Virus record (IMG/VR): IMGVR_UViG_3300017746_000044
Location: 1 to 37,970 of that record
Source: a virus
DNA: 37,970 nt
Strand: one strand, 5' to 3'
Part shown: in pieces, positions 1 to 37,970 of the stretch
Position numbering within the stretch: the first letter of the stretch is position 1
How the letters are laid out: each line of letters begins with the position of its first letter
Notes under the pieces: generated by a model
Told to the model about the DNA's origin: nothing
Database searches by the model: none
The model's input: only the letters and a program-made list of their open reading frames with translations
Translations under genes and position numbers: made by a program

Positions 1-503
1 AAAGGTTCTGGGAGGTTAAATGGAACTTCTAAAACATCTTCTCCTAAAAATTTACTAGGGGTACAATCTACTCCTAATACTTGTTTCCAATAACGAGCAG
101 CAAGCTTAGCTCTAATAGCTGCTTTCTCTCCATATCCTCTTATACAAATAATATTAATGTGCTGATAAGTATCACATACCCAATAGCCAATTGTAACTTG
201 TGTAGAATAAAGTCGGTATATATTAAAAGAATTAACTACATCTTCATATTGACCTTCAACTAATTTAAAATCAATATCTTGTCTAATTAAACCATCTTCA
301 CCTTCAATAATTCTAATATCACCTTCATATTGAAGATCATTATCATCATCGTAAAAAGTATACCTAATATTTCCTTGGGGGATACCATTTTTTAACTTAA
401 TATGGTTAGATTGTACTTCCCATTCAAAAGGTGGATAAGCATTTTTAGCAGCATATTTATGTGCCGCTTCTCTTTGCTTAGAAACTAAATCTATTTTACT
501 CAT
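1..503 (-). CDS. Unknown phage protein, C-terminus cut off by window edge
   Basis: An open frame runs from an ATG (protein begins MSKIDLVSKQREAAHKYAAK) to the window edge with no stop, so about 167 residues are visible and the C-terminus is missing. The visible part is soluble, with no signal peptide or membrane segment. A basic helical start is followed by a mixed alpha/beta segment rich in Asp/Glu (YDDDNDLQYEGD) and a stretch GYGEKAAIRAKLAARYWK. I do not recognise the family. It is the last gene visible of the fibre/glycosyltransferase/GIY-YIG group, about 33 bases downstream of the GIY-YIG gene and on the same strand, so co-transcription is likely. No function is proposed. Confidence 0.8.
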   Translation of the reverse strand, partial: MSKIDLVSKQREAAHKYAAKNAYPPFEWEVQSNHIKLKNGIPQGNIRYTFYDDDNDLQYEGDIRIIEGEDGLIRQDIDFKLVEGQYEDVVNSFNIYRLYSTQVTIGYWVCDTYQHINIICIRGYGEKAAIRAKLAARYWKQVLGVDCTPSKFLGEDVLEVPFNLPEP

Positions 504-536
504 TTAAAACTATTTTGTATAACTTAATATACGAAA

Positions 537-1019
537 CTATATTTTATAAGACACGAAATCTTCAAATTCTATATTATTTAAATCTTTCGTAAAAAATTTA
601 CCTAAAATATTATCATTAAAAAATTCATCAGGTTTTTCTAATACTTGATATATCATTTGATATTTAACTTCAAAATAGGTCATTGATTTTTTATCAGGGC
701 ACATTTTTAAAATAGTACGATCAAATTCATCTTTTTTACCCTCAAGTAATAATTGTTTAATGTCAGATTGGGATCCATAATAGTTTTTCCAATCTGATTC
801 TTTAACTACTAGTTTATATGAAGGTCTTCTACCCACTATACCTTGAAGTTTAGCTAAATCTTTTTTACCTAACTTTTGTTTTCTATTATGAAATAATACT
901 TTTTTCCCAATATATGACTTGCCCGTAGGCTTATGTGTTGTTATATAAACGAAACCGAATGTATTTTCTGGGAATTGAGTAATATCTCCTATTTCATGCT
1001 GTTTATAGGTCCAACTCAT
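537..1019 (-). CDS. GIY-YIG nuclease-like phage protein
   Basis: A 160-residue protein with a GIY-YIG-type N-terminal core. GFVYI (residues 22-26) stands for the GIY strand and SYIGKK (35-40) for the YIG strand. These are followed by the ESDWKNYYGS segment (74-83), a glutamate in YFEVKYQ (about 117) at the metal-ligand position, and an Asn-containing NDNILGKF (135-142). The family includes homing endonucleases and T4 Seg-type enzymes that cut DNA at one site, but in marine T4-like phages this compact form is widespread and usually uncharacterised. The first strand reads GFVYI rather than GIY, and no DNA-binding tail is evident beyond the core. Catalytic activity is therefore plausible, not shown. 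The gene lies downstream of the glycosyltransferase, with its own upstream copy of the recurrent AT-rich element. Confidence 0.75.
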   Translation of the reverse strand: MSWTYKQHEIGDITQFPENTFGFVYITTHKPTGKSYIGKKVLFHNRKQKLGKKDLAKLQGIVGRRPSYKLVVKESDWKNYYGSQSDIKQLLLEGKKDEFDRTILKMCPDKKSMTYFEVKYQMIYQVLEKPDEFFNDNILGKFFTKDLNNIEFEDFVSYKI

Positions 1020-1056
1020 AATTTTATATTTAAATGTAATATAACTATTTTGTGAT

Positions 1057-1065
1057 TATAAATAT
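1057..1065 (-). promoter_or_regulatory. Recurrent ATATTTATA element upstream of the GIY-YIG gene
   Basis: On the coding strand this reads ATATTTATA followed by ATCACAAAATAG. It is one of seven intergenic copies in the window. This copy sits 37 bases before the start codon, further than the others (5-15 bases). A late-promoter role served by the gp55-like sigma encoded here is an inference; no transcription start is known. Confidence 0.45.
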
Positions 1066-1102
1066 TAAGGTATTATTATTAATAACCTACATATATAATT
1101 AT

Positions 1103-1978
1103 TTATTGTTCTATAGATTGAAATATTTTATTACTATCAAATACTTCACTTAAATCGTTATAAGGGAAATTATGTATACCTTCAGACAAATTAAAAGGAG
1201 CATATGATGCCTCTTCATAATTTAATTCTTTTGTAAATGGGTTTGATTTAATATTATCATGAAGTTTATAACCAAAAATTTCAGGTTTTGTATTTGACCA
1301 ACATACAGTTGATTTTAAATTTAATGCTGCTGCCATATGTTGAACAAAACTATCTATTAATATTCTTTTATCTGATAATAATAATAGTACTGCTATACTT
1401 CTAAATCCATCTAAAGCATGTAAGGTATCAGGATAAACTTTTTGATCTTCTCTTTTTATATGTACAATAGTATGGGATTCTTTATATCTATTAATTATAT
1501 CTATTACGGTAGGATCAGGTAAATCCCTTGTCCATGCATAGTTATAACCTAAATTTTGTGGACCTCCATTTGGTTGTATTGCTAATATTGGTTTATCTGT
1601 TTGGTAAAAGGGTTTAAAATAATCTAACTCAGGTTGTGTTAAATAAATTTCTGGTTGTTCATTATTATAATGTAATCCATATAAATCACACCAGGTTTTA
1701 AATAGATGTATTGGTTTTTCTAGAATAAAATTTGAGGTTCTATAAGGTTCATTTACAAAAATTTTACATTTTTTGTCTTTAATATATTTTAAATAAAAAC
1801 CACTTGTGTTATTAATATTATATATTTCATCAACATTTGGATTATTTAAAAATACATCTTTAAACGCTGTAACTACTACTAGATGAGAATTTTTATAACG
1901 TTTTTTAATAACTTTTACCATTGCTGTAGCCATGATAGATTTACCTAGACCACCCTCTATTTGGAATATTATATTCAT
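1103..1978 (-). CDS. GT9-like (heptosyltransferase-fold) glycosyltransferase
   Basis: A 291-residue protein resembling glycosyltransferase family 9 (ADP-heptose:LPS heptosyltransferases, GT-B fold). The N-terminal half begins FQIEGGLGKSIMATAMVK, matching the family's glycine-containing first loop and helix. It continues with the usual pattern of a strand ending in a distant 'NNPNVDEIYNI' segment. The C-terminal half carries IQPNGGP (about 134-140) and the donor-site signature region DSFVQHMAAALNLKSTVCW (209-227), the counterpart of the D-S-x-x-x-H-x-A-A motif. The length is slightly shorter than cellular enzymes (320-350). No signal peptide or transmembrane helix is present, so it should act in the cytoplasm. 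It lies one small gene downstream of a giant Ser/Thr-rich fibre, so virion-protein glycosylation is a reasonable hypothesis. Host surface-sugar modification is the alternative. Confidence 0.75.
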   Translation of the reverse strand: MNIIFQIEGGLGKSIMATAMVKVIKKRYKNSHLVVVTAFKDVFLNNPNVDEIYNINNTSGFYLKYIKDKKCKIFVNEPYRTSNFILEKPIHLFKTWCDLYGLHYNNEQPEIYLTQPELDYFKPFYQTDKPILAIQPNGGPQNLGYNYAWTRDLPDPTVIDIINRYKESHTIVHIKREDQKVYPDTLHALDGFRSIAVLLLLSDKRILIDSFVQHMAAALNLKSTVCWSNTKPEIFGYKLHDNIKSNPFTKELNYEEASYAPFNLSEGIHNFPYNDLSEVFDSNKIFQSIEQ

Positions 1979-1996
1979 TTATAACTTTAATTTTAG

Positions 1997-2023
1997 TAAG
2001 AACAATATACAACATTATTCTTA
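1997..2023 (-). other. AT-rich stem-loop between the small fibre-linked gene and the glycosyltransferase gene
   Basis: In the minus-strand RNA, UAAGAAUAA can pair with UUGUUCUUA (nine pairs including one G-U) around a 9-base loop. No U-tract follows, so a classical intrinsic terminator is not supported. It could be an RNA-processing or leader hairpin, or chance pairing in AT-rich DNA. Confidence 0.25.
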
Positions 2024-2041
2024 GTTTTCCACATTATTTTA

Positions 2042-2365
2042 TTAATTCCAAGGTTTTCCTGTTGCTTCTGTTACATTTGATATTTCTAATAATGAAGAAG
2101 CTAAAGAAGCAGAATTCCATGTTTCATAAGATGTATAATCAATAGAACTAGTTACCCAAGCTAATACATCACCTTCTGTTAAGTTTTCATAAGGAACAAA
2201 ATTTTCATCAGTTGAACTACCAGATATTTCTATATCTCCTACTTTTCTTCTAGAGTAAGATTTACTTCCACTATTAATGTAAGATATACAAGCAAACTTA
2301 ACTTTATTAACTACACCGTTAGTTACATTTCTATTTAATTCATAAATTTTCCAAGTATGTTTCAT
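2042..2365 (-). CDS. Small fibre-linked conserved phage protein
   Basis: A 107-residue protein starting MKHTWKIYELNRNVTNGVVN and ending TEATGKPWN. The pattern is: an N-terminal 'H-T-W-K-I' strand, a charged middle, a segment 'Y-E-N-L-T-E-G-D-V-L-A-W-V', and a short C-terminal tail ending P-W. It matches my recollection of a small protein family found beside tail-fibre genes in cyanophages and other marine T4-like phages (DUF7936-type; name from memory). Its start lies only six bases after the stop of the giant fibre gene, so the two are probably translated from one message. A role in fibre assembly or decoration is inferred from position only. No catalytic motif is visible. Confidence 0.7.
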   Translation of the reverse strand: MKHTWKIYELNRNVTNGVVNKVKFACISYINSGSKSYSRRKVGDIEISGSSTDENFVPYENLTEGDVLAWVTSSIDYTSYETWNSASLASSLLEISNVTEATGKPWN

Positions 2366-2371
2366 ATTTTT

Positions 2372-5300
2372 TTATCCTTCTAATTCTTGAATACGTTGTT
2401 CTAGTTGTTCTACTTTAGTATTTAATTCCTTTATGGCATTAATAGCAGCAAATATAAGTGGATCTTGTTGGAAACCTAATAAATCTGTAGTTTCTTCTTC
2501 ATCATTTTCATTTAATTTAGCTGTAAAATTATGAATTGTTTCTGGGAAAATACTTTGTATTTCTTGGGCTATGATACCAATTCCACTTCCTGTTGGATGG
2601 TTAGCTGCACCAGTATAATCAAATGTTCTTGGTTGGATTTGTATAATATCACTTAAACTCTTAGTATAGTTTTGAATATTGGTTTTTAATCTTTCATCTG
2701 AAGAGTTTGACCAACTTCCACCAAATGGTTTAGCTGCGCTACCATTTACAAAGAATGTATAAAAAGAACATCCATTTGTAGAATTAACTGCTACTTGACC
2801 ATTAGATGTACCACTTCCTATTACAGCAAATTTAGTACTTCTTGAAGTATCTGAAGTACCATTACCAACAGCAAATCTATGTACACAGGTAGAACCAGCA
2901 TAATCATTAAATTTACCAACAATAACTTGAGAATCTCCTCTAGCTGCAGTTGCACTTGTTGGAGTAGTAATACCACAACCTATAGCAACTTGAACATTAC
3001 CTTTACTTCCTACTGATCCATTCCCAAGAACTATACTATATGCTCCAAAATTATTATTATAACCCCCAGCCATGAATGAATAACTACCATCCCCATCTGA
3101 TATATTACAAATTCCATTTACTGCTGTATAACCATTTATGTTAGTATCCATGGTGATACAATTAGATCCTCCACTTCCAATAAAGTTATGGTTTCCTGCT
3201 TGGATATAATTTTGAGCTCCTCCTACTATAGCATTTCCTATTCCACTCGTAATTTCATTGCAAAATCCACCTGCTATAATATCACAACCTGAACCAAGAG
3301 CTTTATTCAAACATCCTCCTAATACTGCGGAGTTTGTACGACATGCACAGTTACCTTGACCAAATGCAAATGAACCTTCATTAGTTGCTTTAGTACCAGA
3401 TCCACCTCCTGCAAATGAGGAATTACCAGAAGCAGTAGCACCTGTACCAATTACAAAGGATTGACAACCACTAGCTGTATTACCACATCCTGAAGCAACT
3501 GCATCTAATCCTGATGCTAAATTTGTTTGACCTCCAAGTGCAAATGAATTACCTCCTTTTGCATTATTAACAGCACCAAATGCTGCAGAAGCACCTCCTG
3601 ATGCTGTTACTGCGTAACCATAAGCTATTGATTGATCTCCAGTAGCTTGAGCAAATTCTCCACCTGCTGCTGCATAATTTCCTTGAACTAAATTTTCTTT
3701 ACCTGAGATTATTGTACTAAATGATATTTGGGAACTACCTGATATTGTATTCATACAACCTCCTACTATGGTAGAAAAAGGAGCAAAACAAAGGCTATTC
3801 TTTTCTCCTCCAACTATGGCAGCACAACAAGAAGCATTACATACTTTATTTCTATTACCACCAAGTACACTAGTAGCAACTGAACAATAATCAACATAAT
3901 TATCAGTACCAGCTCCAATAAAAGATGCTATACCTGCGTTACAATTATCTTGTCCTGCAACAACAGCACCAAGATCTCGACTAGCATAATTTGTACATCC
4001 ACTTCCTATAAAGTTCATTTGTGCTGAACTTGTATTTGCAAAACCTGCCCCAATAAATGAACATTGACCATTATTCATATTACATGCTCCTCCGGCAATA
4101 GTTGCATTTTGGGTACCCATAGTAATAAGATGATCATGACCACCTAATACAGATGTTAAATTACCAAGATTAGATGTACTACCACTAGTAAAGTTTATTC
4201 TATCAGAATTACTCATACCTACAGTTAATGATCCAATTGCTACTAATGTACTGCCATTAAAAGTTAAATTAGCTTCAGCATTTAGTTCTCCTTGTACTCC
4301 TGTAGATGTTGTAACTCTATTGTTACCTAAATTAGTAATTGTAGCTGCTCCACTTGTACCACTTGAACCACTTGAACCTGAATTACCTGATGTTCCAGAT
4401 GAACCTGAAGTTCCTGAAGAACCAGATGAACCTGAATTACCTGAAGTTCCAGAAGAACCACTTGAACCTGAATTACCTGATGTTCCAGATGAACCTGAAG
4501 TTCCTGAAGAACCAGATGTTCCAGATGAACCTGATGTTCCTGAAGAACCAGATGTTCCTGAAGAACCTGCTTCTACTCTATATCCTAAATCACCATTTGA
4601 ATCTACTACTACTACACAAGTAGAAGTTTTAGTTAATAATGAAGGCATGTTTACAGTACCACTATTAAGATTTAATGGATTTGAGGTAGTACCAGCTGAT
4701 GTATTCTTAGTAAGGAATTCTAAACAACCCATAGCAGATGAACCAAGTCCTCCTCCTCCATTATTTCCCGTTGCTGTAATTGTTGATTTATTTATGGTAC
4801 CATTTTGGTTAATTTGAAGGCTACCTGAGCTCCATCCATTAACATCATTTCTTGATACTGATAAAGTTCCACCAACACCACTTGAATTTGGTCTTACGTT
4901 AAAGTTACCCTTAACTTGAGTATAACCAGTGATACACATATCACCATCTTGTTGTGTTAAACCTGAAGCACTAACTTGTAAAATTGGTACTCCTGATATA
5001 TCTGATGCTGCAAATACTGTTCCTAATAAATCATCAGTTACAGAAAATAATTGGCCTTGAGAACCTTGTACATCTAAAATTGTACTACCTGATCCTGATA
5101 CCATTAATTGAGTACCATCAAATGTTAAATTAGCTTCAGCTTGTAATTCACCTTGTGTTCCTGTTGCTGTTGTAACTCTATTATTAGCATTATCTAATAT
5201 ATTAGCTACTCCTGATGTTCCACTTGAACCACTTGAACCACTTGAACCACTACTTCCTGATGTTCCTGAAGAACCACTTGTTCCTGATGAACCATCTGTA

Positions 5301-8300
5301 CCTGCAGTTCCTGTAGTACCTGATGTACCACTTGAACCTGAAGTTCCGCTTGTACCACTTGAACCTGAAGTACCTGAAGAACCTGAAGTTCCACTTGTGC
5401 CACTTGAACCACTAGTTCCTGAAGTGCCATCTGTACCATCTGTACCAGAAGTTCCTGATGAACCACTAGTGCCACTTGTTCCACTACTTCCAGATGTACC
5501 ATTTGAACCACTTGTTCCACTTGAACCAGATGTTCCACTTGAACCAGATGTTCCACTTGTTCCTGAAGAACCTGATGTTCCTGAAGTTCCTGAAGAACCA
5601 GATGAACCTGAGTTTCCTGATGTACCTGAGGAACCTGATGTTCCTGATGAACCACTTGTTCCACTTGTTCCCGATGATCCACTCGTGCCACTTGAACCAC
5701 TTGTTCCACTTGAACCTGAAGAACCATCGTCACCTCTATCACCTGTAACTACAAATGATACTATAATGTCTTCACCATTTGTTAAACTGTTACCCCCATA
5801 TGCTTCATTACTAACATCAATTGTCCACCAAGCTCCATTATCTGTTAAATCAGAGATTGCAAATAAAAGGAAATCTAATGGATCATCTTTATCAGATAAC
5901 CTAACGTGACCTTTTACAGCTGATGTTGAACTATCTACTGTTTGTAAGAAACTTTGAATACTTTCTCCTTGATCATCAACCTCACTAATTGCCATTTCTG
6001 TAGCAGAAAATTGAGTTGAATTATTTAATCTTACATTACCTCCTCCAGGATTTGCTATTGAAGTTGATGTACTAAAAGTATAATCAAATGTAGCACCTCC
6101 AAAATTACCATCTTTTCCTGAAGTTCCTGAAGAACCTGATGTTCCTGAACTACCATTTGTACCACTAGTTCCTGATGTTCCTGAAGAACCACTAGTTCCT
6201 GATGAACCACTTGTTCCTGATGAACCATCTGTACCATCTGTTCCTGAAGTTCCGCTTGTGCCACTCGAACCTGAAGTTCCACTTGTACCACTTGAACCAC
6301 TAGTACCTGAACTACCACTTGTTCCGCTTGTTCCTGATGATCCGTCTGTACCATTTGAACCACTTGTTCCGCTTGTTCCAGATGAACCACTAGTGCCTGA
6401 ACTACCACTTGTTCCTGAAGTTCCTGAGGAACCACTTGTTCCTGATGTTCCTGAAGTTCCACTTGAACCTGAAGTTCCTGAAGTGCCACTTGTTCCACTT
6501 GTTCCAGAAGAACCTGATGTTCCTGAAGTACCATCAGTTCCACTAGTTCCTGAACTTCCTGATGTACCCGAAGTACCTGAAGTACCAGATGAACCAGAAG
6601 TTCCTGAAGTACCGTCTGTACCATTTGATCCTGAAGTTCCACTTGAACCAGATGTACCACTTGAGCCTGATGTTCCTGAAGTTCCACTTGAACCTGATGT
6701 TCCATTTGTACCTGAAGTTCCACTTGAACCTGATGTACCTGAAGTTGCTGCTGCTGTTTTCTTTTTAACAGTACCATCTGATGCTATAATAAGAACATCA
6801 TCTTCAGTACCTGTATTAACAGTACCTATATTAAGTTTATTTACGTGAGTTGTACAAGCTGAAACTGAAGTTATATCTGATCCAAGAATAAAAGCATGTT
6901 GATGTTCTGCTACATTGCAACAACCACCCCCTATAAAAGTATAATCTGCACAGTTTTCATTACTAAAACCTCCAACTATAACAAAATTATCATTGGAATA
7001 ATCAAGGCTTTTATTAGTTGAACCTCCAACAATAACACCCCATGAACCAGTAAGGTAATTGCAAATACCACCTCCTATAAAACTATTCGAACCCCCAATA
7101 CGATTACATTCTCCTCCAACTACAACATTTGCAATTCCACTTTCACCTACACTAGAAGAGATAAAGTTTTTATGGCCACCACCAATAAAGTTGTAAAAAT
7201 CAAAAGCACAATTACAAAGACCACCTACAATTACGTTATAAACATCTTGGGTTGCGTCACTTCCAAGAGTATGTCTTGCTCCACCACCTATAAAACTAAT
7301 GTTTGAACAGTTTACATTTTGACGTCCTCCTACAATTACAGAACAACACCCAGCACTAATACAGTTATTGGCACCAGCTCCAATAAAACTACCAGATGCA
7401 CCAGTAAATGCAGCACCAAGACCTGTACCAGTTATACAGTTATTTCTACCAGCTACAATAGCGGATATACCACCAGTATTGCTGTTTTCACAACCACTAC
7501 CTATAAAGTTATAATCTCCTTTATTAACACCAATGGTTCCTGAGGCACTATTACCACATCCACCAACAATAACTTGACCTATAGCACAAGTATTTATTGA
7601 GTTAGAAGAACCACCTCCAATAAATCCATATGCACAACTCCCATTTGTAACATTATTTTGACCACCAGCAATTGTTGACCAACAACCATTAGCAGTATTT
7701 GAACCACTTACAGGATGAATACCTGAATCTTCGTCCCCAGGAACATGATATTCATAAGGACCTGTTGGACCCGATAAACCACTTGTTCCAGAAGAACCTG
7801 AAGTACCTGAAGAACCATCTGTTCCACTTTCACCACTTGAACCTGAAGAGCCACTTACTCCACTAGTACCACTTGTTCCTGATGATCCACTTGTTCCATC
7901 TGAACCTGAAGTTCCACTTGTTCCACTTGAACCACTTGTTCCATCTGTACCTGAAGTTCCTGATGTACCTGAACTTCCGGATGTACCTGAAGAACCATTT
8001 GATCCACTAGTTCCAGAACTTCCTGAAGTACCTGAACTACCATCTGTACCATTTGATCCACTAGTACCACTTGTACCTGAAGAACCATCTCCACCTGAAG
8101 CACCATCTAAATTAACTTCCCATGATGTATATGTACCTGAACCTACTGTTCTTGTTGGAGATAAAAATACTAATTCTCCTGTAGAACTATTATACGAATC
8201 AATTTCACATTCTTGGAAATTATTCACATCATATACAATAATAATAGATTGTGCTGTTGTATAAGCTAAACCAGTATCTACAGTTATTGTACCACTATTA

Positions 8301-11300
8301 CCTAAAGTAAAAGAAGTTGATGATGTAGTTGCGTATTTATCTGATTCCCCACTTGTTCCTGATGTACCTGAACTTCCTGAGGTTCCTGATGTACCAGAAG
8401 AACCTGAAGTTCCACTTGTTCCTGATGTTCCACTTGTACCCGAAGAACCATCAGTACCATTTGATCCTGAAGTTCCGCTTGTACCACTTGAACCACTTGT
8501 TCCATCTGTACCATTTGAGCCAGATGTTCCTGATGTACCACTTGAACCACTAGTTCCTGATGTACCACTAGTTCCTGATGAACCATCTGTACCATCTGTA
8601 CCACTTGTTCCTGATGAACCATCTGTACCATCTGTACCTGAAGTTCCACTTGTTCCACTTGAACCTGAAGTTCCGCTTGTGCCACTTGAACCTGAGGTAC
8701 CATCTGTACCATCTGTTCCTGAAGTACCACTTGTCCCAGAAGAACCTGAATCTCCTGATGTTCCTGAAGAACCACTTGTTCCATCTGTTCCATCTGTACC
8801 TGAAGTTCCTGATGTTCCTGAAGAACCTGAAGTTCCTGAAGTACCACTAGTACCACTTGTTCCTGATGATCCACTTGTTCCTGAAGTTCCTGAAGAACCC
8901 GATGTACCTGAAGTACCATCGGTTCCATCTGTACCTGAAACACCACTTGTTCCACTTGAACCAGATGTTCCTGAAGTTCCACTTGAACCAGATGTACCAC
9001 TTGTTCCATCTGTACCGTTTGAGCCTGATGTTCCTGAAGTCCCGCTTGTACCACTTGAACCTGATGTTCCACTTGTACCACTTGAACCTGAAGTACCATC
9101 GGTACCATTTGATCCTGAAGTTCCTGAAGTTCCACTTGAACCACTTGTTCCACTTGTTCCTGAAGTTCCTGAAGAACCACTATTACCTGAAGTACCATCT
9201 GTACCATCTGTACCAGAGGTTCCTGATGTGCCCGAAGAGCCATCTGTACCTGAAGTTCCTGATGTTCCTGAAGAACCTGAAGTTCCTGAAGTACCACTAG
9301 TACCACTTGTTCCTGATGATCCACTTGTTCCTGAAACACCACTTGTTCCACTTGAACCAGATGTTCCTGAGGTTCCATCTGTACCATTTGAGCCTGATGT
9401 ACCTGAAGTACCACTAGTACCTGATGTACCTGAACTACCATCTCCACCACTAGCACCATCTAGGTTGACTTCCCATGATGTGTATGTTCCTGAACCTACT
9501 GTTCTAGTAGGTGATAAAAATACTAATTCTCCTGTAGAACTATCATATGAATCAATTTCACATTCTTGGAAGTTGTTTACATCATAAACTATGATTATAG
9601 ATTGAGCTGTTGTATAAGCTAAACCCGTGTCAACTGTTATTGTTCCACTATTACCTAAGGTAAAACTAGTAGAAGAAGTTGTAGCGTATTTATCTGATTC
9701 CCCACTTGTTCCTGATGTACCTGAAGATCCACTTGTTCCCGAAGATCCACTTGTTCCTGATGTTCCACTTGAACCACTTGTTCCAGAAGTTCCACTTGTG
9801 CCACTTGAACCACTAGTACCTGAAGTGCCATCTGTACCATCTGTACCAGAGGTTCCTGATGTTCCTGAAGAACCTGAAGTACCTGATGTACCACTACTTC
9901 CAGAAGTACCAGAAGTACCACTTGTTCCATCTGTACCATTTGAGCCAGATGTTCCTGATGTACCTGAAGATCCACTTGTACCACTTGTACCTGAAGAACC
10001 TGATGTTCCATTTGTACCTGAAGTGCCACTTGTTCCATCTGTACCTGAAGTACCTGAAGTACCATCTGTACCATCTGTTCCTGAAGTTCCTGAAGAACCA
10101 CTAGTACCATCTGTTCCGTCTGTACCTGAAGTTCCGCTTGTTCCGCTTGAACCTGAAGTTCCTGATGTACCACTAGATCCACTAGTACCACTTGTACCTG
10201 AAGAACCATCTGAACCACTTGTTCCTGATGTACCAGAAGAACCATCATCTCCTACTTCACCTGATGTACCAGAAGTTCCTGAAGTACCACTTGTTCCACT
10301 AGTTCCACTAGTTCCTGAACTACCATCTGTACCATCTGTTCCTGAAGTTCCGCTTGTACCACTCGAACCTGAAGTTCCGCTTGTTCCTGAACTACCATCT
10401 GTACCTGAAGTACCTGATGTTCCAGAAGTTCCTGAACTACCATCTGTTCCACTAGTTCCACTTGTACCACTTGAACCTGAAGTTCCGCTTGTTCCTGATG
10501 TTCCACTTGAACCATCTGTACCTGCAGTACCAGTAGTACCTGATGTTCCACTTGAACCATCTGTACCTGAAGTACCATCTGTACCACTAGTTCCTGATGA
10601 ACCTGATGTACCTGAAGAACCGCTTGTACCACTTGTTCCTGAAGAACCGCTTGTACCACTTGTTCCTGATGTACCACTTGTACCACTTGAACCTGAAGTT
10701 CCTGAAGTCCCAGATGTTCCTGAAGAACCATCTCCACCACTAGCACCATCTAAATTAACTGTCCAACTTGTATAAGTTCCTGAACCTACTGTTCTAGTAG
10801 GACTTCCAAATACTAATTCACCATTAGTATCATCATAAGTTATTACTTCACATTCTTGGAAATTATTTACATCATAAACTATGATTATGGATTGAGCAGG
10901 GGTATATGCAAGACCTGTATCAACAGTTATTGTACCACTATTACCTAAAGTAAAAGAAGTACTTGAAGTTGTAGCATATTTATCTGATTCTCCGCTTGTT
11001 CCTGATGTTCCTGAAGATCCGCTTGTTCCTGAGGAACCACTTGTTCCCGATGTACCTGATGTACCTGAAGAACCTGAAGTTCCTGAAGTGCCATCTGTAC
11101 CATCTGAACCTGAAGTTCCTGATGTACCTGAAGTTCCTGAGGAACCAGAGGTACCAGAAGTTCCTGATGAACCGCTTGTTCCACTTGTTCCAGAAGTTCC
11201 TGATGAACCGCTTGTTCCACTTGTTCCTGATGAGCCATCTGTACCATTTGAGCCACTTGTTCCACTTGTACCACTTGAACCATCTGTACCATCTGTACCT

Positions 11301-13084
11301 GAAGTTCCTGAACTTCCAGATGTTCCTGATGAACCATCTGTTCCTGAAGTACCATCTGTTCCACTAGTTCCTGATGAACCTGATGTCCCACTTGAACCAG
11401 AGGTACCTGAGGTTCCTGATGTTCCTGAGGTTCCACTAGTCCCACTAGTTCCACTTGTTCCTGAAGAACCATCTGTACCTGAAGTTCCTGATGTGCCTGA
11501 TGTTCCTGATGAACCACTTGTCCCATCTGTACCTGAAGTTCCTGAGGTGCCTGAAGTACCAGAAGTTCCTGAAGTACCAGAGGTTCCGCTTGAACCACTA
11601 GTTCCTGATGTGCCTGAAGAACCATCTGTTCCACTTGTTCCGGATGTGCCTGAAGAACCATCTGTTCCACTTGTTCCATCTGTACCAGATGTTCCTGATG
11701 TTCCTGAAGAACCTGAAGTTCCTGAAGAACCTGAAGTTCCACTTGAACCACTTGTTCCTGATGTACCATCTGTACCTGAAGTTCCACTTGTTCCACTTGA
11801 ACCACTTGAACCTGATGTTCCACTTGAACCAGATGTACCTGAAGTTCCTGAGGTTCCTGATGTACCACTTGTTCCACTTGTTCCTGATGAACCTGAAGTT
11901 CCACTAACACCAGATGATCCTGAAGAACCTGAAGTTCCTGATGTACCACTTGAACCTGAAATTCCACTTGTTCCAGATGTTCCACTTGAACCTGATGAAC
12001 CAGATGAACCATCTCCACCTGAAGCACCATCTAAATTAACTGTCCAACTTGTATAAGTTCCTGAACCTACTGTTCTGGTTGGAGATTGGAATACTAATTC
12101 ACCTGTAGAACTATCATATGATGTAACTTCACATTCTTGGAAGTTGTTTACATCATAAACTATGATTATAGATTGAGCAGGAGTATAAGCTAAACCAGTT
12201 TCTACTGTTATTGTACCATTTCCTCCTAATGTAAATGAAGTACTTGAGGTTGTTGAATATCTATCTGAAGTACCACTAGTACCAGATGAACCATTTGTTC
12301 CCGAAGTTCCATTTGTTCCTGAAGTTCCATTAGTACCTGAAGTACCTGATGAACCATCATTACCATCAGCACCTGATGTTCCTGAAGAACCACTAGTACC
12401 TGATGTACCACTTGAACCTGCTACATTACCTGATAGGTTTACTTCCCATGATGTATATGTACCTGAGCCTACTTGTTCTATTAAACTACCAAAACAGAGT
12501 ACCCCTGTTACTTCATCATATGATACTACTAAAGCTGTTTGAAAAGCAGTATCACTATTAGCCATAATCATTTCTTGGCCTGCTGAATAAGCTAATCCTG
12601 TTTCTACTGTAATACAAGTATTACCTGTTCCTATTGCTACTGAAGTTGTTGAAGTTGTTTGATATCTATCCCCATCTGCTCCTGAAGTACCTGAAGTACC
12701 ACTTACACCTGATGAACCTGAAGTACCTGAAGAGCCACTTGATCCTGATGAACCTGAAGTACCTGATGAACCAGATGTTCCTGAAGTACCTGAAGTACCT
12801 GATGAACCAGCACTTATAGCTGATACCTTTTTTAATTGTTTTGTTGAAGAATCTACTACTACTACTTCATATCCTGATGAAGCATCAGGTAAAGTATCAA
12901 TTACTACACTTCCTGATAACGTAGATGATCCTGTTATATTTAAAGATCCTGATATTGATATATCATATGCATCTTCAGCGGTAAATGCATCTACAGATTG
13001 AGATACATGCCAAGAGTTGATTGTAAAACCTTGTGAAATTTCATCAACATTTGGATTAAAAATATTTTCTAACTTCTTAGCCAT
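2372..13084 (-). CDS. Giant collagen-like tail fibre with beta-roll domains and C-terminal S74 chaperone
   Basis: A 3,570-residue fibre subunit. In order: an N-terminal virion-docking segment (about 1-90) shared with the next gene upstream; blocks of Gly-X-Y triplets made almost only of Gly, Ser, Thr, Asp and Asn; an 80-residue beta module repeated five times (near residues 139, 274, 701, 1131 and 1582); a cysteine-rich YadA-head-like beta-roll region (about 1790-2080) built from '(F/V)IGGG..N' turns; a module at about 2323-2450 (FDYTF...GWWTIDV) that I recall from other phage fibres; another beta region (about 2625-2840); a second, longer beta-roll (about 2975-3430); and the S74 intramolecular chaperone (about 3460-3570). 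The last carries SSDERLKTNI, where S74 family members self-cleave after trimerisation, then a coiled coil ending EQLEQRIQELEG. There is no signal peptide and no YadA membrane anchor, so this is a virion fibre rather than an autotransporter. It is expected to form a very long receptor-binding trimer. Confidence 0.93.
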   Translation of the reverse strand: MAKKLENIFNPNVDEISQGFTINSWHVSQSVDAFTAEDAYDISISGSLNITGSSTLSGSVVIDTLPDASSGYEVVVVDSSTKQLKKVSAISAGSSGTSGTSGTSGSSGTSGSSGSSGSSGTSGSSGVSGTSGTSGADGDRYQTTSTTSVAIGTGNTCITVETGLAYSAGQEMIMANSDTAFQTALVVSYDEVTGVLCFGSLIEQVGSGTYTSWEVNLSGNVAGSSGTSGTSGSSGTSGADGNDGSSGTSGTNGTSGTNGTSGTNGSSGTSGTSDRYSTTSSTSFTLGGNGTITVETGLAYTPAQSIIIVYDVNNFQECEVTSYDSSTGELVFQSPTRTVGSGTYTSWTVNLDGASGGDGSSGSSGSSGTSGTSGISGSSGTSGTSGSSGSSGVSGTSGSSGTSGTSGTSGTSGTSGTSGSSGTSGSSGSSGTSGTSGTDGTSGTSGSSGTSGSSGTSGSSGTSGTSGTDGTSGTDGSSGTSGTSGTDGSSGTSGTSGSSGTSGTSGTSGTSGTSGTSGTDGTSGSSGTSGTSGTSGTDGSSGTSGTSGTSGTSGTSGTSGTSGSSGTSGSSGTSGTDGTSGTDGSSGTSGSSGTSGTDGTDGSSGTSGTSGSNGTDGSSGTSGTSGSSGTSGTSGTSGSSGTSGTSGSSGTSGTSGTSGSDGTDGTSGTSGSSGTSGTSGTSGSSGTSGSSGTSGTSGESDKYATTSSTSFTLGNSGTITVDTGLAYTPAQSIIIVYDVNNFQECEVITYDDTNGELVFGSPTRTVGSGTYTSWTVNLDGASGGDGSSGTSGTSGTSGSSGTSGTSGTSGTSGSSGTSGTSGSSGTSGSSGTSGTDGTSGTDGSSGTSGTTGTAGTDGSSGTSGTSGTSGSSGTSGTSGTDGSSGTSGTSGTSGTDGSSGTSGTSGSSGTSGTSGTDGTDGSSGTSGTSGTSGTSGTSGTSGEVGDDGSSGTSGTSGSDGSSGTSGTSGSSGTSGTSGSSGTSGTSGTDGTDGTSGSSGTSGTDGTDGTSGTSGTDGTSGTSGTNGTSGSSGTSGTSGSSGTSGTSGSNGTDGTSGTSGTSGSSGTSGTSGSSGTSGTSGTDGTDGTSGTSGSSGTSGTSGTSGSSGTSGTSGSSGTSGSSGTSGTSGESDKYATTSSTSFTLGNSGTITVDTGLAYTTAQSIIIVYDVNNFQECEIDSYDSSTGELVFLSPTRTVGSGTYTSWEVNLDGASGGDGSSGTSGTSGTSGTSGSNGTDGTSGTSGSSGTSGVSGTSGSSGTSGTSGTSGTSGSSGTSGTSGTDGSSGTSGTSGTDGTDGTSGNSGSSGTSGTSGTSGSSGTSGTSGSNGTDGTSGSSGTSGTSGSSGTSGTSGTSGSNGTDGTSGTSGSSGTSGTSGSSGTSGVSGTDGTDGTSGTSGSSGTSGTSGSSGTSGTSGTSGTSGSSGTSGTSGTDGTDGTSGSSGTSGDSGSSGTSGTSGTDGTDGTSGSSGTSGTSGSSGTSGTSGTDGTDGSSGTSGTDGTDGSSGTSGTSGTSGSSGTSGTSGSNGTDGTSGSSGTSGTSGSNGTDGSSGTSGTSGTSGTSGSSGTSGTSGSSGTSGTSGESDKYATTSSTSFTLGNSGTITVDTGLAYTTAQSIIIVYDVNNFQECEIDSYNSSTGELVFLSPTRTVGSGTYTSWEVNLDGASGGDGSSGTSGTSGSNGTDGSSGTSGSSGTSGSNGSSGTSGSSGTSGTSGTDGTSGSSGTSGTSGSDGTSGSSGTSGTSGVSGSSGSSGESGTDGSSGTSGSSGTSGLSGPTGPYEYHVPGDEDSGIHPVSGSNTANGCWSTIAGGQNNVTNGSCAYGFIGGGSSNSINTCAIGQVIVGGCGNSASGTIGVNKGDYNFIGSGCENSNTGGISAIVAGRNNCITGTGLGAAFTGASGSFIGAGANNCISAGCCSVIVGGRQNVNCSNISFIGGGARHTLGSDATQDVYNVIVGGLCNCAFDFYNFIGGGHKNFISSSVGESGIANVVVGGECNRIGGSNSFIGGGICNYLTGSWGVIVGGSTNKSLDYSNDNFVIVGGFSNENCADYTFIGGGCCNVAEHQHAFILGSDITSVSACTTHVNKLNIGTVNTGTEDDVLIIASDGTVKKKTAAATSGTSGSSGTSGTNGTSGSSGTSGTSGSSGTSGSSGTSGSNGTDGTSGTSGSSGTSGTSGTSGSSGTSGTDGTSGTSGSSGTSGTSGTSGTSGSSGTSGTSGTSGSSGTSGTSGSSGTSGSSGTSGTSGSNGTDGSSGTSGTSGSSGTSGSSGTSGTSGSSGTSGTSGTDGTDGSSGTSGSSGTSGSSGTSGTSGTNGSSGTSGSSGTSGKDGNFGGATFDYTFSTSTSIANPGGGNVRLNNSTQFSATEMAISEVDDQGESIQSFLQTVDSSTSAVKGHVRLSDKDDPLDFLLFAISDLTDNGAWWTIDVSNEAYGGNSLTNGEDIIVSFVVTGDRGDDGSSGSSGTSGSSGTSGSSGTSGTSGSSGTSGSSGTSGNSGSSGSSGTSGTSGSSGTSGTSGSSGTSGSSGTSGSNGTSGSSGTSGTSGSSGTSGTDGTDGTSGTSGSSGTSGTSGSSGTSGSSGTSGTSGSSGTSGTTGTAGTDGSSGTSGSSGTSGSSGSSGSSGSSGTSGVANILDNANNRVTTATGTQGELQAEANLTFDGTQLMVSGSGSTILDVQGSQGQLFSVTDDLLGTVFAASDISGVPILQVSASGLTQQDGDMCITGYTQVKGNFNVRPNSSGVGGTLSVSRNDVNGWSSGSLQINQNGTINKSTITATGNNGGGGLGSSAMGCLEFLTKNTSAGTTSNPLNLNSGTVNMPSLLTKTSTCVVVVDSNGDLGYRVEAGSSGTSGSSGTSGSSGTSGSSGTSGSSGTSGNSGSSGSSGTSGNSGSSGSSGTSGSSGTSGNSGSSGSSGTSGAATITNLGNNRVTTSTGVQGELNAEANLTFNGSTLVAIGSLTVGMSNSDRINFTSGSTSNLGNLTSVLGGHDHLITMGTQNATIAGGACNMNNGQCSFIGAGFANTSSAQMNFIGSGCTNYASRDLGAVVAGQDNCNAGIASFIGAGTDNYVDYCSVATSVLGGNRNKVCNASCCAAIVGGEKNSLCFAPFSTIVGGCMNTISGSSQISFSTIISGKENLVQGNYAAAGGEFAQATGDQSIAYGYAVTASGGASAAFGAVNNAKGGNSFALGGQTNLASGLDAVASGCGNTASGCQSFVIGTGATASGNSSFAGGGSGTKATNEGSFAFGQGNCACRTNSAVLGGCLNKALGSGCDIIAGGFCNEITSGIGNAIVGGAQNYIQAGNHNFIGSGGSNCITMDTNINGYTAVNGICNISDGDGSYSFMAGGYNNNFGAYSIVLGNGSVGSKGNVQVAIGCGITTPTSATAARGDSQVIVGKFNDYAGSTCVHRFAVGNGTSDTSRSTKFAVIGSGTSNGQVAVNSTNGCSFYTFFVNGSAAKPFGGSWSNSSDERLKTNIQNYTKSLSDIIQIQPRTFDYTGAANHPTGSGIGIIAQEIQSIFPETIHNFTAKLNENDEEETTDLLGFQQDPLIFAAINAIKELNTKVEQLEQRIQELEG
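8102..8341 (-). repeat. Fibre beta module, copy 5
   Basis: An 80-residue module running from DKYATTSSTSFTLG to SWEVNLDG. It is almost identical in protein sequence to copy 4 (the only difference I see is Asp versus Asn in the 'SYDSSTGE' turn). It is bordered on both sides by Gly-X-Y repeat. Confidence 0.88.
9455..9694 (-). repeat. Fibre beta module, copy 4
   Basis: An 80-residue module of the same length and boundaries as copies 2, 3 and 5. It shares TTAQSIIIVYDVNNFQECEI with copy 5, while copy 3 has TPAQ in that place. Copies 4 and 5 are therefore probably the most recent duplication. Confidence 0.88.
10745..10984 (-). repeat. Fibre beta module, copy 3
   Basis: An 80-residue module. It shares the DKYATTSS start with copies 4 and 5 and the SWTVNLDG end with copy 2, making it intermediate between the two types. 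Confidence 0.88.
12026..12265 (-). repeat. Fibre beta module, copy 2
   Basis: An 80-residue module beginning DRYSTTSSTSFTLGG and ending SWTVNLDG. It is clearly homologous to copies 3-5 and more distantly to copy 1. Confidence 0.88.
12428..12670 (-). repeat. Fibre beta module, copy 1 (most divergent)
   Basis: An 81-residue module beginning DRYQTTSTTSVAIG and ending SWEVNLSG. The frame of conserved positions (TVETGLAY, GSGTYTSW) matches copies 2-5, but the central strand reads MIMANSDTAFQTALV instead of IIIVYDVNNFQECEV. It is the oldest or most diverged copy and lies nearest the virion-docking end. Confidence 0.85.
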
Positions 13085-13094
13085 TAGGTTTTAT

Positions 13095-13103
13095 TATAAA
13101 TAT
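13095..13103 (-). promoter_or_regulatory. Recurrent ATATTTATA element upstream of the giant fibre gene
   Basis: The coding strand reads ATATTTATAATAAAACCTA directly before the ATG, with 10 bases between element and start codon. No Shine-Dalgarno sequence lies in that interval. This is the only intergenic space of note before the 10.7-kb fibre gene, so it is a candidate dedicated promoter. Confidence 0.5.
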
Positions 13104-13117
13104 TATAAAATTATTTC

Positions 13118-14191
13118 TTATGGTACTAAGCATACCTTTTTATATGCTGTTCCATTATGAAAATATAACTCAGCTGCTCCACCTCCTGCATCACAAGCTA
13201 CTAACATTCCTGCTTGTCCACTACCAATTGGATTTCTTAATTGCATTTGTGTTGTACACCCTACATTTAAATTATTTACATGAACCGTACAAGCAGCACA
13301 ACTTGTTAAACAACTACCTATCATAACAGATTGATCGTGTGATAATTGGATTTCATTATCATTTCCAATTATATTACCCCCAGGTGCACATACTTTATTA
13401 TCTAACCCCCCTAGTATAGCAGAATATTTTGAATTTTCAATAATATTACCTTCACCATTTAATATTGTATTATAAGAACAACCACTAGCATTACCACATA
13501 TTTTATTACAACAACCATTTAATATTGTACCAAAACTATTAGTTGTTCCACTACCCATTATTTCATTCTCACACCCATTTATTAAATGGGAATTACCACA
13601 TCTATTTATTTCATTACATGACCCTCCTAATATTACACTATAACCTGAATTTTTATTAATTGTATTTCGGAATCCACCTAATATATTAGAATTATCAGCT
13701 GAAATAATATTGTTTAATGTTCCACCACCTATTATAGAACAATCAGAAGCATTTGAAATATTATTTGATCTACCTCCTCCAATATAAGAAAAACTAGAAG
13801 TTACATTATTATTAGCACCACTACCTATTCCTGAGTTTTGGCAATTGTTAGTAGAATTTTGTCCTGCTATTGGTCTAATATCTTCTCCACTTCCTGTTAT
13901 ATAAGCACCTGTTGCCGGGGGAGATACAAAACATTGACAAGAGGCAAATGTTACATTACCATTACTAGAATTATAAGTTAAAACGTGATTTTGAGTATTT
14001 TGACCTATACCTTGTAAATACATTGCTCCATTTGAACTAGAGAAAAATGTACTACCCGTTACTACAAGAGAACCAGATATTGATATATCATATGCTTCTG
14101 CTTTTGTAAAAGCATTTATAGATTGTGATACTTGTGTAGCAAGTATTGTACAACCCGTTTGTATTCCTGTATTTGAAAGTGTACATGCCAT
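13118..14191 (-). CDS. Short cysteine-rich beta-roll fibre protein
   Basis: A 357-residue protein that looks like a miniature of the giant fibre. Its N-terminus (SQSINAFTKAEAYDISISGS, about 21-40) matches the giant fibre's N-terminus (SQSVDAFTAEDAYDISISGS), suggesting both dock at the same virion site. Residues about 105-290 form repeated 'IIGGG..N.I' turns of the YadA-head/beta-roll type. The C-terminal part (TVHVNNLNVG) matches the end of the giant fibre's first beta-roll (TTHVNKLNIG). About 20 cysteines (near 6%) are present, very high for a cytoplasmically assembled virion protein. There is no S74 chaperone and no collagen-like repeat. The start overlaps the stop of the preceding gene in a TAATG. 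Likely a short fibre, collar or fibre-base protein. Confidence 0.8.
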   Translation of the reverse strand: MACTLSNTGIQTGCTILATQVSQSINAFTKAEAYDISISGSLVVTGSTFFSSSNGAMYLQGIGQNTQNHVLTYNSSNGNVTFASCQCFVSPPATGAYITGSGEDIRPIAGQNSTNNCQNSGIGSGANNNVTSSFSYIGGGRSNNISNASDCSIIGGGTLNNIISADNSNILGGFRNTINKNSGYSVILGGSCNEINRCGNSHLINGCENEIMGSGTTNSFGTILNGCCNKICGNASGCSYNTILNGEGNIIENSKYSAILGGLDNKVCAPGGNIIGNDNEIQLSHDQSVMIGSCLTSCAACTVHVNNLNVGCTTQMQLRNPIGSGQAGMLVACDAGGGAAELYFHNGTAYKKVCLVP

Positions 14192-15153
14192 TATCTATCT
14201 ATATTTACTAAAATTGTTGTATCAGTTGTTTGTGAAGTAGGTAAAGGTTGTGCTAATTTACCTACAGCTAACAATTCATATTGTTCGTTATACATACCAA
14301 CAGTAGTTACATAGGGACTAAAATAAGAACCAGTGGCAAAATCATAAGGTATATTACTAGATGTTATTGCATTATCTGTTATACTTCCTGATATAATACT
14401 TGGGTTTTGTGAAAAATTAAATTCACTTTCATTAATAGTACATTTATATTGTGTTTCATAAATTGTATATGAACTTGAAAATGAACAAGATATTTCTGTA
14501 TTAAAATATGCATTTCCTAAACTATTTCCATCAAAATCTTGTTGTGTTATTACAGCAATACCATGAGGATAAAATATTTGTCCTACATTAATACTAGCAG
14601 ATAATAAATTGCCTTCTCCATCATCTGTAATTTCTGCTAAATCAGTGAAATTAGTACTATCATAACCAAGAGTTAATGCAAATGATTCTGGTTGAATATA
14701 ATCTCCATATAATTTAGAAGGTATTGAAAATACTAAAATTTCTTCATTTGAACCTGTAGGGAAAAAACGTGATTGAGTTAATGTAGATTGTAAATAATTT
14801 GAGTATCTACCGTTAGAACCCACACCACCTATTAACACATCACCAGATGCATCAGAACCTAATAATACGCTAGCAGTTACGGCATTATCACCAAAACTAG
14901 AAGTTATATAATTAGAATAATATAATTGTTTAATATTATCATATACTGTTGATTGAGATAAAATTAAGCTACCTGAATTAAATCCTGTAGCTTGATTGTT
15001 TGAAGCTGTAAAATTTGTATTTACCCCTAAAAATCTATTAACATCAACATTTGAAGCTGATAATTCTGAGTCACCAGAAAAAGTAAATGATTTATTTACT
15101 TCTAATGGTGATACAATTATATCGGGTGCATTGAATTGTTTGAAAGCCGCCAT
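14191..15153 (-). CDS. Virion structural protein, paralogue of the gene just upstream
   Basis: A 320-residue protein without signal peptide or membrane helix, rich in Ser, Thr, Asn and Tyr as is typical of beta-structured virion proteins. Its C-terminal part (TTVGMYNEQYELLAVGKLAQ, then ILVNIDR at the end) aligns with that of the 349-residue upstream neighbour (TTVGLYNDNNDLLAVAKLSK, RVKLDF at the end). Both also carry 'NPS(I/F)ISGS' about 50 residues earlier, so the two arose by duplication. The family is familiar from marine T4-like phages as an unassigned structural protein; that is recollection, not a search. The stop overlaps the start of the short fibre gene (TAATG), implying coupled translation. 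Confidence 0.72.
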   Translation of the reverse strand: MAAFKQFNAPDIIVSPLEVNKSFTFSGDSELSASNVDVNRFLGVNTNFTASNNQATGFNSGSLILSQSTVYDNIKQLYYSNYITSSFGDNAVTASVLLGSDASGDVLIGGVGSNGRYSNYLQSTLTQSRFFPTGSNEEILVFSIPSKLYGDYIQPESFALTLGYDSTNFTDLAEITDDGEGNLLSASINVGQIFYPHGIAVITQQDFDGNSLGNAYFNTEISCSFSSSYTIYETQYKCTINESEFNFSQNPSIISGSITDNAITSSNIPYDFATGSYFSPYVTTVGMYNEQYELLAVGKLAQPLPTSQTTDTTILVNIDR

Positions 15154-15158
15154 TCATC

Positions 15159-16208
15159 TTAAAAATCTAGTTTTACTCGTATTAGAGCTTCTTTTGTAAA
15201 ATCTTTTTGTATAGGTTTTGATAACTTAGCTACTGCTAATAAATCATTATTATCATTATATAAACCTACAGTTGTTGGATATACAGTTGGATTATTAATA
15301 AAATATGAATAAATTACTTCTCCAGTTGAACCTGATATAAATGATGGGTTTTCTGAGTAGTTAATTTCTGAACTTCTTGCTCTTACAAATACATAATCTG
15401 ATGTAATAGTTTCTTGGCAACCTAAACCAAATGATGATCCCCCACTCCCAGACATATGTATGTATAATTTTTGGGCATTATTAGCATCGGTATTTAAAGT
15501 CCTATTAGTACCTAAATTAATACCTTCAGGAGAATCAGAAATATCTAAGGCATTTGCATTTAATAAAATAGTAGAAATATCTGGAAGGAATAAACCATAA
15601 GAACCACTTTGGTTTGTATATCCTACATTATTATTATTAATACCTGTAGTTTTATTATAAGCTGAACCATTAGATCCACTAATAACTTGGTAAGCTCTCA
15701 TTGTACCAAAATATTGTGGTATAGTAACATCTTGAGAATTATCTGTTAATTGTAATGTATCATAACCTGCTATACTACTAGATAATAGTAAATTTAAAGA
15801 ACCTGGGAATAAAGTTTCTTTATATCTAGCTCTATCAATACTTATAGCATAAAAAAAGCTTGAAGATACATCACCAAATATAAATTCAGAATTTTCATCT
15901 TCTAATACCAAAGTTCTGTATGAACCATATATTGTTGTTGAAGGAGAATAATTATTTACTGCAGGATTATAAGATGAAGCACCACCACCTGTTTGATCAG
16001 CATAAGCAATTGCAAATTGTACCTCAGAATTAGGTTCACTTGAAGCTGTATTTAATATATTTAAGTAATAATCTCCGGATTGTCCTGTTTCTTGGGCAGA
16101 AGATGTAAAAAATGTTGTAAGAAAGGGTTGATTTTGTGACCATACTGTTGCTGAAACAGCATCGGCACTTACTACAAAATCTTCTGGGTCTAATCTATTA
16201 AAGCTCAT
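15159..16208 (-). CDS. Conserved marine T4-like virion structural protein
   Basis: A 349-residue protein starting MSFNRLDPEDFVVSADAVSA. The segments VQFAIAYADQTGGGAS, IYGSYRTLVLEDENSEFIFG and FYAISIDRARYKETLFPGSL (roughly residues 60-135) match a structural protein that I recall in cyanophage and other marine T4-like genomes next to the fibre genes. The C-terminal LYNDNNDLLAVAKLSKP region is shared with the downstream 320-residue paralogue. No enzymatic motif is seen. Position between the giant tail protein and the fibres suggests a tail, baseplate-rim or fibre-connector role. Gaps to both neighbours are only four to five bases, so it sits inside one operon. Confidence 0.75.
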   Translation of the reverse strand: MSFNRLDPEDFVVSADAVSATVWSQNQPFLTTFFTSSAQETGQSGDYYLNILNTASSEPNSEVQFAIAYADQTGGGASSYNPAVNNYSPSTTIYGSYRTLVLEDENSEFIFGDVSSSFFYAISIDRARYKETLFPGSLNLLLSSSIAGYDTLQLTDNSQDVTIPQYFGTMRAYQVISGSNGSAYNKTTGINNNNVGYTNQSGSYGLFLPDISTILLNANALDISDSPEGINLGTNRTLNTDANNAQKLYIHMSGSGGSSFGLGCQETITSDYVFVRARSSEINYSENPSFISGSTGEVIYSYFINNPTVYPTTVGLYNDNNDLLAVAKLSKPIQKDFTKEALIRVKLDF

Positions 16209-16212
16209 ATTT

Positions 16213-16887
16213 TTATGCTGTTAAGGATGATTGTTTTGTTATTGTTACTGGGATTGTTAATCTTGCACCACTATCTAATCCAATTACAGTTAATGTTGTT
16301 ACTAAAGTTGAATTTGTTCCAAATAAAGTATTAATTGTTGTTGCTCTTAAATTTATTTGTGTTCCTGTTACAGTTGATGATACATTAGTTCCAACAGTAG
16401 TTGTTGCATTTGCATTTGCATTTGTTGTAGCTGCGTTTTGGATTCCTAATCCTTCAAAAGAAGCTAAAGTTCTTACATCTGCAATAGTAGCAGAATACCC
16501 ACTAGTTTCAAAGGTTTGATCATTACCTAAATAATTCAAAGTTTGAGGAGTAATAGCTAATTGTGCTCCTTGTTGTAAAGTAATAGCGGCATAACCAAGA
16601 TTTAATATTGGCATTTTTGCTGTACCTCTAGGTAGTGTTGTAAGTTTATACTTCATTATTTGGCTTTCTAACGGGAAAGCCTCTAATAATGGTTGATTTA
16701 CTATTGCTTCACCATAATATGCTGAACCTGAGGGATGTGTTGGATTAAAAAGTGTATAATCTATTTCATCATCGGCTAATGCAAATTGAGTGATTTGAAA
16801 AGAACCATCATTGGATGCCATTGCTTCTCTACCTTTAGTAGTTAAAATAGCATCTACTGTAATTATTGCGTTATTTAAATATCCCAT
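16213..16887 (-). CDS. Conserved phage structural protein (224 residues)
   Basis: Begins MGYLNNAIITVDAILTTKGR and continues with FQITQFALADDEIDYTLFNP, a signature I recall from a structural protein of marine T4-like phages; its function is unassigned. A central low-complexity Ala/Asn/Thr stretch (about 150-175) separates an N-terminal domain of about 140 residues from a C-terminal beta-rich segment. Two copies of the recurrent AT-rich element lie just upstream, so this gene may begin a transcript that runs through the paralogous structural proteins to the short fibre. No signal peptide or membrane segment is seen. Confidence 0.72.
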   Translation of the reverse strand: MGYLNNAIITVDAILTTKGREAMASNDGSFQITQFALADDEIDYTLFNPTHPSGSAYYGEAIVNQPLLEAFPLESQIMKYKLTTLPRGTAKMPILNLGYAAITLQQGAQLAITPQTLNYLGNDQTFETSGYSATIADVRTLASFEGLGIQNAATTNANANATTTVGTNVSSTVTGTQINLRATTINTLFGTNSTLVTTLTVIGLDSGARLTIPVTITKQSSLTA

Positions 16888-16900
16888 TTTGTTTTTTTGA

Positions 16901-16909
16901 TATAAATAT
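16901..16909 (-). promoter_or_regulatory. Recurrent ATATTTATA element (proximal copy of a pair)
   Basis: The coding strand reads ATATTTATATCAAAAAAACAA before the ATG, 13 bases away. It is the nearer of two copies in a 42-base gap. No Shine-Dalgarno sequence is visible; the leader is A-rich. Confidence 0.5.
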
Positions 16910-16919
16910 TATTATATGT

Positions 16920-16928
16920 TATAAATAT
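16920..16928 (-). promoter_or_regulatory. Recurrent ATATTTATA element (distal copy of a pair)
   Basis: The coding strand reads CATATTTATAACATATAATA immediately after the stop codon of the 3,063-residue gene. It lies 19 bases from the first copy, about two helical turns, so the two could be read as a tandem site or as alternative promoters. Confidence 0.42.
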
Positions 16929-16929
16929 G

Positions 16930-19900
16930 TTACTCTATTAGTTTTTTATCAACTAAGTCAGATAATAGTTCATCTGGGTTAGTTTTTAGGTTTGATGTTG
17001 GGTACTCCGGTGCAATAAACCCTGTTGAGGATGCACTTATAGGTGGATTACCGTAAGGGTATTGTTGGAATGTAATAAGAGAACTTGCATCTTCCACGTA
17101 CCTTCTTACTAAGAAAAAATCAAGAGGTCTAAATGATTGTTGTCCAAAGTTTACTTTTTTAATTTGTGGTTGAATAGTTCCTTCCTCATCACCTGAATAT
17201 AAAGAAGCTGTTGCTTTAACATCTAAAGATGTACCTATACCCCCAGGAGTAGATTCAAATACAATATCATTACTTGGATGTATATCTCTATCTAAAACTA
17301 CTTCTAACATCCCAACACCATCTTGTATATAACTACTATTTTGTTGTTGAGATGGAGTAATGATTGATGTTATAGAATAAGTTTCTTCTTCTTTACCCAT
17401 AAATCTAATTTCATCATAAGGTTGTACATTCCATGCAGTTTGAATTGTTGGGAATTGTGCAAAACCAGGTTCTATACCATCAGGAAAATCTTTATTAAAA
17501 CTTGAAGTATAAATTAAATCTTTTTGAATAAATCCTCTTCCATATGCCTTATTCATTTGAGATGAACTCATTATTAAAGTATTAGTAATTTTGTTTCCAC
17601 TACCATCTTCTTTAAATATCCAAAAAGGAGCAACTGCTGCTGTAACAGGATTACTTTGTGCACCATTTAATGCCATTCGTACTTCAAATCCACCACCTTG
17701 ACCCGTTGGAAAAAATACAGGATCTAATGCTACATTTCTTTGACCCGAGGTTAAAACAATCATATTACCTGTTCCTATAGCTCTAAAGTTTCTACCTTGT
17801 CTAATAGTAGATGAAGGTACTGTACATGAAACATACCATCTTTGTTTTTGAATAGTACCTCCTAATTGTACTGCTTGAGCAGTTATACCTTGATTAGCAA
17901 GTAAACCATCAATCACATCGGCATTCCAATTAACTGTAACTCCACCAGTTCCTGAAGTACCGGTAATATAAGCAGAGGCTACTTGTGAATAATTAATAGT
18001 ATTTGTTAAAAGATTACCATCTGATTGTAGTATATAAGTTACTAATTCAACTTTAACATTTGATGGTGCAAAGGTATTAAATGAGGTACTAGAAGGACCT
18101 TGAGTATTTGTTCTTTGAAACTTAATGTTCATACTTCCCAATTGTACAGAAGTATTATAATTACCACTTTTACTCTCATTTGAAGTTTGAACTGCATAAG
18201 TAAGAGGGGAAGTATCAATACCTACTTTCATTTCTAAAGTATAAGGTTGAGAAGTAGAATTACCATTGCCTGCATTACCTACTGGATAATCATCGTCATT
18301 TGGGATTCTTATTATTCCTGTTGCAGTATCATATACTTGATAAGTAGTACTACCATCTACAAATGAAGCTGTAACATTAGGAGAAACATTCCCATTTGGG
18401 TTTTTGACTGTTGAATTAAATTCATCAGTAAAGTTTATTCCTTGTACCCCAACTTCTTCACTTTCGGCTAAAAAACCATAATTTGCAAAAGTTGGAACAA
18501 TAGTAGGATCCACAGGTTCATCTCCAATCAAATCTAGTCCCTCACAAAACTCATCTGGTAGGCCTGTAGCGGTATCAAAAGAAGATGTTATAGGGAATAA
18601 ATTTGATTTCTGAGTGTATATAATAGGAACTGGTTTTTGGGTTACTTTTTTAAATTCAACTAACCCATTTAAAGGATTTAATATAGTATTATCTGTATTT
18701 TGATTTAAAGCTACTGTTCCTTTAGATATCTCAGGATATGAATCAAATGTACCTTGAACATTATATAAAGTAATATCTGATAATTTAGGTTGAGTAGCAG
18801 CTCCATCTTGTCCAATTAAATATTGTATGTTATATTGAGTAGTATTATTTAATAAAGGATATAAATCTGTAGTATTTTTAAAATAAGCTAAAAATCCTCT
18901 TGATATTTCAATATTTGGTAATTTTCCATATCCACCAGAATCACCAGGAGTCCATGAATTTATTTTAGCACTATTTGTTCGAGTACCAAAATATCTAGGA
19001 TTTGCAGATGAAAATTTAGTATAATTAGATTCAGGTACTGAGGCTCTTGAAGCTGAAAAGTCAATAATTTGTTGCCAATTACTTGGTATAACTGTACCAA
19101 AATTATAATCTACATCTTGTAATCTATCATTTTTTCTTCCTTCACTATAATTATTTAATAAAGGTTGGCAATCTAAAGCAAGATTAAAGTTAGAATCATC
19201 ACTAAATACAGTAGGTATAGAAGGATCTACATTAGGAGGAATTGATGAAGAAAAACTCATACTATATTCAGTAACAATAAGTCCCTTTTGAACTACTGCT
19301 GCGTTATTAGATCCACTGCTTACTAATAAAGCCATTTTTAAAACTGTATTATAATCTAATTGAGCAGGTAAAATATTTTCTTGTAATGTAATTCTTTTTC
19401 CATTTCCATGAGCTGTACTATATGAACTAGTTATATACATTATATCTCCACCTAATTCTGGCATTTCATTAGGGAAGTTGTTTGCTGAACCTGAATATAT
19501 TATTAGAGATGCTGTTGTCCATGTACCACCCGCTGCTGGGCTAATTCCTGATCCGCCATATTCATCAGTTCCATATTCAGCATTTCCATATAATGCTGAT
19601 GTAGGAGCAGAGGCATCAAAAGCTTGTACAAAAACAGAAGCAGTCATTGACAATGTTCCAAATTGTGGTGTTACATCAAATATATAGGCACCATCTAAAC
19701 TTGAAGTTGCAGATTGAGAATATACAACATATGCATCTATAATTTTAGTTGCAAAACCTGCTGGTATTGGTACTCCACCTACATATCTATTACTTACTGA
19801 TCCTGTTACTACATAAGGATTATTCCAAGTTGTAAGTTCATTTGGAAATGGACTACCTACAACAGCATCAATTTGCGGGTTTGGTAATGAAGTATTATAT

Positions 19901-22900
19901 ATTTCACTAAAATTAACTGATAATCCTACAACTGGATTTTCAACAGATAATACTAACTGTTGTCCTGCTTGTAATGTAATTGTTGTATCAGCAGATAATA
20001 AACCTGATTGTAATGAATATACTGAGGATCCATCTGCTGATGTTATTTGTCCTGTGGTTGTAATATCATTATTAATATATATTCTTAGATTACCAGCATT
20101 TTGATTTCTAAAAAGTCTAACATTATAATCACCACCAATTGTAATATTTATTCTACGATATGAAGGACCAAATGGAAAACCAAAGAATCGCATATCTTCA
20201 CTTATATTTTGTGCTCCTCCATTATCAGCTCCAGGACTTAGACCAACTCCATCAAAACTAACAGCTGCAAATTGATATACATCTATAGTTTGTGATGTAT
20301 TATTTGTATCTTTATAATCTATAGTAATAGGGTTATGTCCTGATCCTACTTGGTTTTCTAAATCATAAGTTGCATAATCTCCAAATCTAGTCCATAAACC
20401 AAATTCTGTTCTACCATTAGTAAATCTACCAGTATCAAAATCACTCATTGTGAAGATATAATCTCCTCTAGGAAATATTATATCAGGTAAGGTTTGATCT
20501 CCTGCGGGTTGTGTTCCAGTTAAAAGAGATAGTGATGATGTATTTTCACCATCATAAAGTTCTCCAAATAATATTGGATCTTGCCCAAATCCTAAAGCTG
20601 TAGAATTTTGAACTGTTTCACCATTATTGGTTGTTAAATCATAAAAATAAGGATGTTGATTAACATAAGTACCACCAAGTAGGTTAAATCCACCTCCTCC
20701 TCCTCCTAATGGATTAGTAATAACTGCTGAACAAGCTCCATTTGTATTATTTACATCTAATACAATTGAAAAACTACCAAACGAAATTGGAGATATAACT
20801 TGACTTTGATTTAAACTAGCATCTGCACAAATAGCTACTGTTTGATTATTAAGCATTGAAATAGGTCCTGTAAGCACTCCATCTTCATCAGTATAATAAA
20901 GTTGACATATAAAATCATTACAAGTTACATCATAAGAATTTCCAGTTGGAGTTGGTGGTGGTACAGAAGCTTGTTCATTTTGATACATTCTTAATGTAGC
21001 AAAAGGAGTACCATCTGATTGTGAAATCGATATTGCTGAACCAGAACCAATAGCTGGACCTATAGCACCTGGAATATTTAGTTTAGTTTGGTAAGTTGTA
21101 AATATAAAAGGTCTTACTTGTCTTAATTCACTATATATTTGAAAACTTCCTGATGTTTGAGTTACTGATGGGAAAGTTTCTGTTGCATTTAAAGGTTTTT
21201 GATAGGTTAAGGTATTTGGAATATTTCCTTGTGTACCCAACATAGTTGCAAATTTTCGTCGTACATCATCATAATAGGGTGGAGGACCAGTTAACGAAAT
21301 AATCGGACTACCACTATATACCATAGGATCATATTCTAAATAGGGTTCACTTGGAGCTCCTGATCCTGTTTCTGTTAAATAATAAATTTTAAATGGTCTA
21401 TGGATATATCTATTATATCTCCAAGCATTTGCATCTGGGGCAGCATTTTGCCATTCACCTCCAGCAGTAAATCCACTATTTTCTCCTTGGTATACCCATA
21501 ATTCATTATCATTAGAAATTGGGATTGTTAAACTTGTTTGACCCGGAGGAGTATAACCTCCTGGTAGATTAGTTCCTTGAGATATTATTTGTGCTACTAG
21601 ACTACTTGAATATAAAGCACCTGGGGTTTTTAAATCGTTTTGAAATTGAGAACCAGATATATAAATAGCATTATTGCTAGCATTATAATAATAATTTACT
21701 CCTTGAGCCGAACTTTGGCTAGTCCAAGCTATATTAAAATAATTATTTGTTGCTACAGGTCCTACTGATGAATCCGGAATATTAGAATAATCTAAAAATG
21801 ATTCTGATGGAATTTGTATCCAGCTACTTCCCTGTTGGTCTAAATGAGCATTCATAAACCATGGGTAATTACTTGCGGGATCTGTTCCTGACTGTAATGT
21901 AGTATCAGTATTATCTATTTCATGTGATCCTGTATTAAAGTTATCTAATACATCACTTAATATACCTGTAGAAGATATAAAAGTACCATTTTGATAAAAA
22001 TTAGAACTAGCCCAACCTCTAAAAAATGATTCTGTAGGGTAGTTTTTGTTTACTAAAGGACTTCCAGGTAAGGGGAAATAACCTTGTGGTATTGAGGATG
22101 ATATTCCTGTGTTTATTACTACATCAGGATCAGTACTTGTATCATCTGTAGCATACCAAATAAAGTCTCCACTTGCTGAAAAGTTAAAATCAAAAAATGC
22201 AGAATCTGCAGAAGAAACAGCAGTTGATGAAATTTCTGGTACTGTAAAAGCTAAAGCGGCACCAACACTATTAGCATTTGGTGATAAATCTGCTGGTTGG
22301 ATTGCTACTGATTCTATATAATATGTAGCATTTCTTTCAGTTAATATATTCCCATTAAAATCTGTTGCATTACTAAAACTAAATATAATAAATTCAACTC
22401 CCTGTATAAAAGAAGCAATATTATAACCATTATATGTCTCTAAAGACATTTTTATATAAGTTACAACTCCATCACTATTAGTACTTAAAGTTTGACCATT
22501 ATTCCAAAACCATACAAACCCTGATGGAGGTTGATTACTTGGGTCTAAGAAGTCTTGTTCAGAAATAGTATTAGTATTATTATTTCCATCAGCACTCCAA
22601 AATACAGGTATATATCTATATTCAGTCATACTAACTTTAAAATATGCACTACAAATATCATTTAAACCTACTTCAATATTAGAACCACTAAACTCTCCAT
22701 TATAAAATTCTCTTTGATCTGTTCTATCAATTGGAGCTGAACCACTAATAGATTCCCAAGCTTCATTCCAACTTTGTGTTACAAAATATCTATTATCAGG
22801 ACCTAAATTTAAGGTTCCAGATGGGTAAGTTTGTAAACCATTAAAAGGTTCAAATCCACCACCTGTACCTCCACTAAATTTATATATAGCAGAACCCGAA

Positions 22901-25900
22901 TCTGAATATTGTGGATAATCATTTGATCCTAAACTATAATTTTTAGGTAAATTTCTAACTGAGCCTGAATAATTATGGAAAGAAGAAGTTACCTGAGCTG
23001 GTCTTTGTCTATTTCTTTCTAATAAATGTTGTTTAATAACAACACCAGAAGATAAACTTGTTCTTGCAGGAGTAAAATCTTCTATCATTTTAAATAATGA
23101 ATTATCAAAGAATTTTATTAATCTAACAAAATCAGTTACATCATAATTAGTTATATATTTTTCAAAATATGCATCTCTTAAAACATCTAAATCAGGATAA
23201 GTTCTATCTGATGAGGATATTAATCGTGGATCACCAATATATTCCCCTATATTAAAATACCCTAATTGACCTGTAATATCATCATTAATTTGATCTTGAG
23301 GTGAAAATGCTACTTCTAAATAATTTATACTAGGAGTAAAACTTTCACTTACATATGAAGTTTGTTGTATTGATTCATATCCAGATAAAGTATCACCTTC
23401 AGGAAGTATAAGTGCTTCTGTCTGTATTTTATCTGTTACTCTATTTCTCATTCCTGATGGAGATTGATCAGGGTATACATCTTCTATATTTTTTAACCAT
23501 GTAGGTTTAGCTGATGAAAATGATGCAGTACTTGCTATATCATTTCTAAATGAAGAGGTAGTAACCCAAGATCCAGTAACTTTAGGGTGGATGGATGTAT
23601 TAAATGAACCTGTTTTTAACATTGTACCTAATGGTAATCTAAATGCTAGTTGGTTAGGAGCACTATTTATATTATTTCCTTCAAATGAATAAGGATTCAT
23701 AGTATAATCAAAAAATACACTTTGACTTAAGGGTTCTGTAAAATATCTTACTTCTTGTAATGATCCAGAGAATGGAAAGTAATAAGTACTATCAAATAAA
23801 ACATAAGTTTGAGGTAACCAAAACATTTGATCCGCAGCTTCCCACTTAGTAGTATCAGCATTAATTTCATCACTTCCTGTAAATCCTAAATTTTCTCCTA
23901 TTGCATTAGCAGATAATAATTCAAATTTACCATCTTTTCTATTAATTTGAACTGACCACCAATCACCATCCCAAAATGGTAAATATAACGAAGCATAATT
24001 TCCAGGGTTTATTGTTTCATTAGGCCAAAATTTTAAAGTACCATAGTTTTTATATTTACTTTCTGTTGATCCTGAATATGATCCAGTTAATAATAAACTT
24101 TCATTATATTCTAAAGCCATTGCAATTTTACTCCCAACTCCTGTGCTGCTATAAAAGAATGATTGAGTGATAGGAGTATTAGAAGCAGAAGGTATTCCAT
24201 TTGTTTTAAATCTAAATTGAATAGCACCCGGTGAGTTTTCATCTGCGTTAAAATCACTATTTAAATTAAATGAAGAAGTAAAAGCTGAACTGGTTGTATT
24301 TAACCCAACATTATAAAAATCTTGTTTTAAATCCCAATCTTGGGAGTTATTTCTATCTTTACCCCCAAATTCATTTATTCTTAAAATTGTATCTGGGATG
24401 CCATATGAAGTAATTAATGCTCTTAAACCAGCTACTGTTCCTTTAGTTTTAAGTAAATAAGGTAAATTATGGTAAATTCGTTTATATAAACGTTTATTAA
24501 CATCGTCTAATGGAACTATATCGTTTGATGCAGATATTGTTGAATCTACATATTCATACCCAGAAGGTGTATTAACAGCACCACCAATTGATCCTGTCAT
24601 ATATGGGAAAGGAAATGAACTACCTGAAGGGGTTAGTCCTAAAAATGCTGTATATAAGTCGTTAGTATTAAAATTATTAGAATATAATTTTACCCCAAAA
24701 TCTCTAATAGCATCGGCTACCATATCTTTTGCAATACCATAATCTAGACGGTTATCAGCATCAAATTTAGTAGTAATATTTTTAGTATATAACCATAAAT
24801 TATCATAATGTTGTCCCACCATATCAACAAACAATTCATATTTGACATTTTGAGGATCACTTCTTAGATATTCTGGAATTGCAAAATATAATGAATTTTG
24901 ATTTTCTTCATCATAATTAGAAGCAGTAATTGATTGACCACCATAATAAGGGCTTTCATCATCTGTTGAACCTAACCATTCTAAAACTTCTGTACTACCC
25001 GTAGGATATAAAATAAATGGTGGTTCCGAATTAGATTTAGGATAAGAAGAATCTGATCCACTGTTAAAGTAAAGAAAATATTCATAACCATCAAAATTTT
25101 TAATAGTATCTTGAATTGTTTGACTAAATACTGCTTGACTAGAACTATAAATTTCTGAGCCAGTTGTTGCTGAGGTAATTTTACCTAACTGTAAACTAGC
25201 AGATTGTATTACTCCTACTTTATGATAAAAGTTTTGTAATCTGGTATAGGCAGAAGAAAAGTAAATAAAATCATTATAATCTTCATAATTAATATTAATA
25301 TCAATTTCTTTACGAGTAAGTAAACTATTTATTTGATTAAAAGAAGACGTTAAATCAGATTCTACTAAAGTATTATATGAAAAATCCATTCCAGGAGTAC
25401 CTGATTCTCCTTTAATATTTAAACTATAATTAGGGCCTGATATATAACTAAAATCATCTGGTGTAAAATCTAATGGAGGAAAAACAACATTATAAGATTG
25501 AGGTGTAGATATTTGTTCTACAACGGTACATTGAGATTTTGTTGTAAAATTACTAGGAAGAGGTTCATACAATTTAATTAAAACCGTAGGGTTTAATTCA
25601 TCTTCTAAATCTAGTTCAATATTATTAGCAATTACTTGTTGATTGTTACCAAAATTAAGGAAAAAATCTACAAAATATTCTGCTTCATCTCTATATGCTA
25701 TAAATTCTAAACTAGAACTTATTAATAATTCATTAGTAATTTGGGTACTATCTAATCGAATTTCAGTTCTATCCGAACTAATTTCACTTATATAATATTG
25801 GGTATTTAAAGTAGAACCTAATCTTGGTCTATAAAAGTCATATGATATATAATATGAACCCATATCAAAACCTAATCTTTCTAAATCATTAGAGGGTTTT

Positions 25901-26121
25901 AATACTATATCTCCTTCAGTAACACTATAATTAGTATAAGGAACTTGACTTGAAATTCTATTTTGGTTCCCATCATATATGTAGGCTTCAATATAATCAC
26001 TAGAGGCAGTAAAAGCAGTATCTAAACTGTTATTAGCAATTAAAGTTTCATCTGAAGTAGAATAATCTTGAAATTCAAATGTTTGAGGATCTACGGTATT
26101 TATGACTATGTTTTTTTCCAT
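16930..26121 (-). CDS. Giant tail/baseplate structural protein (3,063 residues)
   Basis: A very large virion protein following the gp25-gp6 baseplate genes, where T4 has gp7 and gp8. Visible landmarks: an N-terminal beta region; a helical segment with LPYLLKTKGTVAGLRALITS (about 550-570), resembling the P2 tail protein I family; a lectin/LamG-like beta-sandwich (about 629-810) including IQFRFKT and DGDWWSVQINRKDGKFELLS; the motif FTPARTSLSSGVVIKQHLLE (about 1020-1040), recalled from large structural proteins of marine phages; a glycine run near 1806; and long beta-rich stretches to the C-terminus. No membrane helix or chaperone domain is seen. T4 gp7 is about a third of this length, so this may combine a wedge component with fibre- or sugar-binding domains. 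The exact role is inferred from position and the gpI-like region. Confidence 0.85.
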   Translation of the reverse strand: MEKNIVINTVDPQTFEFQDYSTSDETLIANNSLDTAFTASSDYIEAYIYDGNQNRISSQVPYTNYSVTEGDIVLKPSNDLERLGFDMGSYYISYDFYRPRLGSTLNTQYYISEISSDRTEIRLDSTQITNELLISSSLEFIAYRDEAEYFVDFFLNFGNNQQVIANNIELDLEDELNPTVLIKLYEPLPSNFTTKSQCTVVEQISTPQSYNVVFPPLDFTPDDFSYISGPNYSLNIKGESGTPGMDFSYNTLVESDLTSSFNQINSLLTRKEIDININYEDYNDFIYFSSAYTRLQNFYHKVGVIQSASLQLGKITSATTGSEIYSSSQAVFSQTIQDTIKNFDGYEYFLYFNSGSDSSYPKSNSEPPFILYPTGSTEVLEWLGSTDDESPYYGGQSITASNYDEENQNSLYFAIPEYLRSDPQNVKYELFVDMVGQHYDNLWLYTKNITTKFDADNRLDYGIAKDMVADAIRDFGVKLYSNNFNTNDLYTAFLGLTPSGSSFPFPYMTGSIGGAVNTPSGYEYVDSTISASNDIVPLDDVNKRLYKRIYHNLPYLLKTKGTVAGLRALITSYGIPDTILRINEFGGKDRNNSQDWDLKQDFYNVGLNTTSSAFTSSFNLNSDFNADENSPGAIQFRFKTNGIPSASNTPITQSFFYSSTGVGSKIAMALEYNESLLLTGSYSGSTESKYKNYGTLKFWPNETINPGNYASLYLPFWDGDWWSVQINRKDGKFELLSANAIGENLGFTGSDEINADTTKWEAADQMFWLPQTYVLFDSTYYFPFSGSLQEVRYFTEPLSQSVFFDYTMNPYSFEGNNINSAPNQLAFRLPLGTMLKTGSFNTSIHPKVTGSWVTTSSFRNDIASTASFSSAKPTWLKNIEDVYPDQSPSGMRNRVTDKIQTEALILPEGDTLSGYESIQQTSYVSESFTPSINYLEVAFSPQDQINDDITGQLGYFNIGEYIGDPRLISSSDRTYPDLDVLRDAYFEKYITNYDVTDFVRLIKFFDNSLFKMIEDFTPARTSLSSGVVIKQHLLERNRQRPAQVTSSFHNYSGSVRNLPKNYSLGSNDYPQYSDSGSAIYKFSGGTGGGFEPFNGLQTYPSGTLNLGPDNRYFVTQSWNEAWESISGSAPIDRTDQREFYNGEFSGSNIEVGLNDICSAYFKVSMTEYRYIPVFWSADGNNNTNTISEQDFLDPSNQPPSGFVWFWNNGQTLSTNSDGVVTYIKMSLETYNGYNIASFIQGVEFIIFSFSNATDFNGNILTERNATYYIESVAIQPADLSPNANSVGAALAFTVPEISSTAVSSADSAFFDFNFSASGDFIWYATDDTSTDPDVVINTGISSSIPQGYFPLPGSPLVNKNYPTESFFRGWASSNFYQNGTFISSTGILSDVLDNFNTGSHEIDNTDTTLQSGTDPASNYPWFMNAHLDQQGSSWIQIPSESFLDYSNIPDSSVGPVATNNYFNIAWTSQSSAQGVNYYYNASNNAIYISGSQFQNDLKTPGALYSSSLVAQIISQGTNLPGGYTPPGQTSLTIPISNDNELWVYQGENSGFTAGGEWQNAAPDANAWRYNRYIHRPFKIYYLTETGSGAPSEPYLEYDPMVYSGSPIISLTGPPPYYDDVRRKFATMLGTQGNIPNTLTYQKPLNATETFPSVTQTSGSFQIYSELRQVRPFIFTTYQTKLNIPGAIGPAIGSGSAISISQSDGTPFATLRMYQNEQASVPPPTPTGNSYDVTCNDFICQLYYTDEDGVLTGPISMLNNQTVAICADASLNQSQVISPISFGSFSIVLDVNNTNGACSAVITNPLGGGGGGFNLLGGTYVNQHPYFYDLTTNNGETVQNSTALGFGQDPILFGELYDGENTSSLSLLTGTQPAGDQTLPDIIFPRGDYIFTMSDFDTGRFTNGRTEFGLWTRFGDYATYDLENQVGSGHNPITIDYKDTNNTSQTIDVYQFAAVSFDGVGLSPGADNGGAQNISEDMRFFGFPFGPSYRRINITIGGDYNVRLFRNQNAGNLRIYINNDITTTGQITSADGSSVYSLQSGLLSADTTITLQAGQQLVLSVENPVVGLSVNFSEIYNTSLPNPQIDAVVGSPFPNELTTWNNPYVVTGSVSNRYVGGVPIPAGFATKIIDAYVVYSQSATSSLDGAYIFDVTPQFGTLSMTASVFVQAFDASAPTSALYGNAEYGTDEYGGSGISPAAGGTWTTASLIIYSGSANNFPNEMPELGGDIMYITSSYSTAHGNGKRITLQENILPAQLDYNTVLKMALLVSSGSNNAAVVQKGLIVTEYSMSFSSSIPPNVDPSIPTVFSDDSNFNLALDCQPLLNNYSEGRKNDRLQDVDYNFGTVIPSNWQQIIDFSASRASVPESNYTKFSSANPRYFGTRTNSAKINSWTPGDSGGYGKLPNIEISRGFLAYFKNTTDLYPLLNNTTQYNIQYLIGQDGAATQPKLSDITLYNVQGTFDSYPEISKGTVALNQNTDNTILNPLNGLVEFKKVTQKPVPIIYTQKSNLFPITSSFDTATGLPDEFCEGLDLIGDEPVDPTIVPTFANYGFLAESEEVGVQGINFTDEFNSTVKNPNGNVSPNVTASFVDGSTTYQVYDTATGIIRIPNDDDYPVGNAGNGNSTSQPYTLEMKVGIDTSPLTYAVQTSNESKSGNYNTSVQLGSMNIKFQRTNTQGPSSTSFNTFAPSNVKVELVTYILQSDGNLLTNTINYSQVASAYITGTSGTGGVTVNWNADVIDGLLANQGITAQAVQLGGTIQKQRWYVSCTVPSSTIRQGRNFRAIGTGNMIVLTSGQRNVALDPVFFPTGQGGGFEVRMALNGAQSNPVTAAVAPFWIFKEDGSGNKITNTLIMSSSQMNKAYGRGFIQKDLIYTSSFNKDFPDGIEPGFAQFPTIQTAWNVQPYDEIRFMGKEEETYSITSIITPSQQQNSSYIQDGVGMLEVVLDRDIHPSNDIVFESTPGGIGTSLDVKATASLYSGDEEGTIQPQIKKVNFGQQSFRPLDFFLVRRYVEDASSLITFQQYPYGNPPISASSTGFIAPEYPTSNLKTNPDELLSDLVDKKLIE

Positions 26122-26133
26122 TTAATGTTGCTA

Positions 26134-26604
26134 TTAATAAACACTAGTATTTGTATCTGTTCCACTATTTGCTGATGCACCACCTGCTACTATATTACTA
26201 GAAATATTTGTTAATGGGTTATTATCTACTCCTAAATCTAAAGAACCAGTATCAAATGAAACTCCAGATTCTAATTCTAATACTTTTATTTGTTCTGCTA
26301 GTAATTCTTTTCTTAAACCTGCAATTTCTTCTTGTAGTGCTATAATTTCTGCTGATAAATCATCAAAATTAATATATTGACCACTTTGTTCTACTAAAAA
26401 TTGATGTGAATTAGTATCCCCATTAGGTGGTATATCATAAAAAATAGCATTATAATTTGAAAAAAATTCTTCAACACTTATTGTATCTTCAGCACTAGCA
26501 CTAACTGAAGGGACGCCTAATTGAGAAAAATTGGTATCAATTACTTGTTCATATTGAGTTTTATTAAAAACTTCTTTTTTTAAATCAATGTTTTCAGTTT
26601 GCAT
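26134..26604 (-). CDS. Coiled-coil virion protein of unknown function
   Basis: A 156-residue acidic protein. Residues about 79-115 (LSAEIIALQEEIAGLRKELL and on) show clear heptads and should form a coiled coil. The flanks are low-complexity Ser/Asn/Asp/Gly-rich. It sits 12 bases before the giant tail gene and five bases after the DNRLRE-like gene, within the baseplate operon. It is most likely a small trimeric or dimeric linker or chaperone for its large neighbour. No homologue is recognised. Confidence 0.65.
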   Translation of the reverse strand: MQTENIDLKKEVFNKTQYEQVIDTNFSQLGVPSVSASAEDTISVEEFFSNYNAIFYDIPPNGDTNSHQFLVEQSGQYINFDDLSAEIIALQEEIAGLRKELLAEQIKVLELESGVSFDTGSLDLGVDNNPLTNISSNIVAGGASANSGTDTNTSVY

Positions 26605-26609
26605 AATAT

Positions 26610-27758
26610 TTAACCATTTACAACTTTAAAATAATATTGATCATCTTTTACTATAGTATTATTATCTACAGTAGTTTGAATTAATATTTCATAATATCTT
26701 TCAGGTTCTAGTCCATTCATATATAATGTAAAATAACTTCCTGTGGAATCACAACTAATTTGAGTAAATTCTTCATCAAAATTTATAATATATTCATTTG
26801 TATCTAAATCTTTTATAGCATAATATGATTCTTGTGGTAAAGCAAAATTATCAGTATACACAGAAGAGGTTTGAAAAGTTCTAGTTGGAAATTCTGGTCT
26901 GCAGTTTATTCTAAATTGATTAATACTTTCACTATAAAATACTCCTTGATTATTATCAATAGCTAGATATAAATCAGGTGTATTAATTATAGGTAAATTT
27001 GTAGAATATTTATAATCTCTCCATTTTATTTCTAATTGAGGAGGATATATGGTATTTGTATCAACAGAATAAAATTGCATTTTAGGTTGGATAGATAAAT
27101 TAGAATCAAATTCAATTTCATCACTCCATTTTAAAATAAACCCATTATTTTCTATCTCAGTATAAGTACCAGGTATGTTATATGAACTAGAGTACCATGT
27201 TTTAACTATATCTGTTACATCTACATTTATATCTTTTTCAGTTCTTAAATTAAAAGATTGAGAATATTCTAAATTAAGTCTAGTATCACTAGATGCTGTA
27301 TACCATGTACCACCACCTTCAGATGCCGTTATAAATGAAGCTGTAACATTAGTTGCGAAATTATTAGTAGACCAAGCATTAGACCCGTTATTTGATCTAA
27401 ATTCCCAACTAACACCATTAGTTGTAGGTGGGCTATCTGAATATTCACCACTTCCATTATTCCAAGATCCTGAGATAGGATATACATATAAATCAGATTT
27501 CATCACTATACCATTAGCTGTTGAAATAAATGATTTTAAACTTGCAGATATTGCAGTAGAACCAGTATTTAAAGTGTTTATAACATCATTAATTTGGGAT
27601 TGATCAAATTGAATAATAGGTCTAGCAACAACAGGTGTTCCTATTGTTGTAGGATTAAGATTTGAAATTTCAAGAATAGAATCTATACCTGTATTTGTAA
27701 GAGGATATCTTGAATACATGGTTGCATCTTGAAGTGGGAAAATTTTATATACTGCCAT
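26610..27758 (-). CDS. DNRLRE-like baseplate/tail structural protein
   Basis: A 382-residue protein with the layout of a DNRLRE-type (disaggregatase-related) beta domain. The N-terminal 'D-A-T-M-Y....N-T-G' strand (about 11-25) is followed by LYVYPISGSWNNGSGEYSDS (about 90-110) and then INVDVTDIVKTWYSSSYN, with a later NNGFILKW (about 175-210). These match the family's 'W..g', 'vDvT..v..W' and 'nGf.l' positions. Such domains are found on secreted and surface carbohydrate-associated proteins. The C-terminal third (from about 250) looks like an immunoglobulin-type beta domain ending YYFKVVNG. Its place directly after gp6 suggests a baseplate component, perhaps the functional counterpart of gp8 or a surface-binding accessory. 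The family match is from pattern only. Confidence 0.68.
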   Translation of the reverse strand: MAVYKIFPLQDATMYSRYPLTNTGIDSILEISNLNPTTIGTPVVARPIIQFDQSQINDVINTLNTGSTAISASLKSFISTANGIVMKSDLYVYPISGSWNNGSGEYSDSPPTTNGVSWEFRSNNGSNAWSTNNFATNVTASFITASEGGGTWYTASSDTRLNLEYSQSFNLRTEKDINVDVTDIVKTWYSSSYNIPGTYTEIENNGFILKWSDEIEFDSNLSIQPKMQFYSVDTNTIYPPQLEIKWRDYKYSTNLPIINTPDLYLAIDNNQGVFYSESINQFRINCRPEFPTRTFQTSSVYTDNFALPQESYYAIKDLDTNEYIINFDEEFTQISCDSTGSYFTLYMNGLEPERYYEILIQTTVDNNTIVKDDQYYFKVVNG

Positions 27759-27768
27759 TGTTTATGTT

Positions 27769-29679
27769 TTAATAATTTCTACCTCCACCATTTGTTGTAC
27801 TTCCTCCACCTTGTCCTAAACTAACTACTCTACCTACTATATCAGTGTTAGGATATTTTACTTCAAATATCATTGGATCAATAGAAGGAAATATAGTACC
27901 ATTTTGTAAAGCTCCAGTTACATCATATCCATATTTTGAATATCCAGATTGTGTTCCAGCTTTATTTGAAATAGATATATTTGTTACTGTTTGAACTCCT
28001 TGAACACCGTCTAATGCTGTACTTATATCTCTTAATAATATAGGTTGGTTAATTTGCCAACTATTTATATTAAAAATATTTTGTAAAGCAACATTACAAG
28101 CAGTTAATACATTACTATTATTAAAATCTGGGAGAGTTATTATTTCGTAATTAATACATATATTAATTATAAAAGCATCTTTTATATTAATAGTATCCCC
28201 TATCATTCTATATTGATTAATATAGGTTCTTAAGTTTGATTTTAAAGCATCAGAAGCATATGTTAAATTACCATTTAAATCTTGGGATAAAACATATAAA
28301 TCTAAAGTAGTATTAGGATCATTTGCTTTTGGTTTTTGAGTAATTGCCTTAGAAATAATACCAAATTTTGCTGGCATGCTTAAGGCTCTTACTAAATAAT
28401 CATCTGCAGTTACATTTCGTAACTGACTTGATATTTGGGATAAAGAATTTTGTCTTAATTCTTCGGTTGAATCTCCATTACTACCTCCACTAGCCGCGGA
28501 TTCATTATTTACTTGTATTGAATCAAATACTGTTTGAGCTACTGTAGAGTTAAGTGTTTGTGTTTGGAATCTAGTATTATTAGTATTTATTTTTGTAATT
28601 CTATTAGCAGCTACATTAGAAGAAACACCTCCCCCTTTTAAATATCTAATTGATAAAGTAGTAAAACTAGGTGCTATTCCATAAGTATTAGTAAATATAA
28701 AATTAGTTGGAGAATAAGCAGTTGTTAATTTATTACGTTCAAAAGGTAATCCTAAACCTACATTAAAAGGGTTAGGAATTATATCTTCATCTGTATCTGC
28801 AGGATTTCCTGATCCAAATTGTATTTGAAGTTGATTGGAAGATAAAAATCTAGTAGCAAATCTATTTTGTACCTGTTTAGTTTGAAGTAAATAAGGAGCA
28901 TTATCACTCTCAGCATAATTATTAGGATCATTTACATTTACATTTTTTATATTTGTAAATATTTGTTCTTGTCCTAAATAATCTACTTCAAACCATTGAT
29001 TACCTTGACTATCAATACAATCTAATATACCTCCTATATTATTATCTTCTAGTACTACTGTAGGGAATTCCTGAGGTTCATTAAATGAAAAAGTTTGATT
29101 TTTTATAGCTCCAGATAATGCATTTCTTTTTTTCTTTAGTAAATAATAAGTAGGTTCATTATTAGATACTTGAGCAACACTTATATTAGTTGGATCAGAT
29201 GAACCAGATATTGTAAAATCAACTGGATCTTCTATAGTAAAAGATATACTATTATCTGTTTGACAAGTAGTATTAGCTCCAATATAAAGAGCATAACTAA
29301 AGTCAGGAACATAAAGGTTATTTGTATTTCCTCCTGAATCTATACTTGACGATATCTTAGATGGAACTAATTGATAAAATGATAATTCAACAGAAGATAA
29401 ACCTGTTACTTTAGGTTTATAGCCGTACATATAAGATAAATCATATAAATTACTACTTTGTCTAGCGTATTGTAAAAAATTCTCTTGAACCTGGTTATCT
29501 AAATAAAAAGATAAAACATCACCAACATAAGCAGCCTGCTCTATAAACATCATACCTGGAGAAGTTTCTGTAAAATCTGTATAGGTATTTGGAAAATAGG
29601 TTTGGGAATAATTAATTAATTGAGAACGATAGTCTCTAAAATTTTTATTCGTATAATTTATATTTCTTCTTATTGCCAT
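27769..29679 (-). CDS. gp6-like baseplate wedge protein (baseplate J family)
   Basis: A 636-residue protein, close to T4 gp6 (660). The N-terminus has the hallmark TSPGMMFIEQAAYVGDVLSF (about 39-58), followed by YLDNQVQENFLQYARQSSNL and the YGYKPK turn, the gp6/baseplate-J signature. A central domain (about 300-480) contains SAASGGSNGDSTEELRQNSL and the 'LVRALSMPAKFG' segment, typical of the J-like core. The C-terminus ends with a Gly-rich tail. In T4, gp6 dimers make the wedge ring that changes shape during sheath contraction. The gene overlaps the gp25-like stop by TAATG, as expected for co-produced wedge partners. Confident family call. Confidence 0.93.
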   Translation of the reverse strand: MAIRRNINYTNKNFRDYRSQLINYSQTYFPNTYTDFTETSPGMMFIEQAAYVGDVLSFYLDNQVQENFLQYARQSSNLYDLSYMYGYKPKVTGLSSVELSFYQLVPSKISSSIDSGGNTNNLYVPDFSYALYIGANTTCQTDNSISFTIEDPVDFTISGSSDPTNISVAQVSNNEPTYYLLKKKRNALSGAIKNQTFSFNEPQEFPTVVLEDNNIGGILDCIDSQGNQWFEVDYLGQEQIFTNIKNVNVNDPNNYAESDNAPYLLQTKQVQNRFATRFLSSNQLQIQFGSGNPADTDEDIIPNPFNVGLGLPFERNKLTTAYSPTNFIFTNTYGIAPSFTTLSIRYLKGGGVSSNVAANRITKINTNNTRFQTQTLNSTVAQTVFDSIQVNNESAASGGSNGDSTEELRQNSLSQISSQLRNVTADDYLVRALSMPAKFGIISKAITQKPKANDPNTTLDLYVLSQDLNGNLTYASDALKSNLRTYINQYRMIGDTINIKDAFIINICINYEIITLPDFNNSNVLTACNVALQNIFNINSWQINQPILLRDISTALDGVQGVQTVTNISISNKAGTQSGYSKYGYDVTGALQNGTIFPSIDPMIFEVKYPNTDIVGRVVSLGQGGGSTTNGGGRNY

Positions 29680-30086
29680 TAGTTAAAGCTTAAATTTAGT
29701 GTATCATTTATATTTGTATCTGCTACACTATATGTTATGGTTATATTTATGGTATTTTCTTCTTCTGCTGGTAATACTGTTATATTATTTACTCTTACAT
29801 TAGGAAAATAATCTATTAATTTTTGTTGTATATCACCTCTAATATAATCTAAATCTTGACTATCAATTTGAGAAAAAATATATTCTCTTAATCCTGCTCC
29901 AAAAGTAGGATTACCAGGTCTTTCTCCTGGGTTAGTTAAAAAATAATTAATTAAATTGTTTTTAATTGCTTGTTTAGTTTGATAATTAGGAGTGAATACC
30001 CCACCTTCATTCATAGGAAGGTTAAAACCAATTGCTACTTGAGGTCTTTGGTCATTGGGAAATATTCTTTGTGCTCCAAATGCCAT
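29679..30086 (-). CDS. gp25-like baseplate wedge protein
   Basis: A 135-residue protein, matching the usual length of T4 gp25 (132). The family's conserved segment is present as TNPGERPGNPTFGAGLREYI (about 51-70), including the Glu-Arg pair of the 'EPR-like' motif that packs against gp6. It is followed by a helix and two C-terminal strands (ENTINITITYSV). The fold is lysozyme-like by family knowledge but is a structural wedge subunit that helps nucleate the sheath. It is the direct partner of the gp6-like product and overlaps its gene by TAATG. Confidence 0.92.
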   Translation of the reverse strand: MAFGAQRIFPNDQRPQVAIGFNLPMNEGGVFTPNYQTKQAIKNNLINYFLTNPGERPGNPTFGAGLREYIFSQIDSQDLDYIRGDIQQKLIDYFPNVRVNNITVLPAEEENTINITITYSVADTNINDTLNLSFN

Positions 30087-30087
30087 A

Positions 30088-30483
30088 CTATACTTTACCT
30101 TTCATTAATCCCATAATTTGATCCATACTAACATTTCCTTCAGGTAAACTTCCGTTTGGAGATGTTGTATCACCACTTGCTACTTTTAAAGGCATATTAT
30201 TTGTATTTGCACTTAATGTACCATTAGCTCCAGGTCTCATACCATCTAAAACATTCATCATATTTTCTCTTAATGTTGCTTTATCGGTTTCAGGAAGTGA
30301 TGATTGCATCACTGGGTTCATTGGGGTTGGTGCTGCTACATTTGTTGTAGGAGTACCCATTCTATTTTCATAAACAGTTTGTTTAGGAGAGCGTACAGCT
30401 TCCATAAGAATGTCTTTCATTTCCTCTTGAATTGCCTCTTTTACAGCATCTTTTACAATAGTTTTTAATTGACTTAATTTCAT
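30088..30483 (-). CDS. Small helical protein at the head of the gp25-gp6 operon
   Basis: A 131-residue protein. Residues 1-31 form a strongly amphipathic, charged helix (MKLSQLKTIVKDAVKEAIQE). The rest is Pro/Asn/Met-rich and probably unstructured except for a final short helix (MDQIMGLMKGKV). There is no signal peptide. It is the first gene after a copy of the recurrent AT-rich element, and the gp25-like gene follows two bases later, so it probably heads the baseplate wedge transcript. It could be a small tail-assembly or scaffold protein. I do not recognise a family. Confidence 0.62.
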   Translation of the reverse strand: MKLSQLKTIVKDAVKEAIQEEMKDILMEAVRSPKQTVYENRMGTPTTNVAAPTPMNPVMQSSLPETDKATLRENMMNVLDGMRPGANGTLSANTNNMPLKVASGDTTSPNGSLPEGNVSMDQIMGLMKGKV

Positions 30484-30498
30484 GTTATATTGATTTAT

Positions 30499-30507
30499 TA
30501 TAAATAT
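30499..30507 (-). promoter_or_regulatory. Recurrent ATATTTATA element upstream of the wedge operon
   Basis: The coding strand reads ATATTTATAATAAATCAATA, with 15 bases between the element and the ATG. It contains an embedded TATAAT. It separates the hub/spike genes from the wedge genes, a natural transcript boundary. Confidence 0.5.
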
Positions 30508-30511
30508 TAGA

Positions 30512-32005
30512 TTAGTTTGCTTTTAAATCATTTGATCGTATATAAAATGCAAGTTCATCGATTAAAATTTGGTCACTTGCACTAAATGATGGTTCTCCTT
30601 TTAAAACTACAACACCTAATGAATCTGTTGCCGTAGCATATCTTTTTTGTAATGAACCAACTATTCCTTTATTATCAGCTACTGTGGTTAAAGTAAAACC
30701 ATTTACTGTATCATTTGATGGAGTATCTAATTCTGCTTCATCTGGGATTAATTGGAAATCAAGTTCATCTAACCCTTCGGTATCACTACATCTTTCAAAT
30801 TGTTGGTCTAATAAGTTTAGTAATTGAATTATTTGTTTTAATAATCCTAATAAAACAAGTAATGCACCTGCTATACCTAAAGATAGGGTGAAGATGGTTT
30901 TAGATAAAGTTTCTAGTTTTGTTATTAAGGTTTGAAATCTAAGGATTAAACTTGTAGGGATACCAACACCAGGAGGAACAGAAGTTGGTAGTGGTATTGA
31001 TTTAATAATTTGAGAAGCAATTAAAAGTAAAGCTGATAATCCACCTAAAATTCCTGCTATAATTAAAGCAGTATTTAACATTTTATAAATTTGATTTAAC
31101 TGTTTTACAATTCTATTTCTTTTTGCCTTTATTTTTTCTACTTCTTCTGGGGATGGGCATGGTCCTTCACATTCTTCTGCGGTGATTTGACCAGTTAGAT
31201 ATTTAATTATTTCACCTATTAAAAAAGATTGTAATAAAGTTAAAAGTAAAGGTATTAATCTTTCTTTACATTGTTGAATAAACATTTTTAGCAAAATTTT
31301 TAATGTACTTTTTTTGCCTAATGCTTGTATTAAAAGTATAGTTTGTGCTTTAGTTCTTGCTAAATCGGCTTTAGCTTTATCTGTTAAACCCTTTACAGAT
31401 TTTAATTCTGTAGTTTTTAGATCTTCTCTTACTGTTGAATCTAAAGCATACGGAGTTAATTTTTGAGGAATAAATCCTTTTGCTGTAACTAAAATAGGGG
31501 GTTTTATAGCAACTTTTTCAGTATCTTTATTAACTGGGTAGGTAGCTTTAATTTTAAATCTTCCATTTTTATCTGTTCTAGTACTAAACTTAGTCCCAGG
31601 AAGAGGTAATATTACATTAGCATTAGCTATAGTTTCATTTTTATAAAAGTCAATTACAGTACCCTTAATTATATATTCTTTTTTAATTGTATTAGGTACT
31701 TCATAATAGGTTGTAGAACTAATAGTATAAGTACCAGGATCAACATTCATATCTTTTTGAAGTTCATCTAAGGCATTAATTATTAATTGGTCATTAGGTA
31801 AAGTATCTGAAGCTTCTGATATTTTATTAGGTATTGAATCTGTGCTAGTTACAACAGTTTCTGTTTTTAAAGCACCATCATTTAAAGATAAAATGTTAAT
31901 ATATCCTATATCATTAGTTCCTTGTCTAATTAAAGATGAAGAAGCTAAATAGGATTGAGTACCTAAACTACCTACATTATTTGGATTTGAATTATCTTTT
32001 GCCAT
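30512..32005 (-). CDS. Baseplate-cluster protein with CarboxypepD_reg-like domain and membrane-type helices
   Basis: A 497-residue protein of unusual design. Residues about 111-190 form a CarboxypepD_reg-like/Ig-type domain (IIKGTVIDFYKNETIANANV, then FSTRTDKNGRFKIKA), the plug-like extension common in Bacteroidota surface proteins. Next comes a Lys-rich helical region, then three strongly hydrophobic segments: about 249-268, 312-336 (ALIIAGILGGLSALLLIASQ) and 370-398 (LGIAGALLVLLGLLKQIIQL). The middle loop has a Cys pair (ECEGPCP). The C-terminal 100 residues are acidic and soluble. The gene is coupled by TAATG to the gp5-like spike gene, so the protein is probably virion-associated. Membrane-spanning potential suggests a role when the tail meets the cell envelope, for example a channel or pilot protein. 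That is inference; I know no named homologue. Confidence 0.68.
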   Translation of the reverse strand: MAKDNSNPNNVGSLGTQSYLASSSLIRQGTNDIGYINILSLNDGALKTETVVTSTDSIPNKISEASDTLPNDQLIINALDELQKDMNVDPGTYTISSTTYYEVPNTIKKEYIIKGTVIDFYKNETIANANVILPLPGTKFSTRTDKNGRFKIKATYPVNKDTEKVAIKPPILVTAKGFIPQKLTPYALDSTVREDLKTTELKSVKGLTDKAKADLARTKAQTILLIQALGKKSTLKILLKMFIQQCKERLIPLLLTLLQSFLIGEIIKYLTGQITAEECEGPCPSPEEVEKIKAKRNRIVKQLNQIYKMLNTALIIAGILGGLSALLLIASQIIKSIPLPTSVPPGVGIPTSLILRFQTLITKLETLSKTIFTLSLGIAGALLVLLGLLKQIIQLLNLLDQQFERCSDTEGLDELDFQLIPDEAELDTPSNDTVNGFTLTTVADNKGIVGSLQKRYATATDSLGVVVLKGEPSFSASDQILIDELAFYIRSNDLKAN

Positions 32006-33339
32006 TATTTTAGTCTTATAGAATTAGATAATAATGGGGATGTAATCTTACCATCTTTTGGTAGTAAATTTTTTATATTTTTACATACATCCATTAAAGA
32101 TTGAGCAGCTAAATCAACACCTGATGTTTCAATGTTGGTTGCATTTATATCATAACCTTCTAAACCATTTAAAGCAACAGCTAATACTTGAATTTGCTCA
32201 ACTAAAATACTAAATTGTTGTATAAAAGAACCTCCTAGTAAAGCAGGTTCATCTGCAGTTGTACCTCCTATTTTAATACTTGGGGATGAAATATTTATAT
32301 TTTTAGAAGTAAGTCCTATTTGATTATTTGAAGACAAAGAAATTGAATCCTGAGCACTTGCTAATATACTATCAGAAGAAGCATTAAATATTAAACGATT
32401 TGAGTTTAAAATTATTTGGGGATTAAAAAATTCTCGGGGTAATAAAGGTTCTGGGTTTAATGCAGAATAATTTTCACTTGCTGCTCTTAAAGGGATCTGT
32501 TGATATGAAGTCATATAAATAGATGATAAATCTTCTTTTATATCTTCTATAATAGGCAACCATCCAGCATCAGATGAATCTTTAGGTTGACCATTTCTTA
32601 ATATTGTAATAGGATCTCCATTTTTTCCAACAAATGACCAATTATTTTGATAATCATCAGTATTAGAAGAACCCGATATTGAATTTTTAGGAACTGTACT
32701 ACCTAACCTTATAGAATTTCCCCATCTACCTTCATATATATTATCACCAGCAAAGGGAAGTAAAGGATGGATATTGGTTTTTTCTACAAATGAACCTTTT
32801 TCTAATAAGGGGCTATTTAATTTTATATCTGTTGAAAAATCTGTAACTCTACGAACTATACCACTTTCAATTTGTTCATAATCTACTTCTTTTCCAGGAT
32901 TATTTGTACTTAAAGAATTAGGATAAGCATTATGATGTGGGTGATTCCAAATACCTACAGGATTAAGATAATAATATTGTAATATATTAGTATTATTTGT
33001 AATTTGACTTACATTTTTACCTGGAAGGTTAAATAATACTACTATTTCATTAATTAAAGGATAATTTTTTAAATAAGGTAATAAAGGGGTTGCTGTTGGA
33101 TTAGTAGTTGTTTCTTCAATTGATCCCAAATTAGAAATAGGCTCAAAAAATATAGTACCTAACCCATTCCACCCACCATAAGTATTAAATAGGGGATGAG
33201 TATTACTAATAATTATATCCGTTACTCTAGCAGTAATAAATTGAGCTTTTAATGAATCTAGTTGAGAAAAAATGTCTTCTCTATTCTGGATTGTTGCATT
33301 AAATGTAGAATTTAAACCACCAAATCCTGCTTTATTCAT
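32005..33339 (-). CDS. gp5-like baseplate hub / central spike protein
   Basis: A 444-residue protein with the architecture of a gp5/VgrG-type spike. An N-terminal OB-like segment (about 35-110, including VTDIIISNTHPLFNTYGGWN and PLINEIVVLFNLPG) is followed by a large middle domain. A short beta-helix (about 305-359) has an eight-residue rhythm (IILNSNRLIFNASSD, ISLSSNNQIGLTSKNINIS), like the C-terminal prism of T4 gp5. The last 85 residues are helical (SILVEQIQVLAVALNG). No T4 lysozyme domain is apparent, so peptidoglycan cutting must be done elsewhere, as in many marine relatives. It overlaps the 119-residue gene by eight bases at its start and the membrane-helix protein by TAATG at its end. 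Confidence 0.8.
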   Translation of the reverse strand: MNKAGFGGLNSTFNATIQNREDIFSQLDSLKAQFITARVTDIIISNTHPLFNTYGGWNGLGTIFFEPISNLGSIEETTTNPTATPLLPYLKNYPLINEIVVLFNLPGKNVSQITNNTNILQYYYLNPVGIWNHPHHNAYPNSLSTNNPGKEVDYEQIESGIVRRVTDFSTDIKLNSPLLEKGSFVEKTNIHPLLPFAGDNIYEGRWGNSIRLGSTVPKNSISGSSNTDDYQNNWSFVGKNGDPITILRNGQPKDSSDAGWLPIIEDIKEDLSSIYMTSYQQIPLRAASENYSALNPEPLLPREFFNPQIILNSNRLIFNASSDSILASAQDSISLSSNNQIGLTSKNINISSPSIKIGGTTADEPALLGGSFIQQFSILVEQIQVLAVALNGLEGYDINATNIETSGVDLAAQSLMDVCKNIKNLLPKDGKITSPLLSNSIRLK

Positions 33340-33691
33340 TATTTTCCTTTTTTTCCTCGAAGTTATTATTAAGTTTGTCTAACTCAGCCATTAAATCTGC
33401 TTTTTCTTCTTCTGTTATACCCATAGAATCTTCGCTGGAACTATTATTGAGTGCACGTTGTACTATAGTAGCCATTTTAATTAATTGTTCATCGTTACGA
33501 ACACCAATATCCATATATTCTTTTATAAGGGGTACAATTAAAGTTGCATCACCTATATCATTAATAAGGGGTTTAAGTTCAGAGATTAAACCTGATATTT
33601 GTTTTTCTTTCTTTTTTTGATTGTTGTATATTTCTTCTAAAATATTGGAAAATTTTTTCTTCCCAAATACAACACTATCCAATGATCCCAT
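33332..33691 (-). CDS. Conserved helical phage protein (119 residues)
   Basis: An all-helical, highly charged protein. FSNILEEIYNNQKKKEKQIS (about 14-33) is followed by LISELKPLINDIGDATLIVP and IKEYMDIGVRNDEQLIKMAT. This order of segments is one I recall as a conserved unassigned protein of marine T4-like phages. The last 25 residues are a Glu/Asn-rich coiled-coil tail (EEEKADLMAELDKLNNNFEE). It is the first gene after a copy of the recurrent AT-rich element and overlaps the spike gene by eight bases, so it is translated with the baseplate hub genes. A role in hub assembly is possible but not shown. Confidence 0.7.
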   Translation of the reverse strand: MGSLDSVVFGKKKFSNILEEIYNNQKKKEKQISGLISELKPLINDIGDATLIVPLIKEYMDIGVRNDEQLIKMATIVQRALNNSSSEDSMGITEEEKADLMAELDKLNNNFEEKKENNE

Positions 33692-33704
33692 AATATTATT
33701 TTAT

Positions 33705-33713
33705 TATAAATAT
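33705..33713 (-). promoter_or_regulatory. Recurrent ATATTTATA element upstream of the hub operon
   Basis: The coding strand reads CATATTTATAATAAAATAAT before the ATG, 13 bases away. It lies directly after the gp55-like sigma gene and before the block of structural genes, the position expected for a late promoter. Confidence 0.52.
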
Positions 33714-33728
33714 GAATATAAAAAGGAT

Positions 33729-34439
33729 TTAGAATTTAGCGTAACCGTTCTCTAGGTAAAAAATATATTGTGATTTAAATACATCATGTAATTTATCCGC
33801 TATTTTTGTAATTTTTGGAGTTTTTACATCTACCATTTCCCTAATGTATATATAAAGTGCTTTTTTATTAAATACTTCTAATGTTTCTCTTTTTCTGAAT
33901 AATTCAAGAATAGCATCTGCTATTTGAGCATCATTCTTTTTTGGGAAAAGTTCTAATATATTTTGAGTAGTATGATCTACAAATAAATCTATATATTTAT
34001 CTAAATCACTTTTAGTTTTATTCTCATCCATTTTATAAGTATGGGTTGAGTTTTCACTAGTAAGTACATCTACATCTACTTTTTTTATTTTTTTAGTGTA
34101 ATTTTTTTGGTTATATAGTATTAACCAACGTTTTACTATAGTTCCAAAATAAGAATAGGCTTTTGCTCCCCTTCCAGGGTCAAATAAATGCATCTTAGAC
34201 AATAAAAAGGTTATTATTTCATGTTGTAAATGTTCTAAATTCTCAACCTCAGTATGATAAAATTTAAAAGTATGAATTATATTTTGAGTAAGCTTAAAAA
34301 AGGGATAATGAATATGTTGTTCATATATCACACTTCTTATTTCTGGATCAGGTTGGTTATTATATTTAACAATATAGTCCTCTGTCTCTTGAGTAAAGTA
34401 GTTTTTACTCTTTTTTCTTCTTTTTTTAGGTAGTGCCAT
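33729..34439 (-). CDS. gp55-like late-transcription sigma factor
   Basis: A 236-residue protein resembling the T4 gp55 class of minimal sigma factors. A basic N-terminus (PKKRRKKSKNYFTQETEDYI) leads into the sigma region-2-like helices. These are HIHYPFFKLTQNIIHTFKFY (about 42-61), VENLEHLQHEIITFLLSKMH, and the '-10 recognition' helix region LFDPGRGAKAYSYFGTIVKR (about 85-104) with aromatic residues at the expected place. T4 gp55 is 185 residues; the extra length here is a charged C-terminal helical region (about 130-236). The family directs host RNA polymerase, with the sliding clamp, to short AT-rich late promoters. The next gene downstream is preceded by the ATATTTATA element, a likely target. 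It starts immediately after the stop of the membrane-protein gene. Confidence 0.8.
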   Translation of the reverse strand: MALPKKRRKKSKNYFTQETEDYIVKYNNQPDPEIRSVIYEQHIHYPFFKLTQNIIHTFKFYHTEVENLEHLQHEIITFLLSKMHLFDPGRGAKAYSYFGTIVKRWLILYNQKNYTKKIKKVDVDVLTSENSTHTYKMDENKTKSDLDKYIDLFVDHTTQNILELFPKKNDAQIADAILELFRKRETLEVFNKKALYIYIREMVDVKTPKITKIADKLHDVFKSQYIFYLENGYAKF

Positions 34440-34712
34440 TTAGTTGATTCGGAACTTATCCATCCCGTCTTGTAAGTTTTTTATTTGTTTAAAAAACCAA
34501 CCGATTTCATCATCACTTTCAAAAATTCCTTTAGCATCAATTTTATTTAATCGATCACTAGTAAATTTAAGTTGTTTATTGAATTCACCAATATATTCAT
34601 TGTATTGAATTATAATATCTTCTGCTCTTTCATTTTTACGTAAAAGGTTAAAAGTCGTATATCCTAAGATAACGACTAATAAGCTTAATATAATAATTAT
34701 GATTTCTATCAT
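34440..34712 (-). CDS. Small one-pass membrane protein
   Basis: A 90-residue protein with one N-terminal membrane helix (IEIIIIILSLLVVILGYTTF, residues 2-21). A charged, coiled-coil-prone cytoplasmic tail follows, containing the segment FESDDEIGWFFKQIKNLQDG (about 64-83). That tail pattern is familiar from small membrane proteins of marine T4-like phages, again from memory. Its start overlaps the HD-hydrolase stop (TAATG) and its stop touches the sigma-factor start, so the three are made together. Possible roles include tethering a phage complex to the inner membrane; nothing in the sequence decides this. Confidence 0.72.
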   Translation of the reverse strand: MIEIIIIILSLLVVILGYTTFNLLRKNERAEDIIIQYNEYIGEFNKQLKFTSDRLNKIDAKGIFESDDEIGWFFKQIKNLQDGMDKFRIN

Positions 34713-35488
34713 TACAAATTATCTAACATATTTTTTAAACCTGGGCTTGTAATTGTATTAAGTGCCTTAGATTTGGTATTAGTTTTTTTATTTGATGACA
34801 ATGTATAATTCTTCTTTGGCGTAGCCACGCTATCTTTAGAAAACTTTGGAAGCCATTCAATTTCAAATTCAATACGTGCAGCCATCATATCAGCTTGGTG
34901 TAATATAAATGGTAAAGATGTACGAGGTTTTGTTTCTGGCATAAATGATTTTAAATATTTTTCATTAGCAGAATCATATAAACCATCATGGGTCTGGATA
35001 GCTAACATTTCATTAAATGTATATTGTATCCCATATGATTGTAATAAAAATAATCCACGATCTGGTACAGAAGCAAATGCAATTTTCTTATTATGCATAT
35101 ATTCTTCACCTAATTTATCCCTTCTCCATTGATCAGTCTGAGGTATGTAAGATTCATGTTCTTCATCTCCCATTTTACCTAAATCATGATTAATCGCCGA
35201 AAATACCAATTCTTCCTGGGTAAAAGTAGTCATATCACAACCAAATCCTTCCCATACAGCGGACATGGATAAAGCGGCTTTTACTACTCTATTAACGTGA
35301 TCTACATACCCACCTGGGAATGCTGAATGGTATTCTTTCTTATGGGATGCCGGCATTAGAATAATACGGTCTTCATATTTTTTATAGAAATCAAGTAATT
35401 TCTGTTTACGATCACCAGTTATATATGTTTCGATATTAGTATTAAATTCAACCCAATTTGCTTGAATTTGCTCTGCTGTTAATTTCAT
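34712..35488 (-). CDS. HD-domain phosphohydrolase
   Basis: A 258-residue protein with a clear HD metal-site pattern. His64 lies in FPGGYVDHVNRVVKAA, His101-Asp102 in SAINHDLGKMGDEEH, His167-Asp168 in IQTHDGLYD, and Asp200 in LHQADMMAARIEFE. HD enzymes hydrolyse phosphate esters of nucleotides, cyclic nucleotides or RNA ends; the substrate here cannot be read from sequence. The spacing (GGYxxHV first, then HDxGK) resembles stand-alone phage HD proteins and YhaM-like 3'-5' exoribonuclease HD domains. No nucleic-acid-binding OB domain is present. The C-terminal 40 residues are Lys/Asn/Ser-rich and probably disordered. It sits directly upstream of the membrane protein and the sigma factor, an early or middle regulatory setting. 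Confidence 0.82.
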   Translation of the reverse strand: MKLTAEQIQANWVEFNTNIETYITGDRKQKLLDFYKKYEDRIILMPASHKKEYHSAFPGGYVDHVNRVVKAALSMSAVWEGFGCDMTTFTQEELVFSAINHDLGKMGDEEHESYIPQTDQWRRDKLGEEYMHNKKIAFASVPDRGLFLLQSYGIQYTFNEMLAIQTHDGLYDSANEKYLKSFMPETKPRTSLPFILHQADMMAARIEFEIEWLPKFSKDSVATPKKNYTLSSNKKTNTKSKALNTITSPGLKNMLDNL

Positions 35489-35502
35489 AACCCTTTATTT
35501 AT

Positions 35503-35667
35503 TTATCTTTCAATTGCTGTTTTTACATCTGATATAATATCTTTACCCTCATTAAGTACCTTTTTATAAGTTTCTAATGGTTCTTGTCTGGTAGTGATAA
35601 AATCTAATTGGGCAAATTTACCCTCTAATTTTTCTAATAATTGAATTACATAATCTTTGTTTTTCAT
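35503..35667 (-). CDS. Small conserved helical phage protein (54 residues)
   Basis: Read from the internal ATG, the protein is MKNKDYVIQLLEKLEGKFAQ... ending DVKTAIER. It is a two-helix, charged sequence that I recall as a stand-alone small protein in marine T4-like phages; that is why this start was chosen. A longer form beginning at a TTG at position 35727 (74 residues) is also open and has an AAGGG-like stretch in front. I consider it less likely because TTG starts are not used by neighbours, but it is not excluded. It is followed 14 bases later by the HD-hydrolase gene. Function unknown. Confidence 0.65.
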   Translation of the reverse strand: MKNKDYVIQLLEKLEGKFAQLDFITTRQEPLETYKKVLNEGKDIISDVKTAIER

Positions 35668-35802
35668 AATATATTTATATTGATTAACAGGGTATTCCTT
35701 AACCCCTTTTATTACCTTTATTTCCAATCCCTTCTTATTCCCTTTTCTTACAAAACCTGTAATACTAATGTACGAATAGATTTTTGGGGAACCTAATTAT
35801 TT

Positions 35803-36228
35803 TTAAACTGCTTTAACTATTTCTTTGATTTTATATATATGTGCGCATTTTTCATATTCTTCATATGATTCAAAAAATTGGATTGCGCTGTCTAAAGTTT
35901 TAAGAAATATTTTTGGATTAAAATTTATAATAGCATTAATATCATCTTTTTGATCTAAATTAATTTGCTTTATATAACTCCAAGCCCTATGATAGACAGT
36001 ATATTCAGATGCTTCCTTAGTAGATTCAACATTATAATCTGGTTGTTCTTGTTTAAGAAATTTTTCTAATTTTTTATGGAATATTTCATGATTTTGAATG
36101 AGTTTAACAAACATCCCTATTTTAGCATAAGGTCCATTCATAAAATCTTTTATTTCTTGTTTGGTCTTATCATCTTCGATTTCCTTACCATCTACAAATA
36201 GTTGAAATATTTTATTTTTATCTATCAT
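35803..36228 (-). CDS. Unknown helical phage protein (about 141 residues)
   Basis: A soluble, Lys/Glu-rich, mostly helical protein with aromatic clusters (YTVYHRAWSYIKQINLDQKD; FFESYEEYEKCAHIYKIKEI near the end). No enzyme motif, signal peptide or membrane segment is seen. The start chosen is the second ATG (MIDKNKIFQL). The first ATG, three codons earlier at 36237, lies only five bases from the recurrent AT-rich element, whereas the second gives 14 bases, in line with most other genes having the element. The 75 bases after its stop hold no gene unless the TTG start of the next gene is real. Function unknown. Confidence 0.72.
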   Translation of the reverse strand: MIDKNKIFQLFVDGKEIEDDKTKQEIKDFMNGPYAKIGMFVKLIQNHEIFHKKLEKFLKQEQPDYNVESTKEASEYTVYHRAWSYIKQINLDQKDDINAIINFNPKIFLKTLDSAIQFFESYEEYEKCAHIYKIKEIVKAV

Positions 36229-36242
36229 TAATGTCATTTAAT

Positions 36243-36251
36243 TATAAATAT
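36243..36251 (-). promoter_or_regulatory. Recurrent ATATTTATA element upstream of the 141-residue gene
   Basis: The coding strand reads ACATATTTATAATTAAATG. The distance to the second ATG (14 bases) fits the usual 10-15, and it helps choose between two possible starts. It occupies most of the 19-base gap. Confidence 0.45.
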
Positions 36252-36256
36252 GTAAA

Positions 36257-36448
36257 TTAATTCTCTAATTCCTTAATTTCCTGTTCTACATCCTTTAAAA
36301 TCTTTTCTAAGACTTTATATTCATGAACAACATCTTTTTTATTAGGGTTATCTGGGTGGTAATCCCATAATTCATCCATTACAGTACTAACTGCTAATAA
36401 ATCATTAATTAATTCTGCTTTTTGTTCTTCTAATGTTTGTTTTTCCAT
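36257..36448 (-). CDS. Small conserved helical phage protein (63 residues)
   Basis: A two-helix, acidic protein. MEKQTLEEQKAELINDLLAV is followed by the turn ELWDYHPDNPNKKDVVHEYK and a final coiled-coil helix (ILKDVEQEIKELEN). The YHPDNPNKKD turn is distinctive, and I recall similar small proteins in marine T4-like phages. No catalytic residues are evident. It lies four bases downstream of the 45-residue gene's stop, inside a run of tightly packed small genes between the lipoprotein and the HD hydrolase. Function unknown. Confidence 0.7.
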   Translation of the reverse strand: MEKQTLEEQKAELINDLLAVSTVMDELWDYHPDNPNKKDVVHEYKVLEKILKDVEQEIKELEN

Positions 36449-36452
36449 AATT

Positions 36453-36590
36453 TTAATCGTAAATTTTATCTTGTATTTCTTTTCTTAAACTTTCTAATAT
36501 AAGTAAGGTACCATTAATATCTCGTGATTCCAAAGAATCAATAGCTTTATTTACTTTATAATATAATCTTTCTTTAATTTGGTAATTCAT
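36453..36590 (-). CDS. Very small phage protein (45 residues)
   Basis: A short frame from an ATG that overlaps the lipoprotein gene's stop codon (TAATG) to a TAA four bases before the next gene's start. It fills what would otherwise be the largest gap in the window. The predicted protein begins MNYQIKERLYYKVNKAIDSL and ends LRKEIQDKIYD: amphipathic helices with alternating basic and acidic residues, like its 63-residue and 54-residue neighbours. Exact fit between neighbours and the TAATG overlap are the main evidence that it is translated. Function unknown. Confidence 0.7.
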   Translation of the reverse strand: MNYQIKERLYYKVNKAIDSLESRDINGTLLILESLRKEIQDKIYD

Positions 36591-37240
36591 TAGTCAAATA
36601 TAATATTAAGTTCTTTTTCAACTTCAGCTTTAGGCCCTATATCGGTATTAAATATAGTTTTTATAAATATAGTAGCTGTGTCCCCTACCATTTGATTATC
36701 AAAGAAAATTTGTTGTTGGGGAAATGTAGTGTATTTACTACGTGTACCTAACAATTCAGAAGTATAAGGACAATCTAAACATTGGTGTTTACTAACCTCA
36801 TAACCTACAATATTAAGTGGAGGATGGAGTTCAGTCATATTTTCAATAGTATAGGTTAAATTTCCAACAGGAATAGGATTTAAATAATCCCCACTAGTAA
36901 AAAAACCAAGAACACTATACAAGGGTACTGTAAAAGTAAGACCATTTATCCAAAGCCAATAATTGGAATCAAATATAGTTTCAACTAAAGGAGTACCATT
37001 AATAATATAATCTGGATGTATTTCATCTAGTTCACCTTTAATAGTAAAATATTGATATCCCCAATGTTGAATATGCCAATATCCATTCCCATCTTGATAC
37101 ACCCCAGGAGAAACTACGGGGTCAATATAAAAGAAGGTATCACAATTTCCATCTAAACATGGATATGGAGATAAAGTAATCTCCTCCTTACTACATGCAA
37201 GGAGGGAAATTACTAAACTTATGTAAATTAACTTTTTCAT
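36590..37240 (-). CDS. Phage-encoded surface lipoprotein with Bacteroidota export signal
   Basis: A 216-residue protein with a classical signal peptide MKKLIYISLVISLLACSKEE. The hydrophobic core ends in the lipobox L-L-A-C, with Cys16 as the lipid-bearing residue. Directly after it, Ser-Lys-Glu-Glu matches the lipoprotein export signal (Lys followed by two acidic residues) that sends lipoproteins to the outer face of the outer membrane in Bacteroidota. The mature part is beta-rich with many Trp/Tyr and two Cys pairs (CLDGNC, CLDCP). It is coupled by TAATG to genes on both sides, so it belongs to the phage operon. Known phage lipoproteins (for example T5 Llp) block the receptor against superinfection; that role is inferred here. 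No specific family is recognised. Confidence 0.8.
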   Translation of the reverse strand: MKKLIYISLVISLLACSKEEITLSPYPCLDGNCDTFFYIDPVVSPGVYQDGNGYWHIQHWGYQYFTIKGELDEIHPDYIINGTPLVETIFDSNYWLWINGLTFTVPLYSVLGFFTSGDYLNPIPVGNLTYTIENMTELHPPLNIVGYEVSKHQCLDCPYTSELLGTRSKYTTFPQQQIFFDNQMVGDTATIFIKTIFNTDIGPKAEVEKELNIIFD

Positions 37241-37970
37241 TATGCTGCAAATTCTAAAGCTTTACTAAACATTTTTTTATTTACAATCTGATCTTGCTTA
37301 AAGTTTTTAATAACTCGAGCTTGACGTTTTTTTCCTGTTTTTGTAATATATTCGAAATTACCTTCAATAATATTTTCCTGAACACGATTAAATACTTCCC
37401 AAAGCATATTACCTTCATCTTTTGAACGTTGAGCTTCTAAAACTTCTTCAATTGCTTGATCATCAAAGGTATTTTCCGTACCTTCTACTCTAATATCTAG
37501 AAACGATTTAGCAAGATCAAACATTTGTTCTTCTTGTAATTCAACTTCTTTCATCTTATTCATTGCTTCAACAGTTAAAGGTAATTTTTCAACCATTTCT
37601 TTAATAGTATCTTGTAAAGTTGAAAAATCATAACCCATATGACGGATCTTAATATCCTCAAATGTATCTGTAGCTATAACTAAACCATTTTCACAAATCA
37701 TTCTAAACAATCCAGCTGTAAATTGGAATGAATTTTTTCCATCATGTGAATTTGTAAGTAATACTTGTGGGTAAACAGTATCACCATCTTCACCATTAAT
37801 AACAACATCATTATTTCTAAAAACAACTAAATGTTTTTGGAAACCATTTGTTGATTCTTTTCTAGATTTAACTTCTTTTGCATCAACAACTCCCCAACCT
37901 AATAATTCCATATCTTTGATCACTTGATCAGTTGGAATGTGGGTGTACTTATCACTTGTATTTTCTGAAC
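37240..37970 (-). CDS. DUF932-like protein, N-terminus cut off by window edge
   Basis: The frame stays open to the window edge, so the gene continues beyond it. A GTG at 37923 could be mistaken for the start, but the codons before it read SENTSDKYTHIPTDQ, which continue the family's usual beginning. Visible features: LGWGVVDAKEVKSRK, HLVVFRNNDVVINGEDGDTV, then FQFTAGLFRMICENGLVIAT and the helical C-terminal half (FSTLQDTIKEMVEKLPLTVE). This is the pattern of DUF932 phage/plasmid proteins, whose function is still unknown though often linked with replication or host takeover. Its stop overlaps the lipoprotein start (TAATG). Confidence 0.82.
   Translation of the reverse strand, partial: SENTSDKYTHIPTDQVIKDMELLGWGVVDAKEVKSRKESTNGFQKHLVVFRNNDVVINGEDGDTVYPQVLLTNSHDGKNSFQFTAGLFRMICENGLVIATDTFEDIKIRHMGYDFSTLQDTIKEMVEKLPLTVEAMNKMKEVELQEEQMFDLAKSFLDIRVEGTENTFDDQAIEEVLEAQRSKDEGNMLWEVFNRVQENIIEGNFEYITKTGKKRQARVIKNFKQDQIVNKKMFSKALEFAA

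Follow-up and report, generated by a model that had tools for sequence, protein, structure and literature searches.

A giant phage tail fibre with nine nearly proline-free Gly-X-Y blocks and its relatives in other phage loci

The fibre gene and its surroundings

The stretch of DNA analysed here (the window) comprises 37,970 nucleotides, positions 1 to 37,970 of IMG/VR record IMGVR_UViG_3300017746_000044. Its minus strand carries an open reading frame for a 3,570-residue protein that matches Pfam Collagen and Peptidase_S74 as well as PHROG tail fibre families, with PF01391 (Pfam Collagen) reaching 709.8 bits against a cut-off of 27.2. This gene and three neighbours are arranged as follows.

1103..1978, minus strand: predicted GT9-fold glycosyltransferase-like protein, 291 aa (AlphaFold2 and Foldseek)
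2042..2365, minus strand: DUF7936 protein between the fibre and the glycosyltransferase-like gene (Pfam, 3.7e-16)
2372..13084, minus strand: fibre gene, 3,570 aa
13118..14191, minus strand: a further fibre-like gene, short, its N-terminus resembling that of the fibre (translation; relatives in 16 loci including L002-L005)

By eye, the N-terminus of the fibre resembles that of the adjoining second fibre gene.

Translation of the fibre revealed nine uninterrupted Gly-X-Y blocks, which total 585 triplets or 1,755 residues (49% of the protein) and are joined by folded domains. A sequence-only reading of the same DNA had proposed a giant fibre, about half of it Gly-X-Y (some 1,700 residues by estimate), with nine rods linked by folded domains; the counts and the anatomy agree with this description and add the minus strand. 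From N- to C-terminus, the chain is composed as follows.

12809..13084, minus strand: N-terminal domain, residues 1-92 (translation; relatives in 10 loci including L002-L005)
12665..12808, minus strand: Gly-X-Y block 1, 16 triplets (translation, as for all blocks)
12410..12670, minus strand: beta module copy 1 (divergent)
12266..12418, minus strand: Gly-X-Y block 2, 17 triplets
12017..12265, minus strand: beta module copy 2
10985..12028, minus strand: Gly-X-Y block 3, 116 triplets
10736..10990, minus strand: beta module copy 3 (also structure prediction)
9695..10747, minus strand: Gly-X-Y block 4, 117 triplets
9446..9700, minus strand: beta module copy 4
8342..9457, minus strand: Gly-X-Y block 5, 124 triplets
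8093..8347, minus strand: beta module copy 5
7754..8104, minus strand: Gly-X-Y block 6, 39 triplets
6740..7753, minus strand: folded domain, residues 1778-2115 (translation; relatives in 14 loci including L002-L005)
6101..6739, minus strand: Gly-X-Y block 7, 71 triplets
5744..6100, minus strand: folded domain, residues 2329-2447 (relatives in 15 loci including L002-L005)
5204..5743, minus strand: Gly-X-Y block 8, 60 triplets
4568..5203, minus strand: folded domain, residues 2628-2839 (relatives in 8 loci including L002-L005)
4343..4567, minus strand: Gly-X-Y block 9, 25 triplets
2702..4342, minus strand: YadA-type trimeric adhesin head repeats, residues 2915-3461 (phmmer)
2375..2701, minus strand: S74 intramolecular chaperone, residues 3462-3570 (Pfam PF13884)

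Glycine occupies every third position of these long unbroken runs without exception (585 of 585), and no register shift occurs within the blocks of 116-124 triplets. Gly, Ser, Thr, Asp and Asn, which the sequence-only reading took for the only residues used, make up 1,723 of the 1,755 block residues (G 589, S 657, T 378, D 74, N 25; 98.2%), the rest being other residues. Its statement that the blocks hold no Lys or Arg is nearly right, one Lys and two Arg lying in edge triplets, and Pro is as scarce as it had said: the sole two stand at the C-terminal end of block 6 (GPT GPY). Five Glu occur, and Cys, Gln, His, Trp and Met are absent. By this composition, the textbook stabilisers are indeed missing, imino acids and charge pairs being named as the main triple-helix stabilisers in the available passages of current accounts. 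The X and Y positions are not interchangeable (GTS 309 versus GST 0), which supports an ordered rod; GSS (156), GTD (56) and GSN (12) also occur, and Y holds Ser 486 times and Thr three times.

Among the folded parts, the N-terminal domain is presumed to serve as a baseplate anchor. Beta module copy 3 was predicted as a compact beta domain (core pLDDT >90), with array flanks at pLDDT <50 that are uninformative for a trimer. The domain at residues 2329-2447 also occurs in loci of other array chemistry, such as L045-L047, L049 and L050. Repeats seen by eye in the domain at residues 1778-2115 are like those of the adhesin-head-like region nearer the C-terminus. When compared with solved trimeric heads by phmmer, that C-terminal head-repeat region matched BpaC (3.6e-7), YadA (2.2e-4), CbpF (2.7e-4) and UspA1 (2.4e-3), the best alignments falling mostly within residues 3124-3305 and that of UspA1 starting at 2966. 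The S74 domain, matched by PF13884 over residues 3462-3516 (E 7e-11), starts at SDERLK (residue 3462), a motif that we take to be the self-cleavage site. Together, the YadA-like region and the S74 chaperone imply that the fibre is probably a homotrimer.

Related arrays, glycine selection and residue use

The beta module, of about 85 residues, also flanks arrays of other chemistries, Pro-containing ones included; the array chemistry varies between homologues (GTS, GPT/GAT, GVQ/GPQ, GIQ, GFT/GSQ) and the period of three is constant. Comparison of the module with Pfam, NCBIfam and PDB sequences gave nothing significant, and comparison with solved structures gave at best a PDB E value of 0.032 and a Z of 7.8 (JBD30 baseplate), below the guide value of 8. 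Of 61 module-found loci examined, four are without an array (L058, L059, L060 and L063). The module also matched 25 viral proteins of BFVD at E <=0.001, known by their deposited names, 15 of which read 'Collagen triple helix repeat'; the best match, at 72% identity, comes from Virus NIOZ-UU157 and is uncharacterised. On the C-terminal side, module and array join in a shared register, defined as a motif of the W-x-[VI]-N-L-x kind followed by four Gly-x-x, which holds for 96 of the 102 module copies flanked by Ser/Thr arrays, for 12 of the 14 flanked by Pro arrays and for 6 of the 14 others. The N-side join is uneven: the Pro-type phase is present in 55 of 102 Ser/Thr-flanked versus 11 of 14 Pro-flanked copies, which counts against the triple-helical reading preferred below, and the last triplet lies one residue off in 32 of the 102.

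Ser/Thr chemistry occurs in 39 module-found loci with 11,484 triplets, the window's phage being counted once, as L002; L003-L005 (the same phage) and L065-L069 (the window itself) were left out before counting. Our residue-use counts rest on this module-found subset. Array chemistry played no part in its selection, but it is built around the window's own module and contains loci that are related and in part near-duplicates, such as L006/L007, L012/L015, L026/L028 and L034/L035. Further Ser/Thr-type loci were found by their Gly-X-Y pattern; the two pattern scans gave at least 120 rows each, so that the prevalence is a lower bound, and the broad counts mix both kinds of locus, with patterns biased to Ser at Y or Thr at Y. 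Given these loci and a cultured Microcystis phage, the idea that such blocks are special to this phage is not supported.

Glycine is kept at 98.15% of the 11,484 Gly positions in the 39 loci, and Ala accounts for 196 of the 212 replacements. Codon changes were counted in seven locus pairs, picked from a set of 38 array pairs in which loci recur and excluding the window itself; they supply 11 equal-length array pairs at 78-99.6% DNA identity, with 682 codons per position. Gly codons showed 161 silent and 10 amino-acid changes, the latter all Gly/Ala, as against 117 silent and 42 amino-acid changes at X and 72 and 50 at Y. The window codons and these relatives show glycine under selection as a buried small residue, a feature of collagen. 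Two observations count against the triple-helical reading: Gly is replaced more often in Ser/Thr arrays (1.85%) than in Pro arrays (0.27%) of the same module-found set, and Gln often takes the place of Gly in the pattern-found loci L135 and L109.

Residue use at X and Y is reversed between the two array types. Threonine is commoner at X in 38 of the 39 Ser/Thr-type module-found loci, with one tie, and at Y in all 18 Pro-type arrays of module-found loci; the remaining arrays of that set follow no clear rule (Thr commoner at X in 7, at Y in 10). A single open frame of L011 combines four Ser/Thr arrays with one Pro array, in which Thr stands at X versus Y 251 versus 0 times and 0 versus 77 times, respectively. 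Clusters of array-masked loci, which carry the same pattern bias, gave Thr at X in 21 of 23 Ser/Thr clusters (one with 107 loci) and at Y in 39 of 42 Pro clusters. That Thr changes place from Y to X among homologous arrays, and does so inside a single protein too, is predicted by no propensity scale known to us.

Candidate structures of the blocks

That the blocks result from misassembly of, or slippage in, a short repeat is scarcely credible and largely refuted. Such an origin would fit the low complexity of the coding DNA and the varying lengths of later blocks among relatives, of which L007, L010 and L015 share the first two lengths (16, 17) and differ in the later ones; but the longest exact DNA repeat within the gene is 96 bp, the window triplets comprise 107 different 9-mers, and the block lengths are identical in four other IMG/VR contigs (L002-L005), which differ in length and are possibly not independent samples (one block was scored 72 instead of 71 there, the script having taken an extra triplet with Gly at X). 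None of the 585 glycines is replaced, and all their codons keep GG while the third bases vary (GGT 307, GGA 242, GGC 27, GGG 9), making slippage or misassembly unlikely. Triplet-to-triplet identity in the three longest blocks is 0.60-0.64 for DNA and 0.73-0.77 for protein, with no higher-order period at the 14 lags tested (1 to 30). This same constancy of glycine over varied third bases also disfavours the sequence-only reading's alternative of a disordered spacer, here taken as flexible linkers whose Gly-X-Y is left over from an ancestral collagen or from repeat expansion. We regard it as unlikely, since in the seven pairs Gly changes are rarer than X and Y changes and solely to or from Ala, X and Y are strongly asymmetric, no register shift breaks the longest blocks, and module and C-side register are shared with Pro-type arrays. 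What speaks for disorder is the Gly, Ser and Thr composition typical of flexible linkers, the low intrinsic triple-helix propensity of such sequence, the low-confidence array flanks in the model, and the replacement of 7-12% of Gly positions in some pattern-found loci (L091, L135 and L109).

The reading that we prefer, with a probability of roughly 0.57, is that the nine blocks are period-3 rods in a homotrimeric tail fibre, most likely collagen triple helices that do without imino acids and have folded modules as clamps. The phage itself would be a relative of Flavobacterium phage immuto with a contractile tail. In its fibre, three identical parallel chains, with the N-terminal domain as anchor, would be set in register by the beta modules, the trimeric-adhesin-like head repeats and the C-terminal S74 chaperone, which would then presumably be cleaved off. 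Between the clamps, the blocks would form extended three-chain rods of polyproline-II type, in which glycine lines the axis while X is occupied by Thr/Ser and Y by Ser/Asp/Asn; with 2.88 Å per residue the total rod length would be about 505 nm, and these long flexible rods would present the distal head to the host. Lacking imino acids and charge pairs, the rods should have little stability per triplet and should depend on the clamps, on their length and perhaps on low temperature or modification; the sequence-only reading had named glycosylation, the globular modules or Asp-bound cations as candidate stabilisers. Host-guest values rank Ser above Thr at X and Thr above Ser at Y, and place Asp and Asn among the worse residues at Y; by these values the blocks use the weaker residue at each position, which counts against the preferred reading. 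The substitution cost in a triple helix, according to the portion of a review available, is 2-15 °C at X and 0-21 °C at Y.

The blocks might instead adopt a period-3 three-chain or bundled polyproline-II structure other than the classical supercoiled helix, for example an untwisted parallel trimer packed through Gly that favours Thr at X and Ser/Asp/Asn at Y, and the reversed residue use would then be the signature of a different packing. This reading is rather doubtful, although the retention of Gly with mostly Ala alone tolerated suggests that some period-3 packing is needed, and the X/Y preference is opposite to that of Pro-type arrays even within L011. Excerpted sources describe a collagen trimer without superhelical twist, likened by its authors to the non-twisting helices of snow flea antifreeze protein and of the long tail fibre of S16 (PMC11869133), and a glycine-rich polyproline-II bundle that forms the tip of the fibre in T-even phages apart from T4 (PMC8409303). 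The S16 adhesin and the snow flea protein resemble the window fibre in their Gly-rich period-3 helices, yet as described in those excerpts (PMC8409303, PMC11869133) their bundles consist of several short helices joined by loops, whereas the window blocks of 16-124 triplets are unbroken and period-3 arrays elsewhere reach 788 triplets (L094, some Gly changes being permitted in the count). The module and C-side register held in common with Pro-containing collagen, and the Pfam Collagen match, also speak against non-classical packing. A broader proposal, in which imino-free Ser/Thr period-3 trimeric rods form a widespread phage-fibre class with the code Gly-[Thr/Ser]-[Ser/Asp/Asn], which inverts the Thr-at-Y rule of microbial collagens, hundreds of nanometres long, non-classically packed and possibly modified at Ser, is tentative but carries some weight.

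The glycosyltransferase-like neighbour raises the further, distinctly unlikely reading that the Ser/Thr arrays are O-glycosylation scaffolds for this enzyme, by analogy with TibC/AAH acting on serines of autotransporter adhesins; sugars would then stabilise or shield the rod. The best AlphaFold2 model of the 291-aa protein (pLDDT 81.2, pTM 0.81; other four models pLDDT 51-73) has a predicted GT9 fold, Foldseek matching GT9 3tov (1.6e-10), heptosyltransferase II (1.5e-9) and TibC itself (7.1e-6) at query TM 0.55-0.68. Sequence families argue the other way, remaining below their cut-offs (NCBIfam heptosyltransferase III 14.8 against 170.2 bits; Pfam GT9 E 0.14 in one of seven), and a PDB sequence search with the glycosyltransferase alignment returned one unrelated match (E 0.37). 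The nearly pure Ser at Y in the window recalls the Ser preference of TibC, for which a mapped peptide in the excerpted account was modified at Ser and not at Thr (PMC4358343). The enzyme has close relatives (E <1e-80) in 14 of the 49 selected records of Ser/Thr type and in 0 of the 17 of Pro type (Fisher p 0.014), leaving out three and two further records, respectively, with weak partial matches; the records are interrelated, so that this p does not come from independent trials, and 6 of the 14 match by construction, six Ser/Thr-type loci having served with the window as the source of the profile. In the 11 inspected loci that encode it, the enzyme lies downstream of the arrays, on the same strand in 7 and the opposite strand in 4. 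Conversely, 35 of the 49 Ser/Thr-type records have no close relative, absence being no proof in such fragments; within the Ser/Thr class its presence shows no link to the Ser content of Y (median 0.69 where the enzyme is found and 0.76 where it is not, p 0.54), and the enzyme might equally modify host surface glycans. A role of the enzyme in the rods is weakly supported.

Relation to known fibres and implications

The tail region of the window is syntenic with that of Flavobacterium phage vB_FspM_immuto (Immutovirus), with a baseplate wedge at 44% identity over 98% and further genes at 31-74%. Against 11 immuto tail-region proteins, the fibre, second fibre, DUF7936 and glycosyltransferase-like proteins gave no blastp match, and those 11 contain no run of at least six Gly-X-Y triplets. 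Array searches of cultured phages gave no match by tblastn, probably owing to low-complexity masking, and three, four and four records in three blastn runs. The cultured Microcystis phage Mel-JY01 has an open frame (L310:2-3049) with long GTS/GSS/GTD arrays like those of the window; it differs in its GTR triplets and Pro-rich stretches, and the annotated gene there is a hypothetical protein on the opposite strand. Two Erwinia records were dropped: in the one inspected (L313), the stretch is antisense to an annotated protein with a PEV/PVV-rich part and was taken as an antisense resemblance.

EPclA and EPclB of E. coli prophages are likewise phage tail fibres in which Gly-X-Y rods separate folded domains, and recombinant EPclA was shown to be a trimer with a triple helix by CD and related work; according to the excerpted source (PMC3368898), their rods span 111-322 residues, carry much charge and are rich in Pro at X, whereas here 1,755 residues hold 2 Pro and 3 Lys/Arg. 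Scl and BclA resemble the window fibre in Gly-X-Y independent of hydroxyproline, and BclA is glycosylated; bacterial and viral collagens, as far as these partial accounts go (PMC8968730, PMC13138384), have 19-31% Pro at X and 32-48% Thr at Y, or else use charge pairs. The window fibre places Thr at X and Ser at Y, with neither Pro nor charge pairs. The rods can be regarded as a variant of phage collagen that also occurs beyond this window. The open-access literature matches listed included no paper on a Ser/Thr-type, nearly Pro-free phage collagen and no experiments on such a member.

Natural, glycine-selected blocks of 116-124 triplets without imino acids or charge pairs allow a direct test of whether Gly, Thr and Ser alone suffice for a triple helix or a sister fold, and open module clamping and the true requirements at X and Y to the same test. 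If the preferred reading is true, very long collagen-type fibres would be common among environmental phages, and their rods would point to a nearly Pro-free protein material without need of hydroxylation.

Fibre gene, blocks and folded domains

2372-13084, minus strand: fibre open reading frame, 3,570 residues in translation

The fibre contains nine Gly-X-Y blocks, each unbroken, which together comprise 585 triplets and thus 1,755 of the 3,570 residues, bearing out the sequence-only reading of a giant fibre that is about half Gly-X-Y. Its account of the composition stands with small corrections: Pro is indeed hardly present (two block residues), whereas the claims of only Gly, Ser, Thr, Asp and Asn and of no Lys or Arg hold nearly but not exactly, as these five residues make up 1,723 of 1,755 positions and one Lys and two Arg occur.

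An assembly or slippage artefact is unlikely, given that glycine codons begin with GG in 585/585 cases with varied third bases (GGT 307, GGA 242, GGC 27, GGG 9), the triplets are encoded by 107 different 9-mers, the longest exact repeat within the gene is 96 bp, and the same blocks occur in four other contigs of differing lengths, which are not necessarily independent. Triplet-to-triplet identity in the three longest blocks was 0.60-0.64 for DNA and 0.73-0.77 for protein (14 lags tested, 1 to 30). The first two blocks have 16 and 17 triplets in L002 (same phage as the window) and in the related loci L007, L010 and L015 as well, while later lengths vary; this constancy perhaps reflects a length constraint close to the baseplate.

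Five copies of a module of about 85 residues frame the blocks, along with other folded domains, a region resembling solved trimeric adhesin heads (BpaC, 3.6e-7; YadA, 2.2e-4) and a C-terminal S74 chaperone (7e-11; from residue 3462) that is probably cut off. This layout agrees with the proposed nine rods joined by globular knots. Since S74 proteins and YadA-type heads are both trimeric, the fibre is probably a homotrimer. The module was predicted as a compact beta domain (pLDDT at least 90 in 73/126 residues; array flanks <50). Of its viral matches (25 at E up to 0.001), 15 carry the name 'Collagen triple helix repeat'. Compared with solved structures, the module gave borderline matches, the best PDB hit having E 0.032 and the best Z score being 7.8, to the JBD30 baseplate, against a guide value of 8. 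At the rise of 2.88 A per residue stated in PMC3368898, the predicted rods measure about 14, 15, 100, 101, 107, 34, 61, 52 and 22 nm, together about 505 nm.

Glycine periodicity and residue use among relatives

A module profile search identified 59 viral loci and four in bacterial genomes, two of these with the title Bacteroidetes and one each with Chitinophagaceae and Pedobacter. Period-3 Gly arrays, by our own criterion, were present in 57 of the 61 module-found loci examined, a set that includes a 735-kb phage with GTS arrays (L001) and leaves out L003-L005, which belong to the same phage as the window. Array chemistry varies (GTS/GSS, GPT/GAT, GVQ/GPQ, GIQ, GFT/GSQ) and the period is constant. 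Two loci (L049/L050) carry long arrays of GFT alternating with GS[Q/I/V], for example one of 203 triplets, which have an aromatic flavour and adjoin the same module.

Ser/Thr-type arrays, defined by at least 80% T, S, N and D at X and Y, a cut that leaves the position of Thr free, comprised 163 arrays with 11,484 triplets in 39 module-found loci. Gly occupies 98.15% of their glycine positions, and Ala accounts for 196 of 212 replacements; because Ala is only one of six one-step changes through the first two codon bases, this points to a need for a small residue. Among the module-found loci, Pro-type arrays keep glycine more strictly (99.73% Gly). Across seven pairs of related phages, the window not among them (11 array pairs, 682 codons per position), silent and amino-acid changes numbered 161 and 10 at Gly codons (10/10 Gly/Ala), 117 and 42 at X, and 72 and 50 at Y. 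Among the pattern-found loci listed, three (L091, L135 and L109) show another residue at 7-12% of their Gly positions, with Gln the main replacement in two of them; the Ser/Thr arrays of L135 and L109 carry Gln at many Gly positions, departing from strict period-3 glycine.

In the module-found Ser/Thr arrays, X is mostly Thr (62%) or Ser (25%), and Y is Ser (78%), Thr (7%), Asp (6%) or Asn (4%). Thr is more frequent at X than at Y in 38/39 Ser/Thr-type loci, with one tie, and more frequent at Y in 18/18 Pro-type loci (37 arrays, 2,567 triplets), although in both cases the loci are related and the trials not independent. A single open frame in L011 contains both types, with Thr 251 times at X and 0 at Y in its Ser/Thr arrays, and 0 at X and 77 at Y in its Pro array. 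By host-guest values, the residue that the Ser/Thr arrays carry is the less favourable one at X as well as at Y. This reversed X/Y use is the strangest feature of the arrays. According to a review, microbial collagens as a rule place Thr at Y, and the Ser/Thr residue code differs from that of known collagens.

Candidate structures and modification of the rods

We favour, at a probability of roughly 0.57, a fibre with period-3 rods that are most likely imino-free triple helices clamped by modules; trimer, helix and function are inferred here. Three parallel identical chains would be held together by the folded modules, and the intervening imino-free rods would have low intrinsic stability. A triple helix has been demonstrated for a phage collagen fibre (PMC3368898), which is described there as Pro-rich and charged, in contrast to the window blocks with two Pro and three Lys/Arg per 1,755 residues.

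The main competing explanation, a non-classical PPII trimer, is less likely; it has a precedent in the collagen trimer without superhelical twist described in PMC11869133, and the join between modules and arrays bears on it. C-terminal to the module, the array start register is the same in 96/102 Ser/Thr-flanked, 12/14 Pro-flanked and 6/14 other copies. On the N-side, the Pro-type phase occurs in 55/102 Ser/Thr-flanked versus 11/14 Pro-flanked copies; the remaining Ser/Thr-flanked copies are one residue off (32/102, a third, an observation that also concerns modules 1-5 of the window, 12410-10990), in another phase (1) or unfit for the test pattern (14). By these counts, Ser/Thr blocks take the position that ordinary collagen has in other loci, though they are joined less strictly on the N-side, and this lesser uniformity makes the classical helix slightly less favoured and the non-classical trimer slightly more. 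Disordered blocks are disfavoured, as the non-equivalence of X and Y speaks against them.

Stabilising chemistry was considered in the form of sugars on Ser of the rods, added by a neighbouring GT9-fold enzyme, which is a lead, not a finding. The protein lies downstream of the fibre; the best of its five models reached pLDDT 81.2 (51-73 for the rest) and matched 3tov (1.6e-10), heptosyltransferase II (1.5e-9) and TibC (7.1e-6), whereas matches to curated sequence models fell below cut-off. In a TibC-treated peptide, Ser was modified and Thr was not (PMC4358343), a preference that would fit the near-pure-Ser Y position. Close enzyme relatives (E below 1e-80) were found in 14/49 Ser/Thr-type versus 0/17 Pro-type selected records (Fisher p 0.014; 3 and 2 further records with a weak partial GT match lie outside these counts), but the search profile itself included six of the 14 as rows, 35/49 Ser/Thr-type records have no close relative, and the records are related fragments. 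Within the Ser/Thr class, moreover, enzyme presence is unlinked to Ser at Y (p 0.54). A 385-kb record (L147, G048) combines a Ser/Thr-type array with two GT9-fold genes, at 16 kb and 177 kb.

Genome surroundings and distribution of the fibre type

Downstream of the fibre: DUF7936 protein

The window baseplate wedge protein shares 44% identity over 98% with that of Flavobacterium phage vB_FspM_immuto, with which the tail region is syntenic, as it is more distantly with the cultured Microcystis phage Mel-JY01. The rods look lineage-specific, since the 11 immuto proteins examined contained no Gly-X-Y run of six triplets and gave no blastp match to the window fibre. Mel-JY01 (PP395634) has a GTS-type collagen open frame (L310:2-3049, plus strand, 1,016 codons, open at the record start), overlapped by the minus-strand hypothetical protein WWT39287.1 and, at its end, by a small plus-strand CDS.

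Elsewhere in the window, 537-1019 encodes a SegE-like GIY-YIG protein (PF19835, 1.2e-26); both its PHROG family and its homologue in immuto bear the label 'NAD synthetase', which looks wrong. The 3,063-aa tail-region protein at 16930-26121 had no PHROG match at E 0.001, and parts alone align with a 1,265-residue immuto protein (35-39% identity). A short protein at 36590-37240 has an N-terminus that by eye resembles a lipoprotein signal (LLACSKE), as would fit a host from the Bacteroidota.

Ser/Thr-type relatives are already present in databases, as seen from the matches of the window fibre to PHROG tail fibre families, the module in deposited 'collagen' proteins and the GTS arrays of L001; the open literature searched yielded no description of a Ser/Thr-type, nearly Pro-free phage collagen. 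Phage collagen fibres as such are known, and we rate the nearly Pro-free Ser/Thr type as a new variant, whose rods would extend the distal head towards the surface of the host.
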